Positions 1 to 34,542 of a stretch of DNA of 34,542 nt are shown in pieces (within the stretch, counting starts at the first letter, position 1; each line of letters begins with the position of its first letter). Origin of the DNA: a virus. The stretch spans positions 1 to 34,542 of the IMG/VR virus record IMGVR_UViG_3300037285_000062. One strand, 5' to 3'. The position numbers and the translations under genes are program-made. Under the pieces are notes generated by a model. That model was not told the DNA's origin, searched no databases, and was given only the letters and a program-made list of their open reading frames with translations.

Positions 1-264
1 GTAACCGCCCAGGACAGCCTTCCTAATGGTATTGCTTTCAAACCCGACGGTACACGGATGTTCATGCTTGGCCGCACCAGTGATAGTGTGCATCAATACA
101 CAACTATACCAGTGCTTGTAATAAACTGGCCTACTAACATAGTATGGAATAATGCCACACCACCCAATGACACAGAAATGAGTACTAAGATCTTTGAATT
201 TTACACATCGGATAGTGGTACTACTATATACGCTATAGAAAAAATAAATAAAGACAACAGCTAA
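1..264 (+). CDS. C-terminal part of a beta-propeller-like phage structural or fibre protein (5' end outside window)
   Basis: The frame is open from base 1, so this is the last 87 codons of a longer gene. The visible start contains G-I-A-F-K-P-D-G-T-R-M-F, a blade signature of beta-propeller repeats (F-x-P-D-G-x-x-M/L). It is followed by a Tyr- and Thr-rich stretch and then 'FEFYTSDSGTTIYAIEK'. Such propeller repeats are common in large virion or tail-fibre proteins of marine T4-like phages, where they may bind glycans. The next gene, which looks fibre-associated, fits that role. I infer a virion role from context and repeat type only. The number of upstream repeats cannot be seen. The protein ends in a short polar tail (K-I-N-K-D-N-S). 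Confidence 0.6.
   Translation, partial: VTAQDSLPNGIAFKPDGTRMFMLGRTSDSVHQYTTIPVLVINWPTNIVWNNATPPNDTEMSTKIFEFYTSDSGTTIYAIEKINKDNS
243..250 (+). promoter_or_regulatory. Candidate late promoter octamer AATAAATA
   Basis: AATAAATA lies 26 bases before the ATG at 276 and matches the NATAAATA form of the late promoter reported for marine T4-like phages. It overlaps the end of the preceding gene. In an AT-rich genome this could be chance. Confidence 0.3.
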
Positions 265-275
265 GGATTAACATA

Positions 276-932
276 ATGTTTGTAAAGACAGATTTCAATA
301 ATAATATAGTAACCTATCCGTATAATTTGGATAGATTTGTAGAAGACAACAAAAACACCTCGTTGCCAAAATATCTTAATAACAGATTTCTGGCAACTCG
401 CAATGTGTACCCGGTATATTCAACTAATATTCCCGAACATGATAATATAACACAGTTTGCAATTGCAGCAAATACTCCGTATAATACAGAAGAAACTTCG
501 TGGTTACTGGATTGGATAATTGTAGATAAATCGCCCGAACGCATACAGCAAGAGTTTGAAGAATATAAAATAAAATTTAGGAAAGAAATAAATCAAGCAA
601 GAGATACAGCAATATTTCAAGTATTGTATGTCAAAGTCAACGAAACAACTATAGTACCAGTTGATCTAAGGATAGATACTGCTGATATGCAAAACATAGT
701 AAATGTTACTCAAATTGCAACTATTCAACATATGTTATCGGAGACTTCCTTGATTGATTTTAGAGGTTATGATAATGTTATATATAAACTTACTCCGGCT
801 GAAGCAATAGAATTAGGAAAAACTGTAGCTCAAACAAAGTCAGCAGCGTATGCTAAATCCTGGGAATATAAAGATTATCTTAGCACAACAACTACAATTA
901 CCGAAATAAATAATATTCAATTAATATTTTAA
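276..932 (+). CDS. Putative tail-fibre-associated protein with DUF4376-like C-terminal domain
   Basis: This 218-residue protein starts at an ATG preceded by AAGGA at 264-268. The N-terminal half is Asn- and Tyr-rich. The segment from about residue 95 runs E-I-N-Q-A-R-D-T-A, then 'VPVDLRIDTADMQNI', then 'YKLTPAEAIELGKTVAQTK'. This has the layout of DUF4376, a domain found in phage tail-fibre assembly or fibre-tip proteins (helix, 'D-x-x-S/A-D/I-x-x-N-I' element, then a helix with L-T-x-x-E). The neighbour upstream is a fibre-like propeller protein, which supports a fibre or fibre-chaperone role. The exact function is an inference. No membrane segment or signal peptide is visible. Confidence 0.55.
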   Translation: MFVKTDFNNNIVTYPYNLDRFVEDNKNTSLPKYLNNRFLATRNVYPVYSTNIPEHDNITQFAIAANTPYNTEETSWLLDWIIVDKSPERIQQEFEEYKIKFRKEINQARDTAIFQVLYVKVNETTIVPVDLRIDTADMQNIVNVTQIATIQHMLSETSLIDFRGYDNVIYKLTPAEAIELGKTVAQTKSAAYAKSWEYKDYLSTTTTITEINNIQLIF

Positions 933-956
933 TACAAGTAGTCTTAGAGAAAATAA

Positions 957-1388
957 TTAAATCAAGTCAATCAGCTTAAATACAGTTTGGAGTTTTTGCT
1001 GGTTGGCTTTGTTTCTTAATGTATTAGCAAGACCTTGATGTAGAGGTTTGGGCCATTTTCCGAATGTAACCCATGCATATCCGTCATGTTCATTATTAAG
1101 TACTGGTATAAATTCGTGAAATACCACACATAGATATGTGTGAAAGTTAAAATGATCATCGTTGCTGATGAATGTTTCAAGTGGAATTGTTTTTTTAATT
1201 TCAGGAATGGTTCCAATCTCTTCGTGAATTTCTCTTCGTAGCCCTTCCCACGGAGTTTCGGTTTCTTCGTTAGTACCGCCTACTAATCCCCAAACATTAC
1301 TTTGCTTACTCTGGGTCCTATGAAGCAATAAAAACCTATTAGTATCCAACGTATAAAATAGGGCACCTGAACATACAATCTTTTTCAT
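957..1388 (-). CDS. Nudix hydrolase
   Basis: This 143-residue protein carries a complete Nudix box at residues 38-59: G38-x5-E44-x7-R52-E53-x2-E56-E57-x-G59. These residues coordinate the divalent metal and cleave nucleoside diphosphates linked to another moiety. I chose the ATG whose complement is at 1386-1388 (M-K-K-I-V-C-S-G) because the fold's first strand begins there. A longer reading from 1421 would overlap the end of gp15. The gene follows gp15 by nine bases in the same minus-strand operon. T4-like phages carry related small Nudix genes (for example NudE in T4). The substrate (dNTP, ADP-ribose, mRNA cap or sugar nucleotide) cannot be read from the sequence. Confidence 0.85.
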   Translation of the reverse strand: MKKIVCSGALFYTLDTNRFLLLHRTQSKQSNVWGLVGGTNEETETPWEGLRREIHEEIGTIPEIKKTIPLETFISNDDHFNFHTYLCVVFHEFIPVLNNEHDGYAWVTFGKWPKPLHQGLANTLRNKANQQKLQTVFKLIDLI

Positions 1389-1396
1389 ACTAATAG

Positions 1397-2848
1397 TTAG
1401 CCATCGAGGTAAAGCATCCAAGTTCCTCCTGAATATTCACCTTCAAACGACTTGACCCATCCGCTGGTTGTCCATTTGTATTGTACTCCAGTGTTAAGAT
1501 TGTTTGTGTAAATTGGATCAGATGCAGCGCTTGCGTCAAATACAATAATCCAAGATGATCCGTCCCATTCAACAATGTCACCTTCGTTGGCAACAAAGTC
1601 TGAATTGTCTGCGTTCTTCCATGCATCTGCACCGTTTGCGTTTACTTCGTCGCCGATGTTATCGAGCAGTAGTAATCGTAATCCGGATACTAGTCTTTCT
1701 TGTGGATTCCATCTTAGCGGATCGATAATAAAATCGACAGTTGTCCAACTGTCTGGATTTCTTGCTGGCCCGGCTAATATAGTGTTTGACGGAATTGTAT
1801 CAGCGTCCCATAAAATATTTAATATTGTTGCGTCATTGTCGTCAATGGTGATATATCCAACCACATACAAGCCTTGCTCGATTGTTTTAAGCCTAATTTG
1901 ACTAATGCCCGGTTGGTATGTGCCGGGCATAACATCTAACAGTGACTTCCAATTTATCTGACCAACTGTGTTACCGTCGACTAATTTAGCAGTATTGTTT
2001 ATCACAAATGCTCCGTAGTCTTGGTATGTTGTACTTATTATAACTGTTGAGTTGCTTTTGTTTCCAAGACGAAACTCTGTAGTAACATCAACTTCTCCAT
2101 TGCCAGTGTTAGGAAACTCGCCCCGGTCAACTGTTTGGGCTGGCAAGGTATCCTTGTCGAGGTCAACGTCGGCGTCTCCAACTCCTGTTAAAATACTGGA
2201 AATAATATTTGTAATGACTCCGAGTCTTTTAACTTTAGCAGGTGGCGAAATATAAATTGGCGTACTGAAGCTTAGTGTAGCAACATCAATTTCGCTTTCG
2301 GTGCCAACTGGAACAGTTCTGTTACTGAATTCTACTCTGTCTAGGTTAACAACAGTTAAGCTTGTCCAGTCAATAAAGTTATCAGTAGTTTGTATCGGTA
2401 AGCTTGGATTGAACAGCATTAATATTTGTTCTAGAATTTGCAGTTTTTGATCAGTGTTGCTTGACCAAATATCGACATTTAAAGTCATAGTGTACGGCGT
2501 TGGCATAAGTCTTTCAACTGTGTAGTTTTTGCCCTCTGTATTTAGGTATTCGTTGCCGTCAACATCGAATGCTCGTTCTCGAATATTTACTTTACTTACA
2601 AAACTAGAATCACTTGTTCTTGATCTGTCGATGTCCAATCCGGTGACATAAACACTCATCCGCGGAACGCTAATTAGTTTGTTCTCGCTGTTTTCTTTAA
2701 TTAATGACGCGACTTGACGAGTCATGTCGCCGTACATAATAGGGATTTGCTTTATATCGCCGCTACCATTTTCCCAATTGAAATTACTCATCAACCGCAT
2801 TACTTGCGTGATGTATCTTTTTACCTGGCCGTCGTAAAAATGTTGCAT
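1397..2848 (-). CDS. gp15: Tail sheath stabiliser and completion protein, gp15 family, with C-terminal extension
   Basis: The protein has 483 residues. The first ~270 show the gp15 pattern: 'QHFYDGQVKRYITQVMRLMSN' near the N-terminus, 'YGDMTRQVASLIKENSEN', 'FVSKVNIRERAFD', 'SSNTDQKLQILEQI' and 'FNPSLPIQTTDNFIDWT'. gp15 caps the finished tail and joins it to the neck. T4 gp15 has 272 residues, so about 200 extra residues follow. The last ~90 contain Trp-rich segments ('IVEWDGSSWIIVFD', 'VQYKWTTSGWVKSFEG') resembling the modules inserted in this phage's sheath protein, so this part is probably surface exposed. The start overlaps the gp14 stop (TAATG), implying translational coupling. The region between the core and the Trp-rich end is a second unassigned domain. 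Confidence 0.88.
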   Translation of the reverse strand: MQHFYDGQVKRYITQVMRLMSNFNWENGSGDIKQIPIMYGDMTRQVASLIKENSENKLISVPRMSVYVTGLDIDRSRTSDSSFVSKVNIRERAFDVDGNEYLNTEGKNYTVERLMPTPYTMTLNVDIWSSNTDQKLQILEQILMLFNPSLPIQTTDNFIDWTSLTVVNLDRVEFSNRTVPVGTESEIDVATLSFSTPIYISPPAKVKRLGVITNIISSILTGVGDADVDLDKDTLPAQTVDRGEFPNTGNGEVDVTTEFRLGNKSNSTVIISTTYQDYGAFVINNTAKLVDGNTVGQINWKSLLDVMPGTYQPGISQIRLKTIEQGLYVVGYITIDDNDATILNILWDADTIPSNTILAGPARNPDSWTTVDFIIDPLRWNPQERLVSGLRLLLLDNIGDEVNANGADAWKNADNSDFVANEGDIVEWDGSSWIIVFDASAASDPIYTNNLNTGVQYKWTTSGWVKSFEGEYSGGTWMLYLDG

Positions 2849-4002
2849 TAATTGTCTGCCTTTGGTCTAAGCGCCTTCGAAAGGCTCTGTCGTTCTTCAA
2901 CGCTATCGCCTCCGATGTTGTTAACAGTTGTGTTGTTGATAAATGTAGACTTTTGAGTTTGTCTGTCATTGGTATTTGTTAAGGTATGTCTTACGTTGTC
3001 TTCAATTTTAATCCAGCGCTCTCCGTTAAATCTGTATAGTCGATTTGGCAAAAAGTCAGTTCGTAAGATGTAATCGCCGTTGATAGCGTCTGCAGTAAAT
3101 TGGTGACCAACTCCGAAGTATTCTCCGTTTGGTGCCAACCCGTCGCCTAGTAAGTATCCACAGTAGCCCGTCTTTTCTGGAGACTTGCTGATTCTGTCTG
3201 CTAGTATGTTAGAACTAACATCAATAGTTGACATATCGACCAAAATTAGTTCTGGATTTCCATCTGCATCAACTTGTAATGTATAAAAATGACTGGTGTC
3301 GTAACCGCTAAGTCTTGCATCAGTTTCAGCCTGTCCAATTATTGCATTGTTAATTTGCATGTCAGTTTCGTATGTGCTTAACACACTGCCTAAGGTTTCC
3401 GTAGTACCATCACCGACTGGAATATTAAGAATATCGTCGTATTCCTGACTGGCTGTAATTTGTTTTAATTTTACTCTGTACAAGTGTGGATACCAAGTTT
3501 GACTGTATCCTTCGCTTGCTCGTGTTATTTCTTCGACAACATAAAACCTTTTCAGTGCAACCGAATAGTCATTTAATGCATACTCGTCTTCGAGGTGCGG
3601 CAGTTCTACAACATCACCTGCAATTATTTTTCGCCCAACAGTTTTCACAGAACTATTGATGTGGATAGTCAAGTAAAGAATATCATTTGATAAAAATAGA
3701 CCAAATTGACTTAAATTAAAATCATTGTCAGACACGTTGTACACACCTCGTATTCTGCAAACGTCAGTGTCGTATTTTCGATCTCTGTTTTCTAGAAAAA
3801 CAAAGTCCTGAATGTTAAATGGACTGTCGGTGTCGTAGCTTGGGGTACCTGGCGTTACATTTGCATCTATAGGATTTTTTGGTCCTAAGTACTTGTAGAT
3901 GTGTAAGTCAGTGCCTCCTATGGCAAATTGTTCGTAGATAATTCTATCTAGAAATTCGTAGTCTTTGGTTTTTTCTGGTCTATATAAACTGAGTCTCGGC
4001 AT
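2848..4002 (-). CDS. gp14: Probable neck protein, gp14-like
   Basis: This 384-residue protein is first in a minus-strand operon with gp15. Its start has 'FLDRIIYEQFAIGGTDLHIYKYLGP', which has the same layout as the gp14 N-terminal signature (ExIxI-G-x-D-x-Y-Y-L-P in T4). It continues with 'FVFLENRDRKYDTDVCRIRGVYNV', 'AGDVVELPHLEDEY' and 'YSQTWYPHLYRVKLK', which I associate with the large gp14-type proteins of marine T4-like phages. gp14 with gp13 closes the packaged head and binds the tail. The C-terminal third includes 'YRFNGERWIKIED', a Trp motif like those in the sheath. No Shine-Dalgarno precedes the ATG, and a late promoter octamer ends five bases upstream. The gp14 assignment rests on motif memory and gene order. 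Another neck or baseplate protein is possible. Confidence 0.65.
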   Translation of the reverse strand: MPRLSLYRPEKTKDYEFLDRIIYEQFAIGGTDLHIYKYLGPKNPIDANVTPGTPSYDTDSPFNIQDFVFLENRDRKYDTDVCRIRGVYNVSDNDFNLSQFGLFLSNDILYLTIHINSSVKTVGRKIIAGDVVELPHLEDEYALNDYSVALKRFYVVEEITRASEGYSQTWYPHLYRVKLKQITASQEYDDILNIPVGDGTTETLGSVLSTYETDMQINNAIIGQAETDARLSGYDTSHFYTLQVDADGNPELILVDMSTIDVSSNILADRISKSPEKTGYCGYLLGDGLAPNGEYFGVGHQFTADAINGDYILRTDFLPNRLYRFNGERWIKIEDNVRHTLTNTNDRQTQKSTFINNTTVNNIGGDSVEERQSLSKALRPKADN

Positions 4003-4007
4003 ACAGA

Positions 4008-4015
4008 TATTTATC
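4008..4015 (-). promoter_or_regulatory. Late promoter GATAAATA for the gp14-gp15-Nudix operon
   Basis: On the minus strand the octamer GATAAATA is followed by five bases and then the ATG of the gp14-like gene. With T4 late promoter spacing (octamer at about -13 to -6), transcription would start at the A of that ATG, giving a leaderless mRNA. It lies one base from an opposite-strand octamer. Confidence 0.6.
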
Positions 4016-4016
4016 G

Positions 4017-4024
4017 TATAAATA
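4017..4024 (+). promoter_or_regulatory. Late promoter TATAAATA for the gp13-like gene
   Basis: This is a perfect T4 late promoter octamer. It is 15 bases before the ATG at 4040, leaving room for the GGAG ribosome-binding site at 4030-4033. It is back to back with the minus-strand octamer at 4008-4015. Confidence 0.65.
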
Positions 4025-4039
4025 CTGTTGGAGACAACA

Positions 4040-4804
4040 ATGGCTGATAATGATTTAACAACACAAAAACAAGAAGTATTTGACTACGTTTATGACATGC
4101 TCGGCGGCGGCATGGTTGACGTTGAACTAGAACCAAGGAGTTACAACAGCGCATTGACTAGGGCACTAGCACGATATAGACAAAAGTCTGATCACAGTGT
4201 TGAAGAAAGTTATGTTTCGTTGCAGTTTGTTGAAGATCAAAACGAATACATCATGCCACGTGAAATAATGGAAGTTAGACAGATATTTAGAAGAAGTGTA
4301 GGATCACGCAGCGGAGGCGGCGACGGCTCTAGTGTATTCGATCCGTTTAACTTGGCATATACCAACACATACTTAATGGCAGGATCAGGAATGGGCGGCC
4401 TTGCAACCTATGAATTGTTTTCACAGAAGCAAGAACTACTTGCACGCATGTTTGGCGGCAACATAGAATTTAAATGGAACAATACAACAAAGAAACTAAC
4501 CATACTTACACGCCCAAGAGGCGACGAGACTGTGTTGATATATGTTTATAATCATCGCCCAGACAGCCAGTTGTTACAAGATTACTTAGCTAACCAATGG
4601 ATCAAAGATTATACACTAGCTACTTGTAAATACATGTTAGGTGAAGCACGCGAAAAGTTTGCTACTATTGCTGGACCACAAGGCGGCACAAGTCTGAATG
4701 GCGGAAGCCTAAAGGCCGAAGCACAGACCGAAATGGAAAAACTAGACGCCGAGGCAATTCTTGCAGTTGCAGGCGGAAAAGGTTACGGCTTTGTAATTGG
4801 TTAA
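4040..4804 (+). CDS. gp13: Neck protein, gp13-like
   Basis: The protein has 254 residues from the ATG at 4040. That start has GGAG at 4030-4033 with six-base spacing, so the TTG four codons upstream is not needed. Early signature: 'VELEPRSYNSALTRALARYRQKS' and 'EDQNEYIMPREIMEVRQIFRR'. Late signature: 'NQWIKDYTLATCKYMLGEAREKFATIAGPQGG' followed by 'SLNGGSLKAEAQTEMEKL'. This ending matches the gp13 family (W-x-K-D-Y-A, LG-x-x-R-x-K-F, L-N-G, E-A-x-x-E). In T4, gp13 works with gp14 to form the neck that joins the filled head to the tail. Here gp13 and gp14 are transcribed divergently from a shared 37-base gap instead of in the usual tandem order. Confidence 0.75.
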   Translation: MADNDLTTQKQEVFDYVYDMLGGGMVDVELEPRSYNSALTRALARYRQKSDHSVEESYVSLQFVEDQNEYIMPREIMEVRQIFRRSVGSRSGGGDGSSVFDPFNLAYTNTYLMAGSGMGGLATYELFSQKQELLARMFGGNIEFKWNNTTKKLTILTRPRGDETVLIYVYNHRPDSQLLQDYLANQWIKDYTLATCKYMLGEAREKFATIAGPQGGTSLNGGSLKAEAQTEMEKLDAEAILAVAGGKGYGFVIG

Positions 4805-4817
4805 TGATGGTTTTTGG

Positions 4818-4846
4818 TTGACAAAACTCAAATAATCCTTTAATAT
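4818..4846 (+). promoter_or_regulatory. Candidate host sigma-70 promoter
   Basis: TTGACA at 4818-4823 is followed by 17 bases and TAATAT at 4841-4846. The -35 is a perfect consensus and the -10 keeps the key A2 and T6 positions. It sits directly upstream of the kinase gene and suggests early transcription by unmodified host polymerase, unlike the late virion genes on both sides. Confidence 0.5.
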
Positions 4847-4863
4847 AAAAAGAAAGGATTACA

Positions 4864-5370
4864 ATGACTTTACCTAAGATATTAGTTATAGGCCACGGTC
4901 GACATGGCAAAGACACAGTTTGTGAAATATTAGAAGAGAAATATGGATTTAGTTTCGAGAGTAGTTCGCGATTCTGTTCAAAAGCTTTTGTCTACAACGA
5001 GCTAAAGGACAAATACAATTATGATACTGAAGAAGAATGCTACAACGATCGCCATCCTCACCGAGCAGAATGGTATGATGCTATCTGCAATTATAATGTT
5101 CCTGATGCAGCTCGTTTAGGACGAGACATATTTAAAAAACATGACATATATTGTGGATTACGCAGCAAGAAAGAATTCTTTGCAATGCAAAATTCTAACG
5201 TCTTTGATCACGCTGTTTGGGTCGACGGATCAGACCGCCTTCCGTTAGAAGACAAATCGAGCATGACACTGGAACAATGGATGTCAGACTTTACTATTGA
5301 CAATAACGGAACACTTGCTGATCTAGAATTTAACATTGAGAAATTAATGAAAAATTTAATTAACTGCTAG
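4864..5370 (+). CDS. P-loop nucleoside or nucleotide monophosphate kinase-like protein
   Basis: The protein has 168 residues, with AAGGA at 4854-4858 before the ATG. A Walker A loop is at residues 10-18 (G-H-G-R-H-G-K-D-T), directly after a hydrophobic first strand (I-L-V-I). The GK-D-T form and small size resemble the dNMP kinase (T4 gp1) and adenylate-kinase-like families. Asp after Lys is typical of phage deoxynucleotide kinases. The segment 'HPHRAEWYDAICNYN' around residue 62 could form the substrate lid. 'DIYCGLRSKKEFFAM' and 'VWVDGSDR' form later strands. An early-type promoter fits a nucleotide-metabolism role. It is embedded between virion genes. The substrate is unknown. Confidence 0.7.
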   Translation: MTLPKILVIGHGRHGKDTVCEILEEKYGFSFESSSRFCSKAFVYNELKDKYNYDTEEECYNDRHPHRAEWYDAICNYNVPDAARLGRDIFKKHDIYCGLRSKKEFFAMQNSNVFDHAVWVDGSDRLPLEDKSSMTLEQWMSDFTIDNNGTLADLEFNIEKLMKNLINC

Positions 5371-5373
5371 TTT

Positions 5374-5391
5374 AATGGGCTGTAAACCATT
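5374..5391 (+). terminator. Weak hairpin after the kinase gene, possible terminator
   Basis: AATGG (5374-5378) pairs with CCATT (5387-5391) around an eight-base loop and is followed by CTTTATT. The stem is short and the T tract is broken, so this is a weak call. Confidence 0.25.
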
Positions 5392-5402
5392 CTTTATTCG
5401 AT

Positions 5403-5431
5403 GATCTGCTAAATAATATTAACAGCAGATC
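5403..5431 (+). repeat. Perfect inverted repeat in the leader of the sheath gene
   Basis: GATCTGCT (5403-5410) and AGCAGATC (5424-5431) are perfect complements around a 13-base AT-rich loop. There is no T tract. It ends 17 bases before the ATG of gp18, next to the AGGAGA ribosome-binding site at 5435-5440. It could be a transcript-stabilising hairpin, a processing site or an operator. The loop holds a CTAAATAA-like sequence that may be a degenerate late promoter. Confidence 0.5.
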
Positions 5432-5448
5432 CATAGGAGAAGAATACA

Positions 5449-8400
5449 ATGGCATTAGTATCACCGGGCGTACAAGTTTCAATCATCGACGAGAGTTTTT
5501 ATACTCCGGCAGAACCAGGCACCACCCCACTAATCTTTATAGCAACAACTGAAAATAAACCAAACCCAGGCGGCACAGGCATTGCACCAGGAACATTAGC
5601 ATCGAACGCCGAAAAAGTTTACTTGATGAGTTCACAAAGAGAACTTTCCGAAACCTTTGGCGACGCGCTGTTTTATACAGATTTAAATAATAATCCAATA
5701 CACGGTGGAGAGCAAAACGAATACGGATTGCAAGCTGCTTATTCCTTCCTTGGTGTATCGAATAGGGCATTTGTAGTTAGAGCAGACATTGATCTTGCAT
5801 CACTTGACGCAAGCGCAGAAGAGACTGCCGGTAAACCAACTAATGGCGCTTATTGGTTTGACACCGATGACACCCTATACGGAATTTTTGAGTGGAACGC
5901 AGCACCTGCAACTGCAACAAATGGACAAAGCTTTTCAAATAAACTTCCAACTACGATCACTGATACAACCAAAGTTGTTGACTTTGCTGGTGCAGACTAT
6001 ACACCAAAAGGCAGTGTTGGCGCAGTTGGCGACTATGCAGTAGTAGCAGTTACAAATATTAATAAGCTTTGGTACAAAGCAACCGATGGTGTCTGGTACA
6101 TTGTTGGATCAACTGGATGGGTTAACAGTATTCCAACTGTAACCGGAACATCTACTGTTACTGTTGCCGATTCTGAAACATTTACAATCGATGACGGCAG
6201 CGGCGCAATAACACTTAACATTGTTGGAACAGTAGTTGCTGACTTTGTTACACAAATCAATGACGAGACCAACGTCAGCGCAGAACTTGTAAACGGCAGA
6301 CTTGTAATTTACGCTGACGGAACAAATGGAAATAGCCTAGTAATTGGCGGAACAGCTTCCACAACTGGCATTGCATCAGCAACTTACACATTGCCAAAAT
6401 TAACAATTGCACCTCACACCGCAGTTCCGCAGTATAAAACTGGTGGCGATGATGTGAGACCAAGTGGTAGTGTGTGGCTAAAAACTACCACTCCTAACTT
6501 GGGCGCAAACTGGAATGTTAAAGTTTACAATTCAGCAACTGGTGTATGGGCAGGCCAAGCCGCTCCAATTTATTCAACAAATCACGCAGCACTATTTGCA
6601 CTTGACCAAACTGGCGGCGGCGCAAATATATCCGAAGGTAGCCTGTACATTCAAAGCAACGTTGCTGAAGATACAGCACCAACAGGGTCTTTTAAGATCT
6701 ATCGCAAGAATAGTACTGGCGCAACATCAATTACTAGTGCCAAGGTTACTACACAGGTAACAACAGCAACCTACACATTTACAATACAAGAAAGTGTAGT
6801 CGGATCGGCTACTTTAACAAATGCAGCAACAGTATCGTTTGATGCAACAGGCGCAACAACCGATGCAGATGTACTAGCAAATGCAATTAACACAGCTGGA
6901 TTAACTCATGTTACGTCAAGTGTTGACAGCCAAAACCGTGTGATAATCAGTCATAATTTAGGTGGCGAAATCCGTCTTGTTGACACCGACGAAGGATTAA
7001 CTAAAATATTTACAGTGTTTGATGCAGACAATTCGGCATCAACAACTAACTTATATCATGTTCCAGGAACAGATGGCTCCACTAGTCCAGTTGAGTACAT
7101 GGTATCACATTGGAAGGTTCTAAACTACACAGCGAGTGTTGGTGAACCAACAACAACTCCAGCAGACGGCGCGTTATGGTATAGCAGCATTGTTGACGAA
7201 GTTGACATGATGTATCACGACGGCACTGCATGGGTCGGCTACGCGAATGCAGTAGCCGCTGCAAGCCCAGGAGGTCCACTTGTGGCTGCATCCGCTCCAC
7301 TTGAGCAATCAGACGGTACTGCATTAGAAGAAGGTGATCTTTGGATTTCCACAGCAGACATTGAAAACTATCCAACAATCTACCGTCGTACTACTGCTGG
7401 CACATGGGACTTGATTGATAAAACTGATCAAACTAGTGAAAACGGTATACTATTTGCAGATGCACGTTATAATACTGCCGGAGCCAATAGTGATGTTGCA
7501 GGCGACATTGTTGAAATGCTAGCAAGCGACTACTTGGATCCAGACGCACCGGATCCTGCACTTTATCCAAGAGGAATGCTACTTTGGAATCTACGCAGAA
7601 GTGGATTTAATGTCAAGCGTTTTGAACGCGACTACATTGATATCAACGGCCTAAACATTAGACTTGCAGACGAATCAATGAATGGCTATGCTCCTAATCG
7701 TTGGGTTACTGAAAGTGCAAATAATGCAGACGGATCAGGAAGCTTTGGCCGCATTGCGCAGCGTAAGGTAATTGTACAAAAACTACAAGCCGTGGTTAAT
7801 AGCAGCGACGATGCACGTGATTCCGAATCACGTAACTTTAACTTGCTTGCGACTCCTGGATACCCAGAACTAATTGGAGAAATGATCAATCTAAACTTTG
7901 ATAGAGGATTAACAGCATTTGTTATTGGTGACAGCCCTCTTAGACTATCGCCAAACACAACTAAACTTAACAACTGGGCAACCAACGTTGACCTTGTAGT
8001 TGAAGATAACGATGCCGGTCTAGTAAGTAGAGATGAATATTTGGGTGTTTACTACCCTGCAGGATTTACAAGTGACAATTCGGGCAACAACATTGTTGTT
8101 CCAGCAAGTCACATGGTACTAAGAACATTTGCGTTAAATGACCAAGTTGCGTATCCATGGTTTGCACCAGCAGGCACAAGACGCGGTGGTGTAACTAATG
8201 CAACAGCAGCTGGATACATCAGCAACGAAGGCGAATTTGTAAGCATTTCATTAAACGAAGGGCAGAGAAACACATTGCAAGCTAGCAATGTCAATCCAAT
8301 TACATTCTTAGGAGGCTCTGGTCTTGTTATATTTGGACAAAAGACCCGCGCAAGAAATTCAAGCTCGTTAGACAGAGTAAATGTAGCTAGATTAGTAATT

Positions 8401-8688
8401 TATCTACGTAGCCAATTAAAGCAACTTTCAAAGCCGTATATCTTTGAACCAAACGACAAGCTTACTCGCAACGAGATCAAACAGGAAGTTGAAAGCTTAA
8501 TGGTTGAATTAGTTAGTTTAAGAGCACTTTACGACTTCTTGGTAGTTTGCGACGAATCAAACAATACACAACCAAGAATTGACAGAGGTGAATTGTACAT
8601 TGACATCGCAATTGAACCAGTTAAAGCTGTGGAATTTATTTATATCCCACTGCGCTTGAAGAACACAGGAGAAATTGCAGGATTATAA
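5449..8688 (+). CDS. gp18: Tail sheath protein gp18, greatly enlarged by inserted modules
   Basis: The N-terminus 'MALVSPGVQVSIIDESFY' with 'GTTPLIFIATTENK' and 'YGLQAAYSFLGVSNRAFVVRADID' is the gp18 start. The C-terminal ~380 residues hold the conserved sheath core ('DYIDINGLNIRLADESMNGY', 'TPGYPELIGEM', 'SHMVLRTFALNDQVAYPWFAPAGTRRGGV', 'GLVIFGQKTRARNSSSLDRVNVARLVIYL', and the C-terminal handshake strand 'IAIEPVKAVEFIYIPLRLKNTGEIAGL'). T4 gp18 has 659 residues and this one has 1079. The extra ~550 residues, roughly 120-670, are a string of short Gly-, Thr- and Trp-rich modules such as G-A-Y-W-F, G-S-V-W-L, G-A-L-W-Y and G-D-L-W-I, each followed by a Y- or W-containing strand. These probably decorate the outside of the sheath. 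AGGAGA precedes the ATG. Confidence 0.97.
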   Translation: MALVSPGVQVSIIDESFYTPAEPGTTPLIFIATTENKPNPGGTGIAPGTLASNAEKVYLMSSQRELSETFGDALFYTDLNNNPIHGGEQNEYGLQAAYSFLGVSNRAFVVRADIDLASLDASAEETAGKPTNGAYWFDTDDTLYGIFEWNAAPATATNGQSFSNKLPTTITDTTKVVDFAGADYTPKGSVGAVGDYAVVAVTNINKLWYKATDGVWYIVGSTGWVNSIPTVTGTSTVTVADSETFTIDDGSGAITLNIVGTVVADFVTQINDETNVSAELVNGRLVIYADGTNGNSLVIGGTASTTGIASATYTLPKLTIAPHTAVPQYKTGGDDVRPSGSVWLKTTTPNLGANWNVKVYNSATGVWAGQAAPIYSTNHAALFALDQTGGGANISEGSLYIQSNVAEDTAPTGSFKIYRKNSTGATSITSAKVTTQVTTATYTFTIQESVVGSATLTNAATVSFDATGATTDADVLANAINTAGLTHVTSSVDSQNRVIISHNLGGEIRLVDTDEGLTKIFTVFDADNSASTTNLYHVPGTDGSTSPVEYMVSHWKVLNYTASVGEPTTTPADGALWYSSIVDEVDMMYHDGTAWVGYANAVAAASPGGPLVAASAPLEQSDGTALEEGDLWISTADIENYPTIYRRTTAGTWDLIDKTDQTSENGILFADARYNTAGANSDVAGDIVEMLASDYLDPDAPDPALYPRGMLLWNLRRSGFNVKRFERDYIDINGLNIRLADESMNGYAPNRWVTESANNADGSGSFGRIAQRKVIVQKLQAVVNSSDDARDSESRNFNLLATPGYPELIGEMINLNFDRGLTAFVIGDSPLRLSPNTTKLNNWATNVDLVVEDNDAGLVSRDEYLGVYYPAGFTSDNSGNNIVVPASHMVLRTFALNDQVAYPWFAPAGTRRGGVTNATAAGYISNEGEFVSISLNEGQRNTLQASNVNPITFLGGSGLVIFGQKTRARNSSSLDRVNVARLVIYLRSQLKQLSKPYIFEPNDKLTRNEIKQEVESLMVELVSLRALYDFLVVCDESNNTQPRIDRGELYIDIAIEPVKAVEFIYIPLRLKNTGEIAGL

Positions 8689-8694
8689 GAGAAC

Positions 8695-8724
8695 GTAGGG
8701 GTTTGGAATATAACCCCTACTTTT
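8695..8724 (+). terminator. Rho-independent terminator after gp18
   Basis: GTAGGGGTT (8695-8703) pairs perfectly with AACCCCTAC (8712-8720) around an eight-base loop and is followed by TTTT. It starts seven bases after the gp18 stop and directly abuts the next late promoter. Confidence 0.85.
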
Positions 8725-8732
8725 GATAAATA
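8725..8732 (+). promoter_or_regulatory. Late promoter GATAAATA for the tail tube gene
   Basis: The octamer begins at the base after the gp18 terminator's T tract. The ATG at 8757 follows after a 24-base leader containing AAGGAG (8741-8746). This lets the tube gene be expressed independently of the sheath gene. Confidence 0.65.
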
Positions 8733-8756
8733 CATGCAACAAGGAGTTAATAATAA

Positions 8757-9371
8757 ATGGCAATCTCATCATTAACAAAACTATCAGTACCGCTAGCAAC
8801 AAACGACAGTGCTAGCGCTCAAGGCTTGCTTATGCCCAAGCTACAATATCGCTTTCGGGTAACGCTTGAAGGTTTTGGAATCAGCGCACCTAGCACAGAG
8901 TTAACCAAGCAAGTTATCGACGTAACTAGACCAAATCTTACTTTTGAAAACATGGTACTCGATGTTTACAACTCAAAGGTAAACTTAGCAGGCAAACATA
9001 CCTGGAACCCAATTACTCTTAACTTACGTGAAGATGTAAATAATAATGTTCAAAAGCTTGTTGGCGAACAACTACAACAACAGTTTGATTTTATGGAACA
9101 AGCTAGTGCAGTATCTGGCCAAGATTACAAGTTCTTGACTAGAATTGAAATACTCGACGGCGGCAACGGCGCGTTTGTTCCAGTTGTATTAGAAACATGG
9201 GAAGTATACGGGTGTTATGTTAGCGAAGCAAACTATAATACTCTTGCTTATGCAACCAGCGAGCCTGTTACAGTGTCGTTGACAATGCAATACGACAATG
9301 CAATTCAGCTCGACGCAGGTGTTGGAACTCCAGTAGGCAGACCTGGTGGATCGTTATCAACCGGAACTTAA
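8757..9371 (+). CDS. gp19: Tail tube protein gp19
   Basis: This 204-residue protein has the gp19 pattern: 'LLMPKLQYRFRVTLEGFG' at the start, 'VIDVTRPNLTFENMVLDVYNSKVNLAGKHTWNPITLNLRED' in the middle, and 'EILDGGNGAFVPVVLETWEVYGCYVSEANYNTLAYATSEPVTVSLTMQYDNAIQ' towards the end. It polymerises into the hexameric inner tube through which DNA leaves the head. T4 gp19 has 163 residues, so this is slightly longer, with a Gly-rich tail (G-R-P-G-G-S). It sits between a terminator-promoter pair upstream and a strong terminator downstream, so it is probably a single-gene transcript made at high level, as expected for an abundant virion protein. Confidence 0.95.
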   Translation: MAISSLTKLSVPLATNDSASAQGLLMPKLQYRFRVTLEGFGISAPSTELTKQVIDVTRPNLTFENMVLDVYNSKVNLAGKHTWNPITLNLREDVNNNVQKLVGEQLQQQFDFMEQASAVSGQDYKFLTRIEILDGGNGAFVPVVLETWEVYGCYVSEANYNTLAYATSEPVTVSLTMQYDNAIQLDAGVGTPVGRPGGSLSTGT

Positions 9372-9394
9372 TTTAATTAATTTATGATTGCTTA

Positions 9395-9423
9395 AAAAAG
9401 GAGGACATTGCGTTCTCCTTTTT
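9395..9423 (+). terminator. Rho-independent terminator after gp19
   Basis: AAAAAGGAG (9395-9403) pairs with CTCCTTTTT (9415-9423) around an 11-base loop, and the T tract is part of the stem. On the opposite strand the same element would also work as a terminator. Confidence 0.8.
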
Positions 9424-9450
9424 CTATTATATACGTATAGAATTATATAA

Positions 9451-9458
9451 GATAAATA
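9451..9458 (+). promoter_or_regulatory. Late promoter GATAAATA abutting the tube-paralogue start codon
   Basis: The octamer is followed by TTAGT and then the ATG at 9464. The predicted transcription start coincides with the A of the ATG. No Shine-Dalgarno precedes this gene, which fits a leaderless message. Confidence 0.65.
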
Positions 9459-9463
9459 TTAGT

Positions 9464-10477
9464 ATGAATAACTTTGATAACCTTACGGTAAAAGACTACG
9501 CGCATGCTTCAAAACTATATGTCTCTAACGACATGCGCCTTGCGCCAAAGTTTAAACATCTATACCACGTTGTATTTAATGTTAATTCACAAGCAAAGTT
9601 GCAGTCACCGTTGCTTACTGGGGTTGATGCATCGGAAGTAAACATACTAGCAAAGAGTGTTGACTTACCGAGATATAATTTACAAACAGCTTCTCTTAAT
9701 CAATATAATAGAAAAAAGATTGTGCAAACTGGTGTGCAGTATGTACCAATTAACTTAGAATTCCACGACGACAATGCTGGATTAACTAGTTTGTTTTGGG
9801 AAGCATACTTTAGGTATTATTATACTGACAGTAGTTATACTTCGCGCGACGCCGCTGGCTCTCCTAATGCAACCACCGAAGCTTATCAAAAAGTTGCAAA
9901 CGGACTAAACAGAAGCTACGGTAACAGTGAAACGCAAAATTTTAGATATGGTCTAGATCGTCCAAATAAAGCACAGAACTTTCTAAACAGCATTCAAGTA
10001 TACCAACTGCACCCGCAGAACGGTCAATCTACATTTACTAGTTTTACTCTAATTAATCCGTATATTGAATCGTTGACACATGACACTATGCAACAAGACG
10101 GTTCGGAATTTTCATCCAATAGAATGTCAATTAACTACGAATCGGTACAATATGGACGCGGCCGAACTGGTGTTGATTCAGCACCGCAAGGATTTGGCAC
10201 ACCGCAGCACTACGACGCACACCCGTCACCGCTAAATTTACAAGAACGTTCAGAAACGACTGTATTAGGTGCAAGTAATAGTGTGCAAGAATTACAACAA
10301 TTAGGTAGAGGTAGCACCGCAGCCGACGCCCAACGTAGGTTCTATTTGAATACTAAAGAACAGCAGTTACCTGGTGTATTGTCTACATCAACTCCCTCGA
10401 GGCAGTTTGGTGCATATTCGTTTGCTGATATAGCAGCACCTGACAGCGAAACTATAGCAACAGCAAAGAGATTTTAA
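9464..10477 (+). CDS. Second tail-tube-fold protein (gp19 paralogue, possibly tube initiator)
   Basis: The protein has 337 residues. Residues ~25-110 parallel gp19: 'LAPKFKHLYHVVFNVNSQ' matches the first strand, 'EVNILAKSVDLPRYNLQTASLNQYNRKKIVQTGVQYVPINLEFHDD' matches the 'VTRPNLTFE...NPITLNLRED' core, and 'FTSFTLINPYIESLTHD' and 'MSINYESVQYGRGRTG' match the closing strands. T4-type phages use tube-fold proteins gp54 and gp48 to nucleate the tube on the baseplate, so this is a candidate tube initiator or terminator. A second structural tube subunit is also possible. The ~90 C-terminal residues are polar, Gln- and Ser-rich and probably disordered. The stop overlaps the next start (TAATG). Confidence 0.75.
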   Translation: MNNFDNLTVKDYAHASKLYVSNDMRLAPKFKHLYHVVFNVNSQAKLQSPLLTGVDASEVNILAKSVDLPRYNLQTASLNQYNRKKIVQTGVQYVPINLEFHDDNAGLTSLFWEAYFRYYYTDSSYTSRDAAGSPNATTEAYQKVANGLNRSYGNSETQNFRYGLDRPNKAQNFLNSIQVYQLHPQNGQSTFTSFTLINPYIESLTHDTMQQDGSEFSSNRMSINYESVQYGRGRTGVDSAPQGFGTPQHYDAHPSPLNLQERSETTVLGASNSVQELQQLGRGSTAADAQRRFYLNTKEQQLPGVLSTSTPSRQFGAYSFADIAAPDSETIATAKRF

Positions 10478-10845
10478 TGTCAACAATTGAAGATTTACAA
10501 CAACCAGAAGACAGTGCAGACAAAACACGTCTATTATTTGATAGATACTTTACAAAACAGTTGTCCTATCCGAGCAATCAGGTTAACGCAGTAGTAGGAT
10601 TTTTTGAAAAAAGAGGATTTGACAAACTTGCATCAACTAGCGTTGCCAGCGTGCTATTACAACAGGCAAAGACAGACGGAGCAAATGTATTTGAATTGCT
10701 TGACAGTTTGAAAGGGTTCGACAAGGTTAAATTAAGTAATCTTGTAACGGCTGTATTAAACGCCAATAGAAGCAAAGTTAGTAAGCTAGGATACAGAGAA
10801 CCGTCAAACTTGGATAATCTTGAAGCAAGAAATATTGTTGTATAA
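10477..10845 (+). CDS. Small conserved structural-module protein, function unknown
   Basis: This 122-residue protein is mostly helical by eye, with 'NQVNAVVGFFEKRGFDKLASTSVASVLLQQAKTDGANVFELLDSLKGFDKVKLSNLVTAVLNANRS' as a repeating amphipathic pattern, ending in 'LGYREPSNLDNLEARNIVV'. I recall similar small proteins next to tail tube and gp4 genes in marine T4-like phages, but no function that I can name. It is translationally coupled on both sides (TAATG at 10475-10479 and at 10843-10847), so it is probably made with the tube paralogue and gp4. A tail or head completion accessory is an inference from position. Confidence 0.6.
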   Translation: MSTIEDLQQPEDSADKTRLLFDRYFTKQLSYPSNQVNAVVGFFEKRGFDKLASTSVASVLLQQAKTDGANVFELLDSLKGFDKVKLSNLVTAVLNANRSKVSKLGYREPSNLDNLEARNIVV

Positions 10846-11279
10846 TGGGAAAGTATGCTCAGGGAAAATACACAGTTAAAAATCCTGACAAGTATGTAGG
10901 CAAGAATTCTCCTACATTTCGCAGTGGGTGGGAGTTTGCCTTTATGAAATTTTGTGACGAGAACCCTTATGTTACAAGTTGGGCAAGTGAAGCTATTCGA
11001 ATTCCTTATAAAAATCCATTCACCGGAAAAAACACAATATATGTACCTGACTTTTTTATAGCATACACTGATGCTAGCGGCAAGCAACATGCAGAGCTAA
11101 TTGAAGTTAAGCCGGCTAATCAGCAGATTAAAGAAAAAGCAAAGAGCCAAGTGCAACAGGCTCACTGGGTGCTGAATCAGGCAAAGTGGGAAGCTGCTAG
11201 AGCATGGTGTAAACAAAGCGGATTGGTATTTAGAGTTGTGAATGAACACGACATGTTTCACAACGGCACTCGAAAATAA
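10845..11279 (+). CDS. gp4: Head completion protein gp4 (nuclease-fold)
   Basis: The protein has 144 residues. It has the gp4/gp50 layout: 'NPDKYVGKNSPTFRSGWEFAFMKFCDENPYVTSWASEAIRIPYKNP', then 'IYVPDFFIAY', then 'AELIEVKP', then 'WVLNQAKWEAARAWCKQSG'. This is a TnsA/PD-(D/E)XK-type fold with E30, P68-D69 and E87-x-K89 as the catalytic set. T4 gp4 is needed to finish the packaged head, perhaps by trimming DNA, before the neck is added. Length equals the family norm (about 150). It overlaps the previous gene by one base. It is followed by a late promoter for the terminase block. Confidence 0.9.
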   Translation: MGKYAQGKYTVKNPDKYVGKNSPTFRSGWEFAFMKFCDENPYVTSWASEAIRIPYKNPFTGKNTIYVPDFFIAYTDASGKQHAELIEVKPANQQIKEKAKSQVQQAHWVLNQAKWEAARAWCKQSGLVFRVVNEHDMFHNGTRK

Positions 11280-11281
11280 TT

Positions 11282-11289
11282 GATAAATA
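11282..11289 (+). promoter_or_regulatory. Late promoter GATAAATA for the terminase block
   Basis: The octamer lies 26 bases before the gp16 ATG, directly after the gp4 stop. The leader holds AGGA at 11305-11308. Confidence 0.6.
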
Positions 11290-11315
11290 ATAGTAGTATA
11301 TTATAGGATGCTGCT

Positions 11316-11819
11316 ATGACTAAGAAATTAGAAGATTTGCTTAATTTACCAGACTCGAAAGAATTGATCAAAACAGCCGAGAAGCAAGAAAAAGATCAAG
11401 TAAAGTATGATGTAGAACAACAGGCAAAAACATTCCGTAATATTGAAGAATTTGATAAAATTAGTGCAGCCTTACCTAGCGTACAAGGACTAGGGGAACT
11501 AGCAGACACGGAACTCGGTGAAGTATCTGACAAAGCAATGGCAGCATATGAAGATTTAATGGATCTAGGTATGAACGTTGAATCACGGTACAGTGGCAGA
11601 ATATTTGAAGTTGCAGGAAATATGCTAAAGACCGGACTTGATGCAAAAATTGCAAAAATAGACAAAAAACTAAAAATGGTAGATTTGCAACTTAAAAAAG
11701 AAAAACTAGATAACGATAGAAATACTGTTCCGGAAGGATTTACTGAGGGCGAAGGATATGTTGTAACAGACAGAAACAGTCTTCTTGAACGTCTCAAAGG
11801 TCTTAACAAAGATAAATAA
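11316..11819 (+). CDS. gp16: Terminase small subunit gp16
   Basis: The protein has 167 residues, with AGGA at 11305-11308, seven bases from the ATG. The central pattern 'DLMDLGMNVESRYSGRIFEVAGNMLKTGLDAKIAKIDKKLKMVDLQLKKEKLD' is the conserved coiled-coil and oligomerisation core of T4-type gp16. The end 'VVTDRNSLLERLKGL' is the usual C-terminal contact segment. T4 gp16 (164 residues) assembles into rings that recognise concatemeric DNA and stimulate the gp17 ATPase. The N-terminal 45 residues are charged and probably bind DNA. In T4, gp17 directly follows gp16. Here two unknown genes lie between them. Confidence 0.9.
   Translation: MTKKLEDLLNLPDSKELIKTAEKQEKDQVKYDVEQQAKTFRNIEEFDKISAALPSVQGLGELADTELGEVSDKAMAAYEDLMDLGMNVESRYSGRIFEVAGNMLKTGLDAKIAKIDKKLKMVDLQLKKEKLDNDRNTVPEGFTEGEGYVVTDRNSLLERLKGLNKDK
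11811..11818 (+). promoter_or_regulatory. Late promoter GATAAATA overlapping the gp16 stop
   Basis: The octamer forms the last codons of gp16 (D-K-stop) and lies 21 bases before the ATG at 11840. AGGA at 11828-11831 provides the ribosome-binding site. Confidence 0.5.
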
Positions 11820-11839
11820 TAAGTAATAGGACCCCAAAT

Positions 11840-12391
11840 ATGAAAACTTTAAAACAACTGTTATCTGAATCAAAAAAGACTTACCCGTTTAAGCTCGGTG
11901 TCGCAGGAGAACTTCCTGAGGGATTTGACAATAAACTCAAAGATGCACTTGGAAAATTTGGGCTTGAGTCGTTAAGCGCTGGCAAAAAAACACCAATTCA
12001 GACACACCCATTAGATTTTCCAAAACTGGAAAATATGGAAGTAACATATTGGGACATTGTACTAAATTACCCAACAACTGATGGCGTGCTAAGAGAGTAC
12101 TTAGGTAACTTCTGTACTGTACACGATTCTAATATCTTAGTTCGAAATGCGCTCGATCCTGTTAACAGACAAGAACAACTAGACGGTGACGATTCACCAT
12201 ACGAAGCTTTACTAACCAAAGAAGATCCTGATTGCGAATCTGCACAGGAATCAGTCGGTGACGGACGTGTTATGGAATTATTAAAAGAGCTAGAAAAAGC
12301 CCGCAAAGAGCGCGATATGGGCGAAAGCGGATTCAGCATCGAAGCACCTAAGACCGAAACTGAAAATAACAAAAGCATGATAGGAAAATAA
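11840..12391 (+). CDS. Conserved packaging-region protein of unknown function
   Basis: The protein has 183 residues. It begins 'MKTLKQLLSESKKTYPFKLGVAG', a start style ('LKxLLSES') shared by several virion-module proteins in marine T4-like phages. Residues ~17-105 look like an alpha-beta fold ('FKLGVAGELPEGFDNKLKDALGKFGLESLSAGKKTPIQTHPLDFPKLENMEVTYWDIVLNYPTT') with a ferredoxin-like strand-helix-strand order. The C-terminal third is acidic and helical ('GRVMELLKELEKARKERDMG'). I do not recognise a function. Its place between gp16 and gp17 under a late promoter suggests a virion or packaging accessory. It ends two bases before the next gene. Confidence 0.6.
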   Translation: MKTLKQLLSESKKTYPFKLGVAGELPEGFDNKLKDALGKFGLESLSAGKKTPIQTHPLDFPKLENMEVTYWDIVLNYPTTDGVLREYLGNFCTVHDSNILVRNALDPVNRQEQLDGDDSPYEALLTKEDPDCESAQESVGDGRVMELLKELEKARKERDMGESGFSIEAPKTETENNKSMIGK

Positions 12392-12392
12392 C

Positions 12393-13385
12393 ATGGACAA
12401 CAATCAAGATATGAGAAGAATTCTAGCAGGCTTTAATAAGCTTTCGACTAGAAAAAATATGAACGAATCTAGATCAATATACGAATGCCCGCCTGAAATG
12501 CCCAGCGCACCTGCTGATGCAGCAGCCACTGGCCAAATTAGCATAACTGGAGATGTGGGTGCAATTGGTGCAATGTTGTCAAAGCTAGCAAGTATTGAGT
12601 CAAATGGTACTACACGAAACTTGTCAACAGGTGACAATCCTGCAATACCTGGTGTTGACAGCAATCCGTTTGATAGCGACTCCGACGAAGGCATGATGGG
12701 ACAAATGGCAGGCGGGGCGCTGGGTAGTGTTGCTGGGACTGCATTAGGCGGCCCGATTGGCGGTGCAATCGGCAGCGCAGCAGGCGGAGCACTTGGCGAC
12801 AAGATGACAGATGAGTATGCAAATGAACCCGACGAAGAATACCAAGATACTAATTTTATGACCAAGGATCTTGCAGGCGGCCTCAACAGAGAAAAAGGTG
12901 CATATGCAGACGCAGAGGATGGTGACAATCCAATGGCAGTAACAGAAAAGTATACACCTGAGAAGTCCGGTGAGTTCTTTGACGACGATGACAATATAAC
13001 AATTAGATGGATGTACGACGAAGAAGCTGTAGGAGAAATTGAAATAACTGCATACGACGAAAGCGAAAATGAAATTGATCTAGATGACAAGCAAACACGT
13101 CACTATCAAGAAATGATTAGAGACGAAATGCAGCGTAACGCAGATGATTACGGCGATCACAAAATGCACCAACAGCAAGATGACGACGGTGACGCCATGG
13201 AGTCAAGAAAAATGGCTGTTGAAGACATCAAAGCTCGCCTTTACAAAGCTCTTTCAGAAGCAAAACCAGACTTCCTTGATATGGACAAAGATGGCGACAA
13301 AAAAGAGCCAATGAAAAAAGCAATTAAAGATAAAAAAGCCAACCCGTTTGCTAAGAAAACAGATAAGGCTGTAAAGGGAAAGTAA
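12393..13385 (+). CDS. Acidic protein with glycine zipper and a DxDxDG tail motif, function unknown
   Basis: The protein has 330 residues. Residues ~103-137 are a glycine zipper (repeated G-x3-G: 'GGALGSVAGTALGGPIGGAIG'), a type of segment that inserts into or crosses membranes. Residues 150-275 are strongly acidic. The C-terminus is basic and carries 'EAKPDFLDMDKDGDKKEPMK', a D-x-D-x-D-G calcium-loop-like motif. The DNA for this motif recurs almost unchanged in the gene at 16342. A glycine zipper in a late structural block suggests an internal virion protein that could act on the host membrane during DNA entry, but that is a guess. It is tightly packed between its neighbours (gaps of 1-2 bases). 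Confidence 0.6.
   Translation: MDNNQDMRRILAGFNKLSTRKNMNESRSIYECPPEMPSAPADAAATGQISITGDVGAIGAMLSKLASIESNGTTRNLSTGDNPAIPGVDSNPFDSDSDEGMMGQMAGGALGSVAGTALGGPIGGAIGSAAGGALGDKMTDEYANEPDEEYQDTNFMTKDLAGGLNREKGAYADAEDGDNPMAVTEKYTPEKSGEFFDDDDNITIRWMYDEEAVGEIEITAYDESENEIDLDDKQTRHYQEMIRDEMQRNADDYGDHKMHQQQDDDGDAMESRKMAVEDIKARLYKALSEAKPDFLDMDKDGDKKEPMKKAIKDKKANPFAKKTDKAVKGK
13255..13336 (+). repeat. Dispersed 82-bp coding repeat, copy 1
   Basis: By hand alignment about 78 of 82 bases match 17339-17420. It encodes the shared E-A-K-P-D-F-L-D-M-D-K-D-G-D motif and the Lys-rich stretch after it. Of the four differences, three are synonymous and one changes Ile to Val. Confidence 0.85.
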
Positions 13386-13387
13386 CC

Positions 13388-14029
13388 ATGGCACCATCTA
13401 CCTTAGACGGCGTATTAATTAAGAAAGCCAACCGTCAGGAAACATTCACCGAACAACAAATTGAACAACTAGTTGAGTGTATGGATCCTGATGTTGGCTA
13501 TCTTTACTTTGCCAAGATGTTTGCATACATTCAGCACCCTCTTAAGGGAAAGCTGCTGTATGATCCGTATGATTATCAGCTAGGATTGATGCACACGTAT
13601 CACAACTATCGATTCAACATCAATATGATGCCTAGACAAACTGGTAAGACAACTTGTGCAAGTATCTATCTTGCATGGTTTGCAATGTTCAAGCCGGATC
13701 AGACTATCTTGATTGCAGCACACAAATACACAGGTGCACAGGAAATTATGCAGCGTATCCGGTATGTTTACGAATTGTGCCCTGACCACATTAGAGCCGG
13801 AGTAACTAGCTATAATAAAGGCTCGATTGAATTTGAAAACGGTTCGCGCATCATTAGTCAAACAACTACACCTACTACAGGACGTGGTTTGGCTATCTCG
13901 CTACTATACTGTTTAGATGGCGATACAACTACTGTCCGAGTTCGTAATAAGCATACACTTATTGAAGAAGATATAACTCTTCGAGATTTGTATATCAGGA
14001 CACACAACCCTAAAAGAATTATCGGGTGA
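13388..14029 (+). CDS. gp17: Terminase large subunit gp17, N-terminal fragment fused to N-intein
   Basis: This is a 213-residue fragment. Residues 1-174 are the first part of the packaging ATPase: 'YFAKMFAYIQHPLKGKLLYDPYDYQ', Walker A P-R-Q-T-G-K-T-T (82-89), 'ILIAAHKYTGAQEIMQRIRYVYELCPDHI', 'YNKGSIEFENGSRIISQTTTP' and the first part of Walker B, I-S-L-L-Y. At Cys175 the sequence changes to C-L-D-G-D-T-T-T-V, an intein block A, and stops after 39 intein residues. The missing Asp-Glu of Walker B and the nuclease domain are encoded at 14930-16330. This piece alone cannot hydrolyse ATP, so trans-splicing is required. AAGGGA at 13375-13380 precedes the ATG. Confidence 0.93.
   Translation: MAPSTLDGVLIKKANRQETFTEQQIEQLVECMDPDVGYLYFAKMFAYIQHPLKGKLLYDPYDYQLGLMHTYHNYRFNINMMPRQTGKTTCASIYLAWFAMFKPDQTILIAAHKYTGAQEIMQRIRYVYELCPDHIRAGVTSYNKGSIEFENGSRIISQTTTPTTGRGLAISLLYCLDGDTTTVRVRNKHTLIEEDITLRDLYIRTHNPKRIIG
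13910..14026 (+). other. N-intein (IntN), 39 codons, of an atypical split intein
   Basis: It starts with Cys1 (TGT at 13910) in C-L-D-G-D-T, compared with C-V-Y-G-D-T in the AceL-TerL intein as I remember it. It continues with 'IEEDITLRDLY', parallel to 'IKIEDLY' there, and ends at the TGA at 14027. Canonical split inteins have N parts of about 90-120 residues, so this is the rare short-N type. Block B with its T-x-x-H is in the partner half. Confidence 0.88.
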
Positions 14030-14043
14030 TAAGTTTGCATTTG

Positions 14044-14051
14044 TATAAATA
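14044..14051 (+). promoter_or_regulatory. Late promoter TATAAATA abutting the endonuclease start codon
   Basis: This is a perfect octamer between the N-intein stop and the ATG at 14056, with four bases between octamer and ATG. No Shine-Dalgarno is present. It would drive the endonuclease, and the second gp17 fragment behind it, independently of the upstream genes. Confidence 0.6.
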
Positions 14052-14055
14052 CTGC

Positions 14056-14952
14056 ATGGATATAAAAATACAAGCATTTAAGAAACGAAACCAAAAGCGT
14101 AACGCGCATTTGTACGAATCGTCATTACAATCGGGCATAGATTATATATTATGTCCTGTAAGTGACGAACGTCTTAGTATGATCAAGACATCGTACATTG
14201 AGCGAGTGTTACATATGAGCGTGGCAGAGTACGATAGACTGCACCCAGGAGTTCGGGGAGTTAGCAATGCACGAAAAGCAAACATCAAAAAAGGACTTAG
14301 TACAGTTGACTCTGCTACTGGGCTAACTGCTTACGAAACATCGCAAGTTGCTGCCCAACAAACGCTATCTAAGCTAGACGCCGATGGTATTAGTGGATAT
14401 AGTAAAAAAGGCCAAAAAACTAGAGCAACGCATATGAGCAATGTTGACGAGTTCGGCCGTAACGGTTATTCGCAATTAGCAACTCTTGCAATTACTAAAG
14501 GTAACGCAACAAAAGCAGCCAAGGGTCTTATATTAGATCCGGCGCAGCGTAATGAGTTTTATCGGTATAAGTCAGTTGTAACGTATGTCACTGAACAGCA
14601 TAGACTAGCAATAACCTCGGGTTATAAAACTGGACTTGCCGGAGTTGAAGGTGCACATCATATAGACCATATATTTTCTATTATGCAAGGATACAAAAAC
14701 CGTGTTAGTCCGTTGCTTATCGGAAGTATACATAACTTACAAATGCTTCCGTGGAAAGAAAACATATCAAAGCACAGTGCGTGCAGTATTACAATAGATT
14801 TGTTGTTAACTAACGCTAGTTATACTATTAATAAATCATTGTACGAGTTTGACGTATTTGCTAAGATGATTAATACCGACATGCAGCATGCGGCACCTGT
14901 TAGTGGAGCAAGGTTAGTAAAGGAATTCAATGAAACAAATATACGCACCTAA
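14056..14952 (+). CDS. Free-standing HNH-type homing endonuclease inside the split terminase
   Basis: The protein has 298 residues from the ATG at 14056. An upstream GTG at 14026 overlaps the previous stop and is less likely. Residues 31-65 resemble the CPxC..HL..HGMS..EY..P recognition element of phage HNH endonucleases, though the second Cys is replaced ('ILCPVSDERLSMIKTSYIERVLHMSVAEYDRLHP'). Residues 105-140 hold 'LDADGISGYSKKGQK' and 'VDEFGRNGYSQLA'. The HNH core is at ~198-240: 'EGAHHIDHIFS', then 'IHNLQMLPW', then 'KENISKH'. The enzyme should nick or cut an unsplit gp17 allele at the intein site and promote homing. Its end overlaps the start of the C-intein gene by 23 bases. Confidence 0.87.
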   Translation: MDIKIQAFKKRNQKRNAHLYESSLQSGIDYILCPVSDERLSMIKTSYIERVLHMSVAEYDRLHPGVRGVSNARKANIKKGLSTVDSATGLTAYETSQVAAQQTLSKLDADGISGYSKKGQKTRATHMSNVDEFGRNGYSQLATLAITKGNATKAAKGLILDPAQRNEFYRYKSVVTYVTEQHRLAITSGYKTGLAGVEGAHHIDHIFSIMQGYKNRVSPLLIGSIHNLQMLPWKENISKHSACSITIDLLLTNASYTINKSLYEFDVFAKMINTDMQHAAPVSGARLVKEFNETNIRT

Positions 14953-15265
14953 TACAGAATATGAAATATTAACTCCTAACGGGTGGGAAGAATTTGAAGG
15001 TATTTTCTTAAATGAAAATGCAAATAAAGAATCTTGTAAAATAACATTTACCGACGGTACTTTCGTTACTGCAACGTTAGAACACCGGTTTTTTATTAAC
15101 GGTGTAGAAACAAGAGTAAATGATATAATTGTAGGTGACAGGTTAGATTCGCACAATACTATTAAAACTGTGGCAGACCTAACATCTGTAGTTTTAGAAG
15201 ACACTTATGAAATATTTAATGCAGAAAATCATGTAATAATTGCAAATAATATTAACTCTCATCAA
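14930..15265 (+). other. C-intein (IntC), 112 codons, of an atypical split intein
   Basis: It begins 'MKQIYAPNTEYEILTPNGWEE', parallel to the start of AceL-TerL IntC ('ILSPNGF'). It has block B T-L-E-H (49-52), 'VNDIIVGDRL' as the conserved turn before the second half, block F 'YEIFNAENHVIIAN', and ends N-N-I-N-S-H-Q with Cys+1 (TGT at 15266). The C-terminal residue is Gln in place of the usual Asn. Confidence 0.88.
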
Positions 15266-16330
15266 TGTGACGAATTTGCATTTGTGCAACCAAACATTGC
15301 TGAAGAATTTTGGGCATCAATTTCGCCTACACTGGCAACTGGTGGACGCGCAATTATCACAAGCACACCAAACTCAGATGAAGATACATTTGCTACTATT
15401 TGGAAAGATGCCGAAAAGAGATTTGACGAATATGGCGTTGAACAAGAATTAGGCATCAATGGATTCCGTAGTTTTATCTCAGAGTGGCACGAGCATCCGG
15501 ATAGAGACGAAGAGTGGAAAAAAGGCGAGGTTGGCCGTATCGGCGAGGAACGTTTCCGCCGCGAGTATGGCTGCGAGTTCTTGGTATTTGACGAGACGCT
15601 AATACACTCACTTAAACTTGCTACATTAGAAGGAGAAGCGCCTTTATTGAATATGGGCCATACACGATGGTATAAAAGACCAAGTTCAAAATACAGCTAT
15701 GTGGTGTCACTTGATCCTGCTATGGGTACAGGCGGCAACAACGCAGCATTACAAATATATGAAATTCCTACGTATGAACAAGTTGGGGAATGGTGTCACA
15801 ACGAAACCGGAATCCCTGGCCAGGTTCGTGTATTAAAAGATATCTGCCAATATATTGCTGACGAAACCAAGAGCGGCGGCGACAACATATACTGGAGCGT
15901 TGAGAACAATGGATTAGGCGAAGCAGCACTGATTGTAATCAACGATTATGGCGAAGAAAATATACCAGGATTGTTTATCAGTGAGCCTATGAGAAAAGGT
16001 CATGTAAGAAAGTTTCGCAAAGGATTTAACACCACACACGGTGCGAAAATGACCATTTGCGCAAGATTAAAAACAATGATTGAAAACGATCAACTGTTGT
16101 TGCGAAGCAAACCGCTTATATCTGAATTAAAAAATTATGTCAAGTCGAATACCAGTTTTCAAGCAAAGCAAGGACACGGCGACGACTTAGTTAGTTCTAC
16201 ATTACTTGCATTGAGAATGATCACAGTGATCAAAGATTGGGACCCGTCGATATACAATACTTTCATACATCTTGAGCCAGACGAGGATTACGAGCAGCCA
16301 ATGCCCATCTTTGTCAGCAGTAGCTTTTGA
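14930..16330 (+). CDS. gp17: C-intein fused to terminase large subunit gp17, C-terminal fragment
   Basis: The protein has 466 residues. AAGGA at 14920-14924 precedes the ATG. Residues 1-112 are the C-intein. From Cys113 the sequence is terminase: C-D-E-F-A-F (Walker B acidic pair D114-E115), 'GGRAIITSTPNSDED' (coupling motif), then the RNase H-type nuclease with 'VVSLDPAMGTGGNNAAL' (D262), 'WSVENNGLGEAALIVI' (E324) and 'KQGHGDDLVSSTLLAL' (D418/D419). After splicing, 174 + 354 residues give a 528-residue gp17, close to marine relatives and shorter than T4 (610). The spliced junction L-L-Y-C-D-E-F-A-F restores a normal Walker B. Splicing is therefore essential for packaging unless an unsplit copy exists elsewhere. 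Confidence 0.95.
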   Translation: MKQIYAPNTEYEILTPNGWEEFEGIFLNENANKESCKITFTDGTFVTATLEHRFFINGVETRVNDIIVGDRLDSHNTIKTVADLTSVVLEDTYEIFNAENHVIIANNINSHQCDEFAFVQPNIAEEFWASISPTLATGGRAIITSTPNSDEDTFATIWKDAEKRFDEYGVEQELGINGFRSFISEWHEHPDRDEEWKKGEVGRIGEERFRREYGCEFLVFDETLIHSLKLATLEGEAPLLNMGHTRWYKRPSSKYSYVVSLDPAMGTGGNNAALQIYEIPTYEQVGEWCHNETGIPGQVRVLKDICQYIADETKSGGDNIYWSVENNGLGEAALIVINDYGEENIPGLFISEPMRKGHVRKFRKGFNTTHGAKMTICARLKTMIENDQLLLRSKPLISELKNYVKSNTSFQAKQGHGDDLVSSTLLALRMITVIKDWDPSIYNTFIHLEPDEDYEQPMPIFVSSSF

Positions 16331-16336
16331 TAAATA
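16329..16336 (+). promoter_or_regulatory. Late promoter GATAAATA abutting a start codon
   Basis: The octamer overlaps the gp17 stop (TGA) and is followed by ATAGT and the ATG at 16342. This is the same five-base spacing as at 9451, and 17 of 18 bases are shared with that site. No Shine-Dalgarno. Confidence 0.6.
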
Positions 16337-16341
16337 ATAGT

Positions 16342-17799
16342 ATGAAAAACCTAGATCGCATTGGTGCAGAATTATTCAATAAAATTCGAGGACGTTTTCC
16401 TAACGTAACCATTGGCGACGAAGAAGGCAACGTGACAAATGTACCAGAAGAAGCCCGTTATTACGATTTTTCGTATATGAGTAATGGTGAAGAACTTGGC
16501 AAGATTAGCGTAAGTCTTGATGACGATACCGGAGTTTCGGTTATAGTTAGCAAAGACTTAGTAGCAGATCAAGACGAAGATGTGCAGGATGTATGGTATG
16601 ATTTTTTAAGAGAGCTTCGAAGGTTTTCTAAAAAGAGATTAATGCCATTTTCTGTACGTGATATAAACAAAAAACAATTAAACAAAAAAGATTATTACTT
16701 TTTAGCAAAAAATCGTTCTGGAGATGATCAGATGTCTGAATCAAAAATGTATGGTACACTGAATACCAGTTATCAAAAAATAGGTAATGCTAGGTTGGCA
16801 ATCAAGCATTCACAGCCTATTAACGTAGAGAGCGCTAATAGCAGAACTCAAAAAATTAAAGCAATTTATGTTGAATCGCCAGAGGGTGAGAGATTTAAGT
16901 ATCCATTCAAGCACCTAAGCGGTGCCCGTGCAATGGCAATGCATGTTAGCGAAGGCGGCAATGCATATGACGATTTTGGAAAGTATATTTCAGGACTGTC
17001 AGAAGAAGCATCTAAGCTGCGCAAGTTTACCCAATATATTGGCCGAAGTTCGGTTATGGCAGAAACACTAGGCGGCTATAAAGACATTGTCAAAGGCAGA
17101 GTTACTGAAGTTAAAAAAGAAATTATAGGCTTGCAAAAGGCAGCTTATTATCAAGAAGCAATTGCAAAGTTTACTCCGGCATTGATTGAGGATGTTCCGG
17201 ACGAAGTTTCAGAAAACTGGATTGATCAACTTACTATCAAACAATTTAATGAAGAGCTAACTGATATTTTTCCATACATATATCGCTTAGTTGGAGAAGC
17301 AACAAAAGCCAAAGAGTTGTCGTATGACGATCTTGTAGCAGAAGCAAAACCAGACTTCCTTGACATGGACAAAGATGGCGACAAAAAAGAGCCAATGAAA
17401 AAAGCAGTTAAGGATAAGAAGTCCAAGGACGATGTAGCAATCGAAAGCGCGATTGATAGGTTAATGGGACAATGGAGCGAGTCAGATGACGACGACAAAG
17501 TTCCTACTGACGATTCAAACATTAGCGACGAGGAACCTGCAAAAACTCCAATTGGCGAGTTTATTCTTAGTTATTTTGACAGAGAGACTGGAAAATTTCC
17601 AAAAGGCGAAACAGCAGTACTAACTGCTGTACAAAAGGAGTATGGCGATCAGTTTGTAAAACCATCTGTAAAGTTTATACAAAAGGTGGAAAGCGCCAAT
17701 CTTTCCCAACAGCAACAAGACGCACCATCAGTACAAGAACAACCACAAGACACACAGGCACACGACACAGCAAGGCTAAGACACCTATCCGGAATGTAA
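16342..17799 (+). CDS. Probable virion-module protein with DxDxDG motif, function unknown
   Basis: The protein has 485 residues from the ATG at 16342. A TTG five codons earlier would place the promoter inside the gene, so I prefer the ATG. Residues 1-115 form an alpha-beta domain ('LDRIGAELFNKIRGRFPNVTIGDEEGNVTNVPEEARYYDFSY'). Residues 165-325 are rich in helices, with 'HLSGARAMAMHVSEGGNAYDDFGKYISGLSEEASKLRKF'. About residues 333-355 hold 'EAKPDFLDMDKDGDKKEPMK', shared with the 330-residue protein at 12393. A Gln-rich tail ends it. I recall related long proteins near gp17 in marine T4-like phages but no defined role. The late promoter suggests a virion protein. Confidence 0.65.
   Translation: MKNLDRIGAELFNKIRGRFPNVTIGDEEGNVTNVPEEARYYDFSYMSNGEELGKISVSLDDDTGVSVIVSKDLVADQDEDVQDVWYDFLRELRRFSKKRLMPFSVRDINKKQLNKKDYYFLAKNRSGDDQMSESKMYGTLNTSYQKIGNARLAIKHSQPINVESANSRTQKIKAIYVESPEGERFKYPFKHLSGARAMAMHVSEGGNAYDDFGKYISGLSEEASKLRKFTQYIGRSSVMAETLGGYKDIVKGRVTEVKKEIIGLQKAAYYQEAIAKFTPALIEDVPDEVSENWIDQLTIKQFNEELTDIFPYIYRLVGEATKAKELSYDDLVAEAKPDFLDMDKDGDKKEPMKKAVKDKKSKDDVAIESAIDRLMGQWSESDDDDKVPTDDSNISDEEPAKTPIGEFILSYFDRETGKFPKGETAVLTAVQKEYGDQFVKPSVKFIQKVESANLSQQQQDAPSVQEQPQDTQAHDTARLRHLSGM
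17339..17420 (+). repeat. Dispersed 82-bp coding repeat, copy 2
   Basis: This is the partner of 13255-13336, exactly 4084 bases downstream and in the same orientation. It is internal to the 485-residue protein, whereas copy 1 is near the C-terminus of its protein. Confidence 0.85.
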
Positions 17800-17835
17800 T
17801 TTTTCTTCATAATTAATTAAAATAAAGATAGACAA

Positions 17836-17936
17836 GATAAATAAAATAGTGTAGTATAATACTTGTACTGCACTACAAACAGGCAATACGAATAAGAACA
17901 AATAAAGACACATAGGCAATAGCATTAACAGGAGGC
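17836..17936 (+). promoter_or_regulatory. gp32 leader: promoter-like octamer, hairpin, unstructured A-rich leader and perfect Shine-Dalgarno
   Basis: GATAAATA at 17836-17843 is a late-type octamer. Directly after it, TAGTGTAGTA (17847-17856) pairs with TACTGCACTA (17866-17875) with one G-U wobble around a nine-base loop. The following ~55 bases are A-rich and look unstructured, then AGGAGG (17930-17935) lies seven bases before the ATG. T4 gene 32 is repressed by its own protein, which nucleates at a 5' structured element and coats the unstructured leader. This layout would suit the same control, but that is inference. Confidence 0.45.
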
Positions 17937-17942
17937 ATAACT

Positions 17943-18932
17943 ATGGCATCACTAGCAGAAATTAGAGCTAAACTAAAAGAACAAGAATCTCGCACAGGTG
18001 GAAATAAAACCGGGGGCGATAACGCAATTTACCCATTTTGGAACATGAACGAAGGTGACACTTCTACTATTAGATTCCTACCAGACGGTAACGAAGACAA
18101 CACATTTTTCTGGACAGAACGTTTGATGATCAAACTTCCCTTTGCAGGTATCAAAGGTGAGACTGATTCTCGCCCGGTACAAGTGCCAGTTCCGTGTATG
18201 GAAATGTATGGAGAAAGCTGCCCGATACTTGCAGAAGTACGCGGATGGTTTAAAGACCCTAGTTTGGAAGACATGGGCAGAAAGTATTGGAAAAAGAGAT
18301 CGTACATTTTCCAAGGCTTGGTAACAGATAATGCACTAAAGGAAGATAGCACTCCTGAGAACCCAGTTCGCAGATTTATTATCGGCCCGCAGATCTTTAA
18401 GATTATCAAAGCAGCACTTATGGATCCGGATATGGAAGAGCTACCAACAGATTATGCCGGTGGCGTGGACTTCCGTTTAACCAAGTCCAGCAAGGGTGGT
18501 TATGCAGACTATTCAACATCAAATTGGGCACGTAGAGATCGTCCTCTATCTGATGAGGAATTAGCTGCTGTTAACACTAACGGATTGCTAGACCTTGGAG
18601 ACTTCCTTCCTAAGAAGCCGTCGGACATCGAAGTTAAAGTACTAACTGAAATGTTCGAAGCAAGTGTTGATGGTGAACCATACGATCCAGATCGCTGGAG
18701 TCAATACTTCCGGCCAGCTGGAATGGCTCAGCGCACAGGCGATCCAAACAAGGCACCGGTAACACCAGTTGCAACACCGGCTGCAACGCCAGCAGCTACT
18801 AAGACTGAAGACGTTCCGTCTAAGTCTAACGCTGAAGTAGCACAAGAATCAGCACCTGCTCCTGCTCCGGCAGAAAACGCAGGCGGCGCGCAGGATATCC
18901 TTGCAATGATTCGCTCACGTCAAAACACATAA
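17943..18932 (+). CDS. gp32: Single-stranded DNA-binding protein gp32
   Basis: The protein has 329 residues and the best ribosome-binding site seen here (AGGAGG). The N-terminal basic stretch 'LAEIRAKLKEQESR' corresponds to the cooperative-binding LAST-type region. The core 'FWNMNEGDTSTIRFLPDGNEDNTFFWTERLMIKLPF' and 'CPILAEVRGWFKDP', then 'KKRSYIFQGLVTDNAL' and 'RRFIIGPQIFKIIKA' follow gp32 order. Of the zinc ligands known in T4 (His and three Cys), only a C-x7-C pair is obvious ('PCMEMYGESCPIL'). The last 60 residues are Ala-, Pro- and Thr-rich and end 'GGAQDILAMIRSRQ', as in marine relatives, unlike T4's acidic tail. It protects ssDNA and works with UvsX and UvsY downstream. Confidence 0.95.
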   Translation: MASLAEIRAKLKEQESRTGGNKTGGDNAIYPFWNMNEGDTSTIRFLPDGNEDNTFFWTERLMIKLPFAGIKGETDSRPVQVPVPCMEMYGESCPILAEVRGWFKDPSLEDMGRKYWKKRSYIFQGLVTDNALKEDSTPENPVRRFIIGPQIFKIIKAALMDPDMEELPTDYAGGVDFRLTKSSKGGYADYSTSNWARRDRPLSDEELAAVNTNGLLDLGDFLPKKPSDIEVKVLTEMFEASVDGEPYDPDRWSQYFRPAGMAQRTGDPNKAPVTPVATPAATPAATKTEDVPSKSNAEVAQESAPAPAPAENAGGAQDILAMIRSRQNT

Positions 18933-18937
18933 AATTA

Positions 18938-18977
18938 AATAATAGCCCTGTCTACTGAAATATTCAGGGCTATTATT
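18938..18977 (+). terminator. Rho-independent terminator after gp32
   Basis: AATAATAGCCCTG (18938-18950) and CAGGGCTATTATT (18965-18977) form a perfect 13-bp stem with a 14-base loop, followed by CTTT. It separates gp32 from uvsX. Confidence 0.85.
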
Positions 18978-19000
18978 CTTTGGCTTAATAGGAGAAATTA

Positions 19001-20107
19001 ATGGCTACTAAATCATTTGATCCCTCGAAATTTCGCAATAGTTTAACAAAATCTATTCAAGGAATGAGTTCGGGATTCCACGACCCAACAGATTGGGTCT
19101 CAACAGGAAACTTTGCACTTAACTATTTGATTAGCGGAGACTTTAGTAAAGGTATTCCGCTAGGCAAAGTAAGTGTTTTTGCAGGCGAGTCAGGCGCTGG
19201 CAAATCTTTCATCTGTTCTGGTACACTTGTACGTGAGGCACAGAAGCAAGGAATTTTCGTAGTTCTCGTTGACACTGAGAACGCACTAGACGAGAGCTGG
19301 TTAAAAGCTCTCGATGTAGACACCGACGACAGTAAAATGTTGAAACTCAACATGGCAATGATCGACGATGTTGCTAAAACAATTCACATGTTTATGAAAG
19401 ACTACAGAGACATGGCAGAGGAAGATCGACCAAAGGTACTCTTTGTTGTTGATTCGTTGGGCATGCTTATGTCGCCAACAGAACTTAATCAGTTTGAAGC
19501 CGGTGACATGAAAGGTGACTTTGGTCGTAAGGCCAAGCAACTTAAAGCACTTGTTACTAACTGTGTTAACATGTTTGGTTCTTACAACGTAGGTATGGTT
19601 GTTACCAACCACACTTATCAAAGTCAAGATATGTTTGACCCAGACGATAAGATTTCAGGCGGACAAGGTTTTATCTATGCATCATCGATTGTTGTTGCTA
19701 TGAAGAAGCTGAAGCTAAAGGAAGATGTAAACGGTGTTAAATCGGCAACTGTACATGGTATTCGAGCCAAGTGCAAGATAATGAAAACACGGTATTCGAA
19801 GCCGTTTGAAAGTGTCGAAGTGCGTATTCCTTACGCAACAGGCATGGACCCATACAGTGGGTTGTTTGACTTGTTTGACGGAAATGGTCTACTTGAAAAA
19901 AAGGGAAACCGGTACGAGTATGTCATGGAAGACGGAGAAGTGATTCTTGAATTCCGCAAAAGATGGACAGGCGATCTCCTTGATCGCGCAATGGCCGATT
20001 TTCTTGTTAAGAAAGAAAAAGCGTTAACAGCCAAATCTAACGGAGAAAGCGAACCCGAAGTTGAAGAAGTTGACACTGCTGATTATGTCGAGGAGCAAGA
20101 AGAATGA
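19001..20107 (+). CDS. uvsX: UvsX RecA-like recombinase
   Basis: The protein has 368 residues. AGGAGA precedes the ATG. Walker A G-E-S-G-A-G-K-S is at residues 62-69, Walker B 'KVLFVVDSLGML' at ~145-156 (D151), and the DNA-binding loop region contains 'LNQFEAGDMKGDFGRKAKQLKALV' and 'GMVVTNHTYQSQDMFDPDDKISGGQGF'. The C-terminus is very acidic (E-V-E-E-V-D-T-A-D-Y-V-E-E-Q-E-E). UvsX forms filaments on ssDNA coated by gp32 and, helped by UvsY, drives strand invasion for repair and recombination-dependent replication. Length is close to T4 UvsX (about 390). The stop overlaps the next start (ATGA). Confidence 0.97.
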   Translation: MATKSFDPSKFRNSLTKSIQGMSSGFHDPTDWVSTGNFALNYLISGDFSKGIPLGKVSVFAGESGAGKSFICSGTLVREAQKQGIFVVLVDTENALDESWLKALDVDTDDSKMLKLNMAMIDDVAKTIHMFMKDYRDMAEEDRPKVLFVVDSLGMLMSPTELNQFEAGDMKGDFGRKAKQLKALVTNCVNMFGSYNVGMVVTNHTYQSQDMFDPDDKISGGQGFIYASSIVVAMKKLKLKEDVNGVKSATVHGIRAKCKIMKTRYSKPFESVEVRIPYATGMDPYSGLFDLFDGNGLLEKKGNRYEYVMEDGEVILEFRKRWTGDLLDRAMADFLVKKEKALTAKSNGESEPEVEEVDTADYVEEQEE

Positions 20108-20328
20108 ACGAAGACCAGATAGCCGATATTTGGAATTTATTCAAGGAATATCTTGATAAGAAGCATATCGAACTTGCAGCAGAAAAGTATGTTGATTTGT
20201 TAGCTGACTACGGTGCTGACGATATGACCCTTAAGGAAGTTAGTGGAACCGACAAGTTTTTAGATCACGCTATTAATTACTACCTTGATCTAGACGACGA
20301 CACCGACGACGAGGATGAAGAGGACTAA
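20104..20328 (+). CDS. Small acidic protein between uvsX and uvsY, function unknown
   Basis: The protein has 74 residues: 'MNEDQIADIWNLFKEYLDKKHIELAAEKYVDLLADYGADD', then a run of Asp and Glu at the C-terminus. It overlaps the uvsX stop by four bases and ends two bases before uvsY, so it is translated as part of the uvsX-uvsY operon. I recall the same small gene beside uvsX in marine T4-like phages. The two predicted helices and acidic tail could mimic DNA or contact UvsX or UvsY, but no function is established to my knowledge. Confidence 0.75.
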   Translation: MNEDQIADIWNLFKEYLDKKHIELAAEKYVDLLADYGADDMTLKEVSGTDKFLDHAINYYLDLDDDTDDEDEED

Positions 20329-20330
20329 GC

Positions 20331-20786
20331 ATGGGATGGTACAGCAAAGTGTCTAACGACATTACTCAAATTCCAAGTGCTATACAATACTTTGAAAGCG
20401 AGCTGGCAACAGCTCGCTTTGAAACCCAAATTAAAGGTAGTATTGAAAAAGCAGCATCAATGATGCCAGGAATTGTAGAACAGAGATTCAATCAGCTTCA
20501 AGAAATCGAAGCCATACTTGAATACTTAAACATCGAGCTACGCAAGTTGCGCAGTTCATTTTTTAGAAAGTATTTAGAAAACTATCAACGTGCATTATCC
20601 AGTCGTGACTGCGAAAAGTATGTCGACGGCGAATCAGATGTGTGCGACTACGAACAATTAATCAATGAGTTTGCCCTACTTCGAAACAAATGGCTGGGTG
20701 TTCTAAAGGGCCTTGATCAAAAACAATGGCAAATGACAAACATTGTTAAACTAAGAGTAGCAGGAATGGATGATGCAGCAATATAG
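20331..20786 (+). CDS. uvsY: UvsY recombination mediator
   Basis: The protein has 151 residues, close to T4 UvsY (137). It is helical throughout. It carries 'YLENYQRALSSRDCEKYVDGESDVCDYEQLINEFALLRNKWLGVLKGLDQKQWQMTNIVKLRVAGMDDA', which has the UvsY pattern of a R-Y-x-x-x-x-L-S-x-R-D-A-x-K-Y-V-D-G segment followed by N-K-W-x-G-x-L-x-G-L-E-x-K-x-W-x-I-x-N-I-V-K-L-R. UvsY forms rings that load UvsX onto gp32-covered ssDNA. Its place two genes after uvsX supports this. Its end overlaps the following glycosyltransferase-like gene. Confidence 0.85.
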   Translation: MGWYSKVSNDITQIPSAIQYFESELATARFETQIKGSIEKAASMMPGIVEQRFNQLQEIEAILEYLNIELRKLRSSFFRKYLENYQRALSSRDCEKYVDGESDVCDYEQLINEFALLRNKWLGVLKGLDQKQWQMTNIVKLRVAGMDDAAI

Positions 20787-21328
20787 TATACTACTTGGAT
20801 GCGATCAGTTGTATTACAACAACTGGAGTATAGAGTTATTAAAGTCTATACACTATCATAATCCGTGGATCAAATTAAGATGCCACGTTGTTAATCCAGT
20901 CAATTTAATAAAACTCGACTTTGTTACATACACCACAGAAGACATTAATTTTGCAAACGATACTTCAAAGATATCTTACTTACAATCTGCTAGATTTATA
21001 GCTGCTAGTAAAATTTCAATGTCTGAAAGCTTTATTACACTTGATTGCGATACAATATGTACAAGAAGTTTTACACAGGATGATTTTGCAGAATTATTTG
21101 ACAATCCTTATGTTATGCAACATCATAAACAAGATCGATGGTTAGTGGGAATGGGGACGTGACCAAAATATACTTTCAGAGTTAGATAAGAAATACAATT
21201 TTGTGCCAGTTAACAAAAAATGGATAGTAAGTGGAAAGAATACACATAATTCAATTTTCCTAACATTAAAAGGTGATCAGAAAACTACTGATAAATATCT
21301 TAAAACATTTAATAGATTTAAGATATAA
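20770..21328 (+). pseudogene. Glycosyltransferase-like gene broken by a +1 frameshift
   Basis: The first frame (20770-21162, 130 residues) has a GT-A-like start 'YSILLGCDQLYYNNWSIELLKSIHYHNPW' and a D-x-D motif in 'FITLDCDTICTRSF'. It stops just after 'DRWLVGMG'. Past 21152 another frame continues without a stop to 21328: 'GRDQNILSELDKKYNFVPVNKKWIV' and 'NSIFLTLKGDQKTTDKYLKTFNRFKI'. Removing one G from GGGG at 21153-21156 joins the two into one ~186-residue protein. It could be a sequencing or assembly error in the G run, a real pseudogene or programmed frameshifting. The ATG at 20773 has AGGA at better spacing than 20770. The gene starts inside the uvsY end and opens the glycan island. Confidence 0.65.
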
Positions 21329-21330
21329 AA

Positions 21331-21954
21331 ATGAAAAAAGTTTATGAATATTGGCTGCCTGACACTGATACACATTTTGAGGGGCAGATTGCTAGATCTG
21401 TAAAAGACGGAGGTCCTGCTCAATATCAACATGATATTAGAACCGAAGCATATAAGTATGTAACTGATTTTAACCTATGTGTTGATGTTGGTGCAAATGT
21501 AGGACTATGGACAAAGCAGCTATCTCAGCATTTTAAGAAAGTAATTGCGTTTGAACCAATTGCAGAAGTATTTAAATGCTTAGAGAAAAATGTTGCAGAC
21601 TTGTGTGTAGACCTTAACTGTTTTGCATTAGGAAATGCTAACAGCACAGTTGATTTAGTCTATAACTGCACTAACACAGGTGCAACATACGTTGATAAGT
21701 CGTCATTAGGAATTGGTGCAATTACTGTTAAACGTCTTGACGATTTAAAATTACCCAAGTTTGGAATGATTAAGCTAGACTGTGAACAATACGAGATTGA
21801 AGTATTAAAAGGTGCAATAGAAACTATATTAATGTACAAGCCAATTATTGTATGCGAGCAACATGTAAAAGTAAAAGATGCTGGTAACTTTTTAAAAGAG
21901 TTAGGTGCAAAAGAAATTACTAGTATTCGAAAAGACTACATATTTGGTTGGTAA
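21331..21954 (+). CDS. FkbM-family SAM-dependent methyltransferase
   Basis: The protein has 207 residues. The SAM-binding glycine loop is V-D-V-G-A-N-V-G (residues 51-58), followed by 'VIAFEPIAEVFKCLEKNV' (acidic residue at the end of strand 2), 'FALGNANSTVDLVYN', and the FkbM signature 'GMIKLDCEQYEIEVLKGA'. The family O-methylates sugars and other small hydroxyl compounds. Next to glycosyltransferase-like genes and a nucleotidyltransferase, methyl capping of a glycan is likely. No strong Shine-Dalgarno precedes the ATG. A GATAAATA lies at 21290-21297 within the broken gene upstream. Confidence 0.85.
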   Translation: MKKVYEYWLPDTDTHFEGQIARSVKDGGPAQYQHDIRTEAYKYVTDFNLCVDVGANVGLWTKQLSQHFKKVIAFEPIAEVFKCLEKNVADLCVDLNCFALGNANSTVDLVYNCTNTGATYVDKSSLGIGAITVKRLDDLKLPKFGMIKLDCEQYEIEVLKGAIETILMYKPIIVCEQHVKVKDAGNFLKELGAKEITSIRKDYIFGW

Positions 21955-21969
21955 TGATTAAGTACTAGT

Positions 21970-22740
21970 ATGAATAGAACAGTAATTGTATCAGGCGGAT
22001 TTGATCCTATACACAGCGGACACATTGAGTATTTTAAAGCAGCCAAAGCACTTGGTAACAAGTTAGTAGTTGCAGTCAACAGTGACAAATGGTTGGTGAG
22101 GAAAAAAGGCAAGTCGTTTATGCCGTTTGCTGAACGCGCAAATATTATCAAACACTTAGACATGGTAGACGAGGTTATCGGATTTAATGATGACGACGAC
22201 TCTGCAAATTCTGCAATATTTTATATATTATCAACGCACGGAATTGGCACTCGACTTATATTCGCAAACGGCGGAGACAGAACAATAGAGTCAACAGCAG
22301 AATATAATATGTACAAATATTTCACAGGACTTGACTTTGCATGGGGAGTAGGAGGAGTTGCCAAACTAAATTCATCAAGTGTAATTCTTAAAGAATGGAG
22401 TCAGCCTACAACCGAACGTGCATGGGGAACATATACTGTATTAGACAAAAATAACAACTGGCAAGTTAAAGAATTATCTTTCCTCACAGGCATGGCATTG
22501 AGCGATCAGAGACATATTCATCGCAGTGAACACTGGCATGTTGTATCTGGTCAGATACAAATGAAGTTAGAGTTTAGCAACGGCCTTACTAAAAACAATC
22601 TATACACAGCAGGCGACAGCATTGACATTCCTAAAAATACATGGCACAAAGCAACTAACACTGGTTCATGCACTGCTACGGTAATAGAAGTTTGGATGGG
22701 CGATACATTAATGGAGAGCGATATTGAACGAAGAGACTAA
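21970..22740 (+). CDS. Cytidylyltransferase-like domain fused to a cupin (phosphomannose-isomerase type)
   Basis: The protein has 256 residues. Residues 1-140 are a HIGH-type nucleotidyltransferase: G-G-F-D-P-I-H-S-G-H (9-18), 'LVVAVNSDKWL', 'FMPFAERANIIKHLDMVDEVI' and 'NSSSVI' as the second nucleotide-binding motif. This is the family of glycerol-3-P cytidylyltransferase and the heptose enzyme HldE C-domain. Residues ~150-256 are a cupin like the C-terminal domain of mannose-1-P guanylyltransferase or mannose-6-P isomerase: 'AWGTYTVLDKNNNWQVKELSF', 'RHIHRSEHWHVVSGQ', 'AGDSIDIPKNTWHKATNTG' and 'IEVWMGD'. The two steps would activate and isomerise or bind a sugar phosphate. The C-terminus overlaps the next gene's TTG start by 17 bases. 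Confidence 0.85.
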   Translation: MNRTVIVSGGFDPIHSGHIEYFKAAKALGNKLVVAVNSDKWLVRKKGKSFMPFAERANIIKHLDMVDEVIGFNDDDDSANSAIFYILSTHGIGTRLIFANGGDRTIESTAEYNMYKYFTGLDFAWGVGGVAKLNSSSVILKEWSQPTTERAWGTYTVLDKNNNWQVKELSFLTGMALSDQRHIHRSEHWHVVSGQIQMKLEFSNGLTKNNLYTAGDSIDIPKNTWHKATNTGSCTATVIEVWMGDTLMESDIERRD

Positions 22741-23452
22741 GCCATTAAAAGTCTTTATAGGATGGGACAGCAGAGAAGACATTGCTTATCAAGTTTGCAA
22801 ACAAAGTATCCTTGATACAGCCAGTGTTCCGGTTGAGGTAATTCCGTTAAAACAAAAAGAGCTAAAAAAGAAGGGTTTGTATAACAGACCAATAGATGCT
22901 CTTGCATCAACAGAATTTACCTTTACTAGATTCCTGGTCCCGGCACTTTGTGAGTTTGACGGATGGGCGTTGTTTATTGATTGCGACATGATTTTTAAAA
23001 CAGATATTAAAGAACTATTCGATCAAGTTGATGACCAGTATGCTGTGATGTGTGCGCAGCACGACTATACTCCTAAGGAAAACACAAAGATGGACGGCCA
23101 ACAACAACACCAATATCCTCGAAAGAATTGGTCCAGTATGATACTGTTTAATTGTTCGCACCCTTCTAATAAAGTAGTTACACCAGAAGAAGTAAACAAC
23201 GAATCAAGAAGCGGAGCATTCTTTCATCGATTTAGCTGGTTACCTAACAACAGAATTGGCAAAATAAATCATACATGGAATTGGTTAGTAGGGTGGTATA
23301 AAGAACCTACTGATGGTAAACCCGACCTTATTCATTACACCGAAGGTGGACCGTGGTTTGACGCATATAAAGATTGCGAATATGCATCTGACTGGTATCG
23401 TACCCAGGCTAGCTATCATCAATCTATTATTGCCTCTCAAAAAAAAAGTTAA
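22724..23452 (+). CDS. Glycosyltransferase (GT-A fold, GT8-like)
   Basis: The protein has 242 residues. The start is a TTG at 22724 with GGAGAG seven or so bases upstream. No ATG occurs near the first strand 'LKVFIGWDSREDIAYQVCKQSIL', so the TTG is needed. The D-x-D motif is in 'WALFIDCDMIF' with flanking 'FTRFLVPALCEFDG', the pattern of GT8-type retaining glycosyltransferases that use UDP-sugars. 'WNWLVGWYKEP' and 'IHYTEGGPWFDAYKDCEYASDW' form the acceptor side and a His ligand position. It overlaps the fusion gene upstream. A run of nine A (23439-23447) just before the stop could promote slippage. The acceptor is unknown. Confidence 0.85.
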   Translation: MNEETKPLKVFIGWDSREDIAYQVCKQSILDTASVPVEVIPLKQKELKKKGLYNRPIDALASTEFTFTRFLVPALCEFDGWALFIDCDMIFKTDIKELFDQVDDQYAVMCAQHDYTPKENTKMDGQQQHQYPRKNWSSMILFNCSHPSNKVVTPEEVNNESRSGAFFHRFSWLPNNRIGKINHTWNWLVGWYKEPTDGKPDLIHYTEGGPWFDAYKDCEYASDWYRTQASYHQSIIASQKKS

Positions 23453-23574
23453 CTAAAGTAGATATACGCATTCAGGACCTGCCTTATTCAAATAATATAA
23501 AGAATATCCTAGAAAATCATTTACACAAAATGATCGATCCTTTGCAAAAATATTATTCAAATAAGGATTGTACT

Positions 23575-24393
23575 ATGGGAATGAAAATTGCAGCAATTGC
23601 ACCAGACGCCGAGGATTATAATATAGACAAGAAAGGATTGGTGTATGATCAGTACCTAGAAGGTTTTGTAACCGGCGGAGGTGGAAATATTAGCAACTTT
23701 GACGACGAACGTGATACGGACACACCTCTTGTAATTAGGGGACTAGGCACCACAAGTCAGCAGGCAATGCACAATTGCACAGACACTAATAGAACTTTTT
23801 ATTCAATTGATACTGGATATTTACAGCCGCCAGATACTAAAGTAAAGATGTACCATCGTATTACTAAGAATGCTCTTCAAAACTTAGGCCCAATCGTTGA
23901 TCGCGACTGTGACCGATTAGCAAGATTAAAATGGAAATATAGAAAACCCTCCAAGGGTAATAAAATTTTAGTATGCCCGCCTAGCGACAAAGTAATGAAT
24001 TTTTATAGTAAAAATTTAGATGACTGGATGGAAGAAACTATTGCAGAAATTAAAACATACACAAACAGACCAATTGAAATTAGACTAAAGCCAAATAGAC
24101 ACGACCGTGTAACATCTAATACAATCTGGCATGCACTAGAAGACACATATTGTTTAATAACCTTTAACAGTATTGCAGCAACAGAAGCATTACTTTACAG
24201 CGTTCCGGCAATTGCACTTGCGCCCAATGCAGCATCTGTTCTGTGTCATACATTGATCAGCGACATAAACAATGTACACGTTCCTTCTAGTGACGAAATA
24301 ACAGCATTTGCAGCACACTTATCGTATTGCCAATTTACGTTACGCGAAATGCAAAATGGCTATGCATGGAAGATTTTAAATGAAAGTAGTTAG
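23575..24393 (+). CDS. Capsule-synthesis or GT-B-like protein, paralogue 1
   Basis: The protein has 272 residues from the ATG at 23575, which has AAGGA at 23563-23567. An earlier ATG at 23530 lacks a ribosome-binding site. The C-terminal half has the order seen in GT-B or capsular polysaccharide synthesis-like proteins: a strand 'KILVCPPSDKV', then 'IAEIKTYTNRPIEIRLKPNR', then 'YCLITFNSIAATEALLYSVPAIALAP' (nucleotide-sugar-binding E-A-L-x-x-x-V-P element), then a closing helix. The same layout recurs in the genes at 24380 and 26169. It overlaps the next gene by 14 bases. A glycosyltransferase role for the phage or host surface is inferred. Confidence 0.6.
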   Translation: MGMKIAAIAPDAEDYNIDKKGLVYDQYLEGFVTGGGGNISNFDDERDTDTPLVIRGLGTTSQQAMHNCTDTNRTFYSIDTGYLQPPDTKVKMYHRITKNALQNLGPIVDRDCDRLARLKWKYRKPSKGNKILVCPPSDKVMNFYSKNLDDWMEETIAEIKTYTNRPIEIRLKPNRHDRVTSNTIWHALEDTYCLITFNSIAATEALLYSVPAIALAPNAASVLCHTLISDINNVHVPSSDEITAFAAHLSYCQFTLREMQNGYAWKILNESS

Positions 24394-25300
24394 TTATCTC
24401 AAATCCGTGCCGGCAAGAAATGCTAATATAGAAAAAGAGCTGTTGCTTAAAAAGTTTGTTATCGGTGTTAACAAAACCAATGACACCGGTGTATTGCACA
24501 CAAACCATACATTAGTTAACTGCGATGTTGCGGTAATACAAGGTTGGGTACATACAAACACTGCTACTTCTCATTTAAAACTTAGAAGTGATATAATAAA
24601 AACACAAGCGACTGCTAACAAGTATGTTGTAGCAGCAGATGCTAATTTATTTTTGTATAACAATAAAGAAAATCCACATGGATATTTGAGATACAGCTTC
24701 AACGACGTGTTTCCTACCACTGGAATTTATTGTGACACCATACCTGATCCAACGCGATGGCAACAAATTAGTATGGACACCGGTATACAATTAGAAGATT
24801 ATAAAACAAACGGAATGAATATTGTATTATGTTGTCAGCGCAACGGTGGCTGGAGTATGGGTACACAAACAGTAACCGACTGGATAATAAACACAGTAAC
24901 TACTATAAGAAAACACAGCAGTCGACGAATAATCATCCGCTCCCATCCAGGCGACAAGAGTGCAAATACATATCTGAGAGATGTAAAGATTACTGGTCTG
25001 CCTAATTGCAAAGTTACTATTGGTACACACCTAGACAGCGATCTACACAAAGCATGGGCAGTGGTTAATCATAACAGCAGTTCTATAGTCGGCCCTCTAA
25101 TTCAGGGGTATCATGGATTTATAACAGATCCAATAAAAAGCCAATGTAACGAAGTTGCCGAAACAGACTTTAGTAAGATTGAAAACCCTAGTCAGTTTGA
25201 TAGACAACAGTGGCTAGAACGTATTAGTATGTGTCACTGGAAATTTGAAGACTTAGAATCTGGGAAGTGCTGGAGTCACATGAGAAACTATTGCCAATAA
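24380..25300 (+). CDS. Capsule-synthesis or GT-B-like protein, paralogue 2
   Basis: The protein has 306 residues. The N-terminal domain has 'VNCDVAVIQGWVH'. The C-terminal domain has 'GMNIVLCCQRNGGWSMG', 'RRIIIRSHPGDKSANTYL', 'KAWAVVNHNSSSIVGPLIQGYHGFI' and 'SQCNEVAETDFSKIENPSQFDRQQWLERIS'. The R-S-H-P and N-H-N-S-S blocks correspond to the phosphate- and sugar-binding motifs of capsule-synthesis-type GT-B proteins. The closing block I-E-x-P-x-x-x-D-R-Q-Q-W-L is almost the same in the gene at 26169, so these two are the closest pair. Its end overlaps the convergent minus-strand glycosyltransferase by 13 bases. Confidence 0.6.
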   Translation: MKVVSYLKSVPARNANIEKELLLKKFVIGVNKTNDTGVLHTNHTLVNCDVAVIQGWVHTNTATSHLKLRSDIIKTQATANKYVVAADANLFLYNNKENPHGYLRYSFNDVFPTTGIYCDTIPDPTRWQQISMDTGIQLEDYKTNGMNIVLCCQRNGGWSMGTQTVTDWIINTVTTIRKHSSRRIIIRSHPGDKSANTYLRDVKITGLPNCKVTIGTHLDSDLHKAWAVVNHNSSSIVGPLIQGYHGFITDPIKSQCNEVAETDFSKIENPSQFDRQQWLERISMCHWKFEDLESGKCWSHMRNYCQ

Positions 25301-26130
25301 CCCTCGTTTCGTGCTACTGTAATGTCCTTTGGCAAGCTTTTGCCATTGTGCTTACGGTCTCCCTTCATGTGGTCAATCCATTGTCCTAGCTTGGTATTGA
25401 TAAGGGGATGGCCGCCACCACCTGTCTTTGCTGTTTTCATATACATCTCGGAACTATAATCTAATACATTAGGAGACGATTCTCTCATCCTGTTTACAAT
25501 GTCCCCAAACACAAAGCTGTCGTGCCATTCTTCGAGTAAAAAGATACCGTTCTCGGCGTCAGCATACACTCTCTCAAACTCTTTTAAGAATTCTTGACAA
25601 ACGTGATTGTTTAAATTCATTCCGTAAAAGCCGCATTCCGGCCACGTTTGCGAACCCTTGCCGCGTCCTACATACGTGATCCAGTCCTTGTCGGGCAAGC
25701 ATCCTTTAAACTGGTCAAAACTCCAATCACTGTGTACAAACGTGTCGGCATCCATCCACACACACCAGTCCTTACTGCGTCTACAAGCGTCGTACACGGC
25801 GTAGGTCTTGTTGGCAAACCGTATAGCATCCCACTTGAATGCTTTGTGGTGATCTCTGGGGCGTCTTTCTCGAATAGCTGCGGGTGGTATTCCGTTTGCT
25901 TTTGGATCGTTTCTCCACTGCAATTTAAATGCATTTAAATCAGCTAACGCCAGTCTTGCGTCGAATATTGTAATTTGTTTTTCATCAGGGTTAACAGGTT
26001 TGCAGTCTTCGGCATACACCAACAGCTTGACTTTCTTGTCGACTCGTTGAGAAAAGCTATCTAGAAAACGTTGTCCGTATAGATCCATTCCGGCTTTGTG
26101 AAATGTAGTAACCACAGTTATATCGTTCAT
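25288..26130 (-). CDS. Glycosyltransferase-like protein with D-x-D motif
   Basis: This 280-residue protein is the only minus-strand gene in the island. It starts 'MNDITVVTTFHKAGMDLYGQRFLDSF', a GT-A first strand. 'CVWMDADTFVHSDW' holds the metal-binding D127-x-D129, and 'KWDAIRFANKTYAVYDACRRSKDW' precedes it. 'ITYVGRGKGSQTWPECGFYGMNLNNH' resembles the donor-side loop of similar phage proteins. AAAGGA lies upstream on the minus strand. It is flanked by two paralogous plus-strand genes (24380 and 26169), so it seems to have been inserted into or inverted within that group. The sugar and acceptor are unknown. Confidence 0.7.
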   Translation of the reverse strand: MNDITVVTTFHKAGMDLYGQRFLDSFSQRVDKKVKLLVYAEDCKPVNPDEKQITIFDARLALADLNAFKLQWRNDPKANGIPPAAIRERRPRDHHKAFKWDAIRFANKTYAVYDACRRSKDWCVWMDADTFVHSDWSFDQFKGCLPDKDWITYVGRGKGSQTWPECGFYGMNLNNHVCQEFLKEFERVYADAENGIFLLEEWHDSFVFGDIVNRMRESSPNVLDYSSEMYMKTAKTGGGGHPLINTKLGQWIDHMKGDRKHNGKSLPKDITVARNEGYWQ

Positions 26131-26168
26131 GCGTAAATCCTTTAAATACAGTAGTAAGGTATTTAACT

Positions 26169-27014
26169 ATGAAATTCACTCTCTTCAAGGAATATGGCGC
26201 ACTCAACAGCAAACCTGTATTTGATGCGTTTGAAAAAAGTTTAATTGACGCCGGACATAGAGTGCTGGATGATGACATGCATGCTGACGTTGCTGTGATA
26301 TGGAGTGTTCTGTGGAATGGCAAGATGGTCGGTAACAAGCCAATATGGGATTATTTTAGAAAAACTAGCCGAAATGTAATAGTACTCGAGGTCGGCGGCC
26401 TACAACGAGGTACCACATGGAAAGTAGGTCTCAACGGAATAAACAATGATGCATACTTTGGGCCAGCTGGAAATGACAATAGTCGTGCCGCACAACTTGG
26501 ACTTATATTGGAACCATGGCGCAGCAACGGAGGACCTATTTACATTTGTTGCCAACACAATAAAAGCCTACAATGGGTTAATATGCCGACAATTGATGCA
26601 TACTTATCAGCATCAATTAATACTATACAACAACACACTGATAGAGAAATTATTATTCGACCTCATCCTCGTTGCCCAATATCGTACAATAATTCTGAAT
26701 ACAAAAATGTGAGTATACAACAGCCTCGGTTGATTAACGGGTCGTATGACGATTACGATTTACAGTACAGAGATGCATGGAGTGTTGTTAATTGGAGCAG
26801 TAACCCAGGGGTCGAAGCTGTTAGAAAAGGTGTACCGGCGTTTGTAGGACCTAGCAGTCTTGCATGTGATGTAGCCTCACAAGACTTGACCCAGATTGAA
26901 AAACCATTAATGCCCGACAGACAGCAATGGCTAAACGATCTTGCGCACACAGAGTATACAGTTGCAGAAATCGCACAAGGGATCCCGCTGAATAGATTGA
27001 CACACTGCTTTTAA
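26169..27014 (+). CDS. Capsule-synthesis or GT-B-like protein, paralogue 3
   Basis: The protein has 281 residues. AAGG upstream of the ATG is a modest ribosome-binding site. The N-terminal domain has 'DDMHADVAVIWSVLW'. The C-terminal domain has 'GPIYICCQHNKSLQW', 'REIIIRPHPRCP', 'RDAWSVVNWSSNPGVEAVRKGVPAFVGP' and 'QDLTQIEKPLMPDRQQWLNDLA'. These align in order with paralogue 2. The 39-base gap to the minus-strand gene should hold both promoters, but I see no convincing octamer there. A glycan-transfer role is inferred from family resemblance and neighbours. Confidence 0.6.
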   Translation: MKFTLFKEYGALNSKPVFDAFEKSLIDAGHRVLDDDMHADVAVIWSVLWNGKMVGNKPIWDYFRKTSRNVIVLEVGGLQRGTTWKVGLNGINNDAYFGPAGNDNSRAAQLGLILEPWRSNGGPIYICCQHNKSLQWVNMPTIDAYLSASINTIQQHTDREIIIRPHPRCPISYNNSEYKNVSIQQPRLINGSYDDYDLQYRDAWSVVNWSSNPGVEAVRKGVPAFVGPSSLACDVASQDLTQIEKPLMPDRQQWLNDLAHTEYTVAEIAQGIPLNRLTHCF

Positions 27015-27032
27015 CGTGCTAATGTTAAAGCA
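27006..27032 (+). promoter_or_regulatory. Hairpin spanning a stop codon and the next start
   Basis: TGCTTTTAAC (27006-27015) pairs with GTTAAAGCA (27024-27032) with one bulged T. It covers the stop of the gene at 26169 and reaches the A of the ATG at 27032, which lacks a clear Shine-Dalgarno. It could limit initiation at this ATG or act as a weak attenuator. Confidence 0.3.
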
Positions 27033-28240
27033 TGACACAAACAATTGAAGATGTAATTTTTAAGATCAGTGAACTAACTCTCACTGACACCGATAAACCG
27101 GTACTCACAAGTCTGTACAGTCAGTTGATGAGAAATGTTTTCCTAACTGATCGGCAATACGAACTTGCCAAGGAGAAACTAGTGAACTACAGGAGTGAGT
27201 TAGTCGAAGCTGGTATTATTGATCTAGATCGTGCAATGTCTACCCTTGGAAAACCATTGAGGCAAATTGATAGAACAAAGACTATATCAATTGTTGATGC
27301 ATCTACAACTCCGGATCTTGCGTCTAGGAAGTCGCATAGACAAAGCAAGTGGATCAAGATCGACTTTCCGTTTAACAAAAAGACTATTGCAGCAATTGGA
27401 GAGATGTTGCGCAGCGGCCCGGACTCTCCTATAATCGGCCGAAATGATGACTATTATCATCCAAAAGGCGGCAAGTCACATTACTTTGCGTTCAATGAAC
27501 GTAACGCCAAAAAGGTTGTCGACGTTTTTGTTGATCGAAACTTTGACATTGAGCAGGAACTAATTGACATGGCAGAGGAAATAGAAAAAATATTGTCCAA
27601 TAAATCCTCCTATGTTCCGGGAGTTTACAACGGCAAAATACTGAATCTAAAATCCAATGCAGTTGATCTAATCAACAAAGAAGTTGACATCAATGATCCT
27701 AATAGGACACTCAAGCTGTGTGATCGCAGATTTAGATACGGTCTTGGACATGTAGACGTAGACGTTGACGTTTTGGATCCTATAATTTCAGAAATCTTAA
27801 ATCGAGACTCAATGGTTGTGAATCTTTTACCCGAAACGCATAGCTTTGACAACATAGCCAAATCAATTGTTACATTGGACCGTTTTCCAATCCTGGTACT
27901 AGTTGACGAAGCCCGCGCACTAGAACAAGTTACAATGATACACTCTGCATTTTCAGACACTCGCAACAGAGAACAAGCTGTCTTGTTTAGAGTTGCTGCT
28001 AGCACCGCTCCTAATGTTAACTCTTACATACGCGACCACCAACTTAACAATTGGGTTGACGAAACTACAAAAATAGTGTATATTAATATAAATAAGCTTC
28101 CAAAAGTCTTGCTAACAAGCAATTGGAAACCAAGTTGTACCGTTGAATTTTGTGTCCAACGCAACTCTTATGTTAGGGCATACACTGCACAACACTCTGA
28201 CTTAGTAATACGACTAGGTAAAGAACTAAGATTTAAATAG
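27032..28240 (+). CDS. Conserved protein upstream of uvsW, function unknown
   Basis: The protein has 402 residues. The N-terminal ~80 are helical ('IEDVIFKISELTLTDTDKPVLTSLYSQLM', 'RQYELAKEKLVNYRSELVEAG'). Residues 105-260 have 'KWIKIDFPFNKKTIAAIGEMLRSG', 'KSHYFAFNERNAKKVVDVFVDRNFDIEQEL' and 'LCDRRFRYGL'. A later strand pair 'RFPILVLVDEARALEQVTMIHSAF' resembles the second half of a helicase-like or Rossmann domain but has no Walker motif. It precedes uvsW by ten bases in the same direction, so a partner role in recombination or replication is likely. I do not recognise a family name. Confidence 0.6.
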   Translation: MTQTIEDVIFKISELTLTDTDKPVLTSLYSQLMRNVFLTDRQYELAKEKLVNYRSELVEAGIIDLDRAMSTLGKPLRQIDRTKTISIVDASTTPDLASRKSHRQSKWIKIDFPFNKKTIAAIGEMLRSGPDSPIIGRNDDYYHPKGGKSHYFAFNERNAKKVVDVFVDRNFDIEQELIDMAEEIEKILSNKSSYVPGVYNGKILNLKSNAVDLINKEVDINDPNRTLKLCDRRFRYGLGHVDVDVDVLDPIISEILNRDSMVVNLLPETHSFDNIAKSIVTLDRFPILVLVDEARALEQVTMIHSAFSDTRNREQAVLFRVAASTAPNVNSYIRDHQLNNWVDETTKIVYININKLPKVLLTSNWKPSCTVEFCVQRNSYVRAYTAQHSDLVIRLGKELRFK

Positions 28241-28250
28241 AAAAAATATA

Positions 28251-29708
28251 ATGAGTTTATGTAAATTAATAATCGAAGACGAAGTAAATATAAAATTTGA
28301 AGGATTATCAGTAGACGTACGGAGACAACTTTCCAACGCATTAAAATTTGAAGTACCGTATGCAAAGCATATGCCGCAATTTAAATTAGGTCGCTGGGAC
28401 GGCAAGGTCGGCTTTTTTGGCATAGGTGGCGCAGGATATCTAAGCCATTTAGACGTATTATTGCCAATACTTGAAAAGAATAAGATAAACATTTCAGAGA
28501 TTGTTGACAAGAGAACAGCGATTGAATTAAATTTTCAAACCATTGATGCCAACTACTGGGGCACCACAGTTTGGCCAAAAGGTCATCCTGCCGAAGGCGA
28601 CCCTATTATACTGCGAGACTATCAAGTCGAAGCAATCAACAACTTTATACAAAATCCGCAAAGCTTGCAGCAAATTGCAACCGGTGCAGGCAAAACAATT
28701 ATCACAGCAACATTATCCAAGATGTGCGAAGTGTTTGGCAGGAGTTTGATTATTGTTCCTAACAAAAGTCTAGTTGAGCAAACAGAAGAAGATTATATCA
28801 ACTGTGGATTAGATGTAGGCGTTTACTTTGGAGACAGAAAAGAACTAGGTAAGACACACACCATCTGTACTTGGCAAAGTCTCAACATACTCAACAAGCG
28901 CAACAAAGAAGGACTTTCGGTTCTCAGCTTGGCAGAATTTTTAGAAGGTGTAATGACTGTTATCGTTGACGAAGTACATCAAGCCAAGGCAGATGTACTA
29001 AAGAATATTTTGACACAAAACTTAAAGAATGCGCCAATTCGCTGGGGTCTAACAGGAACTGTTCCTAAAGAAGCCTTTGAATTTCAAAGCATACTTGCAA
29101 GTCTTGGACCTGTTGTAGGCAACGTAACAGCAAAAGAACTACAGGACAAGGGCGTATTGTCAAACTGTCATGTTAATATATGTCAGTTGATGGATGTCAA
29201 AGCATTTACAAATTATCAAGAAGAACTCAAGTATCTTGTGTCGGACGAAGCACGCCTTGAATATCTTGGTAAGCTAATGATTAAGATAAAAAGTTCAGGA
29301 AATACATTAATTCTAGTTGATCGAATTGCAGCTGGACAAAAACTACAAGAACTAATTCCGGGTTCTATCTTTATTAACGGCGCGGTTAAAACAAAGAACA
29401 GAAAAGAAACTTACGACAAAGTACAAGATGCTACTGATATGGTAATTATTGCAACATATGGTGTTGCAGCAGTTGGTATTAATATTCCGCGAATCTTTAA
29501 TTTGGTGCTTTTCGAACCTGGCAAGAGTTTTGTTAGAGTTATCCAGTCAATCGGCAGGGGCGTAAGAAAAGCAAAGGACAAAGACTTTGTCCAAATATGG
29601 GACATTACCAGCACATGTAAGTTTGCCAAACGGCACCTCACTGCTCGTAAGAAATTTTACGCCGAAGCTGAATACCCATTTACAATAGAAAAAATAGATT
29701 GGAATTAA
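28251..29708 (+). CDS. uvsW: UvsW ATP-dependent helicase
   Basis: The protein has 485 residues. The UvsW N-terminal domain includes 'FKLGRWDGKVGFFGIGGAGYLSHLDVLLPILEK'. SF2 helicase motifs follow: 'LRDYQVEAINNF' (Q-type), A-T-G-A-G-K-T (143-149), 'LIIVPNKSLVEQ' (Ia), D-E-V-H (240-243), 'GLTGTV' (III), 'LILVDRIAAGQKLQELI' (IV), and 'RVIQSIGRGVRKAKDK' (VI). UvsW unwinds R-loops and branched DNA and switches T4 from origin- to recombination-dependent replication. The length matches T4 UvsW (about 500). Its last codons (I-D-W-N-stop) are duplicated 600 bases downstream, which marks the next gene as an insertion. No clear Shine-Dalgarno is seen. Confidence 0.96.
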   Translation: MSLCKLIIEDEVNIKFEGLSVDVRRQLSNALKFEVPYAKHMPQFKLGRWDGKVGFFGIGGAGYLSHLDVLLPILEKNKINISEIVDKRTAIELNFQTIDANYWGTTVWPKGHPAEGDPIILRDYQVEAINNFIQNPQSLQQIATGAGKTIITATLSKMCEVFGRSLIIVPNKSLVEQTEEDYINCGLDVGVYFGDRKELGKTHTICTWQSLNILNKRNKEGLSVLSLAEFLEGVMTVIVDEVHQAKADVLKNILTQNLKNAPIRWGLTGTVPKEAFEFQSILASLGPVVGNVTAKELQDKGVLSNCHVNICQLMDVKAFTNYQEELKYLVSDEARLEYLGKLMIKIKSSGNTLILVDRIAAGQKLQELIPGSIFINGAVKTKNRKETYDKVQDATDMVIIATYGVAAVGINIPRIFNLVLFEPGKSFVRVIQSIGRGVRKAKDKDFVQIWDITSTCKFAKRHLTARKKFYAEAEYPFTIEKIDWN

Positions 29709-29709
29709 A
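29694..29709 (+). repeat. 16-bp direct repeat, left copy (uvsW 3' end)
   Basis: ATAGATTGGAATTAAA encodes the UvsW end I-D-W-N-stop. An identical copy lies exactly 600 bases downstream (30294-30309), so the two bracket the stand-alone terminase-type ATPase gene. Confidence 0.85.
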
Positions 29710-29710
29710 A

Positions 29711-30286
29711 ATGAATACAACATTAGATAATGCACGCGAACTAGTAAAGTGTGCAAGCGACATTGAATATTTTGCAGAGAAATATATCAGAGTTGACCAT
29801 CCTATCAACGGAAGAATGACTCTTGTGCTCAGAGCTGAGCAGAAAGAGATGATTAAAAAGTACCAAGATAACAAATCATTTCTAGGAGCGTACAGACGCC
29901 AGTGCGGTAAATCCACTGTTGGATATGTTATAATGTTGCATAATATTTTGTTTGGCGATATTGCCAATCACTTGATATTAAGCCGAAACTCGCGCTCCAC
30001 AATAGAGAACGTTTTTCTTATGCATAATCACCTACCCGAGTTTCTAAGAAGTATAGCAGACATAACAGTGCGCAGCAACCATTCGATACACTTTTCTAAC
30101 GGCTCTACAATTGATGCCACAAAACGGCCAGACAATGACACTCCTTATTCTACAGTTTACGTTGATGAAGCCGGCTTTTTTGATGAAAAAACAACAGAGG
30201 CTGGAGAAAGCATTAAAAACAACGTAGGGATTACCAAATTCTTTTGTCTAACAAGCACTAGATTAAACGAATTGTTTGGCTATTAA
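29711..30286 (+). CDS. Stand-alone gp17-type terminase ATPase domain
   Basis: The protein has 191 residues from the ATG at 29711. A TTG at 29699 lies inside uvsW. The order of motifs follows the N-terminal ATPase of gp17: 'FAEKYIRVDHPINGRMTLVLRAEQKEMI', Walker A R-R-Q-C-G-K-S-T (62-69), 'ANHLILSRNSRSTIENVFLMHNHLPEFLRS', 'SNHSIHFSNGSTIDATKRP', Walker B 'TVYVDEAGFFDE' (D152-E153) and coupling motif 'FFCLTSTRLN'. It then stops, with no nuclease domain. All ATPase residues look intact, so it may be an active NTPase. It is not interrupted by an intein. It is bracketed by a 16-bp direct repeat. The role is unknown. Options include a packaging regulator, a recombination motor partner of UvsW, or a decaying duplicate. 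Confidence 0.75.
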   Translation: MNTTLDNARELVKCASDIEYFAEKYIRVDHPINGRMTLVLRAEQKEMIKKYQDNKSFLGAYRRQCGKSTVGYVIMLHNILFGDIANHLILSRNSRSTIENVFLMHNHLPEFLRSIADITVRSNHSIHFSNGSTIDATKRPDNDTPYSTVYVDEAGFFDEKTTEAGESIKNNVGITKFFCLTSTRLNELFGY

Positions 30287-30293
30287 GAATTAT

Positions 30294-30309
30294 ATAGATT
30301 GGAATTAAA
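30294..30309 (+). repeat. 16-bp direct repeat, right copy
   Basis: This is identical to 29694-29709 and lies in the short gap before the gene at 30316. It reads as a leftover uvsW tail (I-D-W-N-stop) that no longer belongs to any gene. Confidence 0.85.
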
Positions 30310-30315
30310 TTAAAA

Positions 30316-30822
30316 ATGAGAATACTAACACTAGAAAACGAAACGTTTATACTTAATCAATTGCCAGAATCAGTTGACGAAGCATTACGATTTGCAGTGC
30401 TCGATAACAGTAATCCAGCAGATCCGGATTTCTTTTTCAATCCATTGATATTTCTAGAAAGTTTCAACAGCCCTGCTATTGTACTAGAAATAAACGGCAA
30501 CGAGATCACAATGCCGCTAGACTGGTGTCTAGCAGTAGGGTGCAGCGAAGCAGGCAGCGACTTAGAGGTATTACCTTTAACCAGCTTAAACGATAGGGGA
30601 TTTGAAGCATTTGTATTTAATCCCCTAACAGGAACACATCCACAATACGCAAAAGTAGAGATAATAAATTTCTACAATGACGTCAAGTGGTATTTTCCAA
30701 AAATGAGAAATGGCCAATTGTTAGCAGTTCCTCTCAAGGATGAACCAAATACAAATTGCGCATTTTTTGTAAAAGACATAAGTCGCCAATGCGAAATCAT
30801 CGACTTTGGCAAATTATTATAA
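30316..30822 (+). CDS. Conserved protein of unknown function
   Basis: The protein has 168 residues and is beta-rich by eye: 'AIVLEINGNEITMPLDWCLAVGCSEAGSDLEVLPLTSLNDRGFEAFVFNPLTG', 'KVEIINFYNDVKWYFPKMRNGQLLAVPL' and 'NTNCAFFVKDISRQCEIIDFGKLL'. I recall this 'LDW...PLTSLNDRGFEAF...NPL' pattern from marine T4-like phages, without an assigned role. It probably followed uvsW directly before the ATPase gene was inserted. No clear Shine-Dalgarno lies before the ATG, which follows an A-rich stretch. Confidence 0.6.
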   Translation: MRILTLENETFILNQLPESVDEALRFAVLDNSNPADPDFFFNPLIFLESFNSPAIVLEINGNEITMPLDWCLAVGCSEAGSDLEVLPLTSLNDRGFEAFVFNPLTGTHPQYAKVEIINFYNDVKWYFPKMRNGQLLAVPLKDEPNTNCAFFVKDISRQCEIIDFGKLL

Positions 30823-30888
30823 AACAAATAAACTAAATTATTAACAAAAAGACCAGGCACACAACAGGCATTACCAAAGGAATTTAAC

Positions 30889-32016
30889 ATGCAATTAACA
30901 CCTATCTATAACATGACCAATACCCCAGAAGAAATATCTATTAAGAAAGAAATAATTACTCACATCAACGGCATTAGTTGCCTGAGCACTTTGACAAATT
31001 ACCAAAATTATCTACTTAAAGGAACTTTGCAGCCGGTTATAAAATCTGCATTAATTTCAAAACTTGGTAATTCACACGGTCATGATAGTCAGTTACTTAA
31101 TATATTTCTATCTGGACAAAGTAGCATACAAGAAAAAATTGAACTATTTAATAAAATCATAACAGTCGGCGGCGTGTTTGATGGGAATAAACTGTTAGAC
31201 TACAGATTTGCTAATTTGTATGAATTTATTAAAAAAGAGTCACCGATACTGTATACCCATGTTAAAGATATTGCAGCAATGGATGGCAAGATGGGGTACA
31301 GTAGCGGTAATGTCGGCCCTGGAGAATTCTTGTTAGCTGCGTTTGGTAAAGATATAACATTTGCATCAAAAGGAGATCTATCGTTTACAATTCCATCAGA
31401 GTTTGGCCCTATTAAAGTCGAAGTTAAAGGAACTGTCAAAGGCAAGAAGTCGTATAGCGGTGGTCGACTATGTGGAACTTCTGGATACGGAAGTTCCACA
31501 TCGATTCGCAAGCAACTATATAACGTAATGCTAGATATTGGTATTCCCGAAGACGAATTAATCTACTATGGCATGGGAGCCGAAAAGCCTCAAATACAAG
31601 GCGGTTTTAACTTAAATATATCTGGATTAGAAAATCTTGACGCAAATATTCGTAATTATACAAATCGTAACGGAGCAGTTAAAATATTTACTACCATGCT
31701 TAAGGGACTGTACACACGCATCGACGATTCGTTGATTGATATTTTTATGAAAGTGTTGGATGACAACGGAAGGTTTACTCCAGCAGCAATGCAAATGGCG
31801 TTGGCACAAGTTGCATTTAGTTATTACAAATTTGTTGAAGATCACGATTTTGTAATGTTTCTAAATACTAATAGCGGCTGCTATGGTATTGCACGCACTG
31901 CTGAAGATATAAAGTACCTTCATGACGCAGAACGACTAACATTTACTGCTGATATAAACTGGCATGACGATAGAGCAAAGGGCAGCACACAATTTATCTT
32001 TGGAAAGGGAACATAA
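30889..32016 (+). CDS. Putative PD-(D/E)XK nuclease-fold protein
   Basis: The protein has 375 residues. AAAGGA precedes the ATG. A likely active site sits at ~146-180: 'GPGEFLLAAFG' (E146), 'SKGDLSF' (D163), 'IKVEVKG' (E178-x-K180), followed by the Gly-rich 'YSGGRLCGTSGYGSS'. This order (E, D, E-x-K) is the core of the PD-(D/E)XK nuclease fold. The rest is helical ('RNGAVKIFTTMLKGLYTRIDDSLIDIFMK', 'AAMQMALAQVAFSYYKFVEDHDFVMFLN'). The substrate is unknown. Its neighbourhood (uvsW, DNA-metabolism unknowns) suggests work on phage or host DNA. An exoribonuclease or inactive structural role is possible. Confidence 0.55.
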   Translation: MQLTPIYNMTNTPEEISIKKEIITHINGISCLSTLTNYQNYLLKGTLQPVIKSALISKLGNSHGHDSQLLNIFLSGQSSIQEKIELFNKIITVGGVFDGNKLLDYRFANLYEFIKKESPILYTHVKDIAAMDGKMGYSSGNVGPGEFLLAAFGKDITFASKGDLSFTIPSEFGPIKVEVKGTVKGKKSYSGGRLCGTSGYGSSTSIRKQLYNVMLDIGIPEDELIYYGMGAEKPQIQGGFNLNISGLENLDANIRNYTNRNGAVKIFTTMLKGLYTRIDDSLIDIFMKVLDDNGRFTPAAMQMALAQVAFSYYKFVEDHDFVMFLNTNSGCYGIARTAEDIKYLHDAERLTFTADINWHDDRAKGSTQFIFGKGT

Positions 32017-32021
32017 TAAAA

Positions 32022-32549
32022 ATTAAAAAACCCATAAGTGAAAGATTAAATCTTGCGTTTTATCAAAATCGAGTAACTACTAATACTAGAATTAAAAATG
32101 TATTACTTGAAACAATATTTAAACACGATCCGAGCTTTCCTATTCCTAAGGATCAATTGTTAATTTCATTAGGATACGACGATTTGCTAGAATTAGCTAT
32201 TGCTACAGTGAACAAAAAATTAACTATCGTGTTAGGTCAAGGCAGAGATTTCTGCGATGGATCTGATGCTAAGTTTTGCTGTGTCAGGACAAGCGGTTAT
32301 GGAAAATCGTATTCGGCTGCGGTAACTGGAGTTAAAAATAAAATTGGAGACTTGAGAGTTCACTGTTATGAAAGAAAGTTAGATAAGTTCTACTACTTTG
32401 TTATTCCACACAAGCTGTATCGGGATATTCCAAGAACAAGCAATATTGAAATTCCATTTGAATTAGACAGAACACCAAGAACAGAAAACAAATGTAGAAT
32501 TAATTGGTGGGATTGTAGCGTACCAACTTTTGAAAAGATGTGCAGTTAA
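32022..32549 (+). CDS. Conserved unknown protein, probably with a non-AUG (ATT or ATA) start
   Basis: The frame is open and protein-like from about 32016: I-K-I-K-K-P-I-S-E-R-L-N-L-A-F-Y-Q-N, then 'VLLETIFKHDPSFPIPKDQ', before the first standard start, a TTG at 32157. GGGA at 32007-32010 would suit an ATA at 32016 or ATT at 32022. AAGGA at 32148-32152 is only four bases from the TTG, so a short 130-residue form is the alternative. The body has 'LGQGRDFCDGSDAKFCCVRTSGYGKSYSAAVTGVKNKIGDLRVHCYERKLDKFYYFVIPHKLYRDIP' and 'RINWWDCSVPTFEKM'. The D-G-S-D-A-K and Y-E-R-K segments might be nuclease-like, but I cannot assign a function. Confidence 0.5.
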   Translation: MKKPISERLNLAFYQNRVTTNTRIKNVLLETIFKHDPSFPIPKDQLLISLGYDDLLELAIATVNKKLTIVLGQGRDFCDGSDAKFCCVRTSGYGKSYSAAVTGVKNKIGDLRVHCYERKLDKFYYFVIPHKLYRDIPRTSNIEIPFELDRTPRTENKCRINWWDCSVPTFEKMCS

Positions 32550-32570
32550 GGAGAGTATACAGGAAACATA

Positions 32571-32828
32571 ATGGGAAACTTATTAGAAGGTGAACAAATA
32601 GTTTACGAAAGACAAGGCAAAGTAGTATACGCTAGATACTTTGGCAGACCCGATATACCGCGATGGGTAATAGGCGTGGATGCAGAAGGATTTACTTATT
32701 CTGAATTTAGAACAATGATGGATATAGCCGACAATGACGAAATATTTAAAAAAGAGTTTGACAAATTGATGACTCTGTATTATCTTAAAAGAGAAGAGAA
32801 AAAATGCCAGCAGCAAAGCTTCCTGTAA
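32571..32828 (+). CDS. Small conserved protein, function unknown
   Basis: The protein has 85 residues, with AGGA at 32561-32564 before the ATG. The first half is beta-rich ('EGEQIVYERQGKVVYARYFGRPDIPRWVIGVDAEGFTYSEF') and the second half helical ('DNDEIFKKEFDKLMTLYYLKREEKK'). No catalytic motif is visible. It overlaps the next gene by 25 bases. I place it with the small conserved genes of the T4-like core but cannot name it. Confidence 0.6.
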   Translation: MGNLLEGEQIVYERQGKVVYARYFGRPDIPRWVIGVDAEGFTYSEFRTMMDIADNDEIFKKEFDKLMTLYYLKREEKKCQQQSFL

Positions 32829-33262
32829 AAGACCTACTAGCAGCAATTGACTTAAACGGAAAAGACGTTTGGGACGAGCTAGACAAAGACCAACGCAAGC
32901 AAGTGAGTTTCTGGTTGCTAAATCGTTACGTCAGTAGTATAAAAGCTAATAGAACACAAACTGAGCTTGCAGTCTTTAAAACCAACGAGTACTATAATAA
33001 AAACTGGGAAGTACTGGGTGCAAGACATCCTAAGCTACAATGGCAATTATTGTGTATGTCTGGTAACACAGGCAAGATCCAATACCATCAATGGCTTGGA
33101 CTCAAGCAACACAAGGGTGCTAACAACAAAGTGGTAAAACTATTATTAGAAATTTACCCTAACAAAAAGATAGATGAGGTTGAATTACTTGCTAGAATAT
33201 CTACCAAAGCAGAAATTAAGGAACTTGCTAGAGAACATGGATATGACAAAGTCGACATCTAA
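32804..33262 (+). CDS. Conserved helical protein, function unknown
   Basis: The protein has 152 residues: 'LPVKDLLAAIDLNGKDVWDELDKDQRKQVSFWLLNRYVSSI', 'HPKLQWQLLCMSGNTGKIQYHQWLGLKQHKGANNKVVKLLLEIYPNKKIDEVELLARISTKAEIKELAREHGYD'. I recall a very similar pattern from marine T4-like phages ('FSxWLxxRYxSS', 'HPxLQWxLL', 'H.WI', 'AxEHGYD') next to the zinc-finger gene. No function is known to me. The end overlaps the zinc-finger gene, so the two are probably translated together. Confidence 0.65.
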   Translation: MPAAKLPVKDLLAAIDLNGKDVWDELDKDQRKQVSFWLLNRYVSSIKANRTQTELAVFKTNEYYNKNWEVLGARHPKLQWQLLCMSGNTGKIQYHQWLGLKQHKGANNKVVKLLLEIYPNKKIDEVELLARISTKAEIKELAREHGYDKVDI

Positions 33263-33935
33263 GAAATTCGTTTGTGAATATTGCAAAAAGAGTTACTCAA
33301 AAGAAAGTACCCTTGTTGTGCATATGTGTGAACCAAAGCGAAGATGGCTCCAAAAAGACGAAAAGCGTGTGAAACTAGGTCTGTATGCATTCCGGCGATT
33401 CTATAAATTAAGCGCAGGAAATAAGACCGAAAAGTCGTATGAAGAGTTTATGAAGTCTACATTTTACAAAGCATTTGTAAAGTTTGGAAGTTTTGTAAAC
33501 AACGTCAAGCCGTTGTATCCAGAGAAGTATGTTGATTATGTTGTCACCAGTGGAGTAAAGCTTGACCATTGGTGCAGAGACGAAATGTACGAAGCTTACG
33601 CTGCTGATCTTATAATGAAAGAAGGTGTTGAAACAGCACTGGAACGGTCAGTTAACACTATGGTAGCATGGGCCGAACTCAACAAGTCTGTGTGGAATCA
33701 TTACTTTGCATATGTTTCGACAAACAGAGCAGTGTACGATATAAAAGATGGCAAGATATCGCCGTGGTTGTTGCTAAACTGTAATGCTGGAAAATCACTA
33801 TTGTCAAAATTCAACGATGAACAATTGGGATTAGTATTTCATATTTTAAACCCAAGTCATTGGGCTATGCGATTTAAGAGACAGCCCAGTGATGTAGCAC
33901 TTGTAAAGTCTATTGCAAAAGAAGGTAATCTATGA
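33243..33935 (+). CDS. Zinc-finger protein (C-x2-C-x12-H-x-C), conserved in marine T4-like phages
   Basis: The protein has 230 residues from the ATG at 33243. An ATG at 33237 is too close to the GAGA at 33231-33234. The N-terminal finger is 'CEYCKKSYSKESTLVVHMCEPKRR' with C11, C14, H27 and C29. The H-x-C spacing is shorter than in a classical C2H2 finger. The rest is helical and basic: 'KTEKSYEEFMKSTFYKAFVKFGSFVNNVKPLYPEKYVDYVV', 'LDHWCRDEMYEAYAADLI', 'ISPWLLLNCNAGKSLLSKFNDEQL' and 'LNPSHWAMRFKRQPSDVALVKSIAKE'. I recall this family in cyanophages, role unknown. It probably binds nucleic acid. It lies just before the DnaE-like gene. Confidence 0.65.
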   Translation: MTKSTSKKFVCEYCKKSYSKESTLVVHMCEPKRRWLQKDEKRVKLGLYAFRRFYKLSAGNKTEKSYEEFMKSTFYKAFVKFGSFVNNVKPLYPEKYVDYVVTSGVKLDHWCRDEMYEAYAADLIMKEGVETALERSVNTMVAWAELNKSVWNHYFAYVSTNRAVYDIKDGKISPWLLLNCNAGKSLLSKFNDEQLGLVFHILNPSHWAMRFKRQPSDVALVKSIAKEGNL

Positions 33936-33945
33936 AAGAATCTAA

Positions 33946-34500
33946 ATGGACATTGACATAGACTTTGCAAACAGAGATTTGATCTTGTCTAAAATACAGC
34001 ACCATGTTGCAAAACTTGAAAATGGCAAGAAGCATAATACTGGAATATACGCCACGCCGATTCCGCATAATCCAATTGACAATCTTTCTACAATTGATTA
34101 CAAGACTGCAGAAGACAGAAAGTATTTCAAGTTAGATTTCTTAAACGTAAGTATATACAAAGACGTTCGTAATAATGCCCACATGGATGAACTGGTCAGC
34201 AAGGAACCCATGTGGGATCTACTACAATATAAAGAGTTTAGTGATTTGGTATTTCATGTATCAGGGCATCATGCTATTTTACAAAAGCTCAAGCCCAACT
34301 CTCTTGAAAAACTAGCTGCCTGTCTTGCAATTATTCGACCTGCAAAAAGGTACTTATTAGACAAAGATTGGTATGACATATATCAAGAAGTCTGGACCAA
34401 GCCGACTACTGATCAGTATTTCTTCAAAAAAGCCCACGCATTCTCATACGCAATGGCTGTTGTAGTACATATAAATTTGCTTTGCGAAACGCCTACTTAA
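33946..34500 (+). CDS. Miniature DnaE-like (C-family DNA polymerase) protein
   Basis: The protein has 184 residues. A stop codon directly before the ATG fixes the start. Motifs of bacterial Pol III alpha appear in order but compressed: D-I-D-I-D-F (2-7, like P-D-F-D-V-D-F), 'KHNTGIYATPIP' (like K-H-A-A-G-V), 'YFKLDFLNVSIY' (61-71, like V-K-F-D-F-L-G-L), 'EPMWDLL', 'VFHVSGHHAILQKLKPNSLEKLAACLAIIRPA' (like V-F-Q-L-E-S-x-G-M-x-x-L...L-x-P...A-L-x-R-P-G) and 'YFFKKAHAFSYAMAVV' (like Y-G-F-N-K-S-H-S-A-A-Y-A). D4, D6 and D64 would match the catalytic Asp set. PHP, most of the fingers, OB and beta-binding regions are missing (E. coli DnaE has 1160 residues). It may be a derived polymerase-fold protein with another role. 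Confidence 0.65.
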   Translation: MDIDIDFANRDLILSKIQHHVAKLENGKKHNTGIYATPIPHNPIDNLSTIDYKTAEDRKYFKLDFLNVSIYKDVRNNAHMDELVSKEPMWDLLQYKEFSDLVFHVSGHHAILQKLKPNSLEKLAACLAIIRPAKRYLLDKDWYDIYQEVWTKPTTDQYFFKKAHAFSYAMAVVVHINLLCETPT

Positions 34501-34542
34501 TTTTTTTAACTAGCTGAACGCTTTTTCGTTTGACTCTTTTTA
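34501..34542 (+). other. Window end, T-rich, no gene called
   Basis: These 42 bases after the DnaE-like gene are T-rich on the plus strand. On the minus strand a frame rich in Lys and Arg is open across them and stops at about 34496, so a convergent gene may end here. This is too short to call. Confidence 0.25.

What the first reader, a model, noticed from the sequence alone, without database searches (positions are those of the whole stretch)
13388..16330. Fractured terminase gene: atypical split intein interrupts gp17 inside Walker B with an HNH endonuclease gene between the halves
Seen: the gp17 frame ends after I-S-L-L-Y plus C-L-D-G-D-T (intein block A), and a second gene begins with a block B/F/G-bearing segment ending S-H-Q before C-D-E-F-A-F, the missing acidic half of Walker B. 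Joining the exteins (174 + 354 residues) rebuilds a normal gp17. The N-intein is 39 residues and the C-intein 112, the reverse of canonical split inteins. Known: 'fractured genes' with split inteins and free-standing endonucleases occur in marine phage metagenomes, and AceL-TerL is a terminase split intein with a short N part. Inferred: DNA packaging in this phage depends on trans-splicing, and the endonuclease drives homing of the whole arrangement. This would be a new member of the rare short-N class with its complete genetic context.
Basis: partly seen in the sequence, partly recalled or inferred. Interest (0 to 1): 0.92.

Follow-up and report, generated by a model that had tools for sequence, protein, structure and literature searches.

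The report
Terminase gene fractured by mobile intein
A bacteriophage's essential DNA-packaging motor gene is cut in two by a mobile element that carries its own DNA-cutting gene and two pieces of a self-splicing protein, so the motor probably has to be rejoined at the protein level in every infection; near-identical copies of the element in otherwise different phages show that it has spread recently.

Summary
gp17 is broken between ISLLY and CDEFAF by a 39-residue N-intein, a 298-codon HNH-type endonuclease gene and a 112-residue C-intein. The joined exteins (528 aa) align without internal gaps to intact terminases (77%). Both intein parts match the Cat/AceL-type atypical split intein (PDB 6DSL), and a naturally fused relative is predicted to have the Hint fold. 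The insertion site (Walker B) differs from the |CEFL site inferred for AceL-TerL, and the C-terminal residue is Gln in 64 of 68 relatives.

The 1356-bp element is mobile as a unit: copies 99.6% identical sit in flanks only about 81% identical, and empty and filled alleles interleave on the extein tree. Relatives show the endonuclease intact, decayed, replaced or deleted, and the intein re-fused into a cis form. Some related terminases carry two to four inteins.

New here: between the N-intein and the endonuclease gene lies a conserved copy of the first ~18 nt of the target's right half, abutting a TATAAATA late promoter and supplying the N-half's stop codon. This layout resembles the I-TevI operator. 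Splicing, homing and repression are inferred, not shown. It is a new variant of a known kind.

The parts
13388..13909 (+). gp17 (TerL) N-extein, residues 1-174: Walker A PRQTGKTT and the hydrophobic half of Walker B (ISLLY)
   Evidence: T4 gp17, E 4.5e-26; PHROG terminase large subunit
13910..15265 (+). whole mobile unit, 1356 bp: N-intein, half-site copy with late promoter, endonuclease gene, C-intein
   Evidence: Element identical to 1351/1356 between L006 and L132 while flanks are 82.7/79.3%; same length in window, L006, L086, L132, L141
13910..14026 (+). N-intein, 39 codons (Cys1, block A CLDGDT); stop TGA 14027-14029
   Evidence: profile matches CatN of 6DSL E 3e-4
14027..14044 (+). conserved copy of the start of the C-extein (TGATAAGTTTGCATTTGT; extein TGACGAATTTGCATTTGT); out of frame with the N-intein and supplies its TGA stop
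   Evidence: 16/21 to own C-extein, best of 2000 shuffles 15; across 17 elements the 18 nt are 88% identical, against 46% at endonuclease third positions and 44% in the 25 nt just upstream
14044..14051 (+). TATAAATA, T4-type late promoter element 4 nt before the endonuclease ATG
   Evidence: ATAAATA present in 24 of 25 endonuclease-type loci inspected; 9 of 12 plus-strand ATAAATA in the window lie within 80 nt upstream of gene starts, binomial P 3e-8
14056..14952 (+). free-standing endonuclease gene, 298 codons, HNH-type motif H202-x-D204-H205 ... N227 ... N236-x-x-K239
   Evidence: D204, H205, N227, N236, K239 invariant in 22; PHROG endonuclease VII E 1e-3; dN/dS 0.14; structure model
14919..14924 (+). 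AAAGGA ribosome-binding site for the C-half, inside the end of the endonuclease gene
   Evidence: Sequence
14930..15265 (+). C-intein, 112 codons (block B TATLEH, block F, block G SHQ)
   Evidence: profile matches CatC of 6DSL E 1.7e-8 and gp41-1 6QAZ E 8e-10
15266..16330 (+). gp17 C-extein, 354 codons plus stop: acidic half of Walker B (CDEFAF), coupling motif, nuclease domain

Best explanation
The terminase gene of this T4-like phage has been invaded at the Walker B motif by a 1356-bp mobile element made of an atypically split intein (short N, long C) and a free-standing HNH-type homing endonuclease gene. Inferred working: the N-half (TerL 1-174 + IntN) and the C-half (IntC + TerL 175-528, translated from its own RBS at the end of the endonuclease gene) are made separately. 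IntN folds onto IntC, Cys1 and Cys+1 carry out class 1 trans-splicing with cyclisation of a C-terminal Gln instead of Asn, and an exact terminase is released. Because the insert separates the hydrophobic half of Walker B from its catalytic D-E, neither half should be an active ATPase before splicing. In mixed infection the endonuclease would cut intein-less terminase alleles at the joined site, and repair would copy the whole element. A copy of the right half of that site lies against the endonuclease's late promoter and may be its operator (a sub-hypothesis, about 0.45). Shown by sequence: anatomy, family membership, mobility as a unit, and constraint on both proteins and on the half-site copy. 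Inferred: splicing, cleavage, repression.
For: Exact anatomy and a gapless joined terminase. Both intein parts match the two chains of the same atypical split intein, 6DSL. Hint-fold prediction from a naturally fused relative, pLDDT 88, Z up to 19. Block A Cys, block B T-x-x-H, Q112 and C+1 conserved. Purifying selection, dN/dS 0.14 endonuclease and 0.3 intein. Recent lateral spread: L006/L132 element 99.6% against flanks 81%; L086/L002 C-intein 336/336 against flanks about 80%. Filled and empty alleles interleave, at least 9 changes on the best extein tree, L086(filled)/L049(empty) sisters at 100. No intact TerL elsewhere in seven long relatives or in the complete SCTP-2 genome, an isolated phage whose only TerL is in three genes with intein halves. 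Half-site copy; T4 precedent in PMC2988022.
Against: No experiment on this protein. Single-sequence intein HMM matches are weak and below curated cut-offs; only profiles reach significance. Gln at the C-terminus slows some inteins (PMC4031507). The endonuclease has no significant solved-structure match and no Pfam HNH match. The window is a fragment, so a second intact terminase outside it is not excluded for this very phage. On the extein tree only 2 changes are forced by starred branches. The half-site copy does not track each phage's own extein, so an operator role is not proven by covariation.
Confidence: 0.88

Rival explanations
1. The gene is a dead or decaying terminase: the insertion has inactivated gp17 and packaging relies on another terminase.
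For: The window also holds a TerL-like ATPase gene (29711-30286), and ATPase-only TerL copies sit upstream of the split gene in L004, L005, L009 and L130.
Against: Those paralogues lack the nuclease domain and are 24-39% identical. Both halves and the intein keep catalytic residues and dN/dS well below 1. No intact terminase in seven long relatives or SCTP-2.
Confidence: 0.04
2. The two gene parts are joined at the RNA level by a group I or group II intron, as in phage ICP1 terL (PMC10448857), and the intein-like segments are incidental.
For: ICP1 terL shows that intron splicing does occur in phage terminases.
Against: No Rfam family at E up to 5 over 13300-16500. The boundaries fall exactly on intein blocks A and G; the N- and C-inteins are conserved as protein; fused cis forms L002 and L152 read through as one ORF.
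Confidence: 0.02
3. The halves assemble non-covalently and work as a two-chain terminase without peptide ligation; the intein parts act only as a docking pair.
For: Atypical split inteins associate tightly before reaction (general knowledge of the family).
Against: Splicing residues Cys1, block B His, Gln and Cys+1 are conserved, which docking alone would not need; the break separates the two halves of Walker B.
Confidence: 0.05
4. The half-site copy before the endonuclease is a relic of the insertion event, kept only because it supplies the stop codon and carries the promoter.
For: It gives the N-half its TGA and abuts TATAAATA; it does not match each phage's own extein better than others'.
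Against: All ~18 nt are conserved (88%) although the stop needs 3 nt and the promoter about 8; other late promoters in the window lack it. The same layout is proven as an operator for I-TevI (PMC2988022).
Confidence: 0.4

Closest known systems
AceL-TerL / GOS-TerL / consensus Cat atypically split inteins (Thiel 2014, Bachmann & Mootz, Stevens; PDB 6DSL)
   Same: Split after the first helix (S2 position), N part 25-37 aa and C part 104-115 aa (PMC11766414, PMC13014065), large terminase as host gene, N and C parts homologous by profile; 39 + 112 aa here.
   Different: Insertion at Walker B (|CDEF), about 100 residues before the |CEFL site that relatives closest to CatC occupy; C-terminal Gln instead of Asn; complete genetic context with endonuclease.
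Fractured genes with split inteins and free-standing endonucleases (Dassa et al. 2009)
   Same: Gene broken at an intein with an endonuclease ORF between the halves.
   Different: Short-N atypical split; HNH-type endonuclease of the phrog_5104 kind; mobile unit, empty alleles, cis re-fusions and half-site copy defined here. The 2009 paper could not be read.
MIJ3 PolB split intein with HNH ORF (PMC6892783)
   Same: Jumbo-phage gene split by an intein with an HNH gene between the parts.
   Different: DNA polymerase B, with blocks A, N2, B and N4 in the N part; not a short-N split.
Mycobacteriophage TerL1-e intein (PMC5050341)
   Same: Intein in the Walker B motif of a large terminase.
   Different: Cis-splicing; in the class 3 clade in that paper; Terminase_1 family.
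I-TevI autorepression (PMC2988022)
   Same: Sequence like the homing site (15/20) overlapping the late promoter of the endonuclease.
   Different: Group I intron and GIY-YIG enzyme; here an intein element and HNH-type enzyme, 16/21 match, binding not tested.
Salicola phage SCTP-2 TerL (MF360958 genes 534, 267, 224, 225)
   Same: Same site-2 split intein and a 33%-identical endonuclease beside the C-half.
   Different: TerL scattered over three distant genes, with split inteins at Walker A and Walker B and a cis intein further on.

Membership tests
Intein (Hint) protein-splicing domain | Cys/Ser at position 1, block B T-x-x-H, block G His then Asn/Gln, Cys/Ser/Thr +1 | tested here: met
   C1, T49/H52, H111 (SCTP-2 has Ser there), Q112 and C+1 conserved; terminal residue Gln in 64 of 68
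Intein (Hint) protein-splicing domain | Horseshoe all-beta Hint fold | tested here: met
   AF2 of fused relative L002 (pLDDT 88) matches PDB inteins, Foldseek E to 3e-7, VIA Z to 19
Intein (Hint) protein-splicing domain | Protein splicing activity | not testable with these tools
   Needs expression
Atypically split TerL inteins (AceL/GOS/Cat) | Short IntN split after first helix, long IntC | tested here: met
   39 + 112 aa; model helix 29-43 of L002 covers the end of IntN, disordered linker 45-56 at the split point
Atypically split TerL inteins (AceL/GOS/Cat) | Sequence homology of both parts to the characterised member | tested here: met
   CatN E 3e-4, CatC E 1.7e-8
Atypically split TerL inteins (AceL/GOS/Cat) | Same insertion site as AceL-TerL | tested here: inconclusive
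   +1/+2 here is C-D; CatC is followed by C-E, and the L181-type |CEFLG inteins match CatC; native AceL exteins not available
Fractured gene arrangement | Host gene in two ORFs at the intein split, endonuclease ORF between | tested here: met
Homing element | Empty alleles at the exact site and transfer with sharp boundaries | tested here: met
   Empty-site loci (L013 etc.), element/flank contrast, interleaving on extein tree
Homing element | Endonuclease cuts the empty allele | not testable with these tools
   Needs enzyme assay
HNH endonuclease | HNH catalytic motif | tested here: met
   D204, H205, N227, N236, K239 invariant in 22 sequences
HNH endonuclease | Significant match to a curated HNH profile or fold | tested here: inconclusive
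   PHROG endonuclease VII in 11 of 22 members, best E 1e-5; no Pfam HNH; fold hits to beta-beta-alpha-metal nucleases only Z 2-3.7
I-TevI-type autorepressing endonuclease | Homing-site-like sequence over the endonuclease promoter | tested here: met
   16/21 copy abutting TATAAATA, conserved in 24 loci
I-TevI-type autorepressing endonuclease | Endonuclease binds it and represses | not testable with these tools
   Needs EMSA or reporter

The most novel reading that the evidence does not exclude
Fractured short-N inteins are self-regulated homing units. The endonuclease gene sits behind a conserved copy of half of its own target site that overlaps a phage late promoter, acts as its operator and at the same time ends the N-intein reading frame; the position of the split in the intein may thus be set by the regulatory site. 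At least two unrelated endonuclease types (HNH at Walker B, GIY-YIG at |CEFL in L181-type loci) would have converged on this. Large terminases accumulate such units until the motor is assembled from up to four polypeptides (L180).
Probability: 0.4. Interest if true: 0.78.

Novelty: new variant of a known kind. Interest (0 to 1): 0.64.

Why it matters
It gives the atypical (short-N) split inteins a full natural history at one gene: empty alleles, recently transferred whole elements, decayed or deleted endonucleases, and cis re-fusions, all at one codon. That makes the open questions directly testable in the laboratory: how a split intein homes, how the endonuclease is controlled, and how short-N splits arise. 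The split inteins with a natural C-terminal Gln, and terminases carrying two or more split inteins at once, are also candidate orthogonal ligation tools.

Tried and rejected
RNA intron: no Rfam match. I-TevI-like RNA hairpin over the endonuclease start: fold not better than shuffles, z 0.7. Sigma-70 promoters and terminators: at the level of shuffles. Covariation of the half-site copy with each phage's own extein: none, weak at best for L161. Bacterial genomes: no relative of the C-intein by tblastn. The apparent intein tail in Salmonella phage Munch TerL is an alignment overrun; its TerL is a single 543-codon gene without an insert of this kind. MAFFT alignments A1, A4 and A5 misplaced the N fragments and were not used for conclusions; A7 with fused relatives was used. 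In one search the ranked list of element/flank differences is dominated by gapped alignments of endonuclease-less forms and is not used; only the four named pairs are. Dassa 2009 is not held. Foldseek gave no significant fold match for the endonuclease.
Full report
OBSERVATION. The window carries two ORFs that together make gp17. ORF 13388-14029 (213 aa) is TerL residues 1-174 followed by CLDGDTTTVRVRNKHTLIEEDITLRDLYIRTHNPKRIIG. ORF 14930-16330 (466 aa) begins with a 112-aa segment ending INSHQ and continues CDEFAFVQP.... The N-extein matches T4 gp17 (phmmer E 4.5e-26). Joined, the exteins are 528 aa and align to the intact terminase of relative L013 with 77.1% identity and no internal gap. 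The ORF between is best started at ATG 14056 (298 codons). It ends at 14952, overlapping the C-half, whose own ribosome-binding site AAAGGA lies inside it.

INTEIN IDENTITY. Single sequences match intein models only weakly (Pfam PF14890 E 0.012, TIGR01445 E 0.008). Profiles are decisive. The C-intein profile matches CatC, chain B of 6DSL, at E 1.7e-8 and the gp41-1 intein at 8e-10, in register to the last residues. The N-intein profile matches CatN, the other chain of 6DSL, at 3e-4. Cat is the engineered consensus of the AceL/GOS-TerL atypical split inteins (PMC11766414). A natural relative with the two parts fused (L002) gave an AlphaFold model of pLDDT 88. Its only disordered part is the linker where the others are split. 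It matches PDB inteins with Z up to 19. The predicted helix before that linker fits the S2 split position described for AceL and GOS TerL (PMC13014065).

WHERE IT DIFFERS. The insertion lies inside Walker B. The |CEFL site, about 100 residues further on, is occupied in other relatives by inteins that match CatC more closely (L181 type: E 1.1e-9 from a single sequence). From this, and from the Glu+2 noted in the literature, I infer that AceL/GOS-TerL sit there; native AceL exteins were not available. The last intein residue is Gln in 64 of 68 site-2 records and Asn in four distant ones. Gln-terminated inteins are known, with variable efficiency (PMC4031507).

ENDONUCLEASE. The protein is conserved down to 33% in SCTP-2. 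D204, H205, N227, N236 and K239 are invariant in 22 sequences. PHROG endonuclease VII is matched by 11 of 22 (best E 1e-5). A relative of its nuclease region in a T4-like Klebsiella phage is a free-standing gene annotated as homing endonuclease between tail sheath and tail tube genes. The AlphaFold model (pLDDT 91) gives only weak hits, many of them beta-beta-alpha-metal nucleases on residues 160-267. dN/dS is 0.14 against L086. HNH-type is thus well supported by motif, moderately by homology.

MOBILITY. Empty alleles with ISLLY|CDEFAF directly joined were found in about 50 of the first 80 terminase loci. On an extein tree of 34 filled and 28 empty alleles the state changes at least 9 times (only 2 forced by starred branches), and L086 (filled) is the sister of L049 (empty) with full support. 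The element is 1356 bp. Between L006 and L132 it is identical at 1351 of 1356 positions while the adjoining 300 nt are 82.7% and 79.3% identical, with mismatches from 10 and 18 nt outward. Between L086 and L002 the C-intein is 336/336 identical and flanks about 80%. Window and L086: element about 90%, flanks 75-78%. This is what recent lateral transfer of the whole unit with short co-conversion predicts.

LIFE CYCLE. Of 68 site-2 records, 46 are split with the endonuclease, 8 are split without a homologue of it, 6 are fused into one ORF, 6 have only part of the endonuclease (4 decayed, 2 at contig ends), and 2 are cut by contig ends. Records include near-duplicates, so these are not independent counts. 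In L052/L054 the halves overlap as ATGA. In L002 and L152 the ribosome-binding site is gone and the halves are joined in frame by linkers, each containing a perfect inverted repeat.

HALF-SITE COPY (new here). In the endonuclease-type loci the N-intein frame runs into a sequence that copies the beginning of the C-extein out of frame and is stopped by its TGA: window 14027-14044 TGATAAGTTTGCATTTGT, own extein TGACGAATTTGCATTTGT. TATAAATA follows directly (14044-14051), 4 nt before the endonuclease ATG. The match is 16/21 in the window, where 2000 shuffles reach at most 15. Across 17 elements the extein-like 18 nt are 88% identical, against 46% at third codon positions of the endonuclease and 44% for the 25 nt just upstream; the motif exceeds third positions in 136 of 136 pairs. 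It does not match each phage's own extein better than others', so repeated conversion is not the cause and the copy itself appears constrained. ATAAATA is the late-promoter-like element of this phage: 9 of 12 plus-strand copies lie within 80 nt upstream of gene starts, and the other late promoters lack the extein-like part. T4 offers a precedent: a sequence with 15/20 identity to the I-TevI homing site overlaps its late promoter, binds I-TevI equally well and represses it (PMC2988022). I therefore propose an operator, at about 0.45; a relic is the main rival. The L181-type elements at |CEFL, with a GIY-YIG endonuclease, also carry TGTGAGTTCATAGG, a copy of their CEFLG codons, at the end of the N-intein.

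DEPENDENCE ON SPLICING. No intact terminase was found in seven related contigs of 55-236 kb. The complete genome of isolated phage SCTP-2 has its only terminase in three genes at 429, 256 and 216 kb with intein halves at Walker A and Walker B. The window's second TerL-like gene (29711-30286) has both Walker motifs but no nuclease domain.

WIDER CONTEXT. Phages about 90% identical to the window over several kb carry an additional fractured split intein at |CEFL (L077, L116-L119). There the flanks show a co-conversion footprint: 27 mismatches to the window in the first 156 nt on the right, then 3 in the next 174 nt; 11 in 79 nt on the left. L087 has a LAGLIDADG-type intein at Walker A, the Walker B split intein and the |CEFL split intein in one terminase. 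In L180 the terminase is spread over four ORFs with three split inteins and one cis intein.

VERDICT. Splicing, cleavage and repression are inferences from anatomy, homology and conservation.

Noticed in passing
window 29711-30286 (+): Second, very divergent TerL-like ATPase gene (191 aa) with intact Walker A and B, no intein and no nuclease domain; 24% to intact TerL, 28% to another ATPase-only paralogue; relatives at 28-33% in 7 viral contigs. Function unknown.
   Followed up: partly
L005 2635-3441 (also L004, L009, L130): ATPase-only TerL paralogue (268 aa) directly upstream of the split terminase, ending at FRKEYECEI, i.e. exactly at the |CEFL intein site.
   Followed up: partly
L077 3522-5000; L087; L132: Second fractured split intein at |CEFL with a different endonuclease (Pfam DUF7487) in phages about 90% identical to the window, with a co-conversion footprint; the window lacks it.
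   Followed up: yes
L180 5510-10598: Terminase spread over four ORFs: split inteins at Walker A, Walker B and |CEFL plus a cis LAGLIDADG intein near motif III.
   Followed up: partly
MF360958 genes 534, 267, 224, 225: Isolated phage SCTP-2 has its terminase in three distant genes with split inteins at Walker A and B; the record labels all three terminase large subunit.
   Followed up: yes
L002 814-877; L152 5956-5998: The linkers of two independently fused inteins each contain a perfect inverted repeat (13-14 bp arms) in place of the endonuclease gene. Origin unknown.
   Followed up: no
window 9464, 14056, 16342: Late-promoter element ATAAATA lies only 4-5 nt before the start codon of several genes, so late messages may be leaderless.
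   Followed up: no
L081/L133 4461-5000: Endonuclease between the split intein halves replaced by an unrelated small ORF.
   Followed up: no

Follow-up and report, generated by a model that had tools for sequence, protein, structure and literature searches.

The locus analysed here raises the question of why a virus with a large terminase of its own should carry a second gene for the ATPase of that enzyme, placed beside the helicase gene uvsW. The T4-like packaging motor is usually pictured as a single large-terminase protein, arranged as a pentamer, plus a small regulator. The window, i.e., the whole stretch of DNA under analysis (34,542 nucleotides; IMG/VR record IMGVR_UViG_3300037285_000062), is a metagenomic record, 34.5 kb long, of a virus resembling jumbo phages, and the gene in question (positions 29711 to 30286, plus strand) is an intact open reading frame with an ATG start, 191 codons, and a TAA stop. 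Based on this reading frame, profile searches, a PDB match, and a structural model, its product was classified as a stand-alone ATPase of the gp17 NsubI type and is henceforth called mini-TerL. The original prediction had placed a second gp17-type motor domain in the same genome; a second gp17 is indeed found in the window, with "same genome" to be read as the same contig.

The relationship to gp17, which had been proposed motif by motif from the letters alone, was confirmed by profiles and structure. Mini-TerL matched Pfam PF03237 (Terminase_6N, T4-type; E 1.2e-6, 28.8 bits at a curated cut-off of 22) and the PHROG large terminase subunit phrog_5989 (E 1.4e-25), and was matched to T4 gp17 in the PDB search (E 5.7e-11). 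The predicted structure (pLDDT 85.7, pTM 0.84), for which six window and metagenome relatives were drawn on, was superposed on gp17 residues 100–300 with a Z of 21.2 and an rmsd of 2.4 over 189 aligned residues. Other terminases followed at Z 12–19, and the top non-terminase was T4 UvsW (Z 12.9). No P-loop family outside the terminases thus gave a better match, and an identity as SF2 helicase was unsupported, with no helicase Pfam model matching mini-TerL.

Every residue of the gp17 ATP site has a counterpart in mini-TerL, i.e., Q44, R63, G66-K67-S68, D152-E153, and T181-S182-T183. By alignment, Q44 (29840–29842, plus strand, as are all following motifs) corresponds to the adenine-contacting Gln of gp17, and is present in 100% of the gp17s and in 8/9 stand-alone proteins, i.e., mini-TerL and its relatives described below. 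Walker A (YRRQCGKST, residues 61–69, 29891–29917) carries R63 at the arginine-finger position, Walker B (TVYVDE, residues 148–153, 30152–30169) ends in D152 and the catalytic E153, and motif III, the coupling motif, was located at T181-S182-T183 (30251–30259) from the sequence and the alignment of the stand-alone proteins. The NsubI core of a T4-type large terminase (Walker A, arginine finger, Walker B, catalytic Glu, motif III) is hence complete.

As predicted, the protein ends right after the coupling motif, eight residues past motif III, and the C-terminal RNase H-like nuclease is absent, the reading frame stopping at 30286 and Terminase_6C remaining unmatched in mini-TerL. The NsubII "transmission" subdomain and the hinge are missing as well, with the model spanning gp17 100–300 only; the earlier term "motor domain" is therefore right for the gp17-type ATPase core, but not for a whole motor domain. 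In gp17, NsubI acts as engine, NsubII as transmission, and the C-domain as wheel (PMC9958956); in these terms mini-TerL is, judging from its sequence and model, an engine without transmission and without nuclease wheel. With neither NsubII nor a nuclease domain, it has no means of translocating DNA in the manner of gp17. NsubII contributes part of the ATP cleft in gp17 (PMC9958956), and hydrolysis of ATP by NsubI alone, as in mini-TerL, is a presumption.

The actual gp17 of the virus (13388–16330) lies elsewhere in the window, in line with the prediction of a separate and intein-free second gene, and a split intein interrupts it immediately ahead of Walker B. Its N-part (13388–14029, plus strand) comprises 174 aa up to Walker B and a very short IntN of about 39 aa, and its C-part (14930–16330, plus strand; phrog_36964 2e-78, Terminase_6C just below cut-off) consists of about 112 aa of IntC followed by Walker B, motif III, and the nuclease domain. 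A free-standing homing-endonuclease-like reading frame lies between the two halves (14026–14952, plus strand; phrog_5104 3e-18, endonuclease VII phrog_1035 9e-4). The gp17 of relatives of this phage is unsplit, and the split intein may resemble the atypically split AceL-TerL intein. The possibility that mini-TerL is itself half of an intein-split gp17 was excluded, since its sequence is free of intein and continues through Walker B and motif III.

Fractured gp17 genes were also observed in two other records. On the L013 contig (L298, 7182–10306), the gp17 beside the stand-alone ATPase gene is itself broken at Walker B, and its N-half is fused to a GIY-YIG-like reading frame, and in Escherichia phage PD112 (Tequatrovirus, a close relative of T4; L299, 115–2706) gp17 is distributed over reading frames of 210 and 461 aa with a 199-aa reading frame between them. 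In the window, the genes flanking the gp17 block (12393–13385 and 16327–17799) share a near-identical stretch, AKPDFLDMDKDGDKKEPMKKA[IV]KDKK, with an EF-hand-like loop, and the tail sheath protein (5449–8688) is very long (1079 aa vs. 915 positions in the profile phrog_10581).

The position of mini-TerL was resolved by comparison with related genomes. Its left neighbour is uvsW (28251–29708, plus strand) and its right neighbour a 168-aa gene of phrog_11279 (30316–30822, plus strand), which in most relatives comes immediately after uvsW. Some 160 relatives lack mini-TerL, and their uvsW and phrog_11279 genes are mostly 2–40 nt apart. As had been stated, the gene is outside the T4 plan; in the T4-like relatives of the window, the neighbour of uvsW is the phrog_11279 gene. 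A single copy is known at this site, in one contig, among records from which very near relatives of the window may be missing. That mini-TerL lies next to uvsW is true of the window, but what adjoins uvsW there is an accessory insert. The closest relatives, L173 and L174, have an empty site and 95.5–96% nucleotide identity on both flanks. The insert is bordered by a 16-bp direct repeat, ATAGATTGGAATTAAA, on the plus strand, of which the left copy (29694–29709) is the end of uvsW and supplies a GGA 7 nt before the mini-TerL ATG, and the right copy (30294–30309) corresponds to the original uvsW/phrog_11279 junction as found in the empty sites. Other genomes hold other cargo at this position, namely an FkbM-type methyltransferase (L126), a carbon-nitrogen hydrolase (L157, L158, L160, L162, and L163; Pfam match run on L158), a 2OG-Fe(II) oxygenase (L166, L167, and L170; match run on L166), unknown proteins, and a 590-aa endonuclease-like gene (L194). 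In the last case, 17 bp of the uvsW tail are duplicated on both sides of the insert, a signature like that of the insert in the window. By these comparisons, mini-TerL is a cargo insertion in a slot at the uvsW/phrog_11279 junction (29709–30316). With one contig to go by, an assembly artefact is conceivable; against it, the insert is gene-exact, and the same syntenic genes continue on both flanks. The codon use of mini-TerL is native (z −1.0) and gives no foreign signal, so composition does not date the insertion. By UvsW, the nearest named phages are the jumbo phages Phosso, Atu_ph07, and the PA5oct group. In L174 (2331–3651; also in L173), uvsW is interrupted at its DE box by an intein-like sequence (CLDGDTLITT...) with an endonuclease-like reading frame inside; the uvsW of the window is uninterrupted, unlike that of this closest relative.

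Adjacency to uvsW, together with the SF2-like fold similarity seen in the UvsW match (Z 12.9), could be taken to indicate a subunit of another DNA- or RNA-translocating machine, e.g., one acting with UvsW or a recombination complex. This is very improbable, since the site is a cargo slot with unrelated genes, all relatives of mini-TerL adjoin the terminase and not uvsW, and gp17 is a far better match (Z 21). The slot, and not a function of UvsW, explains the position of the gene, whose link to UvsW is probably accidental.

Further stand-alone reading frames of similar content and end point (194–213 aa) were found in IMG/VR and phage records (L002, which equals L003 and L004, L013, L014, L028, L312, and L313), and likewise in the Sinorhizobium phages phiN3, phiM12, phiM7, and phiM19. 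Mini-TerL shares the features of this family, i.e., a single reading frame of about 190–215 aa that ends shortly after motif III and keeps R, GK, and DE. In all relatives examined, the gene lies directly upstream of gp17 on the same strand, and in L002/L310, L312, L313, L014, phiN3, and phiM12 its stop mostly overlaps or abuts the gp17 start, with ATGA-type overlaps in, e.g., L002, L014, L312, L313, and phiM12; in L013 and L028 the two genes are 0–8 bases apart. Profiles identify the preceding gene as gp16 in L002 and L013, annotation does so in phiN3 and phiM12, and for L312 and L313 the identification comes from comparison with L002 and L013. The order gp16-mini-gp17 was thereby established for L002, L013, L312, L313, phiN3, and phiM12, and for L014 and L028 the small gene was placed just before gp17. 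The window copy sits between uvsW and phrog_11279, not between gp16 and gp17. Second gp17 copies are rare in named phage records (2526 places in 2505 records with the phiN3 protein as query). The 20 jumbo-like IMG/VR records with gp17 (up to 383 kb, several of them fragments) have one unsplit gp17 each and no stand-alone protein, and no relative of mini-TerL was found in the bacterial and archaeal genomes searched. Weak extra hits in G032 and G033 were rejected as PhoH-like ATPases, and a 228-aa reading frame in L005/L315 was left out as most likely a frameshifted full gp17 (L006 is near-identical and full length). Mini-TerL was matched by no defence-system model, and no RNA families or tRNAs were found in the window. 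The phiM12 record calls its copy gp17.2; this name exists in GenBank, and no description or function of gp17.2-like proteins was found in the open-access papers searched. What is new here, on the basis of these comparisons, is that mini-TerL is no stray fragment, as comparable stand-alone proteins stand directly before gp17 in several phages.

The original prediction had left a duplicate and a foreign origin side by side, and the phylogeny that it proposed decided towards the foreign one. In a maximum-likelihood tree of 49 sequences, comprising stand-alone proteins and gp17s on long branches, the stand-alone proteins required 2 label changes vs. 8.4 in shuffles. Mini-TerL was placed inside a group of six stand-alone proteins (support 100/98) and then of eight (97/84), and the gp17 of the window grouped with the gp17s of jumbo-phage relatives (support 100). 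A recent duplication of the virus's own gp17 was rejected in AU tests (p 0.026 in the first tree, 0.011 in the larger tree); the first tree was compatible with mini-TerL joining the broader gp17 clade of jumbo phages (p 0.29). On this phylogenetic evidence, mini-TerL is foreign relative to the gp17 of its virus and was horizontally acquired. A single origin of all nine stand-alone proteins was not rejected in a constraint test, and one common origin for all of them is possible.

Across the stand-alone proteins, Y20, F21, G34, L40, R63, G66, K67, D152, and E153 are identical in 9/9, while outside the ATP site many gp17-invariant residues are gone. The RG loop is missing from mini-TerL and its Gly is kept in 8/8 other stand-alone proteins, which makes mini-TerL the most divergent of its subgroup. 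Selection was measured on two pairs of relatives, phiN3/phiM12 and L002/L312, and the figures apply to these pairs. Between phiN3 and phiM12, protein identity is 100% for gp15 and gp16, 99.1% for gp17, and 82.5% for the stand-alone protein (dN 0.10, dS 0.47, dN/dS 0.21; gp17 dN 0.005, dS 0.10). The raised dS of the small gene suggests gene exchange by recombination. At the nucleotide level, the gp15–gp17 region of these phages (L012, L300) looks like it contains a recombination island, with 84.9% identity for the small gene and 97.5–98.9% for its neighbours. Between L002 and L312, dS is similar for the two genes (0.82 and 1.00), and dN is 0.283 for the stand-alone gene (dN/dS 0.35) and 0.048 for gp17. 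The amino-acid change (dN) of the stand-alone proteins is thus about 6–20 times that of the adjoining gp17. At dN/dS of 0.2–0.35, they are nevertheless selected as proteins despite their fast change, and judged by sequence they form what looks like a small family of motor look-alikes that changes fast.

These figures bear on the proposal that mini-TerL is a relic, i.e., a decaying fragment of a foreign terminase that was brought in with the insertion. The single copy at the site in one contig, the missing RG loop, and the long branch are all consistent with decay. Yet the frame is open, with a start codon, a Shine-Dalgarno-like GGA, and native codon use, all catalytic residues are kept at about 30% identity, and the same truncated form occurs in other lineages under purifying selection, so that a relic is improbable. 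Of the earlier wording "relic of a foreign terminase", the foreign origin held; for the family, relic did not, in view of the several independent genomes with this truncated form, the intact catalytic residues, and dN/dS values well below 1.

Comparative sequence analysis establishes the intact catalytic set, the family, its gp16-mini-gp17 linkage elsewhere, and the selection acting on it, and the fold is established as a model. What the protein does is more tentative. The favoured reading, to which we give slightly less than even confidence, is that mini-TerL is a single-subdomain paralogue of the T4-type TerL, from a family presumably co-expressed between gp16 and gp17 elsewhere, that mimics the engine and modulates the terminase. 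Mini-TerL would bind and probably hydrolyse ATP; unable to move DNA itself, it would act through its resemblance to the gp17 ATPase. It may engage partners of gp17 (gp16, neighbours in the gp17 ring, DNA, or the portal), competing with gp17 or working beside it, and DNA is also bound by the ATPase domain of gp17 (PMC3012670). The outcome would be a tuning of when packaging starts or stops, or of how fast it runs. In the phage of the window, the gene would be accessory, dispensable, and horizontally acquired, with its expression supplied by read-through from uvsW and a ribosome site of its own. Competition with or modulation of the packaging motor, one of the roles originally suggested, fits the gp16-mini-gp17 order of the other phages. 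Counted against modulation is that the window copy lies away from gp16 and gp17, co-expression with the motor being predicted from gene order elsewhere only. The missing RG loop and the share of NsubII in the ATP cleft of gp17 weigh against it as well.

A dN 6–20 times that of gp17 would moreover be unusual for a ring subunit and is a better fit to a role in conflict. Fast evolution and mobility keep two such roles open, namely decoys for Avs systems and interference with rival phages. More generally, mini-TerL could be a mobile, engine-only TerL mimic that occupies TerL-sensing host sensors or rival motors while the virus's own terminase is working, which we consider rather unlikely. Avs1–Avs4 recognise the large terminase subunit or the portal (PMC12931631), and an Avs3-terminase complex (8dgc, Z 16.7) was among the fold matches of the mini-TerL model. 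As a counter-defence decoy, mini-TerL would mimic the ATPase face of TerL and occupy the TerL-sensing Avs/AVAST STAND NTPases while presenting no nuclease part, whereby these sensors would stay silent. The rapid amino-acid change around a fixed ATP site in an otherwise almost invariant operon, and the accessory, horizontally moved nature of the gene, would suit such a decoy, as would the interval between the small and large terminase genes, where other phages are known to place genes for defence and counter-defence (Tab/anti-Tab, PMC10884400). A decoy would not need to keep the residues for hydrolysis, however, and binding of Avs by the ATPase subdomain alone is an assumption of this explanation, which is likewise given only a minor chance. 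Alternatively, mini-TerL might be a weapon against a T4-like phage infecting the same cell, whose motor it would poison by entering the gp17 ring or tying up gp16. The foreignness of mini-TerL to the resident gp17, its accessory slot, and its fast evolution are in keeping with this. Elsewhere, though, gene order predicts expression of the protein together with a close relative of the would-be target, so that the resident motor would have to be spared; we rate this explanation as improbable.

Under the favoured modulator reading, a recurrent, selected engine-only protein encoded alongside the terminase genes of several phages prompts the question whether a second ATPase is built into, or controls, some motors. 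Mini-TerL also offers a natural separation-of-function protein for the coupling of ATP firing to DNA movement. If the decoy explanation were true, it would represent a countermeasure to terminase-sensing immunity by a truncated-paralogue decoy strategy. Since phiM12, phiN3, phiM7, and phiM19 are isolated carriers, both the motor and the decoy question are testable now.

Among known systems, mini-TerL shares the NsubI fold (residues 100–300) and the full motif set with the ATPase domain of T4 gp17/TerL (PDB 2o0h, 2o0j, 3cpe; PF03237), and differs from it by the lack of NsubII and the RNase H nuclease, by an identity of about 25%, and by being a gene of its own beside uvsW. With the N-halves of intein-fractured gp17s (window 13388–14029; Tequatrovirus PD112) it has in common a short reading frame with the gp17 Walker A region, but the N-half in the window stops in IntN before Walker B and needs its C-half, whereas mini-TerL extends through Walker B and motif III and is free of intein sequence. 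The theme has taken another course in the related jumbo phages Phosso (PV764938.1, 249808–250653, 281 aa) and Atu_ph07 (MF403008.1, 439917–440651, 244 aa), which have a second gp17-like protein without nuclease; unlike mini-TerL, these proteins have lost the Walker A Lys and the catalytic Glu, keep a stretch resembling the start of NsubII, and are longer. The Atu_ph07 protein gave a weak match only (phrog_5989, 6e-4). The Phosso protein is annotated as "terminase small subunit"; its profiles match the large subunit, and the annotation is probably wrong. Also related to mini-TerL are the gp17.2 proteins of phiM12, phiN3, phiM7, and phiM19 (Emdodecavirus), which are likewise NsubI units (194–196 aa) with intact motifs that end at motif III, but are encoded between gp16 and gp17 and are more distant in the tree than the proteins of L002, L013, L312, and L313. 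The latter four resemble mini-TerL in size (199–204 aa), end point, identity (about 30%), and their supported common group, with a TSTR motif III common to mini-TerL, L002, and L312; they adjoin gp16 and gp17, and mini-TerL occupies the uvsW slot instead.

Follow-up and report, generated by a model that had tools for sequence, protein, structure and literature searches.

The stretch of viral DNA analysed here, hereafter the window, comprises the 34,542 nucleotides of IMG/VR record IMGVR_UViG_3300037285_000062 and ends 42 bases past an open reading frame whose 184-amino acid product begins with MDIDIDF (Table 1). A first-pass annotation of this DNA had described the product as a 184-residue protein carrying DnaE motifs in DnaE order, and both the reading frame and the motifs are confirmed beyond chance. 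DIDIDF is followed by KKHNTG (GKHAGG in E. coli), by KLDFLN (KFDFLG) and then by the fingers motifs; the fourth motif block reads FHVSGH..LKPNSLEKLAACLAIIRP and the fifth YFFKKAHAFSYA, for which the E. coli counterpart is YGFNKSHSAAYA.

The gene belongs to a cluster that also encodes a UvsW-like helicase. The product of the gene directly upstream matches phrog_11058 (E 1.8e-62) from residue 23 onward and its true start is probably the ATG at 33240, while its zf-C2H2 match (E 0.0007) falls below the Pfam cut-off. Of 88 loci, 86 carry a phrog_11058 gene on the upstream side of the mini-polymerase; its product is likely a functional neighbour and only a putative partner of the latter. A convergent gene of unknown function (phrog_11637, ~122 aa) is likewise present in 86 of the 88 loci; in the examples examined, such as L003 (6548-6913, minus strand), it directly adjoins the mini-polymerase gene at the latter's 3' end. 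Among several named phages, the surrounding genes include uvsX, uvsY, a DnaQ-like exonuclease, uvsW, primase gp61 and helicase gp41, whereas the neighbourhood in XacN1 differs.

Several other features of the window were recorded in passing. The large terminase gene comes in two parts (13388-14029 and 14930-16330) separated by a 308-aa open reading frame, which appears by eye to be HNH-type endonuclease-like and has no Pfam match; the ends (CLDGDTTTVRV... and ...HVIIANNINSHQC) resemble a split intein, again by eye only. A second, truncated terminase-large-subunit-like open reading frame (29699-30286, 195 aa, phrog_5989) adjoins uvsW, and the uvsX-uvsW interval (20770-27014) includes genes for a glycosyltransferase (Glyco_transf_8) and for a sugar-nucleotide enzyme with a cytidylyltransferase and a mannose-6-phosphate isomerase domain.

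Table 1. Genes of the window and motifs of the 184-residue protein (residue numbers are those of the protein, with E. coli DnaE equivalents).
Feature	Position	Strand	Evidence or remarks
gp32-like single-strand binding protein	17943-18932	+	phrog_1192, E 4e-62
UvsX recombinase	19001-20107	+	phrog_97, E 2e-69
UvsW-like helicase	28251..29708	+	phrog_16, E 1e-76; same gene cluster
Zinc-finger gene, one C2H2-like motif plus unknown region, phrog_11058	33174..33935	+	directly upstream of the mini-polymerase
C-terminal half of a predicted split minimal DnaE-like polymerase core (C family)	33946..34500	+	phrog_11778 match, profile comparisons, dN/dS
MDIDIDF	33946..33966	+	D2, D4 = D401, D403 (metal ligands); D6 = D405; invariant in 60/60 distinct homologs covering the motif
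KKHNTG	34027..34044	+	H30, G33 = H511, G514; invariant in 61/61
KLDFL	34129..34143	+	K62, D64 = K553, D555 (third metal ligand); invariant in 61/61; hhalign columns
IIRPAKR	34330..34350	+	R131, P132 = R639, P640 of the fingers; K134 invariant, specific to the C-half family
FKKAHAFSYA	34423..34452	+	H164 = H760 (FNKSHSAAYA); H and Y invariant in 61/61

Homology to C-family polymerases and conservation of the catalytic residues

The 184-aa protein matches phrog_11778 ("DNA polymerase") over residues 1-182 (E 5.1e-57), a full-length match to a family with RaK2 gp411 and Atu_ph07 gp074 among its members. DnaE-type phrog_405 is matched weakly but at the right place (E 0.0013), Pfam and NCBIfam return weak finger-domain or DnaE matches that are all below cut-off, and the single protein finds no match in the PDB by phmmer. 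A family profile built from 39 relatives does reach solved DnaE structures in the PDB, M. tuberculosis DnaE1 among them (E 0.0057), and several motif blocks are collinear. Comparison with DnaE at the profile level, proposed as a check by the first-pass annotation, bears out the assignment: hhalign aligns the C-half family to a six-sequence DnaE alignment with a probability of 94% (E 1.3e-7), pairing KKHNTG with GKHAGG, KLDFLN with KFDFLG and AIIRP with ALFRP. Based upon the phrog_11778 match, the collinear matches to DnaE in the PDB and the hhalign probability, homology of the protein to C-family DnaE is real.

Homologs of this C-half occur in at least 63 phage records and 238 IMG/VR stretches. 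The protein of the window is at most 49% identical to the phrog_11778 members from cultured phages, and its start and end are the same as in its relatives. Compared to relatives of 85-88% amino acid identity, the gene has a dN/dS of ~0.05, a rough figure as dS exceeds 1, and it is under strong purifying selection.

Like E. coli DnaE, the protein presents an ordered series of motifs with equivalents of D401/D403/D405/D555, H511, K553, R639 and H760. The numbering of its first motif is based upon the E. coli sequence PDFDVDF, which begins at residue 400. The metal ligands D401, D403 and D555 of E. coli never vary within the C family, whereas D405 is conserved in the DnaE groups and replaced by Asn in PolC (PMC3919608). 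By alignment, the three catalytic Asp residues of the C family are present as D2, D4 and D64, while D6 is the DnaE-type Asp rather than the PolC-type Asn and is likewise Asp in 60/60 homologs. The catalytic Asp residues had previously been listed as D4, D6 and D64; three are indeed kept, and D4 and D64 were correctly named, but D6 corresponds to D405 and the ligand missing from that list is D2. Residues D2, D4, D6, D64, H30, G33, K62, R131-P132, K134 and H164 are invariant across 61 distinct homologs, and this extends to such distant members as those of RaK2, SCTP-2, XacN1 and Stenotrophomonas phage CM1. The profile match of Slicko01 begins past the first motif; nevertheless, its open reading frame reads FDVDIDV. 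The counterparts of H30 and G33 are both invariant in the DnaE comparison set as well.

Regions missing from the C-half

Only ~23 residues lie between DIDIDF and KKHNTG, against ~105 in E. coli, a spacing that leaves the C-half with no thumb. Similarly, IIRP and FKKAH are ~31 residues apart where E. coli has ~120, so by the same reasoning the distal fingers are gone as well, including the region of R709 and E718, two residues that do not vary in the six-sequence DnaE set. It would be surprising for an ordinary polymerase to lack both the thumb and the distal fingers. Furthermore, the protein opens at the catalytic strand, and thus the preceding palm segment with its GRGS loop is absent from the chain. 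No Pfam match to the PHP or (HhH)2 domain was found in the 184-aa protein or in the N-half of a relative, and 184 aa leave no room for these two domains, which are nearly universal in bacterial C-family members (PMC3919608). Unlike DnaE, the split enzyme lacks the PHP, thumb, distal fingers, clamp-binding and OB parts, and its palm is distributed over two proteins. The earlier statement that the rest of Pol III alpha is absent therefore holds for the 184-aa gene, but not for its relatives as a whole, in which the N-terminal half of the palm is a separate gene.

The predicted N-terminal partner

A PF07733 search of the full genomes of eight phages (Phosso, Atu_ph07, RaK2, PA5oct, PBECO4, SCTP-2, Vibrio 2.275.O and XacN1), all picked for carrying the C-half, identified one N-terminal piece in each, above cut-off and covering only positions ~16-98 of the profile. 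This N-half is ~170-180 aa long, carries G.GRGS (the GRGSS motif) and terminates in EFLN, EFLK or a similar sequence. It corresponds to phrog_11127 (E 2e-43), matches PF07733 above cut-off (E 1.3e-10) and aligns to DnaE by hhalign with a probability of 96% (E 1e-8), while its first ~90 residues match nothing except its own PHROG. Within the GRGS loop, the R, the G and the first S do not vary among 108 distinct N-half sequences, a set collected with the same profile. The N-half terminus aligns with E. coli residues 388-393 and the C-half starts at E. coli 399/400, leaving a gap of only 5-6 residues; as aligned, the ends of the two halves are exactly complementary. The 184-aa protein had been framed as a self-standing mini-polymerase, a framing that finds no support, since the chain lacks the GRGS palm segment and this segment is encoded in its relatives by a second, distant gene with a complementary end.

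Neither motif nor PF07733 searches revealed an N-half in the 34.5-kb window, which is a fragment. Among viral contigs, the Phosso N-half as a query yielded no matches, whereas a closer N-half did match. We infer that the partner is present in the window's own phage; both this N-half and a B-family polymerase, if present, would be encoded beyond the fragment's ends.

Co-occurrence and distribution

Beside the C-half, all eight full phage genomes carry the N-half and a B-family polymerase, and every complete relative checked encodes both halves together with the B-family enzyme. The first-pass annotation was thus correct in ascribing a B-family polymerase to T4-like phages. A B-family polymerase is likewise found in 9/11 further records, the two without it being fragments of 39 and 88 kb. 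Among the matches listed, 57 records are common to the 60 phage records with a C-half and the 60 with an N-half, a count that cannot be read as a probability given that the records are kin, even though several distant lineages are spanned. Slicko01 and Slickus01, both Alishewanella phages, and a record of 109 kb, which is probably partial, make up the three C-only cases among these listed matches. The N-half of Slicko01 was found by profile search, and Slickus01 infects the same host and is nearly equal in size. Three N-only records also occur among the matches listed, and their C-halves may exist beyond the C-half matches listed.

Both halves are encoded by CM1, Slicko01, four IMG/VR contigs (187, 236, 275 and 382 kb) and one 335-kb contig of a metagenome-assembled genome (MAG), whereas five contigs of 111-200 kb, which may be fragments, have the N-half but no C-half. 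The distance between the two genes ranges from ~11 kb in Slicko01 to >200 kb. Slicko01 is circular and only 141 kb in size, and with it the split system extends outside of the jumbo phages. A search of bacterial and archaeal genomes yielded only four matches, all in MAG contigs (L152-L155). The MAGs in question are labelled as an archaeon, Elusimicrobia and Neomarinimicrobiota. Since the 335-kb contig among them holds both halves, these matches are probably phage contigs that were misbinned.

Single-chain phage DnaE proteins (phrog_405, phrog_11165) share the same C-family catalytic motifs, but unlike the split enzyme they contain GRGS and all of the motifs in one chain. Such a protein, a PHP-less DnaE of 551 aa, is encoded near the C-half gene in related contigs. 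Three contigs (L101, L102 and L103, the contigs of L023, L072 and L012, respectively) encode the C-half as well as a single-chain PHP-less C-family polymerase of ~550 aa (PF07733 E 1e-42, PF17657 E 5e-16), one copy being truncated where its contig ends; the polymerase gene is directly downstream of a DnaB-like helicase gene in L101 and L102. We considered whether these ~550-aa matches to the N-half profile might be fused halves, but this was rejected, as they are separate single-chain DnaE proteins. The phages of L101-L103 may accordingly have three DNA polymerases. Microbacterium phage Anakin (L239, 869-4220) has adjacent genes of 345 and 767 aa, both annotated as DnaE-like Pol III alpha, which is another and different split of a phage DnaE.

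Discussion

The current analysis places the 184-aa protein within a group of phage enzymes that has been recognized since 2021, and the gene of the window adds a new sequence to it. Iyer et al. 2021 described a phage-specific minimal Pol III alpha in two proteins among the group 2.2 (T4-like) jumbo phages, with an N-terminal NTP-binding and a C-terminal Mg2+/template-binding part encoded by distant genes, proposed either cooperation with the B-family enzyme or a role in repair, and suggested that it resembles ancestral Pol III (PMC7824862). The presence of a mini C-family relative in T4-like phages had been deemed unexpected, but the split minimal Pol III was already in the literature at that point. 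A 172-aa truncated Pol III alpha, CBB_328 of phage CBB, had been noted even earlier (PMC5259590) and its length fits the N-half found in the CBB record, while papers including that on Atu_ph07 annotate similar subunits. No biochemical or other experimental test of the split enzyme was found in the literature searched, nor anything usable there on the role of R709 or on transcription timing. The features of the published system are readily recognized here: the window encodes a stand-alone C-terminal Mg2+/template-binding piece belonging to phrog_11778, and its relatives have two distant genes with a B-family polymerase in the same genomes. The present analysis goes beyond the published description (PMC7824862) in several respects: the sequence is new and comes from an uncultured phage, the two halves are exactly complementary at the split, the thumb and the R709 region are lost, a zinc-finger gene is conserved upstream, and both halves occur in a phage of 141 kb, which is not a jumbo phage. 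Also added here are the invariance of the catalytic residues in ~60 distinct sequences and the conserved replication-gene neighbourhood.

Based upon these features, we consider it probable (roughly 0.7) that the 184-aa protein represents the C-terminal half of a minimal Pol III alpha core encoded in two pieces, and that it pairs with the N-half as a low-processivity accessory polymerase beside the B-family replicase. In this arrangement, the C-half would contribute the catalytic residues D2, D4 and D64, the palm H/G and K motifs and shortened fingers, whereas the second protein of ~170 aa, encoded far off, would contribute the part of the palm that comes before, GRGSS loop included. Together, the chains would build a single nucleotidyltransferase active site of the Pol beta type, at which nucleotides are added to a DNA end. 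The assembled pair would serve in gap filling, in recombination-dependent repair or in the hand-off of primers or strands. Among the four roles suggested previously, a primer-extending accessory still provides the best description.

With the thumb and distal fingers lost, a non-templated or end-processing activity is also conceivable. A C-family nucleotidyltransferase of two chains, lacking the thumb and the R709 region, could perform something other than ordinary copying, such as the making of primers or the processing of ends during recombination-dependent replication. We regard this as unlikely, although it would show how small a C-family active site can get. In a stricter version, which includes the template-independent nucleotidyltransferase suggested previously and seems rather improbable, the active two-chain enzyme would not copy a template at all, but would use its C-family site for untemplated addition, primer making or capping, or end modification. 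Such an activity would be consistent with metal ligands and a GRGS loop that are kept in all relatives despite the loss of the thumb and R709/E718 region, and with a B-family replicase being present for bulk synthesis. However, the IRP and FKKAHA.SYA motifs of the fingers are among the most conserved parts of the protein, which fits template-directed synthesis, and the related single-chain DnaE proteins that are widespread in phages are presumably template-copying.

It could also be envisioned that the protein is a non-catalytic decoy or scaffold, whose likeness to a polymerase allows it to bind host or phage replisome parts, as it is small, lacks the GRGS loop in its own chain and is missing several regions of DnaE. 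A decoy would have little need to retain such residues, yet the three metal ligands are invariant in ~60 distinct sequences, dN/dS is ~0.05 and the missing loop is intact in the partner, which together make this explanation very doubtful. The earlier suggestions of a decoy and of a virion protein were both set aside, given the invariance of the catalytic residues and the location of the gene within the replication and recombination cluster. Least credible of all is the idea that a full-length host DnaE was captured and that the gene is what is left of it, in decay: the short length and lack of domains would fit, but this is rejected by the dN/dS of ~0.05, and the start and end of the gene are conserved in dozens of phages, as are the partner and neighbourhood.

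Provided that the two halves reconstitute an enzyme, it would represent a very small C-family core, with ~355 aa in two chains vs 1160 aa for E. coli DnaE, and would offer a simple system for asking which parts of Pol III alpha are needed. The idea of a resemblance to ancestral Pol III (Iyer et al. 2021) becomes testable only after its activity is known. Moreover, if the halves do reconstitute an enzyme, these phages would run two unrelated DNA polymerase folds simultaneously.
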